Positions 1-64,000 of a stretch of 64,000 bases of DNA are shown in pieces. The stretch is taken from positions 124,001-188,000 of the forward strand of contig NZ_BBYA01000001.1 of NCBI RefSeq assembly GCF_001050275.1, in the 5' to 3' direction. The translations under genes and the position numbers were made by a program. Below the pieces are notes generated by a model, which did not search any database, was not told where the DNA came from, and worked only from the letters and a program-made list of their open reading frames with translations. The DNA is from Leptolinea tardivitalis. Lineage in GTDB: Bacteria; Chloroflexota; Anaerolineae; Anaerolineales; Anaerolineaceae. Position 1 is the first letter of the stretch. Each line of letters starts with the position of its first letter.

Positions 1-949
1 TCATCCTGAATTATTGAATATGGTTGAACCCGAACTTTCCAGAACGTTGTACCGGTATTCATTAGAATCCTTTAGAAACAATCCTTTAGGATTAATCCAG
101 GGTGCAATTGTTTACTGGAAGGCTTTTTTCAGTATGGAATGGTATGGGATGTTTGGTTTCATAGAAGGGATTTCACTGACAGAAACCATGATCGGTAGAA
201 TTCTTATGGCTTTGGTCTCGTTCATTGGAGTAAGCCTGGGAATGTGGCATTTAAAGAAGCCTGCCAATTCCATGGTTATGGCGGGTTTTGTCGGGATAAT
301 TCTCTCTGTCCCATTTGTACCTCCGCTTGATGCTGAGATTAGAACATATGCCGCCGGGATTCCGTGGTTCATTGGTCTGGCTTTGATCGGGTTGACTGAA
401 TTATCTGACCTGTTGTCTATTAAAAAGCATCATCTATTATCGAATGATCTTGAAAATGATCATTCTTATGGAATCAGGGTTTTTGCTGCCATACTGGTTT
501 GCTTTTTGATTATTGGCCCGTTATTCGTGCATTTCACAAGGCATGCTCCAATTCTTGATAAAACTAATGGGTGTAACGATGGGGAAGAGCGCGTGGTCAC
601 TATACTTTCCAGGGGATCTCTTTTGAATATTGAAGGAGATGATAATTTACCAAAGACTTTTGTCCCCAACCTGCGAAAATCCGATCTAGTGGTGAGCATG
701 CATGATTCACCCATGTATGATCTGGGAATGCGTTTATTATCAATACCCGAAGGTGCTTCATTCCTTCAATCCTACGATTGGGAAGCCGGGAAATTTGTGT
801 ATATATGGGGAGAAACCAGGTTGTTTACGGAAAACCAGGGGTGGGTGGAATTATGCGGCAGGCGAGATAAGGGTTCTGAAGAATACCCACTTTTCCATGC
901 CGAATCTGCTCGATTACTCACTGACCAGGTGAGCAATGAGTTACGATAA
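1..949 (+). CDS. GT-C-like polytopic membrane glycosyltransferase, 3' part (5' end outside window)
   Basis: The reading frame is open to the left edge of the window (first full codon at base 2, reading HPELLN before the first possible start), so this is the C-terminal part of a longer protein. The visible part has about four hydrophobic membrane segments, the last ending near residue 175 (FAAILVCFLIIGPLFVHF). A soluble tail of about 135 residues with two cysteines (GCND, ELCG) follows. The same plan of membrane domain plus soluble Cys-containing tail recurs in the two large proteins at 7027-12137. I infer a GT-C-fold transferase using polyprenyl-phosphate sugars. No catalytic loop is visible because the N-terminus is missing. 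The 3' end overlaps the next gene by 14 bp. Confidence 0.6.
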   Translation, partial: HPELLNMVEPELSRTLYRYSLESFRNNPLGLIQGAIVYWKAFFSMEWYGMFGFIEGISLTETMIGRILMALVSFIGVSLGMWHLKKPANSMVMAGFVGIILSVPFVPPLDAEIRTYAAGIPWFIGLALIGLTELSDLLSIKKHHLLSNDLENDHSYGIRVFAAILVCFLIIGPLFVHFTRHAPILDKTNGCNDGEERVVTILSRGSLLNIEGDDNLPKTFVPNLRKSDLVVSMHDSPMYDLGMRLLSIPEGASFLQSYDWEAGKFVYIWGETRLFTENQGWVELCGRRDKGSEEYPLFHAESARLLTDQVSNELR

Positions 950-2093
950 CCGTTTCCCGGTTACTCATGTGATAACAGGTCTCGGTGTCGGTGGAGCCGA
1001 GATGATGTTGTATAAACTGCTGTCCGTCATTGACCGCAAGAAGTACCCGCCGCATGTCATTTCATTAACAGATGTAGGAGAAATTGGAAAACGGATCAGT
1101 TCATTGGGAATATCCGTGAAATCGCTTGGCATGAAACCCGGGCGTTTTGGTTTTTCTGATGTTGAAAGACTTGTCAACCTGGTTCGCGATCAAAAACCGG
1201 CCGTTGTACAAACATGGATGTATCATGCAGACCTGATGGGTGGATGGGCCGCCAAAAAAGCCGGGAGTCACAATATTGCCTGGAATATTCGCAATAGCAC
1301 CCTCGATCGGAAAACAAGCAAGGCATCCACTATGTTGATTGTGCGACTCTGCGCCCTGCTTTCTCATTCCATCCCTGAGCGGATCATTGTATGTTCGCAG
1401 GCTGCTGCGGACATTCATCAGAAAATTGGATACAATCCGCGAAAAATGCAGGTTATCCCCAATGGATTTGATCTTTCAACATTCAAACCCGATCAGACCA
1501 TTGGTCAAATATTGCGAAAGCAACTTGGACTAAACCCTTCTGTTCCGGTTGTTGGTCTGGCGGCCCGGTACGATGAACAAAAAGACCATCCCACGTTTAT
1601 TTCTTCCGCAGGAATCATTTTACAGTCCATTCCAGAAACCCATTTCCTGCTATGCGGTGATGGCATAACTTCGGAAAACTCACAAATTGTGCAGCAAATA
1701 AAAAATACCGGGCATGAAGGACACTTCCACTTGCTGGGACGTCAAACAAAAATGCAGGAATTTCATCTGGCCTGTAATATCGCTGTGTCTTCATCGGCCT
1801 ATGGCGAATCCTTTTCCAATGTTCTGGGTGAAGCAATGGCCTGTGGAATTCCCTGTGTTTCGACCAGGGTCGGAGGAGTTGAAGAGGTGCTGGGAAATAC
1901 CGGTCGAATTGTGCCACCTCACGATCCTGAAAGCCTTGCCAACGCTGTCATAGAGATCCTTCAATTGCCAGAACAGGTGCGGAATGAGATGGGATTAGCT
2001 GGGCGGAAGCGGATCGTGGAGAACTTTGATATTAACGCCATTGCCCGATCATATATGCAAATGTGGGGAGAATTGAGTGCCGCCAATGAATGA
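936..2093 (+). CDS. Glycosyltransferase family 4 (GT-B fold)
   Basis: This cytoplasmic retaining glycosyltransferase of 385 aa has the normal GT4 length. The N-terminal Rossmann half opens with a glycine-rich loop (TGLGVGGAEMML, about residues 13-24), typical of GT4 enzymes binding an acceptor such as a lipid-linked sugar. The C-terminal half carries the donor-binding signature: SSSAYGESFSNVLGEAMACG (about 286-305) has the E-x7-E-like pattern, followed by GIPCVSTRVGGVEEV. The start ATG lies inside the end of the preceding membrane protein, so the two are translationally coupled. The nucleotide-sugar donor cannot be told from sequence. It most likely adds one residue of the repeat unit of the surface glycan made by this locus. 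Confidence 0.88.
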   Translation: MSYDNRFPVTHVITGLGVGGAEMMLYKLLSVIDRKKYPPHVISLTDVGEIGKRISSLGISVKSLGMKPGRFGFSDVERLVNLVRDQKPAVVQTWMYHADLMGGWAAKKAGSHNIAWNIRNSTLDRKTSKASTMLIVRLCALLSHSIPERIIVCSQAAADIHQKIGYNPRKMQVIPNGFDLSTFKPDQTIGQILRKQLGLNPSVPVVGLAARYDEQKDHPTFISSAGIILQSIPETHFLLCGDGITSENSQIVQQIKNTGHEGHFHLLGRQTKMQEFHLACNIAVSSSAYGESFSNVLGEAMACGIPCVSTRVGGVEEVLGNTGRIVPPHDPESLANAVIEILQLPEQVRNEMGLAGRKRIVENFDINAIARSYMQMWGELSAANE

Positions 2094-2790
2094 TGCTGAG
2101 GGGTACAACGAACGCCTTTTTTCCCGGGGTATTCGGGCTCGTATGCACCTGGCGAGATTCGCCTGGCTGAAACAGGTGGCGTCTTCCTACGATTGCGGTC
2201 AACCTCAGCGGGTTGTGGAATTGGGTTGTTTTGACGGCAGATCGATTGAATGGCTGCCGTTCAAGCTGGCTTTATACGACGGTTTTGATGCCAATTGGGA
2301 GGGCGGACTGGACATAGGTCGGAAGTATTATTCCGGGAAGGAAAACATCCATTTCCACCAATGCTCTACACCCAATGAAATGGCTTTGCATATTGGACGT
2401 TATGATATTGCCATATCATTGGAAACAATGGAACACGTCCCTTCCCATATGGTGGCTGACTATTTATCGATCCTGGCAAATAATACTTCGAAAGCAGCTT
2501 TTTTCAGTGTACCCAATGAGATTGGTCTTCCTTTTTTCGCCAAGTATGCGGCAAAAAAACTCTTCTATCGAGATAGCAAAGATGAACCTTATTCATTCAC
2601 CGAATTCTGGAATGAGGTGATTGGCCAAACAGACAAAGTGCATCGTAATGAGCATAAAGGTTTTGATTTTCGTCAATTTATTCAACAGGTCGAAAACAGA
2701 TTTGTAATTAAAAAGATAACCGGCATTCCATTTTACTGGCTGCCAGCCAGCCTGTCATTTACTATAGGGATTGTGGCCGAACCGAAGTAA
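2077..2790 (+). CDS. Class I SAM-dependent methyltransferase
   Basis: This predicted methyltransferase has 237 aa. Motif I is VVELGCFDGRSIEWL (about residues 47-61), a SAM-binding Gly-rich loop. DIAISLETMEHVPSHMV (about 109-125) matches the motif IV/post-motif region of family 11/25-type enzymes (LxxMEH). A GTG start at 2077 is preferred because a strong Shine-Dalgarno (GGGGAG, ending at 2070) lies 6 bp upstream; the ATG at 2086 is the alternative. The gene overlaps the GT4 gene by 17 bp. It probably methylates a sugar or lipid-linked intermediate of the glycan, but the substrate is unknown. Confidence 0.8.
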   Translation: MPPMNDAEGYNERLFSRGIRARMHLARFAWLKQVASSYDCGQPQRVVELGCFDGRSIEWLPFKLALYDGFDANWEGGLDIGRKYYSGKENIHFHQCSTPNEMALHIGRYDIAISLETMEHVPSHMVADYLSILANNTSKAAFFSVPNEIGLPFFAKYAAKKLFYRDSKDEPYSFTEFWNEVIGQTDKVHRNEHKGFDFRQFIQQVENRFVIKKITGIPFYWLPASLSFTIGIVAEPK

Positions 2791-2862
2791 TTTTGATCGC
2801 TGGTATACTACGGAAATTGATCGTCTTCATGGATGCAAACGATAGAAAAAATAAGGATAAAA

Positions 2863-4836
2863 ATGTGCGGAATAACCGGATTTCTTGATACCTCGCGGGA
2901 ACAAACCACAGCTGAATTGGAAACCAATGTCACCCGTATGTCTGATGCCATTATCCACCGGGGACCAGATGACAGTGGCCAATTTGTAGATTCTGCCTGT
3001 GGGATTGCCTTCGGTTTTCGCCGTCTTGCCATTGTTGATTTGACTCCGACCGGCCACCAACCTATGATTTCGGCCAGTGGTCGTTTTGTCATGGTATTTA
3101 ACGGTGAAATTTACAACTATGCCGAAATGAGGAATGAATTAATTGCGGCAGGTGTGGCTTTTAGAGGAACTTCTGATTCTGAGGTTATGGTTGAGGCGAT
3201 AGACGCATGGGGATTGGAACCCTCTGTACGCCGTTTCAACGGTCAATTTGCTTTCGCCATTTGGGATCGGAGGGACCGGGTACTTCATCTCGTCCGTGAC
3301 CGGGTGGGAGTTAAACCCTTGTATTACGGTTGGAGCGGGAAGGTTTTACTTTTCGGCTCCGAACTAAAGTGTTTACGAGCATATCCCGGTTTTTCTGGCG
3401 ATATAGATCGCAATGCACTGGCATTATTTACCCGCCATAACTACATCCCGGCACCCTTCTCGATTTTCCGTAATGTTTTTAAGCAAACACCTGGAACAAT
3501 ATTGACGTTTCCTTTTGACAAGCCTGGATATTTGCCAGAACCACGAACTTACTGGTCAGTCCGGACTGTCGTTGAAGCCGGACTTGCCAATCCATTCACG
3601 GGTTCCGAAGCGGAAGCAGAAGAACAGTTGGAATCATTACTCCGAGAATCGGTTCGTCTGCGTATGATGGCGGATGTGCCGCTGGGTGCGTTCCTTTCTG
3701 GTGGTGTAGACTCATCGGCTATCGTAGCGTTAATGCAGGCGGAAAGTACCCGGCCGGTCAAGACATTCACCATTGGATTTCATGAAGATGAATACAATGA
3801 AGCAGACCATGCCCGCAAGGTGGCCGAACATCTTAAAACTGAACATACCGATTTGATGGTTACACCTGAGGAAGCACGGGCGGTAATCCCACTGTTGCCA
3901 ACCATGTACGATGAACCATTCTCTGATTCCTCCCAGATCCCCACATATCTGGTCTCACAACTGACGCGGAAATATGTTACTGTCAGCCTTTCCGGGGACG
4001 GTGGTGATGAACTCTTTGCTGGTTATAACCGGTATTTCTGGGGAAATGATATCTGGTCAAAGATCGGTTGGATGGGCTCTGGTGTTCGCGGGGCAATGGC
4101 TGGAAGTATGCGACTGCTCTCGCCCAATACATGGGACGGAATTTTCCATACATTTAAACCGGTAATTCCCAAATCATTACGTGTGCCAACCGCCGGCGAA
4201 AAAATGAAAAAAGTGGCTGATGTGGTATCAGTCAATTCGCAATATGATCTTTATTACCGTCTGGTCTCTCACTGGAAAAATCCAGAGAATTTAGTAAAAG
4301 GAAGCAAAGAACCGCTCACACCCCTGACGGACCGGTCCACGTGGCCGAATATTCCGGATTTTACACGCTGGATGATGTACATGGATCTGATCACTTACCT
4401 GCCAGATGATATTCTGGCCAAGGTAGATCGTGCCAGCATGGCTGTCAGCCTGGAAGCCCGGGTGCCGTACCTGGACGATCATCGGGTGATCGAATTTGCC
4501 TGGCAGCTGCCTATGAGTATGAAAATCAAAAACGGGGTTGGAAAATGGCTCTTGCGGCAAGTGCTTTACAAACATGTTCCGCAGAATTTGATTGAACGCC
4601 CCAAGATGGGGTTTGGTGTTCCTATTGATTCCTGGCTGCGAGGCCCATTGCGTGATTGGGCTGAAGACCTGCTGGATGAAAATCGGATGCGTGCTGAAGG
4701 ATTTTTTGATCCGGCACCGGTGCGGCAATTATGGCGTGAGCATCTTGCTGGAACGCACAATAATCAATATTACCTCTGGGATATTTTAGTATTCCAGGAA
4801 TGGCTGCGGGCTCAAGTTCCTCAGACTCAAATGTGA
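2863..4836 (+). CDS. asnB: Glutamine-dependent asparagine synthetase family amidotransferase
   Basis: Two-domain AsnB-type enzyme of 657 aa. The start at 2863 places the catalytic Cys at position 2 (MCGITGF), as the Ntn glutaminase domain requires, and an AAGG site lies a few bases upstream; an in-frame ATG at 2833 would bury the Cys and is rejected. The glutaminase domain spans about residues 1-220 (HRGPDDSG, FNGEIYNY). The synthetase domain begins with the PP-loop SGGVDSS near residue 279 and has the SLSGDGGDELFAGYNRY signature. It is longer than E. coli AsnB (about 554 aa), as is common for copies in polysaccharide loci, where such proteins amidate uronic acids. That role here is inferred from context; free asparagine synthesis is the alternative. 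Confidence 0.9.
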   Translation: MCGITGFLDTSREQTTAELETNVTRMSDAIIHRGPDDSGQFVDSACGIAFGFRRLAIVDLTPTGHQPMISASGRFVMVFNGEIYNYAEMRNELIAAGVAFRGTSDSEVMVEAIDAWGLEPSVRRFNGQFAFAIWDRRDRVLHLVRDRVGVKPLYYGWSGKVLLFGSELKCLRAYPGFSGDIDRNALALFTRHNYIPAPFSIFRNVFKQTPGTILTFPFDKPGYLPEPRTYWSVRTVVEAGLANPFTGSEAEAEEQLESLLRESVRLRMMADVPLGAFLSGGVDSSAIVALMQAESTRPVKTFTIGFHEDEYNEADHARKVAEHLKTEHTDLMVTPEEARAVIPLLPTMYDEPFSDSSQIPTYLVSQLTRKYVTVSLSGDGGDELFAGYNRYFWGNDIWSKIGWMGSGVRGAMAGSMRLLSPNTWDGIFHTFKPVIPKSLRVPTAGEKMKKVADVVSVNSQYDLYYRLVSHWKNPENLVKGSKEPLTPLTDRSTWPNIPDFTRWMMYMDLITYLPDDILAKVDRASMAVSLEARVPYLDDHRVIEFAWQLPMSMKIKNGVGKWLLRQVLYKHVPQNLIERPKMGFGVPIDSWLRGPLRDWAEDLLDENRMRAEGFFDPAPVRQLWREHLAGTHNNQYYLWDILVFQEWLRAQVPQTQM

Positions 4837-5960
4837 AAACTTTACTTTTTGCGAATACAGCCTGGTATTTATACAACTTCCGACTGCCTCTGGCTATGGC
4901 TTTACGTGCTGAGGGGCACAATGTCGTTTTAGTTTCTCCCGGTGATGAATATTCGCAACAACTTAAGGAAGCCGGATTTAAATGGATTGATTTCCCGTTT
5001 TCTCGGAAAGGCCAAAACCCAATTCAAGAAATAGGAACGATTTTACGTCTGGCAAAGTTATACCGTGAGGAAAAACCTGACCTGGTACATCACTTTACCG
5101 TGAAGTGTGTTCTGTATGGATCTCTTGCTGCAAAGCTGACAGGAATTCGAAGGGTAGTGAATTCCATCACTGGCCTTGGGTACCTCTTTATTGGCAACAA
5201 CCTTTCTCTCCGTATTATCCGTCCAATAGTTCTGACAATGTACCGAATTGGGTTGAAATCAAGCCAGGTGATCTTTCAGAATGAGGATGACCTGCGGCAG
5301 TTCCAGCAATATAACCTGGTGGAAAAAAAGCAGGTGAATATTATCCGCGGCTCTGGAGTGGATATTCAGCGTTTCACTCCCACACCTGAACCTGATGGAC
5401 GCAAAGTAGTGGTCTTACCGGCGCGCATGCTCTGGGATAAAGGAGTAGCCGAGTTCGTGCAGGCAGCCCGCATATTAGGAAAAGAGAACCTGAATGCGAT
5501 CTTTGTGCTGGTTGGTGATACATATACAGAAAATCCAGCTGCTGTCCCTGAAGCAATGCTGCGGGAATGGCAATCAGAAGGTGTAGTGGAATGGTGGGGC
5601 TGGCAGAGTGATATGCCCGGAGTCTATGCAAAATCTCATATTGTCTGCCTGCCTTCCTATCGCGAAGGATTACCGAAAACTTTAATTGAAGCAGCAGCCT
5701 GTGCCCGTCCGCTGGTGGCATTTGATGCTCCGGGTTCCCGTGAGGTGGTCATTAACGGTGATACAGGTTTACTTGCACGATTCAAAGACGCCGGAGATCT
5801 GGCTGACTGTCTGCGGAAACTCCTGATGGATGCAGAAGGAAGGCACCGGATGGGGTTAAATGCGCGAATTTTAGCAGAGAAAGAATTTTCAACTGATCGG
5901 ATTGTCCGTGAAACTCTGACAGTTTATAGTAAACTTCAGGGGGACGGAATAACAGAATGA
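4833..5960 (+). CDS. Glycosyltransferase family 4, PglA/WbpH-like
   Basis: GT4 enzyme of 375 aa. The N-terminal NTAWYLYNFRLPLAMAL, then HHFTVKCVLYGSLAAK and NSITGLGYLF, resemble enzymes that add the second sugar (HexNAc) to an undecaprenyl-diphosphate-linked first sugar, such as PglA, WbpH and WbpZ. The donor site is PSYREGLPKTLIEAAACARPLVAFD. I choose a GTG start at 4833, which overlaps the asnB stop as GTGA; an ATG at 4800 lies inside asnB and would add 11 low-complexity residues before the conserved KTLLFANTAW. The next gene encodes a WecA-type initiating transferase, which fits a role in the first committed elongation step at the cytoplasmic membrane. Confidence 0.87.
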   Translation: MKTLLFANTAWYLYNFRLPLAMALRAEGHNVVLVSPGDEYSQQLKEAGFKWIDFPFSRKGQNPIQEIGTILRLAKLYREEKPDLVHHFTVKCVLYGSLAAKLTGIRRVVNSITGLGYLFIGNNLSLRIIRPIVLTMYRIGLKSSQVIFQNEDDLRQFQQYNLVEKKQVNIIRGSGVDIQRFTPTPEPDGRKVVVLPARMLWDKGVAEFVQAARILGKENLNAIFVLVGDTYTENPAAVPEAMLREWQSEGVVEWWGWQSDMPGVYAKSHIVCLPSYREGLPKTLIEAAACARPLVAFDAPGSREVVINGDTGLLARFKDAGDLADCLRKLLMDAEGRHRMGLNARILAEKEFSTDRIVRETLTVYSKLQGDGITE

Positions 5961-7009
5961 ATTCTAGCGCTGTCGAATATTCAGGCCTTTTTCAAGCCAT
6001 TTTGGTCAGTCTTCTCTTAACTATAGGGACAGGATATCTCGGAATCCTGATCGCCCGGCGCGTCAAACTGATGGACTATCCGGGAGCGGCACCCTATAAA
6101 CAGCATAAAGTGGCCATGCCTTACGCAGGTGGAATAGCACTGATGCTGTCACTTTCCATTTTGGTGTTGGTCACAGGTTTATGGCAGGATCCTGATATTC
6201 GAAAAATGCTGATTTCTGCCCTGATCATTTTTGCCTTTGGTATTTGGGACGATTACAAGCGTCTTGGTGCATTACCGAAATTTATCGGTCAATTGGCTGC
6301 CGCAATTTTAATGGTCGTTTCCGGATTATCCATCCAGATTCTGGAGTCACATACTTTTTTCTTCGGTGGATCCGGAATTGTCTACGTCATTTTGGATCGT
6401 TTCCTCACAATCTTCTGGATTGTTGGCATTACGAATGCATTCAATCTGGTTGACAGTATGGATGGACTTGCCGTCGGTTTGAGCGGCTGGGCATTTACCT
6501 TTTTTGCCCTGGCGACAATCGAATCTGGCCAACATCTTCTTTCCATCATGAGTGCCATTCTGGTTGGTATCTGCCTGGCGATTTTCCTTTACAATTCCAA
6601 TCCGGCCAAAATGTTTCTGGGAGATTCGGGAGCTCAGACTTTGGGCTTCCTGCTGGCTGTAATGGCCATCTATTACAATCCATTGGGGAGCTATCAGTCC
6701 TCTTCTTATCTGGTGCCTATACTGCTGACCGGTGTACCGATTTTCGATACGACGATGGTCACGATTTCACGGTTCCGCCGGGGAATTCCATTTTATAAAG
6801 GCAATCGCGATCACACATACCACCGGTTGGTAGCGCTTGGATTGGATCCCAGCCGGGCAGTATTCTTGATGCACCTTGCTGCATTGATATTGGATTGTAT
6901 GGCCTTCATGGCTGTCTCCTTTACGCCCGTATGGGCAAACAGTGTACTGGTGCTGGCCATATTGGTGGGGATCGGTCTGATTATCTTCTTTGAAAAATCT
7001 ATAAAATAA
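5957..7009 (+). CDS. Polyprenyl-phosphate sugar-1-phosphate transferase (WecA/TagO/MraY family)
   Basis: Integral membrane enzyme of 350 aa with about ten hydrophobic segments. It should transfer a HexNAc-1-phosphate from a UDP-sugar to undecaprenyl phosphate, starting glycan assembly. Family motifs are in order: FGIWDDYKRLG (about residue 95, the DDxx motif), NAFNLVDSMDGLAVG (about 158-172), FLGDSGAQTLGF (about 217-228) and the loop GNRDHTYHRL (about 280-289), the HxxHR-like element of WecA-type enzymes. The start ATG overlaps the previous stop (ATGA). The sugar specificity (GlcNAc, GalNAc or a bacillosamine-like sugar) is open. It is the only initiating transferase seen in the window. Confidence 0.93.
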   Translation: MNSSAVEYSGLFQAILVSLLLTIGTGYLGILIARRVKLMDYPGAAPYKQHKVAMPYAGGIALMLSLSILVLVTGLWQDPDIRKMLISALIIFAFGIWDDYKRLGALPKFIGQLAAAILMVVSGLSIQILESHTFFFGGSGIVYVILDRFLTIFWIVGITNAFNLVDSMDGLAVGLSGWAFTFFALATIESGQHLLSIMSAILVGICLAIFLYNSNPAKMFLGDSGAQTLGFLLAVMAIYYNPLGSYQSSSYLVPILLTGVPIFDTTMVTISRFRRGIPFYKGNRDHTYHRLVALGLDPSRAVFLMHLAALILDCMAFMAVSFTPVWANSVLVLAILVGIGLIIFFEKSIK

Positions 7010-7026
7010 ACCAGGGTATTACACCC

Positions 7027-9543
7027 ATGTTCAAATCACTTGGAAAAGAACTGGTTAACTGCGGGGAAAAGTATTTATTACCCCTACTATTTATTTATAT
7101 TTTCTGGTTCAGTCTCTCTTCCGGGAATGAAATATTGTTACTGCCTGGAAACATAACGGTAAACCGCATTATTCTTCTATTGTTTCCTGCAATAATTGGT
7201 CTGGCCAGTTTGGGAGCATTAATACTTTCGATTATTAGAAAACCAATGGTTGATTCTCGGATATCAACTATTACTGGCAATGCGAAACAAGTTGAGTCGA
7301 TTAATCTGTATTTACCGGTTGCCTGGCTGGTACTACTGGTAATCAGCTTTCTAACTCCGGGAATTCTGGGATCTCGATGGCCGATTTATGTAAGGATAGA
7401 TCCGCTATTGAGATTGGCATTTGTTACCGTCAGTGCGGCGTGGATATTCTGGTTATTTAAAACGCGCAAACCTCGAAACGGTCTATCAGAATGGGATTGG
7501 CAGCCATGGGCAGCTGGCCTACTTCTGGGTTCTTTGATCATCATCTTTTGTCTGTTGGTAGGCATCACTGGCAAAGGGATAGGTGTTGGAACGCAATACT
7601 GGGGAAAATCTGGAGTCCCTTTCTTGCACTGGCAGATGGGTCTTTCATGGATCTTGATGCTGATCTGGTTGCGGGTAAACGGTGGAAAGAAAGATCAGGT
7701 TCCCTGGCTGCAGGATGTTATTCTATTTACTATCCTGTGGTTGACGGCTTTCTATATCTGGAAAGGAATACCGACTCCAATCAGCCGCTATGTTACGGCA
7801 GCCTATCCACCCAATTATGCCAATTACCCGTTTTCTGATGCGGGTGATTATATGTTGCAGGCGCAGGCTATCTGGACGGGAAATGGATTTTCCTTTGGTT
7901 TCATTGATAAACCCCTTCATCTTACATTTCTCTCCATCCTCAGTCTCATTGCCGGAGCAGACTATTCCCGAATGATTCTCTTTCAGGTGGGCGTTCTGGC
8001 CATCATGCCCGGTCTGGTTTATCTGATTGCTGCAAAATTGCACTCGCGTCTATCAGGAATTTTTGCCGGTCTGTCTGTAATTTTTATGCAAAGCAACAAT
8101 CTGGCGATCTCCAGCAGCATCCAGGCAACCAACGTCAAGATGACCATGTCGGAATCATTAACTGCCATGCTGCTAATGGTGCTATGCCTTTGTATTATCA
8201 ACTGGTGGAAGAATCCCCGTTCTTTGCTGGCGTACCCGGCATTGGCAGGAACAATCCTCGGTTTGAATGGATTGGTCCGTTTGAATGGCCTGGTTATTCT
8301 TCCATTTATCTTGATTGCCTGGATAGTTATTAATGGAATCAAGCGGAAAACTACCTGGATTTCCGCTCTTATTTTTGTCCTTTTCTGCATTCTTCCGTTC
8401 GCCCCGTGGGCTTTACGCAACAAGATCGTGTACGATGATCCATTCCGTTCATTTTCCAGCAAAACGATGGGGGTTATTTTCAAACACCGGATCAACCCTG
8501 TCCTAAATGATACCGGTGACATGGTACCCTCGCCAGAAGCTGATGACTCTGATGTCAATGCAGTTGCACCTGCGCAAACCACGTTAGAAGTTTTGCTTAA
8601 CCAATTCATTCATACTGGTTTTCATAATCTGGTGGCGGTTGGGTTATCCTTACCGGCATCTCCTTACCACACAACACTTGATGAGACTATCCGCCTACCA
8701 TATTGGGATCAGGAATGGGACGGTGGCTTTACACAAAACGGTCAATTAACTCTGGCGATAAATATGGCGATTGTTGTCGCCGGATTTTCATTCGGGTGGA
8801 AAAAAAGCCGATCTGTTTCCATTGTTCCATTGATTATTCTCGGCGGCTATTTGATTGCCAATACTGCATCACTGGTTTCAGGTGGTCGTTACATCATACC
8901 GGTAGATTGGATCGTACCATTCTATTTCTCAATTGGAATCACCGGACTAACATTGTGGCTGTTTGACCTGGAATCTGTACAACAACCAGATAGAATTGTA
9001 GAAAACAACCTGTGGAAAACCGGTGCCTGGCTTTGGTCTTACATAGGTCTGGCGTTAGTAATTGCCTGCCTTCCTACTGTTTTGAGTTTGTCCATTCCCA
9101 AGAGATATCTTCCCGCGGATAACACTGCTGTGATGAATGAAATGCGAAAAATGCATCTGAACTTGCCGGCCGCAATTTCTTCGGCAGAACTCGAAAAATT
9201 CGTCTCGAATAAAGAGGCATCATTCAAATTGGGGATGGCTATGTTTCCCCGGTGGATGAAAACCGGAGAAGGTGATACAGGTGGAAATGGTTCAGCTTTC
9301 AGCGCAATGCCTTATGATCACCTTTCATTCTCTGTTATTTCGTCTGGCAAAGGTCCGTTTGACGTTGTATTGCCAATCAATGAGCCAGTACGGTATTTCC
9401 CCAATGCTTCAGATGTGATTCTGATTGGCTGTCAGACAAATTCATTTTTTAATGCTGCTGTTGTTGTATTACGAACACCTCAGCCGGTAGTTTTAGTGCG
9501 TCCAGATATCAAACGTCTTGAATGTCCCCTTCCACAACCATGA
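7027..9543 (+). CDS. Large GT-C-like membrane glycosyltransferase (paralog 1 of tandem pair)
   Basis: This polytopic membrane protein of 838 aa has more than ten hydrophobic helices followed by a C-terminal soluble region of about 160 residues. Between the first block of helices and the core is an acidic loop motif YPFSDAGDYMLQAQ (about residues 270-283), placed like the catalytic Asp loop of GT-C enzymes (DPM/ArnT/PMT type). Later landmarks are MTMSESL, the motif GGRYIIPVDW and a tail with IGCQT. All of them recur in the next gene, so the pair arose by duplication. I infer transfer of a sugar from a polyprenyl-phosphate donor on the outer face of the membrane. Donor and acceptor are unknown. 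Confidence 0.65.
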   Translation: MFKSLGKELVNCGEKYLLPLLFIYIFWFSLSSGNEILLLPGNITVNRIILLLFPAIIGLASLGALILSIIRKPMVDSRISTITGNAKQVESINLYLPVAWLVLLVISFLTPGILGSRWPIYVRIDPLLRLAFVTVSAAWIFWLFKTRKPRNGLSEWDWQPWAAGLLLGSLIIIFCLLVGITGKGIGVGTQYWGKSGVPFLHWQMGLSWILMLIWLRVNGGKKDQVPWLQDVILFTILWLTAFYIWKGIPTPISRYVTAAYPPNYANYPFSDAGDYMLQAQAIWTGNGFSFGFIDKPLHLTFLSILSLIAGADYSRMILFQVGVLAIMPGLVYLIAAKLHSRLSGIFAGLSVIFMQSNNLAISSSIQATNVKMTMSESLTAMLLMVLCLCIINWWKNPRSLLAYPALAGTILGLNGLVRLNGLVILPFILIAWIVINGIKRKTTWISALIFVLFCILPFAPWALRNKIVYDDPFRSFSSKTMGVIFKHRINPVLNDTGDMVPSPEADDSDVNAVAPAQTTLEVLLNQFIHTGFHNLVAVGLSLPASPYHTTLDETIRLPYWDQEWDGGFTQNGQLTLAINMAIVVAGFSFGWKKSRSVSIVPLIILGGYLIANTASLVSGGRYIIPVDWIVPFYFSIGITGLTLWLFDLESVQQPDRIVENNLWKTGAWLWSYIGLALVIACLPTVLSLSIPKRYLPADNTAVMNEMRKMHLNLPAAISSAELEKFVSNKEASFKLGMAMFPRWMKTGEGDTGGNGSAFSAMPYDHLSFSVISSGKGPFDVVLPINEPVRYFPNASDVILIGCQTNSFFNAAVVVLRTPQPVVLVRPDIKRLECPLPQP

Positions 9544-12137
9544 AATCACGTCGAATTTTCACTGTTTGTTCAATACTTACTGCTTTTGAAGCCCTGGCTT
9601 CGATAGTCTGGCTGGCATTAATGCCTGCTGAAGCCGGAAACGCGCTGGCATTTGGGTATTCTCTTCAAAGGCTTATGCTCATGACCGGCCTGTTAATTTT
9701 GATGTTAACCGCAGGCTGGTTTGCCCGGAAAATTATTAACTCCCCTGAATTTCTGGTTGGAATAGAAAAAATCGCTGGCAAAGCTAGCGTGATTCTCTCT
9801 GCCGGTTTACTACTTGTTATTACCTGGGTTCTGGTTTTTTCCCCTTCATACCAGTGGGGACGATGGGGCGGTTACAAAGAACGACTGTTACCCATTCTGA
9901 TATGGATATTGTTGTTCAGTATCCAATTGATGGTTATTTGTGTCTGGTTAATAAAACAGAAATATCCGGTTTCGATTGTTAAAGTGATAAGAACTGACGC
10001 TGGAATGATCAATTCATGGCGGATTGTGCTATGCATTGTGTCAGTATTTGTGGTTGCCGTGGCTGTTTTTCGACTTGGTATCACTCCTGATATTGTGTAT
10101 TGGAATAATTTTAATGTTCCCATTTTGGGTATACAGATTATTGGTGTTCTAGTATTCTCTCTCCTTTTCTTGGGCGCGTTATCTACAACCGGTTTCTTCT
10201 CTAATCGTCATCAACTGTCTGATTTTGTTATTGGTATTTTGATCTGGGGTTTTGCCATAATTCTGTGGACGCAAACCCCCATGCCACATAGCTATTTCTC
10301 ACCCGGGCCGTATTCGCCCAATGGCGAAATGTATCCCTTTTCTGACGCGGCAGGATACGATACCTCGGCACATAGAGCGATTATCGGAGAAGGTCTTGGT
10401 TCAAAACGATATGTAGATAAACCGCTTTATATTGCCTTTCTGACAGGCATCCATTTGTTGGCTGGAAACCGTATGGACACAGTTGTGGGTGTTCAGGTTG
10501 CCGTAGTTGCCTTATTACCCGTTTTACTTTACCTCCTGGGAAAAAGAACACACAGCCGGCTAGCTGGTTTTCTGGCCGCAGGATTTATTATTTTTCGAGA
10601 AGTAAACAATATTCAGGGAACACTCCTGGTGCTCTCTACCAATACCAGGGTACTCATGAGTGAATCACTGGTAACCTTGCTGCTGGCAATTTTTGTGTAT
10701 ACATTTACGATCTGGGTAAATAATCGCCAGGATAAAAAATACCTGGCTTGTGCCGGCGGAGTACTGGGACTTGCAGCCCTTGTACGTTTGAATCCCCTTC
10801 TGCTATTACCGATAGCAGCGGGTGCAATTCTTTTACTATTTTGGAAACAGTGGAAGCAAGGATTGATCAACGTGGTTTTATTCGCCGGCTTTTTCCTTTT
10901 GGCAATACTTCCATGGACGGTGCAATCCTATGTCCAACATGGCAAATTGTTATATTTCCAGTCAACATTCCATGGTGTGGTCATGGAACAGCGTGCATTC
11001 TATGCATTGAATACACCTTCTCCGAAACCAGTTCCTGAAAGCACTCTTTCCCCCACATCACAACCAAATCCAACATTAGCTCAAAAACCATCTGACTCTG
11101 AAAAAGCTGTGTCTACTAACAAGACCTGGATAAGGATTACAGGAATTACCAGGTATGTTTCAGCTCATTTCTTTCATAATGTAATCAGTGCTGCTGCGGT
11201 TTTCCCTGTTGATGTTACTTTGGAGTCTCTGGAGAAGACTATAAAAGCTCCAGGTTCTTATTGGAGTCTGGAATGGATTGGGGGATTTAATGCCGGGCAG
11301 ATAATCCCCTTTATCCTGACAATGCTCATTTTTTCGCTTGGCATGGCTTCCGGTTGGATTAAGTGTGGTTTTTCTGGTATTGTACCGGCCGGATTCTTTG
11401 TTTCCTACAGCCTGGCTACTGCTGCAGCCCGAACATCCGGTGGACGATATATCCTTCCGGCAGATTGGGTTTTCCTGTTGTACTTTGCTTTTGGTCTTGC
11501 ACAGATAGTTATTTGGATCAATTTGTGGCTGAATAATAACCTGTTTACAACCGTACTTGTGCCGGTTGAGAATGATCCTGCTGAAAATAGAAAAATGTTA
11601 CCGTTGGTTAATCTGGCTGTCATATTTCTCCTAATCGGTGGAACACCGACCATTTTTGACAGATTTATTTCTCCCCGATATACAATTCTCGATAAAACCA
11701 GTATCCGGCAAGAGTGGAGTGAAGATTGGATGCTTCGATCACTCGATATTACCCGGGAAGAGTGGGATGCTTTTATCACTCAACCTGATGCGGTTGTTTA
11801 TGAAGGCAGGGGACTTTATCCCCGTTTTTATCCTCAAAATCAGGGAGAACCAGACCGGTTTTCATCTGCCCGGGCTCAAGCCTTTCCGCGTTTGGTGATG
11901 GATGTGGTAGGACCTCAGGGAAATATGAGTGGTGTATTGCCATTGGATAAAGCCCCGGAACCCATTCCCAATGGTTCTGATGTAACTGTTGTTGGTTGTC
12001 GTTCGAAATTGAATGATGACTGGTTTGCCGTTATTATCGAAGGACAGGATGGCATGACCCTGCGTCGGTCTCCAAAGACCAGATGGACCTGCCCGGCAAC
12101 TCTGCCTGTGTGTGACGATAACCGCGTTTGCCAGTAA
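9540..12137 (+). CDS. Large GT-C-like membrane glycosyltransferase (paralog 2 of tandem pair)
   Basis: This 865-aa polytopic protein is homologous throughout to the gene before it: YPFSDAAGYDTSAH, VLMSESLVTLLL, GGRYILPADW and VGCRS in the tail. A Ser/Pro/Thr-rich loop near residue 500 (SPKPVPESTLSPTSQPNP) lies in what should be a long extracytoplasmic loop. I choose the ATG at 9540, which overlaps the preceding stop as ATGA and begins MKSRRIFTV ahead of the first helix; an ATG 18 bp upstream is possible. A GT-C-type sugar transferase or a membrane scaffold of that fold is inferred. The gene ends just before the promoter of the next operon. Confidence 0.65.
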   Translation: MKSRRIFTVCSILTAFEALASIVWLALMPAEAGNALAFGYSLQRLMLMTGLLILMLTAGWFARKIINSPEFLVGIEKIAGKASVILSAGLLLVITWVLVFSPSYQWGRWGGYKERLLPILIWILLFSIQLMVICVWLIKQKYPVSIVKVIRTDAGMINSWRIVLCIVSVFVVAVAVFRLGITPDIVYWNNFNVPILGIQIIGVLVFSLLFLGALSTTGFFSNRHQLSDFVIGILIWGFAIILWTQTPMPHSYFSPGPYSPNGEMYPFSDAAGYDTSAHRAIIGEGLGSKRYVDKPLYIAFLTGIHLLAGNRMDTVVGVQVAVVALLPVLLYLLGKRTHSRLAGFLAAGFIIFREVNNIQGTLLVLSTNTRVLMSESLVTLLLAIFVYTFTIWVNNRQDKKYLACAGGVLGLAALVRLNPLLLLPIAAGAILLLFWKQWKQGLINVVLFAGFFLLAILPWTVQSYVQHGKLLYFQSTFHGVVMEQRAFYALNTPSPKPVPESTLSPTSQPNPTLAQKPSDSEKAVSTNKTWIRITGITRYVSAHFFHNVISAAAVFPVDVTLESLEKTIKAPGSYWSLEWIGGFNAGQIIPFILTMLIFSLGMASGWIKCGFSGIVPAGFFVSYSLATAAARTSGGRYILPADWVFLLYFAFGLAQIVIWINLWLNNNLFTTVLVPVENDPAENRKMLPLVNLAVIFLLIGGTPTIFDRFISPRYTILDKTSIRQEWSEDWMLRSLDITREEWDAFITQPDAVVYEGRGLYPRFYPQNQGEPDRFSSARAQAFPRLVMDVVGPQGNMSGVLPLDKAPEPIPNGSDVTVVGCRSKLNDDWFAVIIEGQDGMTLRRSPKTRWTCPATLPVCDDNRVCQ

Positions 12138-12168
12138 TCTTAAAAATGGTCCGGGTGGAATTCCGGTC

Positions 12169-12197
12169 TTGACCGGGTAGTACAACCGTTTTATAAT
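12169..12197 (+). promoter_or_regulatory. Sigma70-type promoter for regulator/export operon
   Basis: The -35 box TTGACC (12169-12174) and -10 box TATAAT (12192-12197) are separated by exactly 17 bp. Transcription should start near 12204, about 20 nt before the ATG at 12224, with AGGA at 12213-12216 as ribosome site. It is one of the two best promoters in the window and the first clear one inside the glycan locus. Confidence 0.8.
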
Positions 12198-12211
12198 TCA
12201 ACAATTGAATT
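12195..12211. promoter_or_regulatory. Palindromic candidate operator over the -10 box and start site
   Basis: A perfect 7-bp inverted repeat, AATTCAA - CAA - TTGAATT, overlaps the end of the -10 hexamer and the predicted transcription start. A dimeric winged-helix protein is encoded immediately downstream, so autoregulation by repression is the simple reading. The palindrome is seen directly; binding is inference. Confidence 0.55.
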
Positions 12212-12223
12212 TAGGACGGCGCA

Positions 12224-12769
12224 ATGGGACTCAACCCTGACTCCGCTAGAGACCTGATACTTTTAGAACATATAGAGCAAAATCCGGATGCCACTCAGGC
12301 GAGTCTGGCAGCGCAGGTGGGTGTGGCTGTTGGAACGGTTAACTGGCATCTTAAGCGCTTGGTGGCAAAAGGATACGTAAAAGTCCGGCATGCAGAAAGA
12401 CGCAAACTCCGGTACATCATTACGCCTGACGGCATTGCCCTCCGAGCCAATCTGACAGTGGATTACATCCAGAATTCGTTCCGTCTGTATCGCCTTGTTC
12501 GGGAACGGATGGAGACTACTCTTCAACAAGTCCGCCAGGCTGGATATGATCAGGTGACCCTGACTGGTGATGGGGATGTGGCGGATGTATGCCGTCTAAC
12601 CTGTGCTGAACAAAATATAAAAATACTTGAATCTGGTCAAGTCCCCCACCTTACGATCAACGGTTTAAAAATATTCACCGAATGGCCTGATGGGAAAGAC
12701 CCATCTTCGTCCAATATATCGGATTCTATTCGCATAGAGCACCTGGAAGGAGACAGTCAAACGAAATGA
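12224..12769 (+). CDS. Winged helix-turn-helix regulator of the glycan operon
   Basis: This DNA-binding regulator has 181 aa. Residues about 8-75 form a winged helix: [20 protein letters not shown], then [19 protein letters not shown] as recognition helix and wing, like the MarR-type regulators associated with exopolysaccharide loci. Residues about 100-165 ([20 protein letters not shown], then [13 protein letters not shown]) look like a small Rossmann-like module with a Gly-rich turn, so a small-molecule or nucleotide-sugar effector is conceivable. It is the first gene after a strong promoter with an overlapping palindrome and is coupled by ATGA to the following epimerase gene. This argues that it controls the export and sugar-modification genes downstream. 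Confidence 0.8.
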
Positions 12770-13731
12770 CATCGAAAACAAACCAGGATTTTTGGAAATC
12801 AAAAAAAGTTTGTGTAACCGGCGGAGCTGGTTTTCTCGGCTCATTTATCGTTGAGAAACTGAAACAGCGCGGCGCAAAAGAAATTTTCATCCCAACCATC
12901 GAAGAATATGATCTTGTCAATGGTGATGATGTGCGCCGGGTACTGGATACCAGTAAACCTGACATCGTGATTCATCTGGCCGCCCAGGTAGGAGGAATTG
13001 GTGCCAACCGGGAACACCCTGCTGATTTTGTTTACAGCAATGCCATGATGGGTTTGCAGCTTATTCATGAATCATGGAAACGCGGCATCGAAAAATTCGT
13101 GTGCCTGGGTACCATCTGCGCGTACCCAAAATTTACTCCAGTGCCTTTCAAAGAAGAGAATCTGTGGAATGGTTACCCGGAAGAGACCAATGCTCCATAT
13201 GGATTGGCAAAGAAGCTTCTTCTGGTGCAGTCACAGGCATACCGGCAGCAATACGGATTCAACTGCATTTACCTTTTGCCGGTCAACCTATATGGCCCGC
13301 GTGATAATTTCCGTCTGGATAGCTCGCATGTAATTCCGGCACTTATTCGCAAATGCGTTGAAGCACAGGAAGCCGGAGCGGATTCCATTGAAGTCTGGGG
13401 GGACGGGTCACCAACCCGGGAATTTCTGTATGTAGAAGATGCCGCTGAAGGTATTTTGATGGCGGCTGAAAGATACAACGGACCAGAACCAGTCAATCTG
13501 GGTTCTGGTAATGAAATCTCCATCAAAGATCTTGTCAATTTGATTGCCCGATTGACGGGATTCAACGGGAAAATCATCTGGGATGCCAGCAAGCCGAATG
13601 GGCAGCCCCGCCGTGGGTTGGATACGACCCGTGCCTGGGACTATTTTGGTTTTCGAGCTCAGATGAGCTTTGAAGACGGCCTGCGCCGGACCATTGACTG
13701 GTACCGTGCCAACAAATCATCGATCAAATAG
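12766..13731 (+). CDS. GDP-L-fucose synthase-like NAD(P)-dependent epimerase/reductase (extended SDR)
   Basis: Extended short-chain dehydrogenase of 321 aa. The nucleotide loop is TGGAGFLGS (about residues 18-26) and the catalytic Y-x3-K is in APYGLAKK (about 142-149). [15 protein letters not shown] and [10 protein letters not shown] closely follow GDP-4-keto-6-deoxymannose 3,5-epimerase/4-reductase (Fcl/WcaG), which makes GDP-L-fucose. No GDP-mannose 4,6-dehydratase is in the window, so its substrate must come from elsewhere, or the enzyme handles a related 4-keto sugar. Its ATG overlaps the regulator stop (ATGA). Confidence 0.82.
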
Positions 13732-13748
13732 AGATTGGTAAATGTAAG

Positions 13749-14609
13749 ATGACGGTTGAAAGTAATGCTTTGGTGAAAGCTGAAGCACCCCGTACAGTTG
13801 TAATTAAGCCGGTGAATGGCTGGGCTGCGTTGAACCTGAAAGATCTATGGGTCTACCGCGAATTGATCTATTTTCTCACCTGGAGAAACCTGAAAGTTCG
13901 CTATAAACAAACAGCGCTGGGGGCTGCCTGGGCAATTTTGCAGCCATTCCTCACCATGGTGGTCTTCAGTATCTTCTTTGGCAATCTGGCCAAGGTTCCA
14001 TCAGATGGTGTGCCTTACCCGATTTTCTCGTATACTGCCTTGCTCCCCTGGACGCTGTTCTCAAAAGCTTTGACAGATGCCGCCCATTCCTTGGTGCAGA
14101 GCAGTCACATGATTACCAAAGTGTATTTCCCCCGGTTGATACTGCCTCTGGCCTCCATTCTTTCCGGGTTGGTGGACTTTGCCCTGGCATTCATTGTGCT
14201 GTTTGGCATGATGATATTTTATGGCATGATGCCAACGGCCAATGTCTGGACGATCATCCCCTTTGTTCTTCTGGCATTAATTACAGCCCTGGGTGTTGGT
14301 ATCTGGCTTTCAGCCATGAATGTCCTCTATCGAGATATTGGGTATGTTCTGCCTTTCCTGACCCAGTTCTGGATGACCCTGACACCAATTGCCTATCCGG
14401 CAAGTCTGCTGCCTGAAAAATGGCGGCTGATCTATGCACTCAACCCCATGACAGGGGTAGTGGAAGGTTTCCGCTGGGCCTTGCTGGGTTCGGCTGCAAG
14501 CGCGCCAACCGGAATGCTGGCGGTTTCAACAGGTATATCATTCCTGATTCTGATCACTGGTTTATATTACTTCCGTAGAATGGAACGGCGTTTTGCCGAT
14601 ATGGTGTAA
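13749..14609 (+). CDS. wzm: Polysaccharide ABC exporter, membrane subunit (Wzm type)
   Basis: ABC-2 type permease of 286 aa with about six membrane helices, the usual size of Wzm/TagG-family proteins. The cytoplasmic N-terminus carries LKDLWVYRELIYFLTWRNLK and then VRYKQTALGAAWAILQP, the family hallmark before helix 1. It pairs with the ATPase gene 2 bp downstream to flip a completed polyprenyl-diphosphate-linked polysaccharide across the cytoplasmic membrane. With no Wzx/Wzy-type proteins recognised here, the ABC-transporter route is the export path supported by the sequence. Confidence 0.93.
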   Translation: MTVESNALVKAEAPRTVVIKPVNGWAALNLKDLWVYRELIYFLTWRNLKVRYKQTALGAAWAILQPFLTMVVFSIFFGNLAKVPSDGVPYPIFSYTALLPWTLFSKALTDAAHSLVQSSHMITKVYFPRLILPLASILSGLVDFALAFIVLFGMMIFYGMMPTANVWTIIPFVLLALITALGVGIWLSAMNVLYRDIGYVLPFLTQFWMTLTPIAYPASLLPEKWRLIYALNPMTGVVEGFRWALLGSAASAPTGMLAVSTGISFLILITGLYYFRRMERRFADMV

Positions 14610-14611
14610 CC

Positions 14612-15877
14612 ATGAGCGATATAGCCATCCATGCGGAAAACCTTGGAAAACAATACATCATTGGTCAACGACCTGCCGCATATACAACCCTGCGTGAAAC
14701 ATTATCCACAGCTTTCTCGTCATCCGTAAAAAAACTGGGGGATGGACGAGGAGAAAACAACAAGTTCTGGGCTCTCAAAGATGTGTCTTTTGATGTGCAA
14801 CAGGGACAGGTACTGGGAGTCATTGGCCGAAATGGAGCGGGTAAGAGCACGTTACTCAAACTCCTCTCGCGTGTGACTGATCCGACAGAAGGAAGGGCTG
14901 TGATCAATGGCCGGGTGGGTTCACTTCTAGAAGTAGGCACCGGTTTTCACCCGGAATTGACCGGCCGCGAAAATATCTCGCTTAATGGCGCCATCCTCGG
15001 TATGAAACACTCCGAAGTTGAACGCAAATTTGATGAGATCGTTTCGTTTGCCGAAGTGGAACAATTTATTGACACTCCAGTAAAACGATACTCCAGCGGC
15101 ATGTACCTGCGCCTGGCATTTGCCGTGGCAGCACACCTCGAGCCGGAAATTCTTGTGGTGGATGAAGTTCTTGCCGTAGGGGATGCTGAATTTCAGCGAA
15201 AATGCCTTGGCAAGATGAGTGATGTGGCTCACCAGGGACGTACCGTTCTCTTTGTCAGCCATAATATGTCTGCTATTTTACGATTAACTGATGAGACTAT
15301 TGTGATTGAAAAGGGCCATCTGGCCATGCGGGCTCCGACACCACAGGCTGTGGACTACTATCTCTCGGCCGGGTTTTCACAGGAAGGACAGCGGACCTGG
15401 CTGCCGGATGAAATACCGGCGGATGCGGCGCCATTCAAACCTGTGTCCATCCGGGTTCGCAATCCTCAAGGGAATGTGGTGGATACACTCCGTTCGACAG
15501 AACCTGTGACAATCGAAATCGAATACGAACTTGATGCTCCCATAACAGGTTTGCGTGTGGGTATGTATCTGCTCAGTATGCGCGGTGAATATATTTTGAC
15601 CAGCTTTGACACGGACGATCCTGAGCAATTTGATCGGAAATCAATCCGTAAAGCCGGTCATTATGTCAGCCGATGTACGCTTCCGGCTGATATGCTAAAC
15701 GAAGGCCGTTTTATGATCGCGGTGAATGCCAGCACCTTCCGAGTAAAACGGTATTTCCAGGATGAACAGGCTCTTACGTTTAATATAGATGCTGCCGGTG
15801 CCCCCGGTATGCATTGGCCGGAACCCCGGTTGGGCCCGATTCGTCCACGTCTGACCTGGAACATTGAGGAAGTGTAA
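14612..15877 (+). CDS. wzt: Polysaccharide ABC exporter ATPase with C-terminal Wzt domain
   Basis: ATPase of 421 aa. Walker A is GRNGAGKST (about residues 73-81), the signature motif YSSGMYLRLAFA is near 160 and Walker B ILVVDEVLAVGD is near 180. From about residue 255 an extra beta-rich region of about 165 residues (FKPVSIRVRNPQGNVV to the end) matches the position and size of Wzt_C domains. In O8/O9a-type systems that domain reads a terminal cap on the glycan before export. The genes that follow, a Kdo-transferase-like GT-B protein and a methyltransferase, are natural candidates for making such a cap. The N-terminus also has the LRETLSTAF element usual in Wzt. Confidence 0.93.
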   Translation: MSDIAIHAENLGKQYIIGQRPAAYTTLRETLSTAFSSSVKKLGDGRGENNKFWALKDVSFDVQQGQVLGVIGRNGAGKSTLLKLLSRVTDPTEGRAVINGRVGSLLEVGTGFHPELTGRENISLNGAILGMKHSEVERKFDEIVSFAEVEQFIDTPVKRYSSGMYLRLAFAVAAHLEPEILVVDEVLAVGDAEFQRKCLGKMSDVAHQGRTVLFVSHNMSAILRLTDETIVIEKGHLAMRAPTPQAVDYYLSAGFSQEGQRTWLPDEIPADAAPFKPVSIRVRNPQGNVVDTLRSTEPVTIEIEYELDAPITGLRVGMYLLSMRGEYILTSFDTDDPEQFDRKSIRKAGHYVSRCTLPADMLNEGRFMIAVNASTFRVKRYFQDEQALTFNIDAAGAPGMHWPEPRLGPIRPRLTWNIEEV

Positions 15878-15879
15878 AA

Positions 15880-17502
15880 ATGACAGCGGCAGCAGCAGGA
15901 AAAGATGTTGTAAAAGAAATACTGGGTCAAATTCCCTTTACCGTTGAACTGTACTGGCTTATTCGTCAACGCGGAAAGGCCATTAACAGCCATTTCAGTC
16001 TGCGGCACCTTCAGGATGCCTTGCCTGACATGGTTCAGGATGCCCTTGAATTGCGTAAAACGGCACCGGCAGGCAAAAAGATTTTTATCTTTGCTACATT
16101 ACATTACTGGATAGAACATGCCGCTTTGACAGGTATTGCTCTGGCGGCACAGGGGCATGATGTTACCCTCGGGTACCTGGCTCAATCAGACTGGCAAAAA
16201 CCGATTTCTCGTTTTGATCTGCGCAGACAGGATCTGTATGCCCGCAAGGTACTCAGCGCGGCAGATCCTGTGATGCGGTCAATTTCATTTGTCAGTGGAA
16301 GAATACCCTTTGCACCTGTCTCGGATGAAATCAGTAAGCTGGTTCAGCAGGTGAGTGAATTTGATACCCAGTACTCTTTGCAGATAGAAGAAATCGACCA
16401 GAAAAATGAGGTCTACCAGTTGAGGAAGGAACGCAACGAAGAGGCAGCCCTCACAGCTTATTCGTATATGAAGGAAAACAAACCCGATGTGGTGATCGTT
16501 CCAAATGGGACCATTCAGGAACTGGGTGTGGTCTATCGCATAGCACGATTACTTAAAATACCTGTGACAACGTATGAATTTAGCGATCAACGCCAGCGTA
16601 TCTGGTTGGCCCAGAATAATGAGGTCATGCGCCAGGATACCGATGCCCTGTGGAGAGCCCGGCAGAACACGGCGTTGAAAGAAGATCAGTTTGAACGGCT
16701 GCGTTCCATGTTGATGGCCCGTCAACACGGCGCTATGTGGGAGAACTTCGCCCGGCAATGGCAGGGAACTCCGTCACAGGGAGGCGAAAGCGCCCGAAAG
16801 GCACTTGGTCTTGACAATCGTCCGGTTGTTTTACTGGCTACAAATGTTCTGGGTGACAGCCTGACACTCGGGCGTCATCTCTTCAGCAAAACCATGGCGG
16901 AGTGGATCAGCCGGACCGTGCAGTATTTTGCCGGTCGTCCTGATGTGCAATTGGTAATCCGCGTTCATCCGGGTGAAGTATTGACACACGGAACGTCCAT
17001 GATGAAGGTGGTTCACGAAGTATTTCCCAAATTGCCGGAACACATCCGGTTGATTGGCCCGTCGGAAAAAGTGAATACCTACGATCTGATTGAGGTGGCT
17101 GATGTCGGCTTGGTCTATACCACCACTGTCGGGTTGGAAATGGCCATGAATGGTGTGCCGGTTATTGTAGCCGCCCAGACTCATTACCGAAATCGCGGAT
17201 TTACCCTTGATCCTGATTCGTGGGTAGCCTATTACAAAACACTGGGGCAGGTTTTACAGAATCCGGCAGCTCATCGGTTGAACCGCCAGCAGGTGGAAAA
17301 AGCCTGGATGTATGCCTACCGCTGGTTCTTTGAATTCCCGCTTCCGTATCCGTGGCACCTTGTGCGGCTGTGGGACGATTACAAGGCTCACCCTCTGAAA
17401 AGTGTGGTGGGTCCGGATCATAATACTGAATTTGATGCAACATTCCGATATCTGACGGGTGAACCCATCAACTGGGTTTCCTCAGAAACCGGTCAGGAGT
17501 AA
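15880..17502 (+). CDS. KpsC/KpsS-like capsule-synthesis GT-B glycosyltransferase
   Basis: This 540-aa protein has an N-terminal helical region and a GT-B-like core. The C-terminal half contains LVIRVHPGEVL (about residue 358-368), a glycine-poor linker, then DVGLVYTTTVGLEMAMNGVP (about 408-427), the pattern of the capsule polysaccharide biosynthesis family (PF05159-like) and CDP-glycerol transferase relatives. GAGG lies 10 bp before the ATG. It sits 2 bp after wzt and 2 bp before a methyltransferase, so it may add the terminal residue recognised by Wzt. Members of this family use CMP-Kdo; a CMP-nonulosonate donor would fit the other genes here but is only inferred. Two more proteins of this general type lie at 27167 and 40634. 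Confidence 0.65.
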   Translation: MTAAAAGKDVVKEILGQIPFTVELYWLIRQRGKAINSHFSLRHLQDALPDMVQDALELRKTAPAGKKIFIFATLHYWIEHAALTGIALAAQGHDVTLGYLAQSDWQKPISRFDLRRQDLYARKVLSAADPVMRSISFVSGRIPFAPVSDEISKLVQQVSEFDTQYSLQIEEIDQKNEVYQLRKERNEEAALTAYSYMKENKPDVVIVPNGTIQELGVVYRIARLLKIPVTTYEFSDQRQRIWLAQNNEVMRQDTDALWRARQNTALKEDQFERLRSMLMARQHGAMWENFARQWQGTPSQGGESARKALGLDNRPVVLLATNVLGDSLTLGRHLFSKTMAEWISRTVQYFAGRPDVQLVIRVHPGEVLTHGTSMMKVVHEVFPKLPEHIRLIGPSEKVNTYDLIEVADVGLVYTTTVGLEMAMNGVPVIVAAQTHYRNRGFTLDPDSWVAYYKTLGQVLQNPAAHRLNRQQVEKAWMYAYRWFFEFPLPYPWHLVRLWDDYKAHPLKSVVGPDHNTEFDATFRYLTGEPINWVSSETGQE

Positions 17503-17504
17503 CA

Positions 17505-18371
17505 GTGGATAACAAGGATGTTAAACAGCAGGTCCGATCCTTCTACGATCAGGTAGGTTGGAAGATGGTCGGAGATGGCATCTACCAGAATGCCCGTTAT
17601 GAAGATCTGCGCCCGGTTTCACGCGAATACATTCACCGCTGTCATTTGCGGGTCAACCGTCATTTGAAGCCATCCGGCAACTTATTGCTGGATGCCGGTT
17701 CCGGGCCGGTGCAGTACCCGGAGTATCTGACATATTCAGACGGTTATCAGCACCGGGTTTGTTTGGATATCTCCATTCTGGCTTTGAAAGAAGCCCGCAA
17801 TCGTCTGGGTGACCACGGTTTATTTGTGGTGGCCGATGTGGCCAATTTACCATTCAAGCCTGAAGTATTTGACGGTCTGGTTTCCCTTCATACCCTGCAT
17901 CATTTGCCGCTGCCGGATCAAAAGAAAGCGTATTTTGACTTCCTGCGGGTTCTAAAACCAGACTGTACAGCCGTGGTGGTTAACGGATGGACGGATTCTC
18001 CGCTAATGCGCCTGGCCAGGCCATTTGTGAGATTCATGGAATGGTTTGGAAAGACACTCTCCGGGCAGCATGGTGAAGATAAAGAAACAGTGTTGAAATC
18101 AGCCTGTTTTGGAGTGGAACCACCAAGGAAGGAACCAACCGGTACATTTATCAAGAAATTCAGTCCGGAATGGATGAAAACAGAAATTGCTCCGCAGGCC
18201 AGATATGAAATATTTTGCTGGCGGAGCGTGAATGTACGTTACCTTCGGGCAATTGTTCATGCCGTTTTCGGTGGCAAAATCTATCTTAAAATGTTATACC
18301 GGATGGAAGAGTGGTTCCCGAGATTTTTCGGTGAAAAGGGGCAATATCCCCTGATTGTTCTATATAAATAA
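17505..18371 (+). CDS. Class I SAM-dependent methyltransferase (UbiE/Methyltransf_11 type)
   Basis: This methyltransferase has 288 aa and a GTG start supported by AGGAG 5 bp upstream. Motif I is LLLDAGSGPVQYPEY (about residues 62-76), the acidic end of motif II is VCLDIS, motif III is LFVVADVANLPF, and VSLHTLHHLPLPDQKKAYFD (about 128-147) is the classic Methyltransf_11 segment. A C-terminal extension of about 100 residues may read the sugar or lipid substrate. It is the last gene of the regulator/exporter group and a plausible source of an O-methyl chain terminus for the Wzt C-terminal domain. The substrate is unproven. Confidence 0.82.
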   Translation: MDNKDVKQQVRSFYDQVGWKMVGDGIYQNARYEDLRPVSREYIHRCHLRVNRHLKPSGNLLLDAGSGPVQYPEYLTYSDGYQHRVCLDISILALKEARNRLGDHGLFVVADVANLPFKPEVFDGLVSLHTLHHLPLPDQKKAYFDFLRVLKPDCTAVVVNGWTDSPLMRLARPFVRFMEWFGKTLSGQHGEDKETVLKSACFGVEPPRKEPTGTFIKKFSPEWMKTEIAPQARYEIFCWRSVNVRYLRAIVHAVFGGKIYLKMLYRMEEWFPRFFGEKGQYPLIVLYK

Positions 18372-18400
18372 GGCACATGTGCCAGATTTTGGAGTGATAC

Positions 18401-19408
18401 ATGGATTGGTCAAAACAGGTTGTACTCGTAACCGGTGGCACCGGATCGTTTGGAAAAAAAATGATCAAGATTTTGCTGGAAGAATACCATCCAGCAAAAA
18501 TCATTGTCTACAGCCGTGACGAATTGAAACAACATGAAATGCGTGTTGCCGGTTATGAACATCCCAGCCTGCGGTATTTTATTGGTGATGTGCGTGACCA
18601 ACAACGTCTTCGTCGGGCTTTCCACGGAGTAAGCCTGGTAGTGCATGCCGCCGCCTTGAAACAGGTTCCTGCCTGTGAATATAATCCCATGGAAGCCATC
18701 AAGACGAATATCCTCGGTTCGAGTAATGTCGTCGATGCCGCTCTGGATGCCGGTGTCGAAAAGGTGATTGCCTTAAGCACGGATAAAGCAGTCAATCCGG
18801 TAAACCTCTATGGCGCCACCAAACTGGCCGCAGAAAAACTATTTGTTCAATCCAATGCGTACGCCGGTGGGACTGCCACCCGCTTTTCCTGTGTGCGGTA
18901 TGGAAATGTTGTAGGCAGCCGCGGTAGTGTGGTGCCGATCTTCATCAAACAACGGCAAAATGGGATATTGACCATCACGGATGATCGGATGACCCGCTTC
19001 TGGATTTCGTTGGAACAGGGTGTGCGCTTCACTTTGCGTTGCTCAGAGCAGATGTCTGGCGGGGAAGTATTTGTCCCGAAAATTCCCAGCACCACCATTA
19101 CCGATCTGGCCAAAGCCATAGCTCCAGACGCCAGGATCAATATTATAGGCATCCGGCCGGGCGAAAAATTGCATGAAGTATTGATTTCGGAAGACGAAAA
19201 TCGCAATACGATTGAATTGGACGACATGTTTGTTGTTCAACCGGCGGAAGCCTATTGGTTTGGCCGTGAGTGGGAAAAACGGGGCAAACCACTTCCTTCA
19301 GATTACCGGTATGCCAGTAATACCAATACAGAATGGCTGAATGTTGACCAGATTCGGGAACTGGTGGCGCCATTTGAGAATAATGGAGATTCGGGCAACG
19401 CAGAATGA
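18401..19408 (+). CDS. pseB: UDP-GlcNAc 4,6-dehydratase (inverting), PseB-like
   Basis: SDR of 335 aa that should convert UDP-GlcNAc to UDP-2-acetamido-2,6-dideoxy-L-arabino-hexos-4-ulose. The cofactor loop is TGGTGSFGKK (about residues 11-20). The PseB/FlaA1/CapE pattern follows closely: IVYSRDELKQHEMR, RYFIGDVRD, HAAALKQVPACEYNPMEAIK, ALSTDKAVNPVNLYGATKLA (catalytic Y-x3-K) and RYGNVVGSRGSVVP. GGAG sits 6 bp before the start. In pseudaminic acid synthesis this is step one; the aminotransferase, acetyltransferase and hydrolase (PseC, PseH, PseG) are not in the window. It could instead feed the next gene, a 4-keto reductase, towards UDP-L-RhaNAc-like sugars. Confidence 0.92.
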   Translation: MDWSKQVVLVTGGTGSFGKKMIKILLEEYHPAKIIVYSRDELKQHEMRVAGYEHPSLRYFIGDVRDQQRLRRAFHGVSLVVHAAALKQVPACEYNPMEAIKTNILGSSNVVDAALDAGVEKVIALSTDKAVNPVNLYGATKLAAEKLFVQSNAYAGGTATRFSCVRYGNVVGSRGSVVPIFIKQRQNGILTITDDRMTRFWISLEQGVRFTLRCSEQMSGGEVFVPKIPSTTITDLAKAIAPDARINIIGIRPGEKLHEVLISEDENRNTIELDDMFVVQPAEAYWFGREWEKRGKPLPSDYRYASNTNTEWLNVDQIRELVAPFENNGDSGNAE

Positions 19409-20331
19409 ACCGACTATTGGTCACCGGAGCGAGCGGATTGCTGGGAATCAACCTGGCACTGCGCGAATCAGCGCACCGGGATGTGATCGGTGTTACTCAT
19501 TCGCATAGTTTAACTGGAGTGCCATTTAACGTCAGGCAGGTCAATTTGACGGCTGATGGTGCGATTGCCCGGATGATCGAAGAAATCCGACCGGATGTGG
19601 TAATCCACTGTGCGGCCATGGCGGATATCGATAGTTGTGAAAAACAACCGGAACAGGCAGAGCTGGTCAATTCAGTGGTGCCGGGAGTGCTGGCGGATAT
19701 TTGCGACAAACAGGATATCCGTCTGGTGCATCTTTCTACCGATGCCGTGTTTGACGGCACCAGGGGAGATTATCTGGAAACTGATAGTCCACACCCGTTA
19801 TCGGTGTATGCCCAAACCAAACTGAAAGGTGAACAGGCTGTTTTAGATGCCTGTCCAGATGCCATTGTAGCCCGGGTGAATTTTTACGGCTGGAGTCTGA
19901 CGGGAAAAAGGAGCCTGGCGGAATTTTTTTACAATAATCTTTCCGCCGGTCATACGGTTAATGGCTTCACCGATGTGGAATTCTGTCCGTTATTTGTCAA
20001 CCACCTGGCTGACTTGTTGATGAGCCTGGCCGATAGTTACCACACTGGATTGTTCCATGTGGTAAGCCCTGTATCGTTGAGTAAATATGAATTTGGCTGC
20101 CGAATCGCCAATGCCTTCGGTTTTGATGATCATCTCATCAATCCGGTATCTGTGAAGAATGGCGGACTTGTCGCCCGGCGTTCACCCAAATTGACGCTCA
20201 ATACAGACAAATTAAAAGATGCTCTTCAGATCGTACTTCCCGGCGTGGAAGAGGGCATCCATGCTTTCTTCGAACAATACCTGACCGGTTTCCCACGAAA
20301 ACTACAGGAATACCTGAAGAGAAGTGAATAA
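19405..20331 (+). CDS. RmlD-like 4-keto-sugar reductase (SDR)
   Basis: Reductase of 308 aa in the dTDP-4-dehydrorhamnose reductase fold: TGASGLLGINLAL (about residues 6-18), VVIHCAAMADIDSCE, STDAVFDGTRG and catalytic YAQTKLKGE (about 134-142). It overlaps the PseB-like gene by ATGA, and the pair recalls the dehydratase/reductase pairs that make UDP-2-acetamido-L-rhamnose-type sugars (WbvB/WbvR, WbjB/WbjC). It lacks the extra cupin domain of CapF/WbjC. No RmlA, RmlB or RmlC genes are in the window, which argues against plain dTDP-rhamnose synthesis. The exact substrate is inferred from the neighbour. Confidence 0.8.
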   Translation: MNRLLVTGASGLLGINLALRESAHRDVIGVTHSHSLTGVPFNVRQVNLTADGAIARMIEEIRPDVVIHCAAMADIDSCEKQPEQAELVNSVVPGVLADICDKQDIRLVHLSTDAVFDGTRGDYLETDSPHPLSVYAQTKLKGEQAVLDACPDAIVARVNFYGWSLTGKRSLAEFFYNNLSAGHTVNGFTDVEFCPLFVNHLADLLMSLADSYHTGLFHVVSPVSLSKYEFGCRIANAFGFDDHLINPVSVKNGGLVARRSPKLTLNTDKLKDALQIVLPGVEEGIHAFFEQYLTGFPRKLQEYLKRSE

Positions 20332-20347
20332 CTACGGAGGAACTTCT

Positions 20348-21418
20348 ATGGAAATCCGCATTGGAAATCATGTGATTGGAAATGACCACCCCACTTATTT
20401 CATCGCTGATATTGCCGCCAACCATGATGGAAGCCTGGAAAGAGCCAAAATGCTTATCCGTCTGGCAAAAGAGGCAGGAGCCGATGCGGCCAAGTTTCAG
20501 AATTTTCAGGCTCCGAAAATCGTCTCAGACTATGGATTCAAATCCATGGGTGGGCAGGTATCTCACCAGGCAAAATGGAAAAAAACAGTTTTTGAAGTAT
20601 ATAAAGACGCTTCGGTTCCGTTTGAGTGGACACCGGTTTTGAAAGAGGAATGCGATAAGGTGGGGATTGATTATTTCTCATCACCGTATGATTTTGAAGC
20701 CATTGATTACCTCGATCCGTTTGTTCCCGCTTACAAAATTGGTTCAGGTGATATCAATTGGCCCGAGGCACTGGAACACATGGCCCGGAAGAATAAACCC
20801 GTGCTTCTGGCAACTGGTGCATCTGATATCGGTGATGTGCAACGGGCCGTCCACATTTTACTGGCTATCAATCCGCAGCTTGTGTTAATGCAGTGTAATA
20901 CCAATTACACTGCCAGCCTGGAAAACTTCAATCACTTGCACCTTCGGGTACTGACCACTTATCACAGCATGTATCCTGACCTGATTCTGGGACTTTCTGA
21001 TCACACTCCCGGGCATGCTTCCATACTGGGGGCGGTGGCTCTGGGTGCACGGGTCATTGAAAAACATTTTACCGACGATAATTCACGCGAAGGTCCTGAT
21101 CATGCATTTGCCATGAACCCGAAGAGCTGGGAGGATATGGTTGTGAACACCCGCCAGTTGGAGCGGGCGCTGGGATCCGGTGATAAGTTTGTGGCCGAGA
21201 ATGAAAAACAGACGGTATATCTGCAGCGCCGCTGCCTGAGGGCAGCTCGCGACTTAAAGGCTGGAGACGTGATTTCTCGTGAGATGATCGATGTGCTGCG
21301 TCCGGTTGCTCCCGGGGCCATATTGCCGAACGAACTGGATGCCGTAATCGGTACGCGATTGCTGAATGATCTTCCTGCCGGCAAGGAAATCTGCTGGACA
21401 GACCTGGGTCGGGCATAG
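20348..21418 (+). CDS. neuB: NeuB-family nonulosonate synthase with SAF domain
   Basis: This synthase of 356 aa condenses phosphoenolpyruvate with an N-acetylated hexose to give a sialic-, pseudaminic- or legionaminic-acid-type sugar. The start at 20348 is fixed by GGAGG 7 bp upstream; an earlier ATG at 20324 lies in the previous gene. The TIM barrel carries DIAANHDGSLERAK (about residues 18-31), AAKFQNF, YKIGSGDINW, LMQCNTNY, LGLSDHTPG and VIEKHFTDD, the last two holding metal-binding His residues. The C-terminal SAF (antifreeze-like) domain is present from about residue 290 (RRCLRAARDLKAGDVI ... GTRL). This is the full-length architecture, unlike the second copy at 37901. Confidence 0.9.
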   Translation: MEIRIGNHVIGNDHPTYFIADIAANHDGSLERAKMLIRLAKEAGADAAKFQNFQAPKIVSDYGFKSMGGQVSHQAKWKKTVFEVYKDASVPFEWTPVLKEECDKVGIDYFSSPYDFEAIDYLDPFVPAYKIGSGDINWPEALEHMARKNKPVLLATGASDIGDVQRAVHILLAINPQLVLMQCNTNYTASLENFNHLHLRVLTTYHSMYPDLILGLSDHTPGHASILGAVALGARVIEKHFTDDNSREGPDHAFAMNPKSWEDMVVNTRQLERALGSGDKFVAENEKQTVYLQRRCLRAARDLKAGDVISREMIDVLRPVAPGAILPNELDAVIGTRLLNDLPAGKEICWTDLGRA

Positions 21419-21434
21419 AATCGTCTGAGGTCAG

Positions 21435-22523
21435 ATGCGCATTCTGTATGCTTCGCGGGGGTTGGGAGTTCACGATGAACGGTTTTTGCGGGTTCTTTCC
21501 GCATCTGACCATGATGTGTTCTTCCTGCCGTTGACCCGATATACTGCTCCGGGATTGGCACTTCCGGGAAATATCCGTCAGATATTTATCCCGACAGAAA
21601 AAGAGACAACCACCCATACTATCGCCAGTTTGTTGGATCGATGGCAGATAGACCTGGTGCATGCCGGTCCGATGCATGATGTAGCCCGGGCTGTGGCATT
21701 CAGTGGATTCAGCCCGCTGGTCAGCATGTCGTGGGGATTTGACATGCTGTGGGATGCCGAGCGTGAATTACTCATCTGGATGGCTATTAAAGAAACTTTG
21801 GAACATACCACGGTTTTCTTCTGTGATGCCAATAGTGTGAAAACCAAAGCCATTAATGAATATGGGTTCGATCCCGAACGGATCGTTGTTTTTCCATGGG
21901 GGGTTGATCACAACCTGTTCTATCCAACTGGACGGCGCGCCGGCAGGTCTGCCAATGAACCGCTGCGCCTTTTTTCCAACCGCACCTGGGAAGATCAGTA
22001 TGGTGTTGACGTACTGGTTGATGGGCTGATCCGAGCCGGTAAGACCGGCCTACAATTTAAAGCTGTGCTGGCAGGGGATGGTTCCCTGAAAGCAACATTG
22101 CAGGAAAAGATCAAGAATTCTCCGATCTCCCGGCAGGTGCAATTTGTGGGGCGGATCTCACAGGAGGATTTACCCGGTTATTATAACGAAGCTGATGTAT
22201 ATATCAGTGCATCGCATGTTGACGGTTCATCACTTTCCCTTATGGAAGCCATGTCCTGCGGGGCCGTGCCGTTGGTCAGTAATATTCCCAGCAACCGGGA
22301 ATGGGTTGAAGATGGGGTATCTGGATATCTATTTGAAGATGGTGATGACGTTCAACTGGCAGCCCGTCTGCTGGCATTGGATAAAGTCAGGCAGAATATG
22401 CCGGAGATCAGCCGGCGTGCCCTGGCCATAGCTGAGGAACGGGCGGATTGGAATAAGAATCAGAAGATCATGCTGAATGGATATGAACTGGCCATGCGGC
22501 TTCACCACGGAAATGTGTCATGA
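21435..22523 (+). CDS. Glycosyltransferase family 4
   Basis: GT4 enzyme of 362 aa. The C-terminal half shows VVFPWGVDHNLFYP, FVGRISQEDLPGYYNEADVY and SHVDGSSLSLMEAMSCG (about residues 267-283, E-x7-E type donor site), then GAVPLVSNIPSNREWV. The N-terminal half (RILYASRGLGVHDERFLRVL) lacks the usual Gly-rich GGAE loop, and HAGPMHDVARAV takes its place. GAGG 5 bp before ATG supports the start. It follows the NeuB-family gene closely, so it may act near the nonulosonate residue; its donor cannot be read from sequence. Confidence 0.85.
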   Translation: MRILYASRGLGVHDERFLRVLSASDHDVFFLPLTRYTAPGLALPGNIRQIFIPTEKETTTHTIASLLDRWQIDLVHAGPMHDVARAVAFSGFSPLVSMSWGFDMLWDAERELLIWMAIKETLEHTTVFFCDANSVKTKAINEYGFDPERIVVFPWGVDHNLFYPTGRRAGRSANEPLRLFSNRTWEDQYGVDVLVDGLIRAGKTGLQFKAVLAGDGSLKATLQEKIKNSPISRQVQFVGRISQEDLPGYYNEADVYISASHVDGSSLSLMEAMSCGAVPLVSNIPSNREWVEDGVSGYLFEDGDDVQLAARLLALDKVRQNMPEISRRALAIAEERADWNKNQKIMLNGYELAMRLHHGNVS

Positions 22524-24481
22524 TCTCGAGGAAACAACTCACCCGTTGGGATGGATTACTTCTCATCCTTCTGTTTATTGCCGGTTTTTGGTTGACAGCG
22601 ATATCGGTCAATAAACCGGTGCATCCGGCAGAAGATGCCGCCATGCTGATGCGGTATTCCCAGCATTTGGCACAGGGTTACGGCATTGTCTGGAACATCG
22701 GTCAGCCGCCGGTGGATGGAGCTACGGATTTTCTCTTCATGGTAGTGCTGGCTGGTTTCTACGCCCTGGGCAACGGGCTTGAGTCCACAGTGCTCTGGGT
22801 TTGTGGCATCGCTCATATTCTCACCACCATGATTGTTTATTTTGGCATCCGCCGATATTTCAAGGGTGGCATTCTTTCGGCTGTGTTGACGGCTGTTTTC
22901 CTGCTATTGGGTTCAGGGTTGAGATATACCGAAGCCTGTTTTGGTACACCCTTTTTTGCCTTTTTCTGTGCCTTGAGCTGGCTTTTAGCCCAGATGGTTG
23001 TGGAACAGCCCCGGTCAATTGGGCGGGCTGCGGCATTTTCCCTGAGCTGCTTGCTAATGGGTTTGACTCGGCCTGAAGGCGTGCTGGTTGCCGGGTTTAT
23101 GCTGGCTGCCATTCTTTTCAAGTTGGGATGGAAGCTGTCAAAACGGTTAATCCTTATATTCTGCAGCATGTTCCTGTTTCTTGGCGGAGCCTATTTCCTG
23201 TGGCGCTGGAATTACTTTGGCTATCCACTACCCAATCCGTTTTATAAAAAAGGGGGAGGACGGTTATACCCGGACAGCCTGAGTGAAGCGGTAAAAGGTG
23301 TTCTGGAAATGAGCTTCCCCTTCTGGTTGATCTATGCTGCCGGAATTCTCGGCATGATCTGGGCGGGATGGAACAAATTCGTGTTGCAGGCAAATTGGTT
23401 CGGCGTGCTGAGTGAATTTATCAAACGCTTCTTCATTCCTGAAAAACGCAGGATATTGGTATCGGTGACAAGAACGATAGGAATGATCCTGTTGCTGGCC
23501 TGTCTGATTGGCCTGTTCAGACAATCTTCCAGTTTGCATGCGCAACTTATCTTTGGACGTTATTCCGCATCCTACGCCGGTTTGCTGACAGCTCTTCTGG
23601 TGACCGGAATGCTGGCTCTGTTTGTGGAAAGATGGCTGCCGGTGAATAACCCGCACACAATCAAAACGGATACCATGAACCCACTGGCAATGGATTGGAA
23701 AAATGGCATTCGTTCCACAATTTATGTTCTCATCCCGGTTGTGGGATTTACTCTGATGTGGGTGCTGCTATCCAACGAGATGAATTACCTCTGGCGGTTC
23801 CAGTATCCTATTCTGCCAGTCATTCTGATGAGTTGGCCGCTCATTGCGATTGACCTCTGGGCCGGTTTGAGTCTGCCTGAACCTGAAACATGGTCACCAT
23901 CAATCAGAGGTTTGGTCATACTTGCCGGATTAGTTCTTGGCATTGGATTGGCATTTTCACAGACTGATCGCTGGCAGATCACCTATCAATCGGATGGGCG
24001 TTATGAGGTGGCTCAATACCTGTCTCAATATGCAGACAAGCACTATACCCTTGCTTCCACGGAGGCAGGTCTGCTGCCTCTATACTCCGGATGGCAGGCT
24101 GTGGATACGTGGGGATTAAACGATGCCTGGATTGCCCACAATGGTGGGATAACAATGGATTATCTTGCCAGGGTAAACCCGGAAGTGATTATGTTCCATG
24201 CTGATTTTTCACCGGTCAACCCGCAAAAAGAACCTGCAGATGCCTGGGGTTCCATGCTGAACATACTGGATACCTATGCCCGCGATCATCAGTACATTCT
24301 TGCTGCTGCTTATGGTGACAACCCGGTGGATACCCATTATTATTATGTTCGCCCTGATTTTCCTGAAAGCCGCGATATTGTGACATTCATCCAGAGTCTG
24401 GATGGTGGTGCATACCATTATGGGGCGCATACACTGGATTACAACAAATTAACCTGGAAGAAGGATACGGATGCCAAATAA
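22520..24481 (+). CDS. GT-C-like polytopic membrane glycosyltransferase
   Basis: Integral membrane protein of 653 aa with about a dozen helices. The first extracytoplasmic loop has AEDAAMLMRYSQHLAQGYG (about residues 37-55), with an ED pair placed like the catalytic acids of GT-C enzymes, followed by PPVDGATDFLF, which resembles AftB-like and other bacterial GT39/GT83-like proteins. After the last helix a soluble tail of about 150 residues (from RYEVAQYLSQYADKH) includes STEAGLLPLYSGWQAVDTWG. It overlaps the upstream GT4 by ATGA and the downstream cytidylyltransferase by 11 bp. The donor is probably a polyprenyl-phosphate sugar; the assignment rests on topology and loop motif only. Confidence 0.65.
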   Translation: MISRKQLTRWDGLLLILLFIAGFWLTAISVNKPVHPAEDAAMLMRYSQHLAQGYGIVWNIGQPPVDGATDFLFMVVLAGFYALGNGLESTVLWVCGIAHILTTMIVYFGIRRYFKGGILSAVLTAVFLLLGSGLRYTEACFGTPFFAFFCALSWLLAQMVVEQPRSIGRAAAFSLSCLLMGLTRPEGVLVAGFMLAAILFKLGWKLSKRLILIFCSMFLFLGGAYFLWRWNYFGYPLPNPFYKKGGGRLYPDSLSEAVKGVLEMSFPFWLIYAAGILGMIWAGWNKFVLQANWFGVLSEFIKRFFIPEKRRILVSVTRTIGMILLLACLIGLFRQSSSLHAQLIFGRYSASYAGLLTALLVTGMLALFVERWLPVNNPHTIKTDTMNPLAMDWKNGIRSTIYVLIPVVGFTLMWVLLSNEMNYLWRFQYPILPVILMSWPLIAIDLWAGLSLPEPETWSPSIRGLVILAGLVLGIGLAFSQTDRWQITYQSDGRYEVAQYLSQYADKHYTLASTEAGLLPLYSGWQAVDTWGLNDAWIAHNGGITMDYLARVNPEVIMFHADFSPVNPQKEPADAWGSMLNILDTYARDHQYILAAAYGDNPVDTHYYYVRPDFPESRDIVTFIQSLDGGAYHYGAHTLDYNKLTWKKDTDAK

Positions 24482-25244
24482 ACAACACACGGTCGCCCTG
24501 GTGCAGGCACGAATGAGTTCGAGCCGTCTGCCGGGTAAAGTGCTCAAAGAAATTAATGGTAAACCAATGATTGCACGGGTGGTTGAACGAACCCGTCTGG
24601 CAAAAAGTGTAGATTATGTGGCCGTGGCCACAACCACCGATGCAGCTGATGATGCCGTTGAAGCCTGGTGCAGGGAATCACAGACGGCCTGCTACCGCGG
24701 CAGTATGTTCGATGTGTTAGACCGCTTTTATCAGGCAGCCAGATTGTACGCTGCCGATATTGTTGTACGGGTAACGGCAGACTGCCCGGTGATTGACCCC
24801 GGAGTGATTGATGAAACCGTAGCTGCATTCCATGCTCAGGGTGCTGATTTTGCCGCCAACCGCCTGCCGCCTCCCTGGGGACGCACATATCCGATTGGAT
24901 TGGATACCGAAGTCTGCCTGTTTTCTGCCCTGGAACGAGCCTGGAAGGAAGCCCGCGAAGCTCATGAGCGCGAGCATGTTATGCCATATCTCTACGATAC
25001 TCCCGGCCGGTTTAAAATTTACCAGTTGAACACCACTCCTGATTATGGATCACTACGCTGGACGGTGGATACTCCCGAGGATCTTGATTTTATCCGGCGG
25101 GTGTTTGAATATTTACCCGATAAGGAAAATTTCTCATGGCTGGATGTGCTGGCCGTGACACAGGCACATCCTGAATTGAATGCCATCAATGCCGAGATCA
25201 AACACAAAGTGTTCAACGATGTGGATGCGAGGATGACACATTGA
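24471..25244 (+). CDS. spsF: SpsF-type cytidylyltransferase
   Basis: This 257-aa nucleotidyltransferase of the CMP-sugar synthetase superfamily carries the N-terminal signature VQARMSSSRLPGKVLKEING (about residues 10-29), then RVVERTRLAKSVDYVAVATT and VVRVTADCPVIDP, which match SpsF/PseF-like proteins (PF02348). It is one of three cytidylyltransferase-like genes in the window. AAGG lies 6 bp before the ATG. Downstream GT genes follow by TTGA overlap. It may activate an acidic sugar with CTP, but some SpsF relatives in surface-glycan loci have no proven substrate. Confidence 0.83.
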   Translation: MPNKQHTVALVQARMSSSRLPGKVLKEINGKPMIARVVERTRLAKSVDYVAVATTTDAADDAVEAWCRESQTACYRGSMFDVLDRFYQAARLYAADIVVRVTADCPVIDPGVIDETVAAFHAQGADFAANRLPPPWGRTYPIGLDTEVCLFSALERAWKEAREAHEREHVMPYLYDTPGRFKIYQLNTTPDYGSLRWTVDTPEDLDFIRRVFEYLPDKENFSWLDVLAVTQAHPELNAINAEIKHKVFNDVDARMTH

Positions 25245-26149
25245 TTTCCATTTTCACTGCACCTAAACCATTCACCAATCCGCATATCGCCATTATTCAG
25301 CGAAATGCCATTCGTTCATGGAAAGCTGTTGGCGCCGAAGTCATTCTGGTGGGTGATGATGAAGGTGTGGCAGAGGCAGCCCGTGATTTGGATGTCATCC
25401 ACAAACCTGAAGTGGTCCGAAACGCGTACGGTACACCTAAAATTGATTCTATCTTTGCACTTGGCCGAGAGGCGGCCAGCGGTGAAATGCTGGCGTACAT
25501 TAATACAGATGTGATGCTGCTTCCGGATTTCATGGACACTGCCATGCGGCTGGCTGAACAGGAAAAACAATTTCTAATCATTGGTCAACGTTGGGACCTG
25601 GATGTACGCCAGGAACTGGATTTTTCTGATGGCTGGGTTGACCGACTTCAGAAGGATATTAAAACCCGGGCACGCCGGCATCCACGCGGCGGAAGCGATT
25701 ATTTCCTTTTCCCCCGGCAGGTTTTTACATACATTCCACCGTTTGCCATCGGCCGGGCGGGTTGGGACAATTGGATGATTTATGAAGCCCGGCAGCGCGG
25801 CTGGAAGGTTATCGATGGCAGTGCTGACATCAATATCATCCATCAGGATCACGATTACAGTCATCTTCCTGGCGGCAAACCGCATTACAAACTACCTGAA
25901 TCATTTGAAAATGTCAAAGCAGGCGGAGGCAATCGGACAATATTTACACTGGATGATTGCAATTATGTTTTGAAAGAGCAAAAATTGGAACGTTTCCCCG
26001 GTTCCTGGAAAAAATTCTGGCGTGAGGTGGAGATCATACCTCTGGTTCGCTGGCATTCTTCATTTTTTACAAATATTTTCTTTGCTTTGTTTCACCCGAA
26101 AAAGGCCTATCGCGAATGGCGTTCCCAACTGTCTTCCCGGCAGGCGTGA
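25241..26149 (+). CDS. Predicted GT-A-like glycosyltransferase
   Basis: This 302-aa cytoplasmic protein begins ISIFTAPKPFTNPHIAIIQR and contains VILVGDDEGVAEAA, then YINTDVMLLPDFMD (about residues 86-99), where the N-T-D takes the place of the metal-binding DxD of GT-A enzymes, and IGRAGWDNWMIYEARQRGW (about 169-187), a usual acceptor-side element. This plan resembles family 2-related proteins found in plants and bacteria. The start is a TTG that overlaps the cytidylyltransferase stop (TTGA). It has no clear Shine-Dalgarno, consistent with coupling. Function beyond sugar transfer is not readable. Confidence 0.65.
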   Translation: MISIFTAPKPFTNPHIAIIQRNAIRSWKAVGAEVILVGDDEGVAEAARDLDVIHKPEVVRNAYGTPKIDSIFALGREAASGEMLAYINTDVMLLPDFMDTAMRLAEQEKQFLIIGQRWDLDVRQELDFSDGWVDRLQKDIKTRARRHPRGGSDYFLFPRQVFTYIPPFAIGRAGWDNWMIYEARQRGWKVIDGSADINIIHQDHDYSHLPGGKPHYKLPESFENVKAGGGNRTIFTLDDCNYVLKEQKLERFPGSWKKFWREVEIIPLVRWHSSFFTNIFFALFHPKKAYREWRSQLSSRQA

Positions 26150-26186
26150 TCCATCGTGGTATAAATCAGACTTGGAGAAAAAACGC

Positions 26187-27152
26187 ATGCGTGTTGGACA
26201 AAACCCGGCCAAGTATGTGAAAACTGTTGCCCGCCCGGAACGAATCACCGTGGCAGTGTTGAATTACGTTCCTTTCCTGAGTGGTTTCTACTCTGATGCA
26301 CTGGATGTTTTGAAAGTCTGTCTGGAAAGCGCCCGAAAAGAACCCGGACTGCCTTTTGACTTGTTGGTTTTTGATAATGGATCCTGTGAAGAGGTCAAGA
26401 ATTACCTTGTTAATGAACAAGATGAAGGACGCATTCAATATCTGTTTCTTTCCGAGAAGAATCTTGGCAAAGGCGGCGCCTGGAACATCATGCTCTCTGG
26501 AGCGCCGGGTGAAATCGTTGCCTATGCCGATAGCGACTGCCTTTTCTATCCCGGCTGGCTGGCCGAATCCATTAAACTGTTGGAGACTTTCCCCAATGTA
26601 GGTATGGTGACAGCCCGGCCATTTCGGACCAATCCAGATTTTTACACCAGCACTTTGGAATGGGGCGAAAAACAGAATGCGGTGGAACACGGGCAATTCA
26701 TCCCCTGGGAGACCTTCCTTGAATTTGACCGCTCCATCGGCCAGTCAGATGAGGAAATCAAACAGCATTATGAATTGAGTGAAGACGTCTGCCTGACATG
26801 TAATGGTGTGCAGGCGCTTGCCGGAGCTTCTCACTGGCAATTCACTGCCCGCAAGGATGTGCTGGCTCAATTCCTTCCGTTTGATATGGACCGCCCGATG
26901 GGGCAGGTCAAGCAGTTGGACCAGCGGGTAAATGCCGCCGGGTATCTCCGGCTTATGCCGGTTAAACCGTATGCTATGAATATGTCCAACACATTGCGCA
27001 ACGTTCCGGGGATCGATCCCAGAGGAAGCGGTCAGGCCGCGCCGCGTCCATCAAACCGGAGATTCCTTGACTTTCCTCCTGTTCGCAAAATCTTATTATC
27101 GTTGTATGATGCCATTTTCCGCTGGTACTATGACCGCCCGGCGGCGAAATAA
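26187..27152 (+). CDS. Glycosyltransferase family 2
   Basis: GT2 enzyme of 321 aa. The start at 26187 (MRVGQNPAKY) has GGAG about 9 bp upstream and lies after the previous stop; an upstream in-frame ATG would overlap the neighbour by 128 bp and is rejected. The GT-A core has ITVAVLNYVPFLSGF, LLVFDNGSCEEVKNYL (about residues 57-72), NLGKGGAWNIMLSGAPGEIV and the DxD motif in YADSDCLFYPGWL (about 113-125). A second acidic site is near SHWQFTARKDVL. It is probably an inverting transferase adding one residue to the repeat unit on the cytoplasmic face. Confidence 0.85.
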   Translation: MRVGQNPAKYVKTVARPERITVAVLNYVPFLSGFYSDALDVLKVCLESARKEPGLPFDLLVFDNGSCEEVKNYLVNEQDEGRIQYLFLSEKNLGKGGAWNIMLSGAPGEIVAYADSDCLFYPGWLAESIKLLETFPNVGMVTARPFRTNPDFYTSTLEWGEKQNAVEHGQFIPWETFLEFDRSIGQSDEEIKQHYELSEDVCLTCNGVQALAGASHWQFTARKDVLAQFLPFDMDRPMGQVKQLDQRVNAAGYLRLMPVKPYAMNMSNTLRNVPGIDPRGSGQAAPRPSNRRFLDFPPVRKILLSLYDAIFRWYYDRPAAK

Positions 27153-27166
27153 GGAGAATCTTCCGC

Positions 27167-28627
27167 ATGCCGGATAAGAAAACCATCTTTATCAGTGCTG
27201 ATCACGGCCTGGCTATTGTGTATTTTTTACAGAGTGATGTTGTTCCGACCTTGTTGAAAGCCGGAGCAGATGTAGTCATCCTCACCGATGACGGATTGAA
27301 AGAACAGATCGAAAAACGTTTCGGGCAGCCCGGTGTAATTATTGAAGGACTGCGAATGAAACAGTGCCGCAAGTATAGCGATACGGTTGATCCCTCGGCA
27401 CAGTGGTGGTTGAATTTCCTGCGGCGGGTGGGGGCATCCAATCGAATCAACGTCGAAGCTCTGACCAGCCACGTACGGCAGGTGGATGTGGAAGCTTCAA
27501 AACGCCGCCGGACGATTATGCCATTCATGAAGGCGGCCGTTGGATTAATGCGCCATTCCAAAGCCGCCCGAACATTGATCTACCGTGCTCAGTTGAAATA
27601 CAGCCCGGATTTATACACCGACCTGTTTGAAAAATACAAACCAGACCTGGTCATTGCCAGTACACCCGGCTGGCGGTTGGACCGCTATCTGCTCCGGCAG
27701 GCGGCCCGGCGCGGTGTGAAAACGGCTGCCGTGGTAGTCGGCTGGGATAACCCCAGCAGCTACAGTCTTCCGGGTGCTCCTGTTGATTGGATCACCTGCT
27801 GGTCAGAAATCCAGAAACAGGAACTGGTGGAAGGTGATGACTGGTTACCTGAACGGGTAAATGTGGGTGGGATTCCATCTTATGATGGGTATTTCCACAA
27901 AAAGTGGTTGATGTCGCGCGATGAGTATTTTAAACTGCACAATCTGGATCCGAACCGTAAACTGCTCTCTTATGCCAGCAGCTTTATCACCTTCTCGCCC
28001 AACATTCAGAATATTGAAGCTCTGGCGCGGCTGGTTTCAGAGGATAAACTGGCGGAACCATCTCAATTGCTCATCCGTCTGCACCCCAACCATTTCATGA
28101 GTGAACCATTGTTTGCCGCAGAACGCGAAAAAGTACGGGAAATGGTCAGGCAGATGCCGCATGTGCATCTGGTGGAACCGGTTCCTCTTGGCGGTGAATT
28201 GGGATATTACTCTGGTGAAGATATGCCTGAAAAAACATCCATGATGGCCTATTCAGATGTGTTTCTAACGGTATATTCAACTATGGTGGTGGAAGAAGCC
28301 ATACATGGAAAGCCGATTGTCGCTGTCTGCATTGACGCCCCCGGCGGCTGGAATCAACCCGGACGTTTCTCGCTTCCGCTTTCACAGATCGGAGAATGGC
28401 CTACCCACCAGCGTTTCCGCAAAGCAAGAGCCGGACGGGTGGCGTTGAATGAAGAAGAGTTGCGTACGGCCATCAACCTCTATTTGCAAAATCCAGAAGC
28501 AGACCGGGCGCAGCAGGAGCAATTCATTCATGATGAGGTCACGTTTACCGATGGAACAGCCGGGAAACGCACCGGCGAGTTTCTGGCTTCTTTGCTCGAT
28601 AAGCCCAAACCGGAGGATTTCCGATGA
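27167..28627 (+). CDS. GT-B-like protein of the surface-glycan type (capsule/CDP-glycerol transferase-like)
   Basis: This 486-aa protein begins KTIFISADHGLAIVYFLQSD. The C-terminal half has LLIRLHPNHFMSEPLF (about residues 303-318) and, near residue 363, MMAYSDVFLTVYSTMVVEEAI then GKPIVAV, the layout of GT-B enzymes related to CDP-glycerol transferases and capsule-synthesis proteins. A strong AAGGAG precedes the ATG. Its 3' end overlaps the oxidoreductase gene by ATGA. I can support the fold class and the surface-glycan context but not the donor; an N-terminal His-rich SADHG may be functional. Confidence 0.6.
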   Translation: MPDKKTIFISADHGLAIVYFLQSDVVPTLLKAGADVVILTDDGLKEQIEKRFGQPGVIIEGLRMKQCRKYSDTVDPSAQWWLNFLRRVGASNRINVEALTSHVRQVDVEASKRRRTIMPFMKAAVGLMRHSKAARTLIYRAQLKYSPDLYTDLFEKYKPDLVIASTPGWRLDRYLLRQAARRGVKTAAVVVGWDNPSSYSLPGAPVDWITCWSEIQKQELVEGDDWLPERVNVGGIPSYDGYFHKKWLMSRDEYFKLHNLDPNRKLLSYASSFITFSPNIQNIEALARLVSEDKLAEPSQLLIRLHPNHFMSEPLFAAEREKVREMVRQMPHVHLVEPVPLGGELGYYSGEDMPEKTSMMAYSDVFLTVYSTMVVEEAIHGKPIVAVCIDAPGGWNQPGRFSLPLSQIGEWPTHQRFRKARAGRVALNEEELRTAINLYLQNPEADRAQQEQFIHDEVTFTDGTAGKRTGEFLASLLDKPKPEDFR

Positions 28628-29613
28628 AATTCCTGATTGCGGGTTTTGGTTCGATAGGAAGGCGCCACCTGCGCAACCTGCGCACCCTCGGTGAAACTGA
28701 TATCGTATTGTTGCGTTCACATAAGTCTACCCTGCCGGATGATGAGATCGCTGAATTGCCAGTCGAAACCGATATAGATGCCGCACTCAGCCATAAACCG
28801 GATGCCGTGATCATTTCCAATCCGACTGCACTGCATCTGGATGTGGCCATCCCGGCAGCAAAGGCTGGCTGCGCCATTCTTATGGAAAAACCTGTGTCCC
28901 ATTCGCTCGACAGGCTGGAGGAGTTCAGAAAAGCCGCCGAAACGGGCGGCAGCCGGGTGCTGATGGGGTATCAGTTTCGCTTTCATCCCGGATTACACAA
29001 GGTAGAAAATTGGCTGTCAGATGGCTTGATCGGACGGCCGTTATCGTTCAGAGCTCAATGGGGCGAGTACCTCCCCAACTGGCATCCATGGGAGGATTAC
29101 CGTGCCAGCTATACCTCGCGCTCGGACCTGGGCGGCGGAGTTGTGGTCACCCTGAGTCACCCGGTGGATTATTTGCGGTGGTTGCTGGGGGACGTGAAGT
29201 CTCTCTGGGCTTTTTCCGGACGGATCAGCGATCTGGAAATTCAGGTGGAAGACTATGCCGAAATCGGTCTGCAATTCAAGAATGGGGCCGTTGGAAGTCT
29301 TCATATGGATTATTATCAGCAGCCGCCATCACATACAATGGAAATCACCGGGACACAAGGCCGCATCCTCTGGGACAATGCCGATGGCTGTGCCCGTTTG
29401 TTCCGCAGTGAAACAGGCAGCTGGCAGGATGTTTCCCTTCCGGCTAATTTTGACCGCAACGACCTTTTCATTGCGGAGATGCGGCATTTTCTTGATGTTG
29501 TTAAGAAGCAGGCGGAGCCAATCTGCACGATGGCCGATGGGGAAGCCGCGTTGAAAATATGCCTGGCGGTGCATCAGTCTGCCTCTAAACGTCAAATAAT
29601 AGAAATCGCTTAG
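28624..29613 (+). CDS. Gfo/Idh/MocA-family sugar oxidoreductase (PtmF-like)
   Basis: NAD(P)-dependent oxidoreductase of 329 aa. The Rossmann loop is IAGFGSIGRRHLRNL (about residues 5-19), the EKP motif is LMEKPVSHSL (about 87-96), and the catalytic-domain segment GGVVVTLSHPVDYLRWL (about 169-185) carries the conserved D-x3-H-like region. The start has GGAGG 8 bp upstream. PtmF of the Campylobacter legionaminic acid route belongs to this family. Taken with the PtmA-like SDR, the fused CMP-synthetase and the short NeuB (35845-38776), this gene could serve the same pathway. That link is inference; oxidation of another nucleotide sugar is equally possible. Confidence 0.8.
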   Translation: MKFLIAGFGSIGRRHLRNLRTLGETDIVLLRSHKSTLPDDEIAELPVETDIDAALSHKPDAVIISNPTALHLDVAIPAAKAGCAILMEKPVSHSLDRLEEFRKAAETGGSRVLMGYQFRFHPGLHKVENWLSDGLIGRPLSFRAQWGEYLPNWHPWEDYRASYTSRSDLGGGVVVTLSHPVDYLRWLLGDVKSLWAFSGRISDLEIQVEDYAEIGLQFKNGAVGSLHMDYYQQPPSHTMEITGTQGRILWDNADGCARLFRSETGSWQDVSLPANFDRNDLFIAEMRHFLDVVKKQAEPICTMADGEAALKICLAVHQSASKRQIIEIA

Positions 29614-29618
29614 CTGCC

Positions 29619-31412
29619 GTGGAAAAACCTAAGAACAATACTCGATCGTGGTTCCCCTTTCTGACAACAGGATACTTTATCCTGCTAACCATTTTCATGA
29701 CCTGGCCTCTCGTTACTCACATGGGGAGCCAGTTGACCGGGCAGGTGGGGGATAATATCTATTTTGTCTGGATGATCGGCTGGTTCAAGAAGGCCCTGTT
29801 TGACCTGCATGTCAATCCGTTCAATGTCTGGTTCCTGAACTATCCTGAAGGCTGGAGTCTGGCATATACCGAAATCACCCCGGCACAGCTGCTGCTGGCA
29901 GTCCCTTTCAGCCTGTTTGCCAGCCCGACGTTTGCCTACAATGCCGCACATATGTTGTCATTCATTTTGAGCGGATTAATTATGTCTCTGTGGATACGCC
30001 GGTTGACCCATTCCAATGGTGCTGCACTTGTGTCTGGCACGGCGTATGCCTTTCTACCGTTCCATTTTGCACATTTTCTCATTGGTCATTTAAACCTGTC
30101 TGGCTTGCAGTGGTTTCCGTTGTTCTTCTGGGGATTTTTTGATTTGCTGGTCAGCCACTCGGAAAATAATGAAGTATCTCCACTGACAGATAATGCAAAA
30201 GAAACCGATGGTACTGTTCGGAGTGCCATTTTAAGAGCCGGCCTCGGATTGGGTTTAATCGCCCTGACCAGTCAGTATTATTTATATATGACCATTCTGA
30301 TCGCGGTTTTTATTTTTGCGATTTATATCTTGTTCATCAATCGGCCGGCTTTAAAACAAAAGTCTTTCTGGATTCGCTGGGTAATTACCGGATTGGTGGC
30401 TCTGCCATTGATAGCCGCTGCCGTTGCACCGTATGTCAGCCTGGCAGGTAAAGGTGAATTGCCTGACCGTGACCTGGGTATTGTGCGTCCATATTCTGCC
30501 GGCCTGACCGATTTTTTGTTGCCTTCTACAGATCATTTCCTCTGGGGTTCCTGGATTGGTCAACATTTTAACCGCGATATGTGGGTCGAAGGTACTCTGT
30601 ATATCGGTTTATTTACCACCCTGCTGGCCATCTATGGCTGGACCAGAAGGAAAAAACTAAAACAGGAGCCAATATTGATCCTGATGGCGGCTGGTGGAGC
30701 CCTGGCCTTACTCCTTGCCATGGGAACCGACGTCCATTGGAATGGTACCCCGGTGGAAATAGCGACACCGGCATTTTTGCAAAGTTTCTATCCCAAGCCG
30801 ACTCTGCCGATTCCACTCCCCGGTTTGCTCCTGTTCAAGTATTTTCCTTTCTATGCCAAATTGCGTGCACTCATGCGTTTTGGTATCTTTGTTTTGCTTT
30901 TTATTTGTACCGGTGCCGGACTGGGTGCGTCTGAATTGTTGAAACACATGACTTTGCGTTGGAAACCGATCATGGCCGCCGGACTGATTGGATTGGTGTT
31001 ATTCGATTTTTATCCAGGTCCCTATACGGAATTTACAACTGTGCAGGCCCGGCCGGTGGATGTCTGGCTGGCCAGTCAATCGGGTGATGGCGCTGTGGCA
31101 CAAATGCCTTTTTCCATTGCCGAAGACCAGGAACATACCTATTACACCCTGGTGCATGGGAAACCGTATATCGGCGGATTTTTCAATGCCTTCCCTCCGG
31201 CACAATACAAACGAATCAAACCCATTCTGTTAAATTTCCCGGATCAAGAGAGTGTTGACCTGTTGCGGGAATTGAAGGTCCGATGGGTGCTGGTAGATCC
31301 TGCTTATTACCCGGATTGGGAAAAAACGAAAGCTGAGATTGAACGGTTCGGATTTTCCGAAGAGGCTCAACCCGGGGGGATGGCCGTCTTTTCGATGCAG
31401 GTGGAGAAGTGA
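29619..31412 (+). CDS. GT-C-like polytopic membrane protein
   Basis: This 597-aa protein has about 11-12 membrane helices. After helix 1, the loop MGSQLTGQVGDNIYFVWMIG (about residues 30-49) has an acidic residue placed as in GT-C enzymes, and AYTEITPAQLLLAV and FLPFHFAHFLIGH follow as in the YfhO-like/GT39-related proteins common in bacterial surface-glycan loci. A C-terminal soluble tail of about 120 residues ends with RWVLVDPAYYPDW. The start is GTG without a clear Shine-Dalgarno, 5 bp after the previous stop. Sugar transfer outside the membrane is inferred from fold and neighbours. Confidence 0.6.
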   Translation: MEKPKNNTRSWFPFLTTGYFILLTIFMTWPLVTHMGSQLTGQVGDNIYFVWMIGWFKKALFDLHVNPFNVWFLNYPEGWSLAYTEITPAQLLLAVPFSLFASPTFAYNAAHMLSFILSGLIMSLWIRRLTHSNGAALVSGTAYAFLPFHFAHFLIGHLNLSGLQWFPLFFWGFFDLLVSHSENNEVSPLTDNAKETDGTVRSAILRAGLGLGLIALTSQYYLYMTILIAVFIFAIYILFINRPALKQKSFWIRWVITGLVALPLIAAAVAPYVSLAGKGELPDRDLGIVRPYSAGLTDFLLPSTDHFLWGSWIGQHFNRDMWVEGTLYIGLFTTLLAIYGWTRRKKLKQEPILILMAAGGALALLLAMGTDVHWNGTPVEIATPAFLQSFYPKPTLPIPLPGLLLFKYFPFYAKLRALMRFGIFVLLFICTGAGLGASELLKHMTLRWKPIMAAGLIGLVLFDFYPGPYTEFTTVQARPVDVWLASQSGDGAVAQMPFSIAEDQEHTYYTLVHGKPYIGGFFNAFPPAQYKRIKPILLNFPDQESVDLLRELKVRWVLVDPAYYPDWEKTKAEIERFGFSEEAQPGGMAVFSMQVEK

Positions 31413-33010
31413 AAAGCAATCCGGGCATTAAATTAACGTTACTGGCAGCCATCGTCGGAATGACATTGGCTGCCTGGAGCACCCGGTTGGGACCGGGAGT
31501 CGGCGGTGATGCCACCATCTATCTGACCTCCGCCCAGAACCTGGCCAAAGGAATAGGTTTGGGACTGGTTCAACCGGATGGATCTTTCCGGCTATTGCCA
31601 TATTCGGCACCATTGTTCCCGCTGATTCTTTCTCCGTTTTCGGCGGTACAGTTGGATTTGACGGTTGTCTCCCGTTGGTTCAATATTCTTCTGTTTGGCG
31701 GGTTAATTTTTCTGATTGGATTTTCGTCTTTAAAAGCATTCGGTGGGAATTGGATTGCCATTTTACCCGCCTGGCTGGCAGCCTGCTCTCCCATTTTATT
31801 ACCCGTCTATTCATGGGCTATGGCGGAACCGGTCACTATGTTGCTCGGATTTGCCGGGCTGATCCTCATTCTGGGTCATCTGGATGAACCATACCCGAAC
31901 CGATGGAGCTGGCCTGAATGGGCAGGACTACTTCTGGGATTGGCAGCGGCAGCTCGTTATTCGGCGGCGGCTTTTCTGGCAGCCGGGGCGGTGATTTGCC
32001 TGTTCTGGCCTGCCTGGCCCTTTTACAAGCGATTGCTTACCGCTTTTCGAACGGGATTGGTGGGTATCATCCCGCTGGGTATCTGGGTGCTGGTGCAGAT
32101 AGGGCAGACGGCCTCTGTCAGCGCGCGTTCCATGTTGACGATAGCGGAAATGGGGGGACGGTTTATGCTTTTCTGGCCGCAATTTGTTTCTGCCATGCTG
32201 GTCTGGCTGCTGCCGGCATCTTTTCAGGAAGGTTTATCATATCCGATGTGGATTCAGGCGGTACCTGTGGTCTTCTTTCTTTTCATTCTGGCTGCAGGAT
32301 CGATCTGGGTTAATGTGAAAGGGCAAAATAAGTTGACAGGCCGCCTGGTGAATATGTTGTGGATATTTGCCGGGATTTATTCAGCTGTATTACTGCTGGT
32401 TTATCTGACTACATATCCACCCATTACGATCGACAATCGGATGCTGTCACCGGTGCACATAGCGGTGATCTGGATCGCCGCTGTATTATTGATTTCTTTA
32501 TGGGGAGAACCTGAGAACAAGACCTGGCAGATTGTCTTTGCCCTGGCAATGCTGGTTTTTGTGGGTTGGTATGGTTGGCGGACGGTTCGGATTGTCCGGC
32601 AAAATGCCGAAACCGGGCTGGGGTATAACTCTATCGCCTGGCAACAATCAAAGATCATTGCAGCAGTAAAGGCAATTCCGGAGAGCCAGAATCTGGTCAC
32701 GAATGAGACCATGGCGTTGCTGTACCTGACAGGACGGGTGGCCAAACCGGTGGGTGAGATTTATGCCGACAAACCGGTTTATCCATTTTCGAGATATGGT
32801 GATGGACCAGAGGGGAATGATCCTGCTGAGGCAGAGTTCAAGAAGGGCGACAGCCTGTTGGTGGTGTTTAATTCATTGGAAAACCAATTTGAATCGATTT
32901 ATGGTGACCGGGCAAAAGAACGGGCGGAGACGTTTGTCAACGGTCTGCGGGTGGATGCCTTTGGGGATGACGGCGCCATTTATGATTACCCGGTTGATTA
33001 TTCAAAATAA
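31409..33010 (+). CDS. GT39/ArnT-like GT-C membrane glycosyltransferase (paralog A)
   Basis: This 533-aa polytopic protein has about a dozen helices. The first extracytoplasmic loop is GPGVGGDATIYLTSAQNLAK (about residues 27-46), whose Asp is the likely catalytic base, and SWAMAEPVTMLLGF is the conserved xEP element of the GT39/ArnT group. The GTG start overlaps the upstream stop (GTGA), with GGTGG in front. It is homologous over its length to the 534-aa protein at 34224, from which it is separated by one reversed gene. It is the last gene of the co-directional run before that interruption. Confidence 0.68.
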   Translation: MKSNPGIKLTLLAAIVGMTLAAWSTRLGPGVGGDATIYLTSAQNLAKGIGLGLVQPDGSFRLLPYSAPLFPLILSPFSAVQLDLTVVSRWFNILLFGGLIFLIGFSSLKAFGGNWIAILPAWLAACSPILLPVYSWAMAEPVTMLLGFAGLILILGHLDEPYPNRWSWPEWAGLLLGLAAAARYSAAAFLAAGAVICLFWPAWPFYKRLLTAFRTGLVGIIPLGIWVLVQIGQTASVSARSMLTIAEMGGRFMLFWPQFVSAMLVWLLPASFQEGLSYPMWIQAVPVVFFLFILAAGSIWVNVKGQNKLTGRLVNMLWIFAGIYSAVLLLVYLTTYPPITIDNRMLSPVHIAVIWIAAVLLISLWGEPENKTWQIVFALAMLVFVGWYGWRTVRIVRQNAETGLGYNSIAWQQSKIIAAVKAIPESQNLVTNETMALLYLTGRVAKPVGEIYADKPVYPFSRYGDGPEGNDPAEAEFKKGDSLLVVFNSLENQFESIYGDRAKERAETFVNGLRVDAFGDDGAIYDYPVDYSK

Positions 33011-33030
33011 CATCAATCCCATTAATGCAG

Positions 33031-33093
33031 GGTAGAAGCATCCGGCAGGAGACATAACCGAAAACATAGGTACTGTCTCCGGATGCTTCTACC
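33031..33093. repeat. Long imperfect palindrome (hairpin-forming element)
   Basis: Left arm 33031-33054 and right arm 33074-33093 pair over 20 bp with a 4-nt bulge; the outer 15 bp (GGTAGAAGCATCCGG and its complement) are perfect. The loop is about 19 nt. There is no T-run, so it is not a standard intrinsic terminator, although it lies just past the stop at 33010. The rest of the 226-bp gap holds the terminator of the reversed gene and no credible ORF. Confidence 0.75.
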
Positions 33094-33185
33094 GCAGGCG
33101 TAATTCAAGTATAAACACCGGTAGACGCAGGCGGACATGGTGGGGCTTTCGTGGCTGATGGTTCCACCCACCTTCATCACACAGT

Positions 33186-33215
33186 AAAAAAAAGACCTCA
33201 TTATCAATGAGGTCT
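33186..33215 (-). terminator. Intrinsic terminator of the reversed DUF4380-like gene
   Basis: On the minus strand a 10-bp perfect stem (AGACCTCATT with AATGAGGTCT, loop of three bases) is followed directly by a run of eight T residues. It lies about 20 bp past the stop codon of the gene at 33237-34148. Confidence 0.85.
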
Positions 33216-33236
33216 GACATCTTGATATTACTTTTT

Positions 33237-34148
33237 CTATTTCAAAACTTTCTGGACAACCGGAAGGATATTTTTCTTCACATCCTCATCATTATGAGGT
33301 ACCGGTATGTTTTCTGCAAAATACCAGGTTTCTTCATGAACGATGGTTTCATCCAGTTCCAGAGTTTTGTACTGGCCAAGAGTTTCCAATTCAAGGCATT
33401 CCTTGTTTGTCCAGCTCTGGAGATTGGTACCAAAGTCAACATATTCGGCCCCAGGAATGCGTTGGAAAAACTTGAAGAAAGCGGCATGCTTGAAGACACA
33501 GGCAGCCCAACCGGTTTCATTCATCACGGCAACCTTGGTTGGAATGGTATCTGCCTGCTGGCGAAGGAGAATATAATCGTCACCCCAGGTAAAACGGGGA
33601 TCGGTCATGCGGGTATACGGCCAGATGGCGATGCAATGGGACGGCAGAAGCAGGCCAGGAGTGAAATTGCGCGGAGAGACGGGCAGAACTGCCACACCGC
33701 CGGCTGCCATAACGGATAATGCCCAGGGTGCTAATTTAATGGGCCACAGCCCGCAATTCTTGATGCTATTGCGGACAACGACTTTGGGTTCCTTTTCATC
33801 CATGTGAATTTCCATGGATTTTTGCAATCCAGTGTTGGTTTCAACGTCTGATGTCACTTTGACACCGTCGGCAAGCTCTTTGACTTTTACCGGAAAATTG
33901 TCTGGATAATAGGTGCGTTTGGCTAATTCCGGGGCAGCCCAAAGACGATGACCACCGTACCCAACATATTCTTTGCCGCCAATGGTTCCAATTTCATCTG
34001 GATTATTGTAGAAGAGGTTCTCTTTACCCTTGAAACCGCAAGATACAACCCGCGGACCCACGTCTGTTGTGACAACGATCTGGATGATTGAATTATCAAT
34101 CTGGATACAGTTTTTCCAACCAGCATAAGTGATCTTTTCAATCTTCAT
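33237..34148 (-). CDS. DUF4380-like protein, reversed in the locus
   Basis: This 303-aa soluble protein has no signal peptide or membrane helix. It begins MKIEKITYAGWKNCIQIDN and has beta-rich segments such as TTDVGPRVVSCGFKGKENLF, YVGYGGHRLWAAPE and LAPWALSVMAAGG, resembling the DUF4380 family, whose fold recalls galactose mutarotase-like sugar-binding sandwiches. I chose the ATG at 34148 because the conserved part begins there; the 29 upstream codons include the candidate promoter. It is the only minus-strand gene between 1 and 52085, with its own promoter and terminator, so it is a separate unit inserted in the operon. A role as a carbohydrate-binding or epimerase-like protein is speculative. 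Confidence 0.7.
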   Translation of the reverse strand: MKIEKITYAGWKNCIQIDNSIIQIVVTTDVGPRVVSCGFKGKENLFYNNPDEIGTIGGKEYVGYGGHRLWAAPELAKRTYYPDNFPVKVKELADGVKVTSDVETNTGLQKSMEIHMDEKEPKVVVRNSIKNCGLWPIKLAPWALSVMAAGGVAVLPVSPRNFTPGLLLPSHCIAIWPYTRMTDPRFTWGDDYILLRQQADTIPTKVAVMNETGWAACVFKHAAFFKFFQRIPGAEYVDFGTNLQSWTNKECLELETLGQYKTLELDETIVHEETWYFAENIPVPHNDEDVKKNILPVVQKVLK

Positions 34149-34191
34149 GATTTTTAAGTCCCTCTTTTGAAATGGTCTGAGAACAATGTCC

Positions 34192-34220
34192 ATTATAATT
34201 ACGTTCGTCTTTAATGCGAA
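34192..34220 (-). promoter_or_regulatory. Candidate promoter for the reversed gene
   Basis: Reading the minus strand, TTCGCA (34220-34215) and TATAAT (34197-34192) are spaced by 17 bp. The -10 is perfect and the -35 matches TTGACA at four of six positions. The predicted message would have a leader of about 37 nt before the ATG at 34148. The box also abuts the start of the divergent + strand gene. Confidence 0.5.
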
Positions 34221-34223
34221 CTC

Positions 34224-35828
34224 ATGAGGAAACAATTGTCACAAATTAAGAAGATTTCCGGGAAAATTCCGGTCAAATGGCACCCTTTTCTTTTCTGGGG
34301 ATCACTGTTGATTATTCTGGCGGCTGGACTGGCCGCACTGGTGTACGCCACACCCTTTGGCCCCGGATTGATTAATGATTCAGTAGTGTATATTGGCGGG
34401 GCGGAAAATATCCTTGCCGGAAACGGGTACAGCCGAACTTCTGGCGGCGGTGAAATCAAACCATTGACGGTCAATGTACCGCTGTATTCTTACACTCTGG
34501 CGGCTGTCGCAAAGACCGGGATTGACCTGATTAAAGCCGGCTGGGTAATCAGTCTGACATGCTTCATATTAAATTGTTTACTGGCAACCTGGATAGCGCT
34601 TCGGTTGACCCGGTCAAAGGCCTGGGCTGTTTTTGCTGTCCTCCTGATGGTTGCATCCGAGTCGGTCTTAAGGGCACATACATTTGCCCTTAGTGAACCA
34701 GAGTTCATCACCCTGATGCTGGCTTCTTTATTATTGCTGACCTATGCCATCGAGCGAAAAGGTTGGTATTACGCGGCCGGTGCGGGAATTTTGGTCAGCC
34801 TGACATATATGACCCGGTATATCGGTCTGTCTTTGATCGCAACAGGTGTGATGGCTTTCTTTGTTTCCCCAAAGACCTGGAAGGATCGCCTGACCAAGAT
34901 GGGCTGGTTCTTGTCTTTTGCTCTATTGGGCGGGATTATCTGGTTTATTCGAAATCTTTTGGTGTCAGGGAATGCGGCCAATCGCAGTCTGCTTTACCAC
35001 CCGCTGACGGCGGATAAACTTCAGGAAGGCGTTCAGACTTTTACGACCTTTCTCTTTCCCGAACGATTGAACCTTTACTCCAGGGCTCCCGGACTGTGGG
35101 GCGGATTCGCGGTTCTGATAGTCTTTCTTCTTGTTTTTCTTGTATACCGCCTGTGGCGGGCTATTGAAAGATCTGCCAGTCTTCAGATGGAAACAGGCAG
35201 ACAGATGGCGTTCATCATTACCATACAGGCATTTTTCTACTTTGTTGTGCTCCTTTTATCCCTCACGTTTCTGGATGCCAGCACAGCATTGGAAAACCGC
35301 ATTCTGGTACCTGCATTTATCTGTCTGATCTTGTTGTTCGTTTATCTACTGAACCTTTTATGGGAACGCAACGAAGCAGGCACCTGGCTATCACTGATTC
35401 TGGCTGTTGCAGTTCTCCTATCCTGGGGATACGATGGACGCCGGGCGGTGATTGACCTTCATGCCGATGGCCAGGGATACGCCAGTGCCTATTACCGGAA
35501 TTCAGAAACCATCGATGCCCTTAAACGCATGCCTGTTCGCACCATCTGGACGAACAGGGTTCCGGCTGTCAATTTGCTGGCAGATCGGGCTGCCTACGCT
35601 CTGCTGGCACCCATTGACCCGTTGACCCGACAAAAACGCCCTGATTATGAAAGCTCTCTGCAGGGTATTCGCAAGTCTGTACTGGATGGAAAAGCCATCC
35701 TGGTTGTTTTTGAAGCCCGGCAGGTTTTGGATGACCCGGTGGAAGGTCTCTGGTTAAAAGATTTGACAAAAGACATCCCGGTTGTTTTTGAATCGGATGA
35801 CGGGATGATATTCGCGGTGGAAAAATAG
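34224..35828 (+). CDS. GT39/ArnT-like GT-C membrane glycosyltransferase (paralog B)
   Basis: This 534-aa polytopic protein has about a dozen helices. The first outer loop has GPGLINDSVVYIGGAENILA (about residues 50-69), aligned with the GPGVGGDATIY loop of the gene at 31409. It has AEP/SEP-type FALSEPEFITLMLASL (about 153-168) and a C-terminal soluble tail ending in VVFESDDGMIFAVE, again like its paralog (DDGAIYD). The two form a duplicated pair now split by a reversed gene. The ATG at 34224 has no strong Shine-Dalgarno; a TTG at 34236 preceded by AGGA is an alternative. No convincing + strand promoter was found in front of it. Confidence 0.68.
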   Translation: MRKQLSQIKKISGKIPVKWHPFLFWGSLLIILAAGLAALVYATPFGPGLINDSVVYIGGAENILAGNGYSRTSGGGEIKPLTVNVPLYSYTLAAVAKTGIDLIKAGWVISLTCFILNCLLATWIALRLTRSKAWAVFAVLLMVASESVLRAHTFALSEPEFITLMLASLLLLTYAIERKGWYYAAGAGILVSLTYMTRYIGLSLIATGVMAFFVSPKTWKDRLTKMGWFLSFALLGGIIWFIRNLLVSGNAANRSLLYHPLTADKLQEGVQTFTTFLFPERLNLYSRAPGLWGGFAVLIVFLLVFLVYRLWRAIERSASLQMETGRQMAFIITIQAFFYFVVLLLSLTFLDASTALENRILVPAFICLILLFVYLLNLLWERNEAGTWLSLILAVAVLLSWGYDGRRAVIDLHADGQGYASAYYRNSETIDALKRMPVRTIWTNRVPAVNLLADRAAYALLAPIDPLTRQKRPDYESSLQGIRKSVLDGKAILVVFEARQVLDDPVEGLWLKDLTKDIPVVFESDDGMIFAVEK

Positions 35829-35844
35829 AAAGTCAGGAAAAACT

Positions 35845-36666
35845 ATGACAAATATTCTTGATAAGTTTCGTATGGATGGACAGGCGGCAGTGGTTACCGG
35901 TGGCGCCGGCCTGTTGGGGAAACAATTTAGCCGAACACTGGCAGAGGCTGGTGCCGGGGTTGTAGTGGCAGACTTGAATGCCGAAGCGGCAGAAGCTGTG
36001 GCTGCATCCATCCGGAAAGATGGCTATAAAGCGATCGGCGTGGGCGTTAATGTGGTGGATAAGAAATCTGTGAATGCTCTTGTGGTTACCACCATTAAAG
36101 AATATGGACGGCTGGACGCGTTGGTTTGCAGTGCCGCCATGGATCCGAAATTCGATCCCGAACATGCCGGAGAGAATCGCAATTCATTTGAAGATTACCC
36201 GGTGGAATCTTTCAGACAGGCCCTGGATGTAAATTTGACCGGTCTATTCCTGTGCGCCCAGGCAGCCGTCATCCCTATGTTGAAACAGGATCATGGCTCG
36301 ATCATCAACATCTGCTCAACCTACGGGTTGGTCGGACCTGATCAGCGGATTTATATCAAACCGGACCAGCCGCAGCAGTTCAAACCGGTGTATTACTCTG
36401 TGACAAAATCAGGGGTTCTTGGTCTGACACGTTATCTGGCGACATACTATGCCGGCCGGAATATTCGGGCCAATGCCTTAACCCCCGGTGGTATTTATAA
36501 CAATCATGATGAATTGTTTGTCAAGAATTATTCTGCCCGCACAGTACTGGGGCGGATGGCTCACATAGATGAAATGAACGGTGCCGTGTTGTTCCTGGCT
36601 TCCGACGCTTCATCGTATATGACCGGTTCCAATCTGGTGGTAGATGGGGGTTGGACAGCATGGTAA
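35845..36666 (+). CDS. Short-chain dehydrogenase, PtmA-like
   Basis: SDR of 273 aa. The cofactor loop is TGGAGLLGKQF (about residues 18-28), NNAG is replaced by CSAAMD, and the catalytic S-Y-K set is in ICSTYGL and VYYSVTKSG (about 178-186). The N-terminus NILDKFRMDGQAAVVTGGAG and the substrate loop around YIKPDQPQQFKPV resemble PtmA-type oxidoreductases of legionaminic acid clusters. The next two genes encode a CMP-nonulosonate synthetase and a NeuB-family synthase, as in ptmA-ptmB-ptmC. AGGA lies 7 bp before the ATG. The exact oxidation step is not established here. Confidence 0.82.
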   Translation: MTNILDKFRMDGQAAVVTGGAGLLGKQFSRTLAEAGAGVVVADLNAEAAEAVAASIRKDGYKAIGVGVNVVDKKSVNALVVTTIKEYGRLDALVCSAAMDPKFDPEHAGENRNSFEDYPVESFRQALDVNLTGLFLCAQAAVIPMLKQDHGSIINICSTYGLVGPDQRIYIKPDQPQQFKPVYYSVTKSGVLGLTRYLATYYAGRNIRANALTPGGIYNNHDELFVKNYSARTVLGRMAHIDEMNGAVLFLASDASSYMTGSNLVVDGGWTAW

Positions 36667-37898
36667 AGCAGCCGGAAGTACTGGCGATCATTCCCGCACG
36701 TGGCGGTTCCAAGGGGATCCCCCGGAAGAATATCAAGGAATTTGCCGGATATCCGTTGATCGCCTACAGCATTGCGGCGGGATTGCATGCTGAAACTGTA
36801 ACCCGCACCATCCTGTCAACAGATGACGAAGAAATCGCCTCTGTTGCCCGGCAGTGGGGTGCGGAGACGCCCTTCCTGCGGCCGGCCGAGCTGGCCTCTG
36901 ACGGAGCTCTGGATTTGCCGGTTTATCAACATGCTTTGAAGTGGCTGGAAGAAAAAGAAGGATATAAACCGGATGTTGTGGTTCAACTGCGGCCGACATC
37001 TCCGGTCAGACCGGTGGATTGTGTAGATCGAGCTGTGACCATGCTTTTGCAAAACCCGGAAGCTGATTGTGTCCGCGGGGTTGTGCCTGCCGGGCAAAAC
37101 CCATACAAAATGTGGCGGCGCGATGAGAAAAGCGGCCAGATTTCCCCATTGCTGCATGTTCCGGGTATTCCGGAACCTTTCAATGCTCCCCGGCAGATCC
37201 TACCACCCGTATACTGGCAGACGGGTCACATTGATGCCATCCGGCCGGAATCAATTTTGGTCAAAAATTCCATGACCGGCGATCGGATTCTGGGTATGGT
37301 AATTGATCCCCAGTACACCATCGATATTGATACTCCCAAGGATTGGGCTCGCTCCGAATGGCTGGTCTGGCATGGAGGATTGCAGTTTGTTGACCCGGCC
37401 AAAAAACCGCGCAGGCAGATGCCTGAAAAGATAGATTTGATGGTCTTTGATTTCGACGGCGTTATTACCGATAACCGCGTCTGGGTGGATGAGAACGGAT
37501 TTGAACGGGTAGCCGCCAACCGTAGTGACAGCCTGGGAGTTCGACTGTTATCCGAAGCCGGGCTGGAGATGATGATCCTCTCGATGGAAGTCAACAAAGT
37601 GGTGGCTGCACGGGCGAAAAAGATGGGAATTGCCGCATTACATGGAATTAATGATAAAGTTACTACCCTGCGCAATTTGCTGAAAGATAGACAAATTCCG
37701 GCTGAAAATGTGATCTATGTAGGCAACGATACCAATGATCTGGACTGTTTCCGACTGGTCGGGTATGCTGTGGCAGTGGGAGACGCCCAGCCAGAGGTCA
37801 AACGGGCGGCAGATCTGGTATTATCACAAACCGGTGGTCATGGTGCAGTTCGAGAAATCTGTGACCTCATTTTACAGACAAGAAAACTCAGAGGCTGA
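36660..37898 (+). CDS. CMP-nonulosonate synthetase fused to KdsC-like HAD phosphatase
   Basis: This is a bifunctional protein of 412 aa. Residues about 1-235 form a CMP-sialic/legionaminic acid synthetase: IIPARGGSKGIPRKNI (about 9-24), ILSTDDEEIA, VVQLRPTSPVRP and the late ENNIDIDTPKDW-like YTIDIDTPKDW. Residues about 258-410 form a HAD phosphatase of the KdsC type: DFDGVITDNRVWVD (about 263-276) with both Asp residues present and GNDTNDLDC near 354. The same domain order occurs in vertebrate CMAS. The ATG at 36660 overlaps the upstream stop by 7 bp; a TTG three codons earlier is less likely. The phosphatase could act on a 9-phosphate intermediate, or may be structural. Confidence 0.88.
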   Translation: MVKQPEVLAIIPARGGSKGIPRKNIKEFAGYPLIAYSIAAGLHAETVTRTILSTDDEEIASVARQWGAETPFLRPAELASDGALDLPVYQHALKWLEEKEGYKPDVVVQLRPTSPVRPVDCVDRAVTMLLQNPEADCVRGVVPAGQNPYKMWRRDEKSGQISPLLHVPGIPEPFNAPRQILPPVYWQTGHIDAIRPESILVKNSMTGDRILGMVIDPQYTIDIDTPKDWARSEWLVWHGGLQFVDPAKKPRRQMPEKIDLMVFDFDGVITDNRVWVDENGFERVAANRSDSLGVRLLSEAGLEMMILSMEVNKVVAARAKKMGIAALHGINDKVTTLRNLLKDRQIPAENVIYVGNDTNDLDCFRLVGYAVAVGDAQPEVKRAADLVLSQTGGHGAVREICDLILQTRKLRG

Positions 37899-37900
37899 AA

Positions 37901-38776
37901 ATGGCAAGAGAGCTAAAAATTGGTAACAAACTTATTGGCGATGGACATCCCACCTATGTGGTGGCAGAAATTGGCATCAATCACAACGGCGATATTGAAA
38001 ATGCTAAAAAGATGATCGACGCGGCCAAACATGCCGGTGTTGATGCTGTTAAATTCCAGAAACGCACACCGGAGTTATGTGTGCCGGATAATCAAAAAAA
38101 TCAAATGCGGGAAACACCCTGGGGTTACATCACTTATCTGGATTACCGCTACAAAGTGGAATTCGGTGAAAAGGAATACCGCGAAATTGACCGATATTGC
38201 AAGCAAGTGGGAATGGATTGGTTTGCCTCTGTTTGGGATGAAAACTCCGTTGATTTCCTGGAAGCCTTTGACCCAATATGCTATAAAATCCCTTCTGCTT
38301 CGCTAACGGATTCAAATTTGTTGAAGAAAATTCGTTCCACTGGCCGCCCCGCCATTCTCTCGACGGGTATGTCAACCATGGAACAGATTCGAAAAGCGGT
38401 TGGTGTGATCGGGTTGGAGAAATTAATCATTACACACGCCACCAGCACATATCCCTGTGAACCGGAAGAATTGAATTTACGCATGATTGATACTCTGCGT
38501 AAAGAGTTTCCCTGCCCGATTGGGTATTCAGGGCATGAGGTCGGACTGATCCCATCGGTACTGGCTGCCGGTATGGGCGCCTGCATGGTGGAACGTCATA
38601 TCACCCTGGACCGGGCCATGTGGGGCGGCGACCAGGCTGCCTCTGTTGAACCCAGTGGATTTGAAAGACTGGTAAAATATATCCGCGTTGCTGAGCAATC
38701 ACTCGGCGATGGCGTCAAGAAAGTTTACGATAGTGAACTTCCATCTTTGAAAAAACTTCGCCGGGTTCAAGAATAA
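37901..38776 (+). CDS. NeuB-family nonulosonate synthase lacking the SAF domain
   Basis: Synthase of 291 aa, covering only the TIM barrel. Motifs are AEIGINHNGDIENAKK (about residues 22-37), AVKFQKRTPEL, YKIPSASLTD, ILSTGMSTMEQI, ITHATSTYPC, IGYSGHEVG (metal His, about 207-215) and VERHITLDRAMWG (second His, about 228-240). The chain ends RRVQE shortly after the barrel, where full-length NeuB proteins continue into a SAF domain of about 60 residues. The gene is intact, with a normal stop and the next gene 26 bp later, so this is not a frameshift visible here. AGAGG precedes the ATG. A legionaminic-type product is suggested by the PtmA-like neighbour. Confidence 0.87.
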   Translation: MARELKIGNKLIGDGHPTYVVAEIGINHNGDIENAKKMIDAAKHAGVDAVKFQKRTPELCVPDNQKNQMRETPWGYITYLDYRYKVEFGEKEYREIDRYCKQVGMDWFASVWDENSVDFLEAFDPICYKIPSASLTDSNLLKKIRSTGRPAILSTGMSTMEQIRKAVGVIGLEKLIITHATSTYPCEPEELNLRMIDTLRKEFPCPIGYSGHEVGLIPSVLAAGMGACMVERHITLDRAMWGGDQAASVEPSGFERLVKYIRVAEQSLGDGVKKVYDSELPSLKKLRRVQE

Positions 38777-38802
38777 CACCGGCAAAGGAATGTGAGTGAG
38801 TT

Positions 38803-39021
38803 ATGATCCACGGAATGCATCTATTAAGCAGTGTTTTAGGTAAACCCGCCCTGTATCTTGATCCGGGTTCTGGAAGTTTCATTCTTCAGGTTCTACTGGC
38901 TGCCTTACTTGGAGGCGGTTTTGCCATAAAAGCATATTGGAAAAATATTAAGAAAATCTTCGTGAAGTCTTCTCCCGAAGAATCGGATGAGGAAGAAGAA
39001 ACCGACGAAGATTCGAAATAA
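38803..39021 (+). CDS. Small LDPGSGS membrane protein
   Basis: This 72-aa protein has one strong membrane helix (ILQVLLAALLGGGFAIKAYW, about residues 27-46), a conserved-looking YLDPGSGS just before it, a basic stretch (KNIKKIFVK) after it and a very acidic tail (EESDEEEETDEDS). I recall similar small proteins with LDPG(S/T)GS before a single helix near polysaccharide genes in several phyla, but I know no assigned function. The gene lies between the NeuB-like synthase and the LTA-synthase-like enzyme, 14 bp upstream of the latter, so a partner or assembly role for it is plausible. An ATG four codons in (38815) is an alternative start. Confidence 0.75.
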   Translation: MIHGMHLLSSVLGKPALYLDPGSGSFILQVLLAALLGGGFAIKAYWKNIKKIFVKSSPEESDEEEETDEDSK

Positions 39022-39035
39022 CCGAGAAGTCCAAA

Positions 39036-40631
39036 ATGACATCATCGAAAATATCTGAACCACGGCGGACTTTTAGTCAACCGTGGTATTTTCATCCCCT
39101 GCTATTCGGAATCTATCCAATAGTGGCATTGCTCGCTGCTAATATCAGTCAGATTCGTCCTGAAGCAGCCATTCGGTCGTTTTTAATCAGCTTTGTTTTG
39201 GCTGTTATTGTCTTCGGGTTGTCTCTGCTCATTATAAAAAACAAGTCCATTGCGGCCATTTTTTCCTCGTTTTTGTTTATTCTGTTTTACTCTTACGGAC
39301 ATGTCTACCAGCTGATTGAAGGGAAGATGATTGGCGGACTGGATATCGGCCGTCACCGTTTTCTCGGGTTTCTCTGGTTGGCACTATTGGTTGTGGGCGT
39401 GTGGCTGATTTTTAGAAAAGCACGCAAAGCAGATACGTTCAACCGGTTGTTGAATACCGTTTCCATCATCCTGTTGGTGTTGCCTCTTTTCAATATCGGT
39501 GAATTTGAAATCAGGGCGGCCAATGTGGCCAGAGGTGGGAACACCGTAAAAGCCGCTTCTATCACCTCTGCGGCGGGAAAAAACCTTGATCCAGAAACAC
39601 TGCCAGATGTGTATTACATCATTTTGGATGGATACAGCCGGGATGATATTCTGAAACAACTTTACAACTACGACAATTCGAGTTTTTATGCCCAGTTAAA
39701 GCAATTGGGTTTTGTCATTCCTGACTGTGCACAGAGTAATTACGCCCGTACGGCACTCTCCATTTCTTCCGCATTGCATATGGACTATATCCAGGACTTT
39801 AGCACTCTCTATAAACAGGGAGATCAAAGTCTGGATATGCCGGTTTATCTGGATTACATCCAGCACAGCCCGGTGCGCAGTCATCTGGCAGAATTTGGCT
39901 ATAAGATGGTGGCATTTGAAACCGGCTACTTCTGGAACGAAGTGACCGATGCCGATGTGTATATCATCGCCAATAACAATCCCCTCGAGAAAGTCAAACA
40001 GGGGCGGGATGTCTCAGAATTTGAGATGATGTATTTGAGAACTACGGCATTCCGAACGGTGGATGAATTGAAATCGAAATTCACACAGAACATTGTGAAG
40101 AATATCCGAACTCCAGAAGAGAAACATCACGACCAGGTGGTGTTTGCACTGGATCAACTGGGGCAGGTGCCCAATCTGCCGGGCAAAAAGTTCGTGTATG
40201 CCCACATTGTGGCGCCCCACGCTCCATTTGTTTTCAGCCCTGACGGCCGGTACATTTCCAATGGCGCGGTGAATCCGGGGTATCTGGATGCCATATCTTA
40301 TGTCAACTCGCGGATCATTCCGATTGTCAAATCTATTATTGACAATTCCAAAGTACCTCCGGTAATCATCATCCAGGGTGATCATGGTTGGGATGCCGAC
40401 CACCGCATGCAGATTCTTAACGCCTATTATTTACCAGATGGCGGATCCAGCAAAATTTACAACACCATCACCCCGGTTAATACCTTTCGGACTGTATTTA
40501 ACGAATATTTCGGTGATTCATTCCCTCTGTTGAAAGACGTCAGTTATTTCTCTGATGACGAAGCTCCGTATGCGTTTAAAGAAATTCCTCATACCTGTTC
40601 GAGCGGAAATCCTCCGCCGTCGAAGCCATAA
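39036..40631 (+). CDS. Membrane-anchored sulfatase/LTA-synthase-like phosphotransferase
   Basis: This 531-aa protein has about five N-terminal membrane helices (residues about 15-160) and an extracytoplasmic alkaline-phosphatase-superfamily domain. YYIILDGYSRDDIL (about 191-204) gives the first metal Asp, NYARTALSISSALHM (about 234-248) holds the likely Thr/Ser nucleophile, HIVAPHAPFVF (about 389-399) the His pair and IIQGDHGWD (about 446-454) the D-H metal site. ILNAYYLP is the usual sulfatase-fold strand. Such enzymes transfer phosphoglycerol or phosphoethanolamine to glycans. It could decorate the exported polymer; true sulfatase activity is less likely for this topology. Confidence 0.75.
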   Translation: MTSSKISEPRRTFSQPWYFHPLLFGIYPIVALLAANISQIRPEAAIRSFLISFVLAVIVFGLSLLIIKNKSIAAIFSSFLFILFYSYGHVYQLIEGKMIGGLDIGRHRFLGFLWLALLVVGVWLIFRKARKADTFNRLLNTVSIILLVLPLFNIGEFEIRAANVARGGNTVKAASITSAAGKNLDPETLPDVYYIILDGYSRDDILKQLYNYDNSSFYAQLKQLGFVIPDCAQSNYARTALSISSALHMDYIQDFSTLYKQGDQSLDMPVYLDYIQHSPVRSHLAEFGYKMVAFETGYFWNEVTDADVYIIANNNPLEKVKQGRDVSEFEMMYLRTTAFRTVDELKSKFTQNIVKNIRTPEEKHHDQVVFALDQLGQVPNLPGKKFVYAHIVAPHAPFVFSPDGRYISNGAVNPGYLDAISYVNSRIIPIVKSIIDNSKVPPVIIIQGDHGWDADHRMQILNAYYLPDGGSSKIYNTITPVNTFRTVFNEYFGDSFPLLKDVSYFSDDEAPYAFKEIPHTCSSGNPPPSKP

Positions 40632-40633
40632 CG

Positions 40634-42250
40634 ATGACCGTGGATTTATCCTGGAATCGCAATGTTGAACGTGTCAAACGGATCATTACCCGGAAGCAGA
40701 ATGATGCCAGGGTAAAGAATTTGGCATGCCAGATATCTGGAGCTTCCCATAGCAGTTCCGGAAATGGACCGGTACTGTTATTTAATGCCTCAACCCGACT
40801 GGGCGGCATGAGTCAAAATGCGGCATTCCAATTATTAACCGGTTGGGGTCTGCAACTGGAAGGCATTCCGGTTGTCCATTTTGTATGCAAAAGCGGTCTT
40901 TCACGTTGCGTTTTAGGAACCAACCGCGACAAGCCCTATCAAAAGCCGCCCTGTAAGACGTGTTTTCACCAATCTGTTGTGAATACGACGGATGCACGGG
41001 TTGTCTATCTGCAGCCAGAAGAAAATGTCGATCTTCATCAGAAAATTAAAAACCTGCCTCTGGCCGATTTGATGATTTTTTCGTTCAACGGAATACCTTT
41101 AGGAGAACTGGTATTGCCTTCACTCCGGTGGGTGTTGCGCCGGAACACGTTGACCGATGATGCGGAAACAACCTGGTTGTTCCGTGAATATATACTCTCC
41201 GCTTATCAAGTGATTGACCAGGTTTCCCGGACTCTGGAGGATCTTAAGCCATCGGCGGTGGTGTTGTTCAACGGACAGTTTTATCCGGAGGCATCAGCAG
41301 CCTGGGCTGCCCGCCAGCGGGGTATCAGGGTGATTTCACACGAAGTCGGTTTGATGCCATTTACCGGTTATTTCACCACAGGTGAAGCTACCGCATACCC
41401 AATTGACATCCCTCGGGATTTTGAGCTTTCAGATGAACAGAATGCCCGGTTGGATGCCTACCTGTCAAAACGGTTCCAGGGTGACTTCAGTATGGCCGGC
41501 ATCCGGTTCTGGCCGGAGATGAAAGGATTGGACGAAGGTTTTCTTAAAAAAGCCGCCGGTTTCAAACAAATCGTTCCAGTATTTACCAATGTGATCTTTG
41601 ATACCAGTCAGGGACACGCCAACACTCTGTTTGCGGATATGTTTGCCTGGTTGGATGAGCTTCTTTTGATCATCAAGAAACATCCAGAGACACTATTTGT
41701 CATCAGGGCTCACCCGGATGAAAAGCGGCCGGGAAAGGAAAGCCGTGAGACAGTGGCCGGTTGGGTGTCTGCCAGCGGATGCCGAAATCTACCCAATGTG
41801 CAGTTTGTGGATTCAAGCGAACCTTTCAGCTCATATGATCTGATCCGGCGTTCCAAGTTCATCCTCTTTTATAATTCAACCATTGGACTGGAAGCCAGCA
41901 TCATGGGTATGCCTGTTCTGTGTGCTGGTAAAGCCCGTTTCACGCAGGTCCCTTCTGTCTTTTTCCCGTCGTCAGCAGAAGAATATCTGAAAATGGCCGA
42001 GGATTTTCTAACTTCAGAAAGCGTTAAAGCTCCAGCAGAACATCAGCGCAATGCCCGTCGCTTCCTGTATTACCAGATTTTCAAATCATCCCTGCCGTTT
42101 AATGCTTTTCTTCAAGATGATCCTTTCTGGAAGGGGTATGTAAATCTCAAACCATTTACGGTTGAAGATTTACGACGGAAGAATTCACCGACGATGGATA
42201 CCATTTTGCACGGAATTTTAGAAAACGGAGATTTTCTGCTCCCGGAATGA
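40634..42250 (+). CDS. Capsule-synthesis-type GT-B glycosyltransferase
   Basis: This 538-aa protein has VVLFNGQFYPEASAAWAARQ then RGIRVISHEVGL in the N-terminal half and FVIRAHPDEKRPGK (about residues 355-368) and SKFILFYNSTIGLEASIMGM (about 412-431) in the C-terminal half. These are the layout and key His-Pro-Asp/Glu elements of the PF05159-like capsule family. CVLGTNRDKPYQKPPCKTCF (about 97-116) places four Cys within 30 residues, possibly a metal site. It starts 2 bp after the previous stop and overlaps the following GT2 by ATGA. A CMP-sugar donor is possible by analogy with KpsC/KpsS but not shown. Confidence 0.65.
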   Translation: MTVDLSWNRNVERVKRIITRKQNDARVKNLACQISGASHSSSGNGPVLLFNASTRLGGMSQNAAFQLLTGWGLQLEGIPVVHFVCKSGLSRCVLGTNRDKPYQKPPCKTCFHQSVVNTTDARVVYLQPEENVDLHQKIKNLPLADLMIFSFNGIPLGELVLPSLRWVLRRNTLTDDAETTWLFREYILSAYQVIDQVSRTLEDLKPSAVVLFNGQFYPEASAAWAARQRGIRVISHEVGLMPFTGYFTTGEATAYPIDIPRDFELSDEQNARLDAYLSKRFQGDFSMAGIRFWPEMKGLDEGFLKKAAGFKQIVPVFTNVIFDTSQGHANTLFADMFAWLDELLLIIKKHPETLFVIRAHPDEKRPGKESRETVAGWVSASGCRNLPNVQFVDSSEPFSSYDLIRRSKFILFYNSTIGLEASIMGMPVLCAGKARFTQVPSVFFPSSAEEYLKMAEDFLTSESVKAPAEHQRNARRFLYYQIFKSSLPFNAFLQDDPFWKGYVNLKPFTVEDLRRKNSPTMDTILHGILENGDFLLPE

Positions 42251-43434
42251 AACCGACCTGTTCGATCGTCATTCGCGCGTATAACGAGGAAAAACACATT
42301 GGTCGTTTGCTCACAGGAATCTTTCAGCAAACCATCAAAGATGTACAGGTGGTTCTGGTTGATTCTGGTTCTACAGACGATACGGTGGCCATTGCTTCGC
42401 GATATCCGGTGGACGTGGTACACATCAAACCGGAGGATTTTACTTTTGGTTATTCACTTAATCAGGGAATTCGCCAATGCACAGCCGACAGGGTGGTCTT
42501 TGCCAGTGCACATGTCTACCCTGTATATCCTGATTGGCTGGAAAAATTGATTCAACCTCTGGAAAACCCGCAGGTGGCATTGACCTATGGCAAACAACGC
42601 GGCATGGAGACGACCAAGTTTTCAGAGCACATGATCTTTCAACAATGGTTTCCGGACCATTCTGTGAAACGACAGGATCATCCTTTTTGCAACAATGCCA
42701 ATGCGGCCATACGCCGTGAATTATGGGAACAACACCCCTATGATGAGACTATTCCGGCATTGGAAGATTTAGCCTGGGCGAATTGGGCTCAGAAACAAGG
42801 TTACCAGGTGGCCTATGTGAGCGAAGCTGAAATCATTCATGTGCACAATGAAACCTGGGCGGGTATCTTCAACCGGTACAGGCGCGAGGGGATGGCGTTT
42901 AAGCGCATTTATCCCCAGGAGAAATTTAGTTTATTTGATTTATTCCGGTTGTTTCTGGCAAATGCGGCTAATGATTTACGCCAGGTAAGACGGTTTACCC
43001 TGCCTTCATATGTAATTTCTTCTCCTTCGACGAGCTCTCCTTCGACAGGCTCAGGAACCGGATCCTTGGCAGGCTTTTCTTCGACGAGCTCAGGAAGCGG
43101 TTCTTCGACAGGCTCTCCTTCGACGAGCTCAGGAAGCGGTCCTTCGACAGGCTCTCCTTCGACAGGCTCAGGAACCGGAACATTGATGAAGGCGGCCAGG
43201 AATAAAAATGGGATAATACACCGTACGTATGAAATCATCCGGTTCCGCTGGGCGCAATTCCGGGGTACCTATCTCGGTTATCGGCAGTCGTCCACGCAGT
43301 TATCATGGAAATTGAAGCAAACATTCTACTATCCCAAAGGAACGTCCATTCCCGTGGAGGCAAAAACCAGAAATGTTGACCCCATTCTGTATCATGAATT
43401 ATCTGGTTCGAACAAACAAGGGAGGTCTGAATGA
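42247..43434 (+). CDS. Glycosyltransferase family 2 with an in-frame Ser/Gly/Thr repeat insert
   Basis: GT2 enzyme of 395 aa. The GT-A core is normal: SIVIRAYNEEKHIGRLL (about residues 6-22), VVLVDSGSTDDTVAIA (about 37-52), the segment around FASAHVYPVYPDW in the DxD region, and ALEDLAWANWAQKQGY (about 176-191). Between about residues 257 and 312 lies a low-complexity tract (SPSTSSPSTGSGTGS and variants) encoded by a short DNA repeat array at 43025-43178. After it comes a 75-residue tail (IIRFRWAQFRGTYLGYRQ). The tract is absent from GT2 enzymes I know and joins two otherwise plausible helices, so I read it as a repeat insertion that kept frame. Whether the enzyme still works is unknown. Confidence 0.83.
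   Translation: MKPTCSIVIRAYNEEKHIGRLLTGIFQQTIKDVQVVLVDSGSTDDTVAIASRYPVDVVHIKPEDFTFGYSLNQGIRQCTADRVVFASAHVYPVYPDWLEKLIQPLENPQVALTYGKQRGMETTKFSEHMIFQQWFPDHSVKRQDHPFCNNANAAIRRELWEQHPYDETIPALEDLAWANWAQKQGYQVAYVSEAEIIHVHNETWAGIFNRYRREGMAFKRIYPQEKFSLFDLFRLFLANAANDLRQVRRFTLPSYVISSPSTSSPSTGSGTGSLAGFSSTSSGSGSSTGSPSTSSGSGPSTGSPSTGSGTGTLMKAARNKNGIIHRTYEIIRFRWAQFRGTYLGYRQSSTQLSWKLKQTFYYPKGTSIPVEAKTRNVDPILYHELSGSNKQGRSE
43025..43178. repeat. CTTCGACRRGCTC short-repeat array inside a GT2 gene
   Basis: Seven exact-pattern copies of CTTCGACAGGCTC or CTTCGACGAGCTC begin at 43025, 43040, 43079, 43103, 43118, 43142 and 43157; a decayed eighth is near 43065. Starts alternate by 15 and 24 bp (39-bp composite, a multiple of three), and copies are often followed by AGGAAGCGG or AGGAACCGG. 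On the other strand the array translates to PEPVEG-like tracts, a pattern I remember from widespread bacterial interspersed repeats. Confidence 0.9.
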
Positions 43435-44099
43435 GCCTTGATCACGTTGTTGCCCTGGTTCCCATGCGTCACCATTCCCAACGAGTGCCCGGGAAGAACT
43501 ATCGCTTGCTGGCCGGAAAACCGCTGTACCATCATATTGTGGAATCCCTGTTACAGTGTCCGGAAATTTCTAAGATTGTTATAGACACAGACAGTCCGGA
43601 TATAAAGGAAGGTGTTGCCAGCCAGTTCCCTTCTGTGGATGTATTGGAACGACCCGAACATCTGCGGGCTGATGATATCTCGATGAATGAAGTGCTGTTG
43701 TACGATTCTTCCCGCTATCCGGCTGACCTCTACCTGCAGACCCACAGCACCAATCCTATGTTAAAAGTTGAATCCATTCGTTCGGCTGTAAAATTTATGC
43801 AGGCAAATTACCCGGCATACGATAGCCTGTTTTCAGTAACAAAAGTCCAGCGTCGGTTGTATGATGCCCTTACCCGGCCGATCAACCATAACCCGAATAT
43901 TCTGCTGCAAACGCAGGATTTGCCCCCCGTTTATGAAGAGAACTCCTGTATCTATATTTTCACCCGCGAGACAATTGAAAAGCGGCGCACCCGTATAGGC
44001 GATCGTCCGTATATGTTTGTTCTGGATGGCGCTGAAGCCTGGGATATTGACAACGAGCTGGATTTCCGCATCGCAGATCTGATGATGCATGCCCGGTAA
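43431..44099 (+). CDS. Acylneuraminate cytidylyltransferase (CMP-nonulosonate synthetase)
   Basis: This single-domain enzyme of 222 aa carries ALVPMRHHSQRVPGKNYRLL (about residues 8-27), the Arg-rich CTP-binding loop, then LLQCPEISKIVIDTDSPDI, LQTHSTNPMLK and VYEENSCIYIFTRE (about 163-176), and the late metal-site segment AWDIDNELDFRIADL (about 204-218). This is the full set expected of NeuA/PseF-type enzymes. GGAGG precedes the ATG, which overlaps the GT2 stop (ATGA). It is the third cytidylyltransferase in the locus, which suggests that more than one CMP-activated acidic sugar is made. Confidence 0.88.
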   Translation: MSLDHVVALVPMRHHSQRVPGKNYRLLAGKPLYHHIVESLLQCPEISKIVIDTDSPDIKEGVASQFPSVDVLERPEHLRADDISMNEVLLYDSSRYPADLYLQTHSTNPMLKVESIRSAVKFMQANYPAYDSLFSVTKVQRRLYDALTRPINHNPNILLQTQDLPPVYEENSCIYIFTRETIEKRRTRIGDRPYMFVLDGAEAWDIDNELDFRIADLMMHAR

Positions 44100-44178
44100 A
44101 CTACAACCTCAAATAGATGGAAATTGCAACCGGTCTATCCGGCTGCCTGTGAAGGTATAATTTCCACGAAAGAAAACT

Positions 44179-45183
44179 ATGCCTACAATATTAATCTCTG
44201 CTCCGTACATGATGCCGTCCATAAACCGGTTCACCGGTATTCTGCATAAATATGGTTGTGAAACCATTGTGGCAGATGTTAATGAACGGCTCTCAGAAGA
44301 AGAAATCTTACGATATGCCGGGAAGTTTGACGGCGTGATCTGCGGTGACGACCGCTTTACCCCGAAGGCTATTGACGCCTGCCTGCCGCGGCTGAAGGTC
44401 ATTTCAAAATGGGGGACTGGTATTGATTCAATTGATAAAGCCTATAGCGAAAAGGTTGGCGTTACCGTAAGGAATACAACCAATGCCTTTACCCTGCCGG
44501 TTTCTGATACGGTGATGGGTTTAATGCTCAGTTTTGCCCGCGGGATACCCTGGATGAACCGCGACGTCAAAAAAGGTCTGTGGACGAAATACCTGGGCCG
44601 GTCTTTGAGTGAATGCACATTGGGTGTTGTGGGTGTGGGAAACATTGGTAAGGCCGTTATCCGACGGGCGCGTGCCTTTGGCATGAAGATTTTAGGTAAC
44701 GATATCATCCCAATTGCCCTTGATTTTATTGTAGAAAATGGGGTCGAAATGACCACGTTGGAAGATCTACTGGGTCGGGCGGATTTCATTTCCCTGAATT
44801 GCGACCTTAATCCCACCAGTTTCCATATTATTAATCATCAAACGTTGGAATGGATTAAACCGGGTGCCGTATTGATCAACACAGCACGCGGTCCACTGGT
44901 GGAAGAAGCTGCTCTCGTGGAAGGATTACGGTCTGGCCTGCTGGGTGGAGCCGGATTTGATGTGTTTGAAATCGAACCTTTACCGGCTGATTCGCCTTTG
45001 CTGACTTTTGATAATGTACTGCTTTCCGCGCACAATTCCAATGCCAGTCCGGCCGCCTGGGAACGCGTACACCGTAACACCATCCATAATCTGCTGACAG
45101 ATCTCGGGATCAAACACGATGATCTTGATTCCATTATGGCAGAATCGTTGAAAACCAACTCATCTGAACCTTTAAAGGGATAA
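44179..45183 (+). CDS. D-3-phosphoglycerate dehydrogenase-like 2-hydroxyacid dehydrogenase
   Basis: NAD-dependent dehydrogenase of 334 aa. KWGTGIDSIDKAY (about residues 75-87) is the substrate-binding Gly loop, GVVGVGNIGKAVIRRARAFG (about 152-171) the Rossmann motif, and the catalytic Arg, Glu and His lie in LINTARGPLVEE, FDVFEIEPLP and LLSAHNSNASP. The last has Ala where most family members have Pro before the His. It lacks the ACT domain of SerA. Flanked by a CMP-sugar synthetase and an SDR inside a glycan locus, it may make a three-carbon or sugar-acid precursor rather than serine; this is inference. Confidence 0.85.
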   Translation: MPTILISAPYMMPSINRFTGILHKYGCETIVADVNERLSEEEILRYAGKFDGVICGDDRFTPKAIDACLPRLKVISKWGTGIDSIDKAYSEKVGVTVRNTTNAFTLPVSDTVMGLMLSFARGIPWMNRDVKKGLWTKYLGRSLSECTLGVVGVGNIGKAVIRRARAFGMKILGNDIIPIALDFIVENGVEMTTLEDLLGRADFISLNCDLNPTSFHIINHQTLEWIKPGAVLINTARGPLVEEAALVEGLRSGLLGGAGFDVFEIEPLPADSPLLTFDNVLLSAHNSNASPAAWERVHRNTIHNLLTDLGIKHDDLDSIMAESLKTNSSEPLKG

Positions 45184-45187
45184 TCTT

Positions 45188-45952
45188 ATGTCAGAAAAAT
45201 CTCGAACCGTATTGATAACAGGAGCGGCTGGCGGGATCGGGCGTGCATCGGTTAAATTATTTACCGATTCCGGCTGGATCGTCATCGGTGTTGACCGTTC
45301 TGATTTCGGTGAAGGATTCCCGGCTAATGGTTTATTTGTAAAAGCGGATATCTCTGATCCGAAAGCCATGGATGTAATTTATGGTAAAGCCAAAGAATTC
45401 AAACCCTCATTGGATGCCGTTGTCAATAATGCCGCCTATCAGGTGAATAAACCACTATTGGAACATACCGTCGAAGATTGGGATCTGGTTATGGCATCCA
45501 ATCTGCGCTCTGTCTTCCTGGGAACAAAACTGGCCATTCCCCTGTTACGTGCAGCAGGAGGGGGAGCCATTGTTAACGTTTCCAGTGTCCATGCGGTGGC
45601 AACGTCTGTTGGCGTATCAGCTTATGCAGCCAGCAAAGGCGGTCTCCTTGCCTTGACTCGCGCCATGGCGATTGAGTTTGCTAAAGATAACGTGAGGGTG
45701 AACGCCATTCTTCCTGGCGCAGTGGATACCCCCATGCTGCGGGATGGAATGAACCGGGGACATGCCGCCGGTGGAACCCTGCAGGAACGCCTGGAAAATC
45801 TGGCACGTAAAACCGTCAATGGACGAATTGGCCAACCCATCGAAATTGCCCATGCTATTTACTTTATGGCAGATAACACGCAATCATCCTTTGTCACCGG
45901 CCAGGCTCTGGTCGTTGACGGCGGCGCCACCGCCCGGTTAAGCACCGAATGA
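45188..45952 (+). CDS. Short-chain dehydrogenase/reductase (classical SDR)
   Basis: Classical SDR of 254 aa: TGAAGGIGRASVKLF (about residues 11-25), VNNAAYQVN with the NNA motif, catalytic Ser in VNVSSVHAVA and YAASKGG (about 149-155) as the Y-x3-K, then PGAVDTPMLRDGM and a terminal ALVVDGGATA. AGGG precedes the ATG by 9 bp. It follows the 2-hydroxyacid dehydrogenase by 4 bp and is coupled by ATGA to the GT42/DUF115-like gene, so it belongs to the same unit. A keto-sugar reduction linked to the nonulosonate or another precursor is likely; the substrate is not readable. Confidence 0.82.
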   Translation: MSEKSRTVLITGAAGGIGRASVKLFTDSGWIVIGVDRSDFGEGFPANGLFVKADISDPKAMDVIYGKAKEFKPSLDAVVNNAAYQVNKPLLEHTVEDWDLVMASNLRSVFLGTKLAIPLLRAAGGGAIVNVSSVHAVATSVGVSAYAASKGGLLALTRAMAIEFAKDNVRVNAILPGAVDTPMLRDGMNRGHAAGGTLQERLENLARKTVNGRIGQPIEIAHAIYFMADNTQSSFVTGQALVVDGGATARLSTE

Positions 45953-46767
45953 GCGGTCTACGAGAATCGGCCAAACAGGCTCTTCCACAGCCTGTACTTC
46001 ATGGTCTTCGTGATTCCAGGGATGCCATTCAACGCTGGGCGCAATGGCCTTCTGCTACGCTGGATCCTCGCCGTCGTGACAGCATTGAGAGATTGGTTGC
46101 ACTGAAGGATAGCCGCAAAGGAGAACGTTGTTTCATCATTGGCAATGGTCCCAGTCTCAAGCAGATGGACCTGTCGCCATTGAAGAATGAAAATACGATC
46201 GGAATGAATCGCTTTTATCTCATGTTTCCTGAACTGGGATTCAAAACAACCTATTTCGTTTCGATCAATGATCTTGTGGTGGAGCAGTGCGCCGCCGATT
46301 TGCAGGAACTGGATATTCCCACGTTTATTTCCTGGCGCGGCCGCCAATGGGTGCAGCCCCGGAAAGAGCTGTACTATCTGTTCACCACATATACCGGCCC
46401 TAAATTCGCTACGGATATCCGCGGGCGGTTATGGGAAGGGGCTACTGTCACGTATGTGTCAATGCAAATCGCTTTCCACCTCGGCTTTCAGCAGGTAATT
46501 TTGATCGGTGTTGACCACAATTTTGCCACCAAAGGCAAACCGAACACCACGGTTGTCAGTCAGGGGGACGATCCCAATCATTTCTCTGGTAACTATTTTG
46601 GCAAGGGATTCCGATGGCAACTGCCCGATCTGGATACTTCAGAACAGGGGTATATCCGGGCTCGGGAAGCCTACCGGGAAGCCGGCCGTGAAATTCTGGA
46701 TGCCACCGTAGGCGGCAAGCTGACTGTTTACCCAAAAGTTGAGTTTGCCAGTCTCTTCAAATCCTGA
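45949..46767 (+). CDS. GT42-like / DUF115 (MAF-type) protein, candidate nonulosonate transferase
   Basis: This 272-aa protein carries CFIIGNGPSLKQMD (GNGPSL at residues 65-70), an N-x-FY element (MNRFYL, Asn87), VTYVSMQIAFHLGFQQVILI then GVDHNF (about 165-190), and PNHFSGNYFG with His211. The order matches CstI/CstII sialyltransferases (GNGPSL, NQFYF, GVYMCAVAIALGY..GIDFY, and the catalytic His in NSHYIGHS) as I remember them. It also matches the DUF115/MptE-like core of motility-associated factors that transfer pseudaminic or legionaminic acid. With CMP-sugar synthetases in the locus, it is the best candidate for nonulosonate transfer. Alternatively it is an uncharacterised DUF115 enzyme. 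Confidence 0.7.
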   Translation: MSGLRESAKQALPQPVLHGLRDSRDAIQRWAQWPSATLDPRRRDSIERLVALKDSRKGERCFIIGNGPSLKQMDLSPLKNENTIGMNRFYLMFPELGFKTTYFVSINDLVVEQCAADLQELDIPTFISWRGRQWVQPRKELYYLFTTYTGPKFATDIRGRLWEGATVTYVSMQIAFHLGFQQVILIGVDHNFATKGKPNTTVVSQGDDPNHFSGNYFGKGFRWQLPDLDTSEQGYIRAREAYREAGREILDATVGGKLTVYPKVEFASLFKS

Positions 46768-46768
46768 T

Positions 46769-47749
46769 ATGGATGCGCTTCCACGGGTAACCATTGTTAC
46801 GCCATCTTATAACCAGGCTGCCTATCTGGAGCAGACGATTTGTTCTGTTCTGGATCAGGGGTATGAAAACCTGGAATACTTTGTTGTAGACGGCGGTTCA
46901 ACAGATGGAAGTCAGGCTATCATTGGGAAATATGCCTCCCGAATTGATTGGTGGGTTTCAGAAACGGATTTAGGGCAGGCGGAAGCGATCAACAAGGGAT
47001 TTACCCGTGCGACGGGTGATTATATTGCCTGGATAAATTCTGATGACCTGTATCAGCCGGGTGCCATCCTTTCTGCTGTGAAAACACTGGAAGATCATCC
47101 GCGCGCCTGTATGGCTTTTGGGGATGTACTGTCCATAGATGCCGAAGGGCATCCTTTTAATTTGATGACATACGGTGATTGGACTCTGAAAGACCTGATG
47201 TGTTTCAACATTATCGGGCAGCCAGGCGTATTCATGCGCCGGTCAGACCAATTGAAAGCCGGTTTATTGGACCTGTCTTACCGATTCCTGCTGGATCATC
47301 ACCTGTGGCTTCGCATTGCCCAATATGGAGAGATGGTGTATGTTCCGCAGACCTGGGCATCGGCGCGTATCCATGCCAAAGCCAAGAATGTAGCTCTGGC
47401 ACGGGGATTTGGTCAGGAAGCCTATCAACTGGCAGCGTGGATGCCGTACCAACCCGGGCTGGCCGATCTGTATAAAAAGAACCGCCGCCGTATCTGGGCG
47501 GGGGCCAACCGGATGAACGGACGTTATCTTCTGGACGGTGGGGAACCCTGGAAAGCCCTGCGGGCATATATCCGGAGTTTTATACAGTTTCCACCAATCG
47601 CACTTTCTGAATGGCGCCGCATTGGGTATGCGGCTGTTAGTCTGTTCTTCAACGTTGAAAAACTAAAACTACAGTATCTGGAACGTCGCAAGAATACCCT
47701 TTTTGATACAACAGACGATTCTGAAGATGATGGTACGATTGAAAAATAA
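46769..47749 (+). CDS. Glycosyltransferase family 2 (left arm of mirrored block)
   Basis: GT2 enzyme of 326 aa. The start at 46769 (MDALPRVTIVTPSYNQ) lies 1 bp after the previous stop; a TTG at 46739 would overlap it. The core is VTIVTPSYNQAAYLEQTI, DQGYENLEYFVVDGGSTDGS (about residues 29-48), GQAEAINKGFTRATGDYIAW and INSDDLYQPGA with the DD metal site (about 90-100). IIGQPGVFMRRSDQL and LDHHLWLRIAQYGE follow. Residues match those of the GT2 at 50806 (PSYNQ/PSFNQ, NLEYxxxDGGSTDGS, NSDD), so these are paralogs that flank two paralogous GT-C genes. Confidence 0.88.
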   Translation: MDALPRVTIVTPSYNQAAYLEQTICSVLDQGYENLEYFVVDGGSTDGSQAIIGKYASRIDWWVSETDLGQAEAINKGFTRATGDYIAWINSDDLYQPGAILSAVKTLEDHPRACMAFGDVLSIDAEGHPFNLMTYGDWTLKDLMCFNIIGQPGVFMRRSDQLKAGLLDLSYRFLLDHHLWLRIAQYGEMVYVPQTWASARIHAKAKNVALARGFGQEAYQLAAWMPYQPGLADLYKKNRRRIWAGANRMNGRYLLDGGEPWKALRAYIRSFIQFPPIALSEWRRIGYAAVSLFFNVEKLKLQYLERRKNTLFDTTDDSEDDGTIEK

Positions 47750-47753
47750 CATA

Positions 47754-49304
47754 ATGCTGACTAATATTGAAACACCCACCCGATTGTTTGATCGATCCGT
47801 CTGGCTGCGCCGGATTACTGTTCTGCTTCTTGTAATTCTGGCGCTGGTGATTCGTTTCTACGATCTGGATGACCTTCCCCTTGATTTTCATTCCACCCGT
47901 CAAATGCACTCTGCCCTTATGGCCCGCGGTATGTATTACCAGACGAGGACCGATATCCCTGACTGGCAGAAGACAGCTTCCCTCCAACAATGGAAAGCAG
48001 AGGGTTTGATCGAACCACCGATCATGGAAAGTCTGACTGCGCTAGGGTATCAGATGGTTGGCCGCGACGATCTGCGGATTCCTCGGGTTCTTTCCATCCT
48101 CTTCTGGATGCTCGGTGCATTGCCGTTGTATAGACTGGCACGTGGTTTGATTAGCCACAACGGGGCAGTTTTTGCCCTGGCTTTCTACCTGATTCTTCCT
48201 TATGGAGCGGAGGCAAGCCGTGCGTTCCAGCCAGATCCTCTGATGGTTTCCTGTATTCTATGGGCGGTCTGGGCAGCCTGGCGATGGTCTTCTGAACCGG
48301 GTTGGAAGTGGGCGCTTGTTGCCGGTCTGTTGGCCGGACTGGCTGTGCTGGTCAAATCGGTGGCTGCCTTCTTTGTGGCCGGCGCCTGGGCCGGATTGCT
48401 GCTTTCGACCTGGGGAATCAAACGCATACTGAAAAGTATCCCATTCTATGTGGCCGTAATTCTGGCGGCGCTTCCGTTTGCTGGGTTTACCTATTATGGA
48501 TTGAAAATCAGCGGTGAGATGGCCGGGCAGTTCAGTCTGCGTTTCTTCCCAAATCTATGGATCGATCCAGTCTGGTATTTGCGTTGGAATGGCGAAATCA
48601 GCAGTGTAGTCGGTTTTGAATGGTTCCTGGCATCTCTGGCCGGGGTATTCTTAATGCAAAAACCATCCGGCCGGTGGATGATGTTTGGTTTGTTTGCCGG
48701 GTATGTGGCTTTTAGTTTTACCCTTCCGTATCACGCGATGACACATGATTATTATCAGGAACCGCTTATTCCCGTTGTCGCTCTGGGAGCCGGTGCCATG
48801 ATTGCCGCCGTGATCTCAAAACTGGATGGTCCGCGCTGGTTGTATTCTTTTGCCATACTCGGATTGCTGGTCTTCTGGGTGGGTATTAAAGCCTGGGATG
48901 TGCGTGTGACGCTTAAACGCAATGACTACCGTGGAGAGCCGAAACTCTGGCAGGAATTGGGAGATAAACTTGGCCACGATTCACATGTGCTGGCCATAAC
49001 CCAGGATTACGGATACCGATTGGAATACTGGGGCTGGCTTACACCCCAGAATTGGATGAATTCCGGAGATTTCATGGTTCGCGAATTAGCTGGCCAGCAA
49101 TTTGACCGGGCAAAACTTTTTCAGGAACAGGTGGAAGGTAAAGATTATTTCTTGGTCACATCCTTTGCCGAATATGACAGCCAGGCGGAATTCAAACAGA
49201 TGATGGACTCAACTTTCCCGGTTTTGGAACATACGGATGATTACTTGATTTATGACCTGAAACATCCACTGCCTGCCAGGTCAGCACCAACGGAGACTCC
49301 GTGA
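47754..49304 (+). CDS. GT39/ArnT-like GT-C membrane glycosyltransferase (block paralog 1)
   Basis: This 516-aa polytopic protein has about 11 helices. After helix 1 the loop DLDDLPLDFHSTRQMHSALM (about residues 36-55) is the GT39/ArnT-type acidic loop (LDFHxTRQ), and EPPIMESLTALGYQM and SRAFQPDPLMVSC are further family elements. Its tail of about 120 residues includes ITQDYGYRLEYWGWL and DYFLVTSFAEYD. The same landmarks (LDFHPTRQLRSAIL, SRSFQPDPWMV, LTSEYGNRLMYYGW, DYFLITMFSEFD) recur in the next gene. The ATG at 47754 follows the previous stop; upstream ATGs at 47727 and 47730 are alternatives. Confidence 0.72.
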   Translation: MLTNIETPTRLFDRSVWLRRITVLLLVILALVIRFYDLDDLPLDFHSTRQMHSALMARGMYYQTRTDIPDWQKTASLQQWKAEGLIEPPIMESLTALGYQMVGRDDLRIPRVLSILFWMLGALPLYRLARGLISHNGAVFALAFYLILPYGAEASRAFQPDPLMVSCILWAVWAAWRWSSEPGWKWALVAGLLAGLAVLVKSVAAFFVAGAWAGLLLSTWGIKRILKSIPFYVAVILAALPFAGFTYYGLKISGEMAGQFSLRFFPNLWIDPVWYLRWNGEISSVVGFEWFLASLAGVFLMQKPSGRWMMFGLFAGYVAFSFTLPYHAMTHDYYQEPLIPVVALGAGAMIAAVISKLDGPRWLYSFAILGLLVFWVGIKAWDVRVTLKRNDYRGEPKLWQELGDKLGHDSHVLAITQDYGYRLEYWGWLTPQNWMNSGDFMVRELAGQQFDRAKLFQEQVEGKDYFLVTSFAEYDSQAEFKQMMDSTFPVLEHTDDYLIYDLKHPLPARSAPTETP

Positions 49305-50809
49305 ACAATCCTCAGCCTTTTTACAAGCGGCGTTTTTTTCAGGGTGCCTTGCTGGCTCTGGTCATTTTATGCGGTTTCGGCATCCGCATATTTGATCTTA
49401 CCGATCCGCCATTGGATTTTCACCCCACCCGTCAATTACGCTCGGCCATTCTTGCCAGGTCGTTTTATTATGAATGGAATCCATCAGCTGATCCGGTACT
49501 GCGAGACAAAGCCGTTAATATGGGCAACTCTCTGGAAGTATATGAACCGCCCATTCTTGAAGCTCTGGTAGCCGGTGTTTATCTCATGGCCGGGCAGGAG
49601 ATCTGGTGGGTTTCACGCATACTCAATGCAATCTTCTGGTGCATCGGTGGTTTGACTCTTTTCTGGATTGCCCGACGCTATGCCGGTTTCTTTGCCAGCC
49701 TTGCAGGCCTGGCATTCTATCTTTACCTGCCATTTTCGATTCTGGCCAGCCGCTCATTTCAGCCAGACCCCTGGATGGTGATGTGGCTTCTGCTTTCGAT
49801 TGCCAGTCTCATGCGCTGGATGGACACCCACCGGTGGATAGATGCGGTAACTGCCGGCTTGCTGGCCGGGATGGCGGTTCTGGTCAAAATGATTACCGTG
49901 TTCCCCCTGGTGTTGATCTGGGCGGGAGTAATCCTGTTTCGTAAAGACGGCCGACTGTGGTTGAGGAAACCGCAATTGTATGCCGCCGTGGGACTGGCAG
50001 CTGTTCCATCCGTCATTTTTTATATTATCAATCTGGGGCAACGCTCTTCCAGCTTCTTCTCTTTCTGGACGGTGGCGCTTTCTCATCTCGTGCTCGAATC
50101 AAACTTCTATGCGGATTGGTTGGTGATGCTTCACAACCAGTTCGCCCTCACAAACATTCTGCTCTCTTTGCTGGGAATTGCCCTCGCCAAACGGGAATTC
50201 AAGGTTGTGCTGACAGGCGGATGGATTGGATATTTTATCTACGGATTATTCTTCCCCTACCAGATGGTCACACATGAGTATTACCACCTGATGGTGATCC
50301 CGTTGATTGGTTTATCACTGACACCAGTGGCAGATGCCCTGTTTTCCCGCCTTGAGGTGCAGCACTGGTTCTGGCAGACTGTGGCAGTGGGTGTATTGAT
50401 TTGTGCCAGTGGATATTGTCTCTATGTCAGCCGTTCTGTGATGGTGGCGCAAAACTATGCGGGCGAACCACTTGCCTGGAAAAAAATCGGCGAAGCCATC
50501 CCGGCAGACGGCAAGTTGATCGCCCTGACCAGTGAATACGGAAACCGTCTCATGTATTACGGCTGGCGGGGAATCGCCGGTTACTGGCCAGACAGCGGTG
50601 ATCTGCGTCTCTTCAACCTGGCTGGCAGCGCACCGACGGATTTTGAGAGTTATTTCAAAGACAAGACCAGCGGAATGGATTATTTCCTGATCACTATGTT
50701 CTCAGAGTTCGATGCCCAACCGGATCTCAAGAATGAACTGACATCAAAGTATCCTGTTTTGAGTGAGGGAGATGGATATCTTCTATTTGATTTGCGTCAC
50801 CCGAAATGA
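49301..50809 (+). CDS. GT39/ArnT-like GT-C membrane glycosyltransferase (block paralog 2)
   Basis: This 502-aa polytopic protein is a clear paralog of the gene before it. The acidic loop is DLTDPPLDFHPTRQLRSAIL (about residues 26-45), followed by EPPILEALVAGVYLM and SRSFQPDPWMVMW; the tail contains LTSEYGNRLMYYGWRG and ends LLFDLRHPK, against LIYDLKHP in the neighbour. It starts with a GTG overlapping the previous stop (GTGA) and ends by ATGA with the following GT2. Transfer of a sugar from a polyprenyl-phosphate carrier on the outer membrane face is inferred from the loop motif. Confidence 0.72.
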   Translation: MNNPQPFYKRRFFQGALLALVILCGFGIRIFDLTDPPLDFHPTRQLRSAILARSFYYEWNPSADPVLRDKAVNMGNSLEVYEPPILEALVAGVYLMAGQEIWWVSRILNAIFWCIGGLTLFWIARRYAGFFASLAGLAFYLYLPFSILASRSFQPDPWMVMWLLLSIASLMRWMDTHRWIDAVTAGLLAGMAVLVKMITVFPLVLIWAGVILFRKDGRLWLRKPQLYAAVGLAAVPSVIFYIINLGQRSSSFFSFWTVALSHLVLESNFYADWLVMLHNQFALTNILLSLLGIALAKREFKVVLTGGWIGYFIYGLFFPYQMVTHEYYHLMVIPLIGLSLTPVADALFSRLEVQHWFWQTVAVGVLICASGYCLYVSRSVMVAQNYAGEPLAWKKIGEAIPADGKLIALTSEYGNRLMYYGWRGIAGYWPDSGDLRLFNLAGSAPTDFESYFKDKTSGMDYFLITMFSEFDAQPDLKNELTSKYPVLSEGDGYLLFDLRHPK

Positions 50810-51609
50810 GCATGCCTGAAAATACCCATCTTCCCCTGGTGACCGTTGTCACCCCGTCCTTCAATCAAGCGGAGTTCCTCGAACGAACCATTCGTTCTGT
50901 GGTGGAGCAAGACTATCCGAACCTGGAATACATTATCATTGACGGCGGCTCAACAGATGGAAGCCTGGATATCATCAAGAAGTACTCCACTCGAATCAAA
51001 GAATGGGTGAGCGAACCAGATAAAGGGCAGACTGATGCCATTAATAAGGGATTTGCCCGCGCCAACGGTCAGATTCTGGCGTGGCTTAATTCCGATGATA
51101 CTTATAATCCCGGTGCAGTTTCAGAAGCTGTTAAATTTTTACAGGATCACCCCGACGTTGGCCTTGTATACAGTCAGGCCAGTTATATTGATGCTCAAGA
51201 CAGGGTAATCGGTTCTTTCCCGGCGGCGCAAACAGACCGGAAACGGATGCTGCAAGGGTATGTCCATATTCCCCAGCAAACCACCTTCTTTCGGGCTGAC
51301 CTCTGGAAAAAAATCGGTCCATTGGACACATCATTTTTCTTTGCGATGGATTATGACCTGTGGGTGCGGTTGTCATCCCTGGCTCCGTTGGTGTATTGTC
51401 CGCAATACAACTGGGCGAATTTCCGTCTGCATCAGCAAGGTAAAACTGTGGCGGCGGATGACCGCTGCTGGCCGGAGATGCTGCGTGTGCATCGGCGCGA
51501 GGGTGGTTCATGGTTCTCTATCATACAAATGAAATACTATCTGCGGCGGATACTGGCTCCCCTAATCACCCGAAGACGAACGTCCATGTTCGAAAATACA
51601 ACAAAATAG
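50806..51609 (+). CDS. Glycosyltransferase family 2 (right arm of mirrored block)
   Basis: GT2 enzyme of 267 aa. Motifs are VTVVTPSFNQAEFLERTI (about residues 11-28), NLEYIIIDGGSTDGSLDIIK (about 41-60), KGQTDAINKGFARANGQILA and LNSDDTYNPGA with the metal-binding DD. HIPQQTTFFRADLWKKIGP and MDYDLWVRLSS are on the acceptor side. It is shorter than its paralog at 46769, lacking about 50 C-terminal residues. It overlaps the GT-C stop by ATGA and is the last gene of the glycan locus; the next gene has its own ribosome site and a different character. Confidence 0.88.
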   Translation: MSMPENTHLPLVTVVTPSFNQAEFLERTIRSVVEQDYPNLEYIIIDGGSTDGSLDIIKKYSTRIKEWVSEPDKGQTDAINKGFARANGQILAWLNSDDTYNPGAVSEAVKFLQDHPDVGLVYSQASYIDAQDRVIGSFPAAQTDRKRMLQGYVHIPQQTTFFRADLWKKIGPLDTSFFFAMDYDLWVRLSSLAPLVYCPQYNWANFRLHQQGKTVAADDRCWPEMLRVHRREGGSWFSIIQMKYYLRRILAPLITRRRTSMFENTTK

Positions 51610-51651
51610 TTTGAAACTCGTAGATTGTTATAATGATAGAGGAGATGGAAC

Positions 51652-52032
51652 ATGGACAATAAGCCTAACCGAAGTATTACGCCCTATACTGGCGGGTTTC
51701 TCCCGGAAATTGGTCTGCGAATCAAATTGATCTTAAAACTATTGGGTGACCGCCGGGTGAATATCTTCTTGAAAGCCATCCCGGTAGCCTCCCTGGTTTA
51801 TCTGGTATTTCCAGATCTGGCTATCGGTCCGGTGGATGATGCGTTGGTCATTTGGCTGGCATCCAATTTATTTGTAGAACTATGTCCTGATGAAGTAGTG
51901 GAAGAGCATTTGAAGAAACTTCATCATGTTAACCTGCCGGGAGAAACAGCTGACCCTGTACCACCTGCTTCTTCTGCAGAATCAAAAATGGATGTGGTGG
52001 ATGCCGAGTTCCAGGATGTGGATGAAGAATAA
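51652..52032 (+). CDS. Small DUF1232-like membrane-associated protein
   Basis: This 126-aa protein has one or two weak hydrophobic segments: IFLKAIPVASLVYLVFPDLA then GPVDDALVIWLASNLFVELC (about residues 38-78). The FPD..GPVDD pattern resembles DUF1232-type proteins (xxPDxxPxxDD). The tail from about residue 90 is Pro/Ala/Asp-rich and acidic. AGGAG lies 7 bp before the ATG. It is followed by a strong intrinsic terminator. I do not know a function; no link to glycan synthesis is visible. Confidence 0.7.
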   Translation: MDNKPNRSITPYTGGFLPEIGLRIKLILKLLGDRRVNIFLKAIPVASLVYLVFPDLAIGPVDDALVIWLASNLFVELCPDEVVEEHLKKLHHVNLPGETADPVPPASSAESKMDVVDAEFQDVDEE

Positions 52033-52049
52033 ATAGAGATGGTAGAACT

Positions 52050-52084
52050 AAAGGCGGATCGGAATTTTCGATCCGCCTTTTTTT
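52050..52084 (+). terminator. Intrinsic terminator after the DUF1232-like gene
   Basis: A 12-bp perfect stem (AAAGGCGGATCG, 52050-52061, with its complement at 52069-52080) and a 7-nt loop are followed by a T-run to 52084. It separates the + strand transcript from the convergent UPF0210 gene ending at 52086. On the minus strand the tail is only TTT, so it should work mainly for the + strand. Confidence 0.88.
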
Positions 52085-52085
52085 A

Positions 52086-53465
52086 TTAATTTCGCAGACT
52101 GTGAATGGGTGCCGGTATCTTTCCGCCGAATTCCACAAACCGTTTGGATTTACCGACATTCCGAACAGGGGCAATGGCGCTTTCTCCGAAGAGCCCGCCG
52201 AAGGAAACCATTTCTCCGGCTTCTTTGCCCGGCACCGGGATAATGCGCACGGCGGTGGTTTTGTTGTTGATCATGCCGATGGCCATCTCATCTGCCATAA
52301 TGGCAGAAATGGTGGCGGCATCCACCGATCCGGGAATGGCGATCATATCCAAACCAACCGAGCAGACACAGGTCATGGCTTCCAGTTTTTCCAACACCAG
52401 GCTGCCGTCGCGGACAGCATATGCCAGGGTTCGGTCTTCACAGACCGGGATGAAAGCACCGCTCAACCCGCCGACACTCTGGCTGGCAAAAGTGCCGCCT
52501 TTCTTGACGGCGTCATTCAACATGGCAATAATGGCTGTTGAACCGGGTGCACCCACGGCATCAACACCCAGAATCTGCATGATTTCCCCAACACTGTCGC
52601 CGATATTCGGGGTGGGTGCGAGTGACAGGTCCACCACACCAAAGGGAATACTGAGTGTTTTTGCCACCTGACGGCCGATCAATTCACCGCTGCGAGTTAC
52701 CCGAAAGGCAGTTCGTTTGATTTCTTCCGCCAGGTCATGCAACCCCAGGTTTTCTCGGCCCGATTGGGTGATTTTACGTTCCAATGCACGGGCGATTACC
52801 CCCGGACCGCTGACACCCACATTGATCATCACCTCGTGCTGTCCCAGTCCATGCACAGCACCGGCCATAAAAGGATTATCCCCCGGCTGGTTTGTGAAAA
52901 CGACGAATTTGGCGGCGCCAAACCCGCCTTGATCGGCGGTCTTTTCGGCCAGGTCTTTAACGGTTTGACCGAGAAGGACAATGGCGTCCATGTTAATACC
53001 GCTGCGGGTGGTGCCAACATTCACGGATGAACAGACTTTCCTGGTGCGGCAGAGGGCTTCGGGGATGGCATCGATCATTTCACGGTCCCAGCGGGTGAAC
53101 CCGTTGGAGACGTCCGCGGAAAATCCGCCCAGAATGTCCACTCCCACGTTGGCGGCAGCTTCATCCAGCGCGATGGCCATATCCACAAAATCGTCAGCTT
53201 TAAATCCGGCACCAACATGAGAAATAGGCGTTACGGCAATCCGTTTGTTGACCACCGGGATGGCATATTCACTGCTGATGGCTTCGCAGGTGGATACCAG
53301 ATTGGCTGCATGGTGTTCAATTTTTTTCTTGATCGCCTGGCAGGTGGCGGCAGCGTCTTCGCGGTGGCAATCCAGCAGGCTGATCCCCATCGTGACGGCA
53401 CGTACATCCAGATTTTCCTTCTGGATCATATCAACGGTATTGAGAATTTCATCGGATTGAATCAT
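52086..53465 (-). CDS. UPF0210 (DUF711) family protein
   Basis: This 459-aa soluble protein matches the UPF0210 family in length and in motifs such as LDVRAVTMGISLLDC (about residues 19-33), YAIPVVNKRIAVTPI, GFSADVSNGF, CSSVNVGTTRSGINMDA, DLSLAPTPNIGDSVGEIM and MIAIPGSVDAATISAIMADE. The biochemical role of the family is unknown to me. AGGA lies 8 bp before the ATG. It follows, on the same strand, a gene for ACT domains; UPF0210 proteins are commonly paired with an ACT-domain protein, which suggests an amino-acid-responsive partner. Confidence 0.9.
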   Translation of the reverse strand: MIQSDEILNTVDMIQKENLDVRAVTMGISLLDCHREDAAATCQAIKKKIEHHAANLVSTCEAISSEYAIPVVNKRIAVTPISHVGAGFKADDFVDMAIALDEAAANVGVDILGGFSADVSNGFTRWDREMIDAIPEALCRTRKVCSSVNVGTTRSGINMDAIVLLGQTVKDLAEKTADQGGFGAAKFVVFTNQPGDNPFMAGAVHGLGQHEVMINVGVSGPGVIARALERKITQSGRENLGLHDLAEEIKRTAFRVTRSGELIGRQVAKTLSIPFGVVDLSLAPTPNIGDSVGEIMQILGVDAVGAPGSTAIIAMLNDAVKKGGTFASQSVGGLSGAFIPVCEDRTLAYAVRDGSLVLEKLEAMTCVCSVGLDMIAIPGSVDAATISAIMADEMAIGMINNKTTAVRIIPVPGKEAGEMVSFGGLFGESAIAPVRNVGKSKRFVEFGGKIPAPIHSLRN

Positions 53466-53489
53466 AGGTGGTTTCCTGTCTCTGCCGCT

Positions 53490-54068
53490 TTAGTGGATGG
53501 GTAAGTTGATCTCATTAACCGCACGGAAAATGTCATAATGCTGTAAGACAATCCTGAGCCCTTTTTCACGGGCAAAATCCTGCAAATCACGGCGGATAGC
53601 TTCCATAGAGGGACATTTGCTCAGGTCGGTGATCAGGATCATCACATATTCGCCGTTGGCGCTCGTTGTTGACAGGTCAAGGATATTGATGTTGTTGTTG
53701 GCGCAGAAGGATGAAACTGTGGCAACAAAACCGACCCGGTCAGGTCCGGTGGCCGTGAGCACATAGGCATTATCTGGTATGGTCTTGCCAGAGGGACGGC
53801 CGTCTACGTCAACTTTTTTCACGGCGACATCAATGGCCGTCTCGCTGCGGGCATCCACCTCAGCCAGTTTGCGTTCAATGTCGCGGTGACTGACGGAAGA
53901 TGGAAAGGAGGCCAGCAGGATCATGGTGAAATAACCGCAGAGAACACTCTGGCGGATATCAGCGATATTGCCGTCCAGATCGCAGATGGATTGAGAAACT
54001 TCGTGCACAATGCCAACTCGATCGCGCGACATGATGGAAATGACATATTGGTTCTGGTTTGTTCGCAT
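53490..54068 (-). CDS. Two-ACT-domain protein (GcvR-like)
   Basis: This 192-aa protein consists of two ACT domains: about residues 7-85 (ISIMSRDRVGIVHEVSQSIC, GYFTMILLASFP) and about 98-175 (LTATGPDRVGFVATVSSFCA, NGEYVMILITDL), each with the GxDRxG-type turn that binds amino acids. The start at 54068 has AAGG 9 bp upstream; an ATG three codons earlier is too close to that site. UPF0210 partners are usually single-ACT proteins of about 90 aa, so this tandem form, like GcvR, is longer than usual. It probably regulates or senses an amino acid, perhaps glycine given the Kbl gene upstream. Confidence 0.82.
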   Translation of the reverse strand: MRTNQNQYVISIMSRDRVGIVHEVSQSICDLDGNIADIRQSVLCGYFTMILLASFPSSVSHRDIERKLAEVDARSETAIDVAVKKVDVDGRPSGKTIPDNAYVLTATGPDRVGFVATVSSFCANNNINILDLSTTSANGEYVMILITDLSKCPSMEAIRRDLQDFAREKGLRIVLQHYDIFRAVNEINLPIH

Positions 54069-54172
54069 GAGAGACATCCTTACCTGTGGAAATAGGTAAG
54101 TTTACCTTAAAGGACACCCTCATGGAATGACCTTTTGGATTATCTTTCATTGCCTGAAAATCTGTGGCTGGA

Positions 54173-55357
54173 TTACTGGATTACGCCGAGCTCCCGGCCA
54201 ACTTTCCTGAAAATTTCCAATCCTTTATCCAGATCGTCGCGGGAATGGGCAGCCGAAATCATCACCCTGATGCGGGCTTTACCTTTGGGGACTGTGGGGA
54301 AGCCTAATGCCATGGCAAATACACCGTTCTCGAATAAAGACCGGCTGAACTGCTGCGCCAGCAGTGCTTCTCCCAGCATAATGGGGGTGATGGGGGTTGT
54401 GCTCACACCGGTATCGAAGCCGAGGTTCTTCATCTCTGCTTTGAAATATCGGGCATTGTCCCACAGGCGGTCTACCAGCTCTGTAGATTCCTCTAATACG
54501 TCCAATGCAGCAATGCAGGCGGCCGCATCCGGCGGGGTGACAGCCGATGAAAACAGGAAAGGCCGCCCGCGCTGACGCAGCCAGTCCACAATCACCGGTT
54601 TACCAGCCACCACGCCGCCCATCACACCGAACGCTTTTGACATGGTTCCCACTTCAATATCCACTTTGCCATGCAGGTGGAAATGGTCTACAATGCCGCG
54701 GCCGCCGGTACCCAGAACTCCTTCGCCGTGGGCATCATCCACCATGAGCAAGATGTCGTAGTTCTCAGCGATGGCATAGATTTTATCCAACGGAGCCACG
54801 TCACCATCCATGCTGAACACCCCGTCTGTCACAATCAAGGCACGGCGGTAGGTGCCGGCTGCTTCTTTGATGACCTGTTCCAATGATGCCGGGTCTGCAT
54901 GGGCAAACCGGATGATCTTTGCACCGGATAGCCGCGCCCCATCAATGATGCTGGCGTGGTTAAGTTCGTCTGAAAAGATCACATCCTCTTTTCCCACGAG
55001 GGCAGGGATGACGGCCAGATTGGCGCAAAACCCGGATTGAAACGTGATGGCGGCATCTACTTTTTTAAACGCCGCCATTCGCCTTTCCAATTCAAGGTGC
55101 ACTTCCATTGTTCCGGCGATGGATCGCACAGCGGCCGGACCAATTCCGTACCGGTTGATGGCTTCCTGTGCCGCCTTCAAGAGGCGGGGGTGATTGGCAA
55201 ATCCAAGGTAATTATTGGAGCAAAAGTTGAGTGATTTCTTGCCGTCTACCACCAGCCAGGCACCCTGCGGACTGCCAATAGTGCGGATGCGGTTGTAAAG
55301 ACCGGCTTGCTGAAGGGTATCCAGCTCTTCCTGTATCCAATTCAAACGATTTGCCAT
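54173..55357 (-). CDS. kbl: Glycine C-acetyltransferase (2-amino-3-ketobutyrate CoA ligase)
   Basis: PLP enzyme of 394 aa, the usual length. It interconverts 2-amino-3-ketobutyrate plus CoA and glycine plus acetyl-CoA in threonine breakdown. Motifs are [15 protein letters not shown] (about residues 43-57), [56 protein letters not shown] with the PLP-binding Asp/His and [11 protein letters not shown] with the Schiff-base Lys (near 240). The ATG at 55357 is preferred because GAGGTGG lies 5 bp upstream; a GTG three codons earlier overlaps that site. Threonine dehydrogenase (Tdh), its usual partner, is not in the window. Other alpha-oxoamine synthases are the main alternative. Confidence 0.9.
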
Positions 55358-55415
55358 GATATCCACCTCGTACTTTCGTAGAATTTATTGGTTGGTTTTC
55401 TATGAGTAAAAACGG

Positions 55416-57053
55416 TCATCCTCTGCGACGACCGAGGATGACCAGTATCCCCAGGGGAATGAAAACAATCGAGCCGCAAAATGGCAGGAATCCTCTTGAT
55501 TGCATTGGGGTTGGGGATGGTTCTGCCGGTTGAACGGTCGGTTTTGAGGATTGAGGCTCGCTGGGGGAAGACTTGGCATTGAAAGTCTGAAAATCGTCCA
55601 CATATATCACACCGCTGTTCCCCTTTTCTCCTGCAGGAAAACCAAAGGCGAATCCGGTGATTTCTCCGGGATGGTTGAAGACAGAGCCGCCGCCCGTTTC
55701 CCAATCCACCCGTTTCAGGTCAGACCAGAGTGTTTGTACGGTTAACCATTTTCCGGCATCCTGTAATGGAATTTCTCGGGCATATGTGGCGCGATCGCCG
55801 TTTGGACCGGTGAATACATCCAGGTGAAGGACAACACCCGGTTCGTCCACCTTTAGCATGAATTGAACGCCATCAGATTTGCTTAAATCGTGAGGCGAAT
55901 CATAAAAAGAAGAACAGGTTGCCCAGGAACTCGCAGGTACATTGAATGCGATCTGTAAACCCTGTTTTCCTGAAAATGCCGCAGCTGGACTGGCCTGGCA
56001 GTCAAGAGCGGTTGTTCCGGTAGCTTCGTCCACTGAAGCTTCCCAGGGGGGCTGGTCAGATTCAAAATCGAATAACATTCCTTCAACCGCACCAGCCGGT
56101 GACCCGGAAGACTGGTTATTTTGACCATCATCTGGGATCATGGCAGGTGTTTCTGCGGTTGAGGGTTCAACTGGTTGAGCTGCACCGGCTGATTTCCATC
56201 GGTTATAAAAGATGTTCAACATGGGCAGAAATTCCGCCGTGGCTTTCTGGTTGCCCTGCCTGGACGGATGGTCGTCTTCAGATGGGTAATACTCTGTATT
56301 TCGTTTGTCATTAACGGCGTGTTCGATAATGCCATTCACAAAACGGTGGTGGTTATTGGGTCCGGTCAGCACATTGTAGAAATCAAAAACAGCCACGTTG
56401 GGTAGAGTGTAGTTGTTTTCTTTCAGCCAGTCATTCACCAGCCAACCGGTCAATGCGCGGGCATTGGCGGCATGGGTGGAATCAATCAACGGTGGGGCTG
56501 TGATCAGGACGAACAGTTTGTCAGGCCGGGTTTTAAAGTATTGCAATATTTCGTTGTAAATATACTTGGCATTCCCTACGTTCAGATCGCTGCCGGGGGT
56601 CGGAGGATCATCTGGATTTCCTTCAAGGGCGGAATTGGGAAAACACGACTTAAAGAGGATGATCTGGTTTTCACCCCCCGGATCAGCCAGTGTACGCTCA
56701 TAGGGTGAATGAAGGTCGTTTTCATTAAATACCGCTTGCATAATCTGCGGGGTATTGGGGCTGCGGAACCATTCTGGCCAGTTGGGAATATCCGTCCGGT
56801 CGCCAATGGAATCGGGACCCCAGCCGTAATTGGTATCACTGGGGAAATAGTTGTTTTGCTGCAGGGCACGTGCCAGTCCGCCGTTTTCGTCATTCAACCA
56901 ATTTTCGCCGGTGGAATGATGGATGAAAATCAGTTTCACCGTGTCTTTGGGAGGATTGGCATTAATTTCTTGATTCAGCTGTTCAGTTGGAATAAACGCC
57001 AGGCTGGAAAAGACCAATAATATTATCGTCAAAATAAACATGAAACGTTTCAT
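55416..57053 (-). CDS. Secreted SGNH-like protein with carbohydrate-binding-like domain and C-terminal anchor
   Basis: This 545-aa exported protein starts with a signal peptide (MKRFMFILTIILLVFSSLAF). The first domain, about residues 38-300, has FIHHSTGENWLND and late EDDHPSRQGNQ, where the D-x2-H of SGNH hydrolases is expected. About 345-490 is a beta-rich region (LFDFESDQPPWEASV ... VIYVDDFQTF) resembling CBM11-like sugar-binding domains. A Ser/Pro-rich linker leads to a C-terminal helix (FCGSIVFIPLGILVILG) and RRRG, a sorting-signal layout. GGAG lies 7 bp before the ATG and a good promoter is upstream. It may act on surface glycans; enzyme activity is not proven. Confidence 0.72.
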   Translation of the reverse strand: MKRFMFILTIILLVFSSLAFIPTEQLNQEINANPPKDTVKLIFIHHSTGENWLNDENGGLARALQQNNYFPSDTNYGWGPDSIGDRTDIPNWPEWFRSPNTPQIMQAVFNENDLHSPYERTLADPGGENQIILFKSCFPNSALEGNPDDPPTPGSDLNVGNAKYIYNEILQYFKTRPDKLFVLITAPPLIDSTHAANARALTGWLVNDWLKENNYTLPNVAVFDFYNVLTGPNNHHRFVNGIIEHAVNDKRNTEYYPSEDDHPSRQGNQKATAEFLPMLNIFYNRWKSAGAAQPVEPSTAETPAMIPDDGQNNQSSGSPAGAVEGMLFDFESDQPPWEASVDEATGTTALDCQASPAAAFSGKQGLQIAFNVPASSWATCSSFYDSPHDLSKSDGVQFMLKVDEPGVVLHLDVFTGPNGDRATYAREIPLQDAGKWLTVQTLWSDLKRVDWETGGGSVFNHPGEITGFAFGFPAGEKGNSGVIYVDDFQTFNAKSSPSEPQSSKPTVQPAEPSPTPMQSRGFLPFCGSIVFIPLGILVILGRRRG

Positions 57054-57127
57054 GATCGATCTCCTTCCCATTCTGGGATAGAGGATGGCAAACTGAAAAC
57101 GTTCATCCATTGATTTTTCCTGTTTTG

Positions 57128-57157
57128 ATTATACAAATCTGGCCGGTCAAATATCAA
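57128..57157 (-). promoter_or_regulatory. Promoter for the secreted-protein gene
   Basis: On the minus strand TTGATA (57157-57152) and TATAAT (57133-57128) are spaced by 18 bp. One mismatch from consensus in the -35, none in the -10. The leader would be about 68 nt to the ATG at 57053. Confidence 0.7.
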
Positions 57158-57173
57158 ATGGAAACCGGCAGAT

Positions 57174-57204
57174 AAAAAAAATTCCCCCGGGAAGACCGGG
57201 GGAA
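57174..57204 (-). terminator. Intrinsic terminator of the XPB-like/lipid-kinase operon
   Basis: On the minus strand a perfect 9-bp stem (TTCCCCCGG with CCGGGGGAA, loop of five bases) is followed by eight T residues. It lies 20 bp after the stop of the gene at 57224-58834 and just before the promoter of the next minus-strand gene. Confidence 0.88.
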
Positions 57205-57223
57205 CTAAGGTTACAACGTGATT

Positions 57224-58834
57224 CTAAAGGATCAGACCCATCTCAACAAGAATCTGGCGGATTCTATCTTCTGCTCCCGGTTTGATCTCGACCGCTGTTG
57301 GACCAAAACTTTCGCCCAGGAAACGGGCGGCTGAGCTTTCTTTCAGACGGCGGATAACCTGCGGGTCGCTGACCCGCAGCAGCATGACCTCGCCAATACG
57401 CACCTGGGAACCAGCCTGTTCCCAGGTATGCAGGGCATTGCGGACATTTGGCGGGATTGCTCCGCGGGAGTATTTGTGGAGCATCCGCTCCAACATGGTG
57501 GGTGTTAGACCCTGTTCCTGGGCTGTAGCCAGCCCGGAGGCTGAAATGCGATAGAGATACCCTTTGCCCTGATAATCCACAGGCTGGGCAAACCGGGCGA
57601 TCTGATAGCGGGTCGCCAGATTAAACCTCGGTGGGGCAAGGATTTCACCCGCTCGATTGATTTGAAGCGGTGTGGAATTATCCTTTGCCTCAATGATTTC
57701 CATGTCACCATTTATGGCAGGCCACCAGGGAGACAGGCGGAAACGTACAATTCCCGGTGTTGGGCGTGTCAATTCAACCAGACCCAGCCAGTACAGTAAA
57801 CCGGTAATGTAGAAGCGCAGCAAGGCTCCTTCCACTCTGTCCCAGCTTTCAAAACCTTTAAGATATTCACCGGTGCGGCTTTCGCGAATGAACCAGGAAT
57901 CATATTCTCCGCCGCTGCGTTGAAAATCGGGATCTTTTTGCTTGGCTGCAGCCACAAATTCCGTGAGATCCATCCAATCATCACCAGCCACAGAATTGAT
58001 CAATTCGATAATGCGTTCACGGGTATCTGCCGGATCATTTGTCCAGGTTCCTTCAAATTCAAGTCCGCGCAGCATACGCAGCTCGTTAAACTCCATGGAA
58101 CCCCGCCATGCCTGGATGAGGATGTATAAACCCTGCGGACGTGAGGATTCGAGGAACCGGCGAATGGCTTCAGGTTGAATGTTATTCTGGTCGTCCAGAC
58201 ATTTCAGGCAGCGCAGCCAGGCTACCAGAACCGGGGTGGGCACAGCGCCTCGACGGGGAGGCAAATCTTCCACGGCTTCACCGGAACGCAAAGCCGCTAG
58301 TACGGTGCAGGCCTGTTCCAGCACACCATCTCGGTAGAACCAGATGCGGCTTTCCTGAGCCTGGGTGGAGAATGTGGGTGATGTCGGTTGATCCTCGCCT
58401 TCCAGATCGGTAAGTGCAGCATAGATTTCGTCGGGCAGGTAGATCATATCTTCCGGTCTGCCGCCGCCACCCAGGAAAGCCCGTCCGATCCATCCTCTAT
58501 ACCAGAGAATTTCGGCTACTGAGATCGGATTCAGTTCGGGGTGTTCCCGCTCACGGCGGCCGACACCCATGGTACGGATTTCTCCGTACGTGCGTTCGAA
58601 CAGGGTGGAAGACACCCGTCCACGTTTTTGGATCAGGGCGCGCAGGGCAGACTGGGCTTCCGGGGGCAGGTTGGATGCCAGATTTTGCACAGCTTCGACA
58701 TCTGATGCTTTAATTTGCAGGGCAGCCAGTATCACTTCGCTGTCATCTGGCAGATCATGAATTTCCCAGGAAGAGGCGACAAATTTAAGGAAGCCGAGAT
58801 CGGCATCTTGGAGGGTTTGGGTTATATCGGGCAC
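57224..58834 (-). CDS. XPB/Ssl2 N-terminal-like (helicase-associated) protein without a motor
   Basis: This 536-aa protein starts at a GTG with AAGG 4 bp upstream. The N-terminal part is helical (DADLGFLKFVASSWEIHDLP; LPPEAQSALRALIQKRGRVS). The middle predicted winged-helix segments include ISVAEILWYRGWIGRAF, and the last 150 residues (LNRAGEILAPPRFNLATRYQ-like IARFAQPVDYQGKGYLYRIS, VMLLRVSDPQVIRRLKESSA) match the C-terminal helicase-associated domain type (PF13625-like) of XPB-like proteins. No Walker A or DEAD box is present. Such motor-less proteins occur in Actinobacteria and Chloroflexi, with unclear function; DNA binding is inferred. Confidence 0.6.
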   Translation of the reverse strand: MPDITQTLQDADLGFLKFVASSWEIHDLPDDSEVILAALQIKASDVEAVQNLASNLPPEAQSALRALIQKRGRVSSTLFERTYGEIRTMGVGRREREHPELNPISVAEILWYRGWIGRAFLGGGGRPEDMIYLPDEIYAALTDLEGEDQPTSPTFSTQAQESRIWFYRDGVLEQACTVLAALRSGEAVEDLPPRRGAVPTPVLVAWLRCLKCLDDQNNIQPEAIRRFLESSRPQGLYILIQAWRGSMEFNELRMLRGLEFEGTWTNDPADTRERIIELINSVAGDDWMDLTEFVAAAKQKDPDFQRSGGEYDSWFIRESRTGEYLKGFESWDRVEGALLRFYITGLLYWLGLVELTRPTPGIVRFRLSPWWPAINGDMEIIEAKDNSTPLQINRAGEILAPPRFNLATRYQIARFAQPVDYQGKGYLYRISASGLATAQEQGLTPTMLERMLHKYSRGAIPPNVRNALHTWEQAGSQVRIGEVMLLRVSDPQVIRRLKESSAARFLGESFGPTAVEIKPGAEDRIRQILVEMGLIL

Positions 58835-58853
58835 GGTACCTTTTGTATGTTTT

Positions 58854-59768
58854 TTATAGGATTAATTCAATTGCTTTTGGCACTACTTCTAACGATAATT
58901 CTGTAACATGTGATGTAAAACCGGCAAAAATTTCACCGTCTGCATGAATCCATAAAGGTTTGTTTGACTTTATTTCTATCTTTTTAAAGGTGCCGGTTTT
59001 TACATAATTTAATCCGGCATGGGTTCCTTTGAGAAAATGAGGTATGGCAGAAAACATGGCTAACCGGGGAATCACACCAACAAGCGTATAGTTCAGCACT
59101 CCATCATCTTGCACTGCATCGGGAGCCAGAAGAAAACCTCCGCCTTCTCTTCTCCCATTGCACACCGTGAACATCAATGTTTCCTGGTCAACAGGTTCTC
59201 CATCTATTGTACCGGTAATTCGGAATGGATGGTAGTTTTCTACCATTGTACGAAAAACGGCTAAAAAGTAAATCATGAATCCCTGAAAAACAAGAACTTC
59301 GCGGGAATGAAAATTGACGGCGGAATCAAACCCCATGCCCAGGGTGTTCATCCAATATTCAACCCGCCCAGCATCATCTTTTACACTGGCGACATCGATC
59401 ATCCTGGGGGTTCCGGAGTACACCTTGCGCAGTGCCTCTTCAGAATTTCGAGGAATGCCCATGGTTCCGGCAAAATCATTCCCGGAACCAACCGGAACAA
59501 TACCCAGTTGAGGGCGAGAGGCGGATGGTATGGACATTAATCCATTGATGACTTCGTGAATGGTGCCGTCGCCACCCATGGCGATGACACGTTTATACCC
59601 CTGTTCGCCTGCTTTGGTGGCAATTTCTGAAGCATGACCCGGATAGACCGTACCAGACCAATCAGCTCCTCCGAGTTCATCAGCAACCCGACGCAAGGTG
59701 GAAGCCACCGGCCAAGCGCGGCCCAGGTTGGCAATTGGATTAAAGATGATTAATGTCTCATGTGTCAT
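58854..59768 (-). CDS. Diacylglycerol/lipid kinase (YegS/BmrU/DgkB family)
   Basis: Lipid kinase of 304 aa. Motifs are IIFNPIANLGRA (about residues 7-18), AMGGDGTIHEVINGLM (about 64-79, the GGDGT nucleotide loop), GIVPVGSGNDFAGTMGIP (about 89-106, the GTGNDFA-type motif with Ser in place of Thr) and later VCNGRREGGGFLLAPDAVQD with the DAxxDDG catalytic region. It probably phosphorylates diacylglycerol or a related lipid with ATP at the membrane. I chose the ATG at 59768 because a start at 59804 would lie on the candidate -10 box. It forms an operon with the XPB-like gene, 19 bp apart, ending at a strong terminator. Confidence 0.88.
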   Translation of the reverse strand: MTHETLIIFNPIANLGRAWPVASTLRRVADELGGADWSGTVYPGHASEIATKAGEQGYKRVIAMGGDGTIHEVINGLMSIPSASRPQLGIVPVGSGNDFAGTMGIPRNSEEALRKVYSGTPRMIDVASVKDDAGRVEYWMNTLGMGFDSAVNFHSREVLVFQGFMIYFLAVFRTMVENYHPFRITGTIDGEPVDQETLMFTVCNGRREGGGFLLAPDAVQDDGVLNYTLVGVIPRLAMFSAIPHFLKGTHAGLNYVKTGTFKKIEIKSNKPLWIHADGEIFAGFTSHVTELSLEVVPKAIELIL

Positions 59769-59821
59769 ATTAGACGCACGCTCCGCCGATTGAATAGAAC
59801 TCAATTATAACCGCATTCAAT

Positions 59822-59850
59822 TTGACCAAAAACCTTGAGAACGGTATAAT
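59822..59850 (+). promoter_or_regulatory. Strong sigma70-type promoter for the DUF4388/GTPase operon
   Basis: TTGACC (59822-59827) and TATAAT (59845-59850) are spaced by exactly 17 bp, the same boxes and spacing as the promoter at 12169. It drives the gene at 59889 with a leader of about 30 nt. A second -10 (TATAAT on the minus strand, 59809-59804) for the divergent lipid kinase has only a weak -35. Confidence 0.8.
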
Positions 59851-59888
59851 TTTTCTACTGGCTACGCATTCTTATTGATAGGGGTGTT

Positions 59889-60704
59889 ATGGCGCTGCAA
59901 GGGAATCTCCGAGACTTTCCATTTGCACAACTGCTTAATCTCGTTAATTTAGCGCGCAAAACTGGAATGTTGGAAATTATACAAAAGGGAGAAACAGCTC
60001 ACGTTTACTTCCGGGATGGCCGTCTGGCATGTGCTTTGATGGCTAATGAAGATTCCTCTCTTGCATCGGTTCTTTACCAGAATCAACGAATTAGCCCGAA
60101 TTTGTACCGGGCTATAAAAAATAAGGGTGGCGCTATCTGGGATAAGGAACTGGGGTTGCAACTGATCAATGCCGGTTTTGTCTCCCGTGAAACGATCTTG
60201 AACAGTCTTCAACAGCATCATGTTTCTGTGATTCGCCGGTTGTTTACATGGCAGGAAGGTGTGTTTCGTTTCATCCCCAACGAACCGCCGCCTGAAGATA
60301 AGATCGCCCTCAATATGGAATTGGAAAACCTGATCATGGAGGGTTCGCGGCACATTCAGGAAATGGAAATCCTCATGGATGAGCTTCCCAATCTGGATGT
60401 CTCTCTTAAATTCTCAGAACGGCCGGAAAACAACCTGCGAAAGGTCAACCTGACTGTTGAAGAATGGAAAGTGGTCTCATTCGTTAATCCAAAGAACTCC
60501 ATTCGTCAAATAGCCCAGGCAACCTCAATGGATGACCTGCAAATTCGTCGCGTAGTTTATGGTCTGCTCCAGGCAGGTCTGGTGGAGGTATTGAAAACAG
60601 AGCAGGCCCGCCAGTTACCACAAACGCAACTCCTGCCCAACCAGTCCAAGGACGAGCAGAGATCACTTGTAAATCGGTTGATTACCCGAATTAGAGGTTT
60701 ATAA
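59889..60704 (+). CDS. DUF4388 (PATAN-like) domain protein
   Basis: This 271-aa soluble protein begins with LQGNLRDFPFAQLLNLVNLA (residues 3-22) and GMLEIIQKGETAHVYFRDGR (about 28-47), the classic opening of DUF4388/PATAN domains in two-component and gliding-type signalling proteins. About residues 175-235 resemble a small winged helix (LTVEEWKVVSFVNPKNSIRQ; LQIRRVVYGLLQAGLVEVL). GGGG precedes the ATG. It is the first gene after a strong promoter and is followed 3 bp later by a Ras-like GTPase, so it is probably the partner or effector of that switch. Confidence 0.82.
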   Translation: MALQGNLRDFPFAQLLNLVNLARKTGMLEIIQKGETAHVYFRDGRLACALMANEDSSLASVLYQNQRISPNLYRAIKNKGGAIWDKELGLQLINAGFVSRETILNSLQQHHVSVIRRLFTWQEGVFRFIPNEPPPEDKIALNMELENLIMEGSRHIQEMEILMDELPNLDVSLKFSERPENNLRKVNLTVEEWKVVSFVNPKNSIRQIAQATSMDDLQIRRVVYGLLQAGLVEVLKTEQARQLPQTQLLPNQSKDEQRSLVNRLITRIRGL

Positions 60705-60707
60705 ACT

Positions 60708-61262
60708 GTGGCTGGTTCAGATTCTCAAGTTCAGACTGTGAAGATGGTCATTACCGGGCCTTTCAATGCCGGAAAGACTGAATTTATCCGCACTGTCAGT
60801 GAAATTGAAGTGGTCTCCACTGAACAAAATATTTCGAGTGATGCAGAAAAAGTCAAACAAACAACCACCGTCGCCCTCGATTTTGGCCGCCTGACCATCG
60901 ACAAATCATTGGTGCTCCATTTGTTTGGCACTCCAGGTCAGCGGCGTTTTGAATTTATGTGGGATATACTGGCTGAGGGAATGCTGGGGTACATCTTGAT
61001 GGTAGACAGCACCCGCCCCGAAACATTCCGGGAAGCCCGATATATTCTTGATACTTTTTCAGATCATTCGGATACGCCTTTTGTGGTGGCTGTTAATAAA
61101 CAAGATCTGGAAGATGCCTGGGATGTCGAGGATATTCGGCATGCTTTGCGGTTAAAAGATGATATTCCGGTTTTACCCTGTGTTGCCACAGAAATGAAAC
61201 CGGTAAAAAACGTTCTACTGAGCCTTCTCCATATCATTCAAAAACGATTGGAAGAGGAATAG
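60708..61262 (+). CDS. Small Ras/Arf-like GTPase (COG2229 type)
   Basis: GTPase of 184 aa with the G1 loop GPFNAGKTEFIRTVS (about residues 14-28), G3-like LHLFGTPGQRRFEFM (about 69-83) and G4 NKQD (about 127). The G3 reads FGTPGQ where most GTPases have D-x2-G, as in the bacterial COG2229 family related to MglA. GTG start with AGAGG about 10 bp upstream. Such GTPases switch polarity or motility modules; the DUF4388 and sensor-like neighbours fit a bacterial signalling trio. No helicase or MglB-like roadblock gene is recognised next to it. Confidence 0.87.
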   Translation: MAGSDSQVQTVKMVITGPFNAGKTEFIRTVSEIEVVSTEQNISSDAEKVKQTTTVALDFGRLTIDKSLVLHLFGTPGQRRFEFMWDILAEGMLGYILMVDSTRPETFREARYILDTFSDHSDTPFVVAVNKQDLEDAWDVEDIRHALRLKDDIPVLPCVATEMKPVKNVLLSLLHIIQKRLEEE

Positions 61263-61287
61263 GACGGGATTTTAGAAGGATTTCGTC

Positions 61288-61851
61288 ATGACTGACCCAT
61301 TCGGTTCCCCTGAAGTGAATGCAATCTTCCAGAAGGGGATAAGAGAGATTCTCACGGGGGATCAACCTGGCGCTTTCACCTATGGAAATGGCGTAGAAAT
61401 TGAAACGATTCAACGGATTGCCCATCAGGCGGTTGATACTTATGGATTTGTGTCTGCCTGCGGACTTTTCCTCCGCAGTGGATGTGCCGCCTTTAAATAT
61501 CTTGTTAGAGATTACGGGAAGGCAATTGACATTGACAGCCTCGAATTTCGACTGCAACCTCCCCGTAAGCGTTTGATGGATGGAATTCGGAAAGTGGTTG
61601 GATTACTGGAACATTGGCACACAGCCAGTTTCTCTATCCGTCAATCAGACGATGATGTGGAAATTATCATGCAATCCAATCTGGCAGTTGATGCACAGGG
61701 TACCAACCAGATTTGGCTGCATTTTCTTGCCGGGCTTATTCAGGAACTGCTTTACTGGGCAGGCGGCGGAAAACAATATCCGTTTCAAATCCTCCCCATT
61801 GATGCTGATTCAGACGTGATTATTCAATTTCGGCTGCTGCCGGTGGATTGA
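61288..61851 (+). CDS. Hypothetical protein of the GTPase trio (possible V4R/heme-NO-binding-like sensor fold)
   Basis: This 187-aa soluble protein has AAGGA 8 bp before the ATG. I do not recognise the family with certainty. The second half, FSIRQSDDDVEIIMQSNLAV, then WLHFLAGLIQELLYWAGGGK and YPFQILPIDADSDVIIQFRL, resembles the GxxxGxLxGxLxxxxGxxxxV layout of V4R/heme-NO-binding-like domains, in which a small molecule or metal is bound by helices. No conserved His or Cys cluster is clear. It is the third gene of the operon with the DUF4388 protein and GTPase, so an input domain for that switch is plausible. Its 3' end overlaps the convergent EamA gene by 32 bp. Confidence 0.5.
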   Translation: MTDPFGSPEVNAIFQKGIREILTGDQPGAFTYGNGVEIETIQRIAHQAVDTYGFVSACGLFLRSGCAAFKYLVRDYGKAIDIDSLEFRLQPPRKRLMDGIRKVVGLLEHWHTASFSIRQSDDDVEIIMQSNLAVDAQGTNQIWLHFLAGLIQELLYWAGGGKQYPFQILPIDADSDVIIQFRLLPVD

Positions 61852-62728
61852 CCGTTTCTGCCTTACGGGTTTTATTAACGAGAAAGATACCGGCAAATAC
61901 AAGGATACCGCCGGCAATCTGGAAAGCATTAAGGGGTTCCCCGGCTATGGGAATTGCCAGCAGGGCTGATATGACCGGTGAGGCGATCATGGTGGGTGAT
62001 ACGATCGAAGCGGGAATATGGCCGAGGGCATACGTCATAAAAAAGTATCCGCACACCTGTGAAACAATTCCGGCACATAAGAAAAGAACCCAGGTTTTTG
62101 GCGGGTAACCGCTGAGCGGGGCTCCACTCAACAGGCATATCACTAACAACGTTATGGCACTTCCGGCAGCGATCAAACCAGTGCTGGTAAGGGCATCTAC
62201 TCTGGAACGCGATTTCTGGGTGATCAGGTAATATGCCGCGAAAAAAAATGAAGATAGCAGGGCAAGGGCATCACCTTTACTGAAAGCTGGATGCAAGAAC
62301 AGGTTGGAACCAAAGATACAGGTGGTTCCAGAAATCACAAGGCAAAGACCTATCCAGAACCACCCCGGGAGCTTTTGTTTCCAAATAAGCCAGGAGATTA
62401 ATGCCACCCAGATAGGGGCAATGTAGTTCAGCAGATTGGCATTGGCAATTGTAGTGTATGAGATGGCCGTGCTCCATGAGGCATGGTCAAGTGCTGTGAT
62501 GAATCCGGCGGCCAGTGGGCCTAACAACCAGCGCTTATCGATTGTCGATTTCCCGCCGGATTTGAAATAAATTATCGGTAGAAGAATAATTGCCGCCGTA
62601 GCCATCCGGTAGAAAGACGTTACCACGCCGGGTGCCTGGGCTGTGCGCACAAATATGGCGGACATGGATAAACATAACACACTCAGTCCAAGAGCAATAT
62701 ACGGAACCGGTTTTCGGAATGCTGGCAT
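61820..62728 (-). CDS. EamA/DMT-family transporter
   Basis: This membrane protein of 302 aa has ten predicted helices in two EamA repeats. The first repeat contains VTSFYRMATAAIILLPII and TALDHASWSTAISYTTIANA, the second IVSPTMIASPVISALLAIPI with GEPLNAFQIAGGILVFAG, both characteristic of drug/metabolite exporters (RhaT/YdcZ/EamA). Substrate unknown; amino acid or metabolite efflux is usual. The 3' end overlaps the convergent + strand gene by 32 bp. It follows a HAD phosphatase on the same strand by 30 bp. Confidence 0.9.
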   Translation of the reverse strand: MPAFRKPVPYIALGLSVLCLSMSAIFVRTAQAPGVVTSFYRMATAAIILLPIIYFKSGGKSTIDKRWLLGPLAAGFITALDHASWSTAISYTTIANANLLNYIAPIWVALISWLIWKQKLPGWFWIGLCLVISGTTCIFGSNLFLHPAFSKGDALALLSSFFFAAYYLITQKSRSRVDALTSTGLIAAGSAITLLVICLLSGAPLSGYPPKTWVLFLCAGIVSQVCGYFFMTYALGHIPASIVSPTMIASPVISALLAIPIAGEPLNAFQIAGGILVFAGIFLVNKTRKAETVNPPAAAEIE

Positions 62729-62758
62729 GGTGGAAAAACTTTCAAAGGGAGGGATGGG

Positions 62759-63511
62759 TCAGAAAGGCCAGGTTTCCAATAAACCGGGAAGTTCTGAAAG
62801 GGTGGCGATTGTCTGGTCTGGAAGGATGGTATCGACATGAGAATGGATTGCTGATTTGTTGACCCGCCGGGTAATCCAGACATTGTGCATGCCAAGATTT
62901 TTGGATCCGAGGATATCAGCGGCCAGTGTATCACCGACCATCACCGATCGCTGTGGTGTAACGGACATTGCCTGGAAAGCCAGTTGAAAGATATAGGGAT
63001 GCGGTTTTCGAAACCCTGCCGCAGCGGATGTATTGATGTAGTCAAAAAATGGTCTGATGCCGGCATTATCCACCAGAACTTGAACATCCCAATCATCACC
63101 GGCGTTCGAAATAATACCCATCCGGTAACCGGCGTTTTTCAGTATTTTCAAAGTGTCAAGTGTGTCTTCTTCAATTTTCCAGCAGGCCTGTGTAACGGCA
63201 TACATCCGGGCGAGATGGGGACGCATCTGCTGGCTGGTAATACCGGTCAAACCCTGCCGTTCCAGTACAATCCGCAGAACCTGTTCGGTTGTAAATTCTG
63301 TTAACTCGGTTTCCCGTTCGGAATGATAGGCTTCGAGGCGGGAAAGGAATTCGGAAAGAAAAACATCTTTATTGAGGGTAAAACCACTCTCAAGCAATGA
63401 GGCGGCCAGCTCTTGATAGGCATGTGCCATTACATCGGGTAGGTACCCGTCGAAATAGATCAGAGTGCTGCCGAGGTCAAAAAAGATAACATCAATGTTC
63501 GGGTTTTTCAT
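62759..63511 (-). CDS. HAD-superfamily hydrolase
   Basis: HAD hydrolase of 250 aa. Motif I is FFDLGSTLIYFDG (about residues 10-22), motif II is IISNAGDDWDV, and motif III/IV is RKPHPYIFQLA then VMVGDTLAADILGSKNLG (about 193-210). In motif I the acid/base Asp at +2 of the usual DxDGT is Gly, as in the FDLGxVL subgroup, so it may be a phosphatase of that type or have other chemistry. A helical cap lies between motifs I and II (about 35-110). It lies between a 2-hydroxyacid dehydrogenase and an EamA transporter on the same strand, which does not name a substrate. Confidence 0.87.
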   Translation of the reverse strand: MKNPNIDVIFFDLGSTLIYFDGYLPDVMAHAYQELAASLLESGFTLNKDVFLSEFLSRLEAYHSERETELTEFTTEQVLRIVLERQGLTGITSQQMRPHLARMYAVTQACWKIEEDTLDTLKILKNAGYRMGIISNAGDDWDVQVLVDNAGIRPFFDYINTSAAAGFRKPHPYIFQLAFQAMSVTPQRSVMVGDTLAADILGSKNLGMHNVWITRRVNKSAIHSHVDTILPDQTIATLSELPGLLETWPF

Positions 63512-63531
63512 AACCCGATAATTCTACCCGG

Positions 63532-64000
63532 TTAATACCCTTTTTCCGGATCAAACCGGTTGAACAATGGGACATTCTCGAGAAAACGCTGGATATTCGC
63601 GCAGAACAGGTCCACAGCGCGATTGTTGTAATGTGGACTGACGCCGCCGACATGGGGTGAAATAATCAGATTAGGCACCTTCCAGAGAGGGCTGTTGGCT
63701 GGCAGTGGCTCCTCTGGAAAAACGTCAACCGCTGCACCGGCGATAATTTTCTTCTCCAGGGCTTCCTTCAGGGCAGCCAGATCGGTTATGCCGCCGCGGC
63801 TCAAATCAATAAAGTAGGCTGAAGATTTCATGGCAGAAAACTCATCTGTGCTGAACAGATTGCGGGTCCCTGGTGTGAGCGGTAAAGCCAGAACGACAAA
63901 ATCACATTCCTTGATCATGGATTTCAACGCTTCGATGGGATAGAGGCGTGTGAAGAAATCACCGTCGGGGTCGCCCTGTCCGGCAGGGATATAGCCGTCA
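63532..64000 (-). CDS. D-isomer 2-hydroxyacid dehydrogenase, C-terminal part (5' end outside window)
   Basis: The frame stays open from the stop at 63532 to the right edge (visible N-terminal residues about GYIPAGQGDPDGD), so this is the C-terminal part of a larger gene, about 156 residues long in the window. It contains LKSMIKECDFVVLALPLTPG, YFIDLSRGGITD (catalytic Arg region), DVFPEEPLPANSPLW with the Glu and LIISPHVGGVSPHYNN with the catalytic His, all of the NAD-binding/catalytic end of the SerA/LdhA family. It does not match the SerA-like gene at 44179 closely. An internal ATG at 63927 is too late to be the start. Confidence 0.85.
   Translation of the reverse strand, partial: DGYIPAGQGDPDGDFFTRLYPIEALKSMIKECDFVVLALPLTPGTRNLFSTDEFSAMKSSAYFIDLSRGGITDLAALKEALEKKIIAGAAVDVFPEEPLPANSPLWKVPNLIISPHVGGVSPHYNNRAVDLFCANIQRFLENVPLFNRFDPEKGY

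Follow-up and report, generated by a model that had tools for sequence, protein, structure and literature searches.

A conserved PseB, RmlD-type reductase and NeuB gene set in Leptolinea tardivitalis and its relatives as a candidate route to a fusaminic-acid-type surface sugar

Introduction

Leptolinea tardivitalis and its relatives share a fixed three-gene set. Its probable product is a surface sugar of an uncommon kind, similar to sialic acid, formed through the reduction, instead of the amination, of a keto sugar. The genes overlap on the plus strand of a 64,000-nucleotide stretch of contig NZ_BBYA01000001.1 (the window) and encode, in order, PseB, an RmlD-type reductase and NeuB. That this trio performs successive steps of one pathway to a fusaminic-acid-type nonulosonate is given a probability of a little under 60%. 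The chances are about even for the wider proposal of a dedicated trideoxy-nonulosonate route in a surface-glycan locus of many Anaerolineae, comprising PseB, the RmlD-type 4-ketoreductase, a NeuB clade with Asp in place of Glu25 and a CMP transferase. This route would be an alternative to PseC/PseH/PseG with a further UDP-releasing enzyme, and would give a fusaminic-acid-like sugar its first candidate genes.

Results

The trio and its locus

A preliminary description had named a PseB-like, an RmlD-like and a full-length NeuB gene here; the three open reading frames lie exactly where it placed them, and their families match (Table 1). The PseB and RmlD frames overlap by 4 bases, the RmlD and NeuB frames by 8. 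In an NCBIfam scan PseB scores 493.2 bits on TIGR03589 (cut-off 407.75). Its best solved relative is 2gn4, a UDP-GlcNAc C6 dehydratase (E 1.8e-112, against about 2e-70 for FnlA/CapE-type enzymes), and its score of 256 on the FnlA proper model falls short of the cut-off of 730. The RmlD-like protein matches PF04321 at 200 bits in a Pfam scan. It scores 192.8 bits on the rmlD model TIGR01214, under the cut-off of 224.05, which one ortholog (L143) passes at 225.8. Its residues G8/G11/G14, S111-T112-D113, Y135 and K139 are invariant in an alignment of 24 members. The placement of this clade near the dTDP-rhamnose family counts against the proposed pathway. The two genes together form the pairing of an inverting 4,6-dehydratase with an RmlD-type reductase that is associated with sugars of the UDP-L-RhaNAc and L-FucNAc type. 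NeuB carries PF03102 and the SAF domain PF08666 in the Pfam scan.

Table 1. Genes of the trio locus, in window positions; locus counts are taken from the best 80 of at least 587 confirmed related loci
Feature	Position	Strand	Evidence
Wzm/Wzt ABC exporter pair, Wzt with C-terminal binding domain	13749..15877	+	PF01061; PF00005+PF14524; 62 and 63/80 loci
GT-B glycosyltransferase, candidate CMP-nonulosonate transferase	15880..17502	+	AlphaFold pLDDT 90; 67/80 loci
PseB-type inverting UDP-GlcNAc 4,6-dehydratase (5-inverting)	18401..19408	+	335 aa; TIGR03589, 2gn4
RmlD-type SDR reductase, proposed 4-keto reductase on PseB product	19405..20331	+	308 aa; PF04321, invariant SDR residues
NeuB-family nonulosonate synthase with SAF domain, clade distinct from PseI	20324..21418	+	364 aa; PF03102+PF08666, tree
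GT4-type glycosyltransferase adjoining neuB	21435..22523	+	PF00534; 77/80 loci
CMP-sugar cytidylyltransferase, proposed product activation	24471..25244	+	PF02348, 119 bits; 68/80 loci
GT-A-fold glycosyltransferase 3' of cytidylyltransferase	25241..26149	+	model pLDDT 94; 62/80 loci

The locus holds many glycosyltransferases. The cytidylyltransferase is one that we take to be SpsF-like. From its predicted structure, the GT-B protein is treated as a candidate transferase: the best VIA-align match is to the KpsC Kdo transferase (Z 15.0, 276 aligned, rmsd 4.5), although trehalose-type GT-B enzymes come within 1 of that score; PseG does not appear among the VIA-align matches listed, which carries no weight as evidence. 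The best Foldseek E-values go to UDP-GlcNAc 2-epimerases at low TM-score. For the gene 3' of the cytidylyltransferase, the best 50 Foldseek rows are all glycosyltransferases, presumably GT-A enzymes.

Conservation of the gene set

All three genes, in one order and on one strand, are found in 74 of 80 related loci (the best 80 of at least 587). Five of the six incomplete loci end at a contig end, three of these keeping a PseB fragment; the sixth (L081) has no PseB match and counts against the proposed pathway.

Matches to PseB, RmlD, NeuB, PseG and NeuC were also compared across a class sample of 249 genomes. NeuB matches occur in 22, of which 18 belong to the clade at 63% identity or more; the remaining 4, at 36-37%, were dropped. 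All 18 are included among the 19 genomes with RmlD and the 26 with PseB at 62% or more. The latter were kept from 46 genomes with PseB matches, 19 being dropped at 41-50% and one (G166) left out as a partial match at 61% with PseG present. The 18 trio genomes span 10 genera and 4 families, and these co-occurrence figures carry shared descent, uncorrected for kinship. Cultured members with the trio include Anaerolinea thermolimosa (L097), Pelolinea submarina (L101) and Longilinea arvoryzae (L068). In two genomes (G172 and G248) the three genes lie on separate contigs and all three are still present; a third member of that genus (G185) is absent from the PseB, RmlD and NeuB match lists alike. 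In their distribution the three genes act as a single unit. One genome (G209), with an RmlD-like match (37%) and no NeuB of this clade, counts against the proposed pathway.

PseG exceeds its cut-off in 6 of the 249 genomes and in none of the 18 with the trio, and in 7 of the 8 genomes that have PseB without the trio, PseG is matched at 140 bits or more. NeuC exceeds its cut-off in 1 of the 18; among the other 17, G172 and G248 have no match whatever. A canonical pseudaminic acid cluster of the same class (L160) served as a control and holds PseB, PseC, PseG and PseI over their cut-offs, with PseH under; PseG assignments in the control clusters rest on PseG profile scores. Both L160 (PF02348) and a second control cluster, L105, hold a cytidylyltransferase.

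Absent pseudaminic and sialic acid steps

The preliminary description had held that the middle steps of the pseudaminic pathway are missing, and had named pseC, pseG and pseH elsewhere in the genome, together with standard pseudaminic acid on the cell surface, as the finding that would speak against its reading. Between 12766 and 47749, family scans of the genes around the trio (some in Pfam or NCBIfam only) found none of the three. In the whole genome, which is 99% complete, the claim stands for PseG (best 25.4 bits, cut-off 153.55). For PseC, 0 of 7 matches exceed the cut-off (best 329.5 against 423.5), which the aminotransferase of L160 passes at 469. A PseH may be present: the best genome match reaches 90.6 against a cut-off of 93.1, and the GNAT inside L160 scores just 45.3. 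The search thus returned only sub-cut-off pseC- and pseH-like genes. About 22 kb upstream of the trio lies a DegT aminotransferase that scores 293 bits on PseC, and about 26 kb upstream a PseH-like GNAT (90.4 bits), in another cluster; further sub-cut-off PseC-like matches lie on contigs C8 and C11. The upstream DegT gene adjoins a GFO/IDH/MocA gene, a pairing that we take to point to a 3-amino sugar pathway.

The same genome has no NeuC over cut-off (best 103.3 against 235.9) and 0 matches to the GlcNAc 2-epimerase family PF07221. For Epimerase_2, 3 matches pass the cut-off: two strong ones, both non-hydrolysing enzymes of the WecB type, and a 381-residue frame at 34.4 bits that resembles by eye a glycolipid glycosyltransferase.

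Substrate markers in NeuB

NeuB falls below both equivalog cut-offs (NeuB_NnaB, 267.7 against 399.65; PseI, 246.8 against 340.25), and its tree places it in a clade with 100/100 support, separate from PseI. The NeuBs of Halorussus, a Rhodobacteraceae plasmid, Streptomyces and Synechococcus belong to other clades, as does the NeuB of each of three canonical Pse clusters examined within Anaerolineae. In 92 of 93 aligned members, Asp replaces the otherwise constant Glu25 of nmNeuB. Arg314 (nmNeuB numbering), reported to help position the N-acetyl group, is retained in 93 of 93 and therefore fits an N-acetylated substrate. At the position of Phe in Pse synthases, 92 of 93 have Gly, a residue reported to go, at this C2-specificity position, with ManNAc-like C2 geometry. 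This marker argues against an L-altro substrate; it counts against the proposed pathway because 6-deoxy-L-AltNAc lacks that geometry. Asp247 and an HFTD/HFTL difference were considered as further substrate markers and dropped, as the alignment gave them no backing.

The closest relative outside Chloroflexota among the plasmid matches listed (best 60 of 88) is on a Maritalea plasmid (54% identity). There, PseB lies about 8 kb upstream of NeuB, and for RmlD the two stretches searched give no more than a weak, partial hit (29%, E 1e-4); the RmlD plasmid search covered the best 40 of 394 records. An annotated GlcNAc-2-epimerase-family gene and another cytidylyltransferase lie roughly 10 kb off. 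Given the nearby epimerase-family gene, this NeuB could use ManNAc, which is mildly against the proposed pathway.

Discussion

The proposed pathway

From this gene content we infer the reactions after PseB, their order and stereochemistry, and the product. The first step would be conversion of UDP-GlcNAc by PseB to UDP-2-acetamido-2,6-dideoxy-L-arabino-hexos-4-ulose. Next, the RmlD-like enzyme would reduce the 4-keto group to a hydroxyl in place of amination by PseC, so that PseH would be unneeded; the product is likely UDP-6-deoxy-L-AltNAc or its C3/C4 epimer. After a further enzyme strips UDP from the reduced sugar, NeuB would join the freed sugar and PEP into a 5-acetamido-3,5,9-trideoxy-nonulosonate of the fusaminic acid type, with a C7 hydroxyl and none at C9. 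The final steps would be activation to the CMP-sugar by the cytidylyltransferase, attachment to a glycan by the KpsC-like transferase and export of that glycan by Wzm/Wzt.

The requirement for UDP release is a difficulty. NeuB needs a free sugar, and no convincing UDP-hydrolase was seen among the conserved locus genes inspected, which counts against the proposal. Three locus genes were considered for this role and none is a convincing candidate: the GT-B protein, probably a transferase given its model and its first-placed KpsC match in VIA-align; the GT-A-fold protein, which resembles GT-A transferases; and the GT4 protein (PF00534). Three genes lying between rmlD and neuB in relatives were scanned, giving a PMT-type membrane protein (L082) and NUDIX hydrolases (L100, L138). 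A NUDIX enzyme could cleave a UDP-sugar; it is not a general answer, since only those two carry it among all loci compared.

Alternative explanations

The preliminary description had offered two options. One, in which the reductase draws the keto sugar off to UDP-L-RhaNAc-type products and NeuB has another source of substrate, loses ground: 18 of 18 genomes hold the whole trio, including those where it is dispersed, 17 of these lack NeuC over cut-off and L. tardivitalis has no GlcNAc 2-epimerase match. The other, a nonulosonate without a C4-derived amino group, fits better and has a precedent in fusaminic acid; against it stands the lack of a recognised UDP-hydrolase. The two are not exclusive, as the cell might also use the UDP-sugar as it stands.

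A related possibility, tentative though the strongest of the rivals, is that PseB and the reductase supply a UDP-6-deoxy-L-HexNAc (RhaNAc, AltNAc or TalNAc type) to a glycosyltransferase while NeuB and the cytidylyltransferase make a separate nonulosonate, both residues entering one repeat unit. Such inverting dehydratase and 3-epimerase/4-reductase chemistry is known from Megavirus (Mg534/Mg535), and the number of transferases, the failure to recognise a UDP-hydrolase in the cluster and a Gly marker like that of Neu/Leg synthases are all consistent with it. Against it, no ManNAc source was found, given the NeuC, PF07221 and WecB-type results above, and the genes remain a set when dispersed.

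It is improbable that NeuB makes a Neu5Ac-type or other nonulosonate from ManNAc released from WecB-made UDP-ManNAc, with the trio linked only by locus descent. The two WecB-type epimerases and the slightly better NeuB_NnaB score would agree with this. Against it, G172 and G248 keep NeuB without any 2-epimerase model match, no enzyme was identified that would release ManNAc from its UDP form, and PseB and RmlD accompany NeuB even when dispersed. Least probable of all is ordinary pseudaminic acid made with the upstream DegT and PseH-like genes acting from their other cluster, as PseG stays under its cut-off, the DegT gene adjoins GFO/IDH/MocA, NeuB lies outside the PseI clade and under its cut-off, and L160, of the same class, has PseB, PseC, PseG and PseI over cut-off in one cluster.

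Relation to known systems and significance

The single pathway proposed here shares with the pseudaminic acid pathway (PseB, PseC, PseH, PseG, PseI, PseF) its PseB first step, a NeuB-family synthase and a cytidylyltransferase; it differs in the reductase beside PseB where PseC is expected, in PseG, which was not found, and in the NeuB clade. With the Neu5Ac pathway (NeuC, NeuB, NeuA) it shares the NeuB family, the Gly and Arg314, and has PseB and the reductase instead of a NeuC over cut-off. The Megavirus UDP-L-RhaNAc pathway likewise runs from an inverting 4,6-dehydratase to a 4-keto reductase, and the accessible part of its account describes no NeuB step.

The predicted 7-hydroxy, 9-deoxy product also resembles the fusaminic acid found in Fusobacterium nucleatum ATCC 25586. 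The O-chain there is reported to hold 6-deoxy-L-AltNAc, the precursor predicted here, together with a 5-acetimidoylamino-3,5,9-trideoxy nonulosonate. The C5 group there is thus acetimidoyl, and that sugar is known by structure, the present one being predicted from genes. The literature searched, so far as its text was accessible, yielded no gene work on fusaminic acid, and among the matches listed no study of Chloroflexota nonulosonates.

Gene-based prediction of the nonulosonate type usually follows one of three schemes, Neu, Leg or Pse. If the present proposal is true, there is a fourth, and a genome that encodes PseB and NeuB can be wrongly taken for that of a pseudaminic acid producer. The proposal would also point to a further UDP-sugar hydrolase. 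It would link the known surface sugar fusaminic acid to candidate genes, and would supply a pattern by which to look for it in other genomes.

The PseB, reductase and NeuB gene set

A preliminary description placed three genes side by side in this region, for a PseB-like dehydratase, an RmlD-type reductase and NeuB; these are confirmed at their positions, with overlaps of 4 and 8 bases. They lie within a long plus-strand run of surface-glycan genes that includes a Wzm/Wzt exporter, in a host genome of 3.69 Mb (15 contigs, 99% complete). PseB exceeds the NCBI cut-off and is far nearer to the solved enzyme 2gn4 (H. pylori FlaA1) than to FnlA/CapE. The second protein is of RmlD type and scores under the rmlD cut-off; its three nucleotide-motif glycines, Ser-Thr-Asp, Tyr and Lys are invariant in an alignment of 24 sequences. 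The third protein, a full-length NeuB that includes a SAF domain, scores under the cut-offs for both NeuB and PseI; its nearest relatives in the genome collection are from Leptolinea MAGs and Leptolinea sp. HRD-7 (87-91%).

Table. Coordinates of the features discussed
Feature	Location	Content
PseB	window 18401-19408 (+)	
RmlD-type reductase	window 19405-20331 (+)	
NeuB	window 20324-21418 (+)	
KpsC-like protein	window 15880-17502	GT-B candidate glycosyltransferase
GT4	window 21435-22523	
Cytidylyltransferase	window 24471-25244	PF02348
Second nonulosonate module	window 35845-38776	SDR; PseF-like cytidylyltransferase/KdsC-like phosphatase fusion; short NeuB
Third cytidylyltransferase	window 43431-44099	same locus
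NUDIX hydrolase gene	L100:9432-9968; L138:9834-10421	separates rmlD from neuB in these two relatives
Gene pair	L100:12172-14445	AAC(3)-type N-acetyltransferase; DUF4910/M28-like (domain scan of L100)
Variant cluster	L164:2528-9692; also L165	PseB; DegT aminotransferase; NeuB of 287-289 aa
Further sugar cluster	L014:10444-15789 (window's contig, upstream of window)	WecB-type epimerase; PIG-L deacetylase-like; PseH-like GNAT; WbqC; GFO/IDH/MocA; DegT

Among the 80 related loci best by NeuB similarity, 74 carry complete PseB, RmlD and NeuB reading frames on a single strand; RmlD is present in 79 and PseB in 74. The six incomplete loci comprise three that retain part of PseB at the beginning of the contig (L032, L089, L104), two whose contig begins too near the genes (L045, L096), and L081, where RmlD and NeuB are present and PseB has no match. 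The cytidylyltransferase (68/80), adjacent GT4 (77/80) and KpsC-like protein (67/80) are also frequent, in counts lowered by loci cut short. Titles of the 80 loci name Anaerolineae taxa, with genera that we assign to that class, or just Chloroflexi/Chloroflexota.

Because these loci were chosen on NeuB similarity, 249 genomes of the class were searched for each gene. NeuB gave 22 matches, of which 18 with at least 63% identity form the clade and four at 36-37% were left out. All 18 clade genomes are among the 19 RmlD matches (the extra, in G209, at 37%) and among the 26 PseB matches of at least 62% (46 in total). Fisher p values are 1.7e-26 for NeuB-RmlD and 1.4e-21 for NeuB-PseB; uncorrected for shared descent, they are not true probabilities. 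The 18 trio genomes span 10 genera and four families, and in 16 the trio occupies one contig, with gaps ranging from overlaps to 3.9 kb. The two others, G172 and G248, have it spread over three contigs each: PseB adjoins wzm/wzt, and RmlD adjoins another SDR gene and unrelated genes. That these two genomes keep the set without synteny points most strongly to a shared pathway. G185, a congener, is missing from the match lists of all three genes.

Middle steps and canonical controls

The middle steps of pseudaminic acid synthesis had been described as missing. At the profile cut-offs this holds for PseG, whose best match in the whole genome reaches 25.4 bits of the 153.55 needed, and for PseC, with none of seven matches over the cut-off (best 329.5 vs 423.5). 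On the contig that holds the window, the highest-scoring PseC-like gene lies ~22 kb upstream of the trio, adjoining a GFO/IDH/MocA gene. For PseH, a GNAT near the PseC-like gene scores 90.4-90.6 vs 93.1, and the model lacks the power to decide, because the GNAT of the canonical same-class cluster L160 reaches only 45.3. As for ManNAc supply, NeuC scores 103.3 in the host genome (cut-off 235.9), GlcNAc 2-epimerase has no match there, and its two strong Epimerase_2 proteins exceed the cut-off for non-hydrolysing WecB.

Of the 26 PseB genomes, eight are without the trio, and in seven of these PseG matches at 140 bits or more. One such cluster is L160, in which PseB (507.5), PseC (469), PseG (242.1) and PseI (509.9) all pass. 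PseG exceeds its cut-off in none of the 18 trio genomes. NeuC does so in one (G061), where it adjoins a different NeuB, and the NeuC model has no match whatever in G172 and G248.

In the variant cluster of L164 and L165, NeuB sits on a very long branch and has no recognised SAF domain (domain scan on L164). L164 also carries a PseG-like gene (141.7 bits).

NeuB clade and active site

In a tree of 36 rows, a branch with 100/100 support sets apart the 19 sampled trio NeuBs, with Maritalea falling among them, and five PseI-type enzymes group separately (100/100); the tree has several long reference branches and does not resolve the Neu group. Residue counts refer to 93 clade sequences, in which the window NeuB is entered twice (window and L002, its own locus) and some loci may be of the same species. 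Tyr replaces Phe112 in 93/93, and Thr at 184 and Arg314 are likewise invariant. Asp replaces Glu25 in 92/93; among the 17 reference rows, Glu stands in 16 and Asp in Maritalea. Ala replaces Ser154 in 91/93, shared among reference rows by Maritalea alone. The active-site residues, a list from which Ser154 is absent, and the role of Arg314 follow PMC6795526.

Position 133 is Gly in 92/93. Section 7 of PMC7371886, with numbering one lower than here, associates Gly with synthases for Neu and Leg, and Phe with those for Pse, at a position conserved mostly, not strictly. The NeuBs of canonical L160, L162 and L163 have the Phe-type site (KIASFE or KVASFE). Gly133 thus argues against a substrate whose C2 geometry is that of the Pse precursor.

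Other sugar modules

The make-up of the second module, whose short NeuB (291 aa) lacks both SAF domain and Arg314, suggests a route by way of a 9-phosphate such as Kdn-9-P. Its cytidylyltransferase-phosphatase fusion recurs in 11/80 relatives. With a third cytidylyltransferase in the locus, several CMP-sugars may be made.

The AAC(3)/DUF4910 pair may swap an N-acyl group. In L100 it is flanked by the GT4 gene and the cytidylyltransferase, as are its look-alikes in L102, L135, L145 and L146; at this position the window instead encodes a 653-aa protein. Both domains also occur close to the NeuB of the Maritalea plasmid.

Proposed pathway and product

The PseB product carries a 4-keto group, which PseC would aminate and the RmlD-type enzyme would reduce. 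In established NeuB chemistry, hexose C4 becomes nonulosonate C7. The product would thus bear 7-OH in place of 7-NH2 and still be 9-deoxy. The O-chain of F. nucleatum 25586 reportedly comprises fusaminic acid and 2-acetamido-2,6-dideoxy-L-altrose (title of Vinogradov 2017, cited in PMC7371886 and PMC5595891); this fusaminic acid has the 7-OH, 9-deoxy make-up predicted here, a likeness of structure. UDP would have to be removed, and no enzyme for this was identified among the conserved genes of the locus; the NUDIX hydrolase gene of L100 and L138 is a weak lead. The cytidylyltransferase, judging by family, would activate the product, and the KpsC-like protein, by family and fold, would transfer it.

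Gly133 is the main sequence evidence opposing this favoured product. The Megavirus pair Mg534/Mg535 shows that a reductase of this kind may epimerise C3 as well, yielding UDP-L-RhaNAc (PMC4691112), so the hexose epimer here could differ.

Support is good for the gene set and for its fixed co-occurrence, and the trio likely serves a shared pathway (probability roughly 0.6). A reductase variant of the known PseB-NeuB scheme would be new; it makes a prediction that can be tested and reveals a gap in the pathway.
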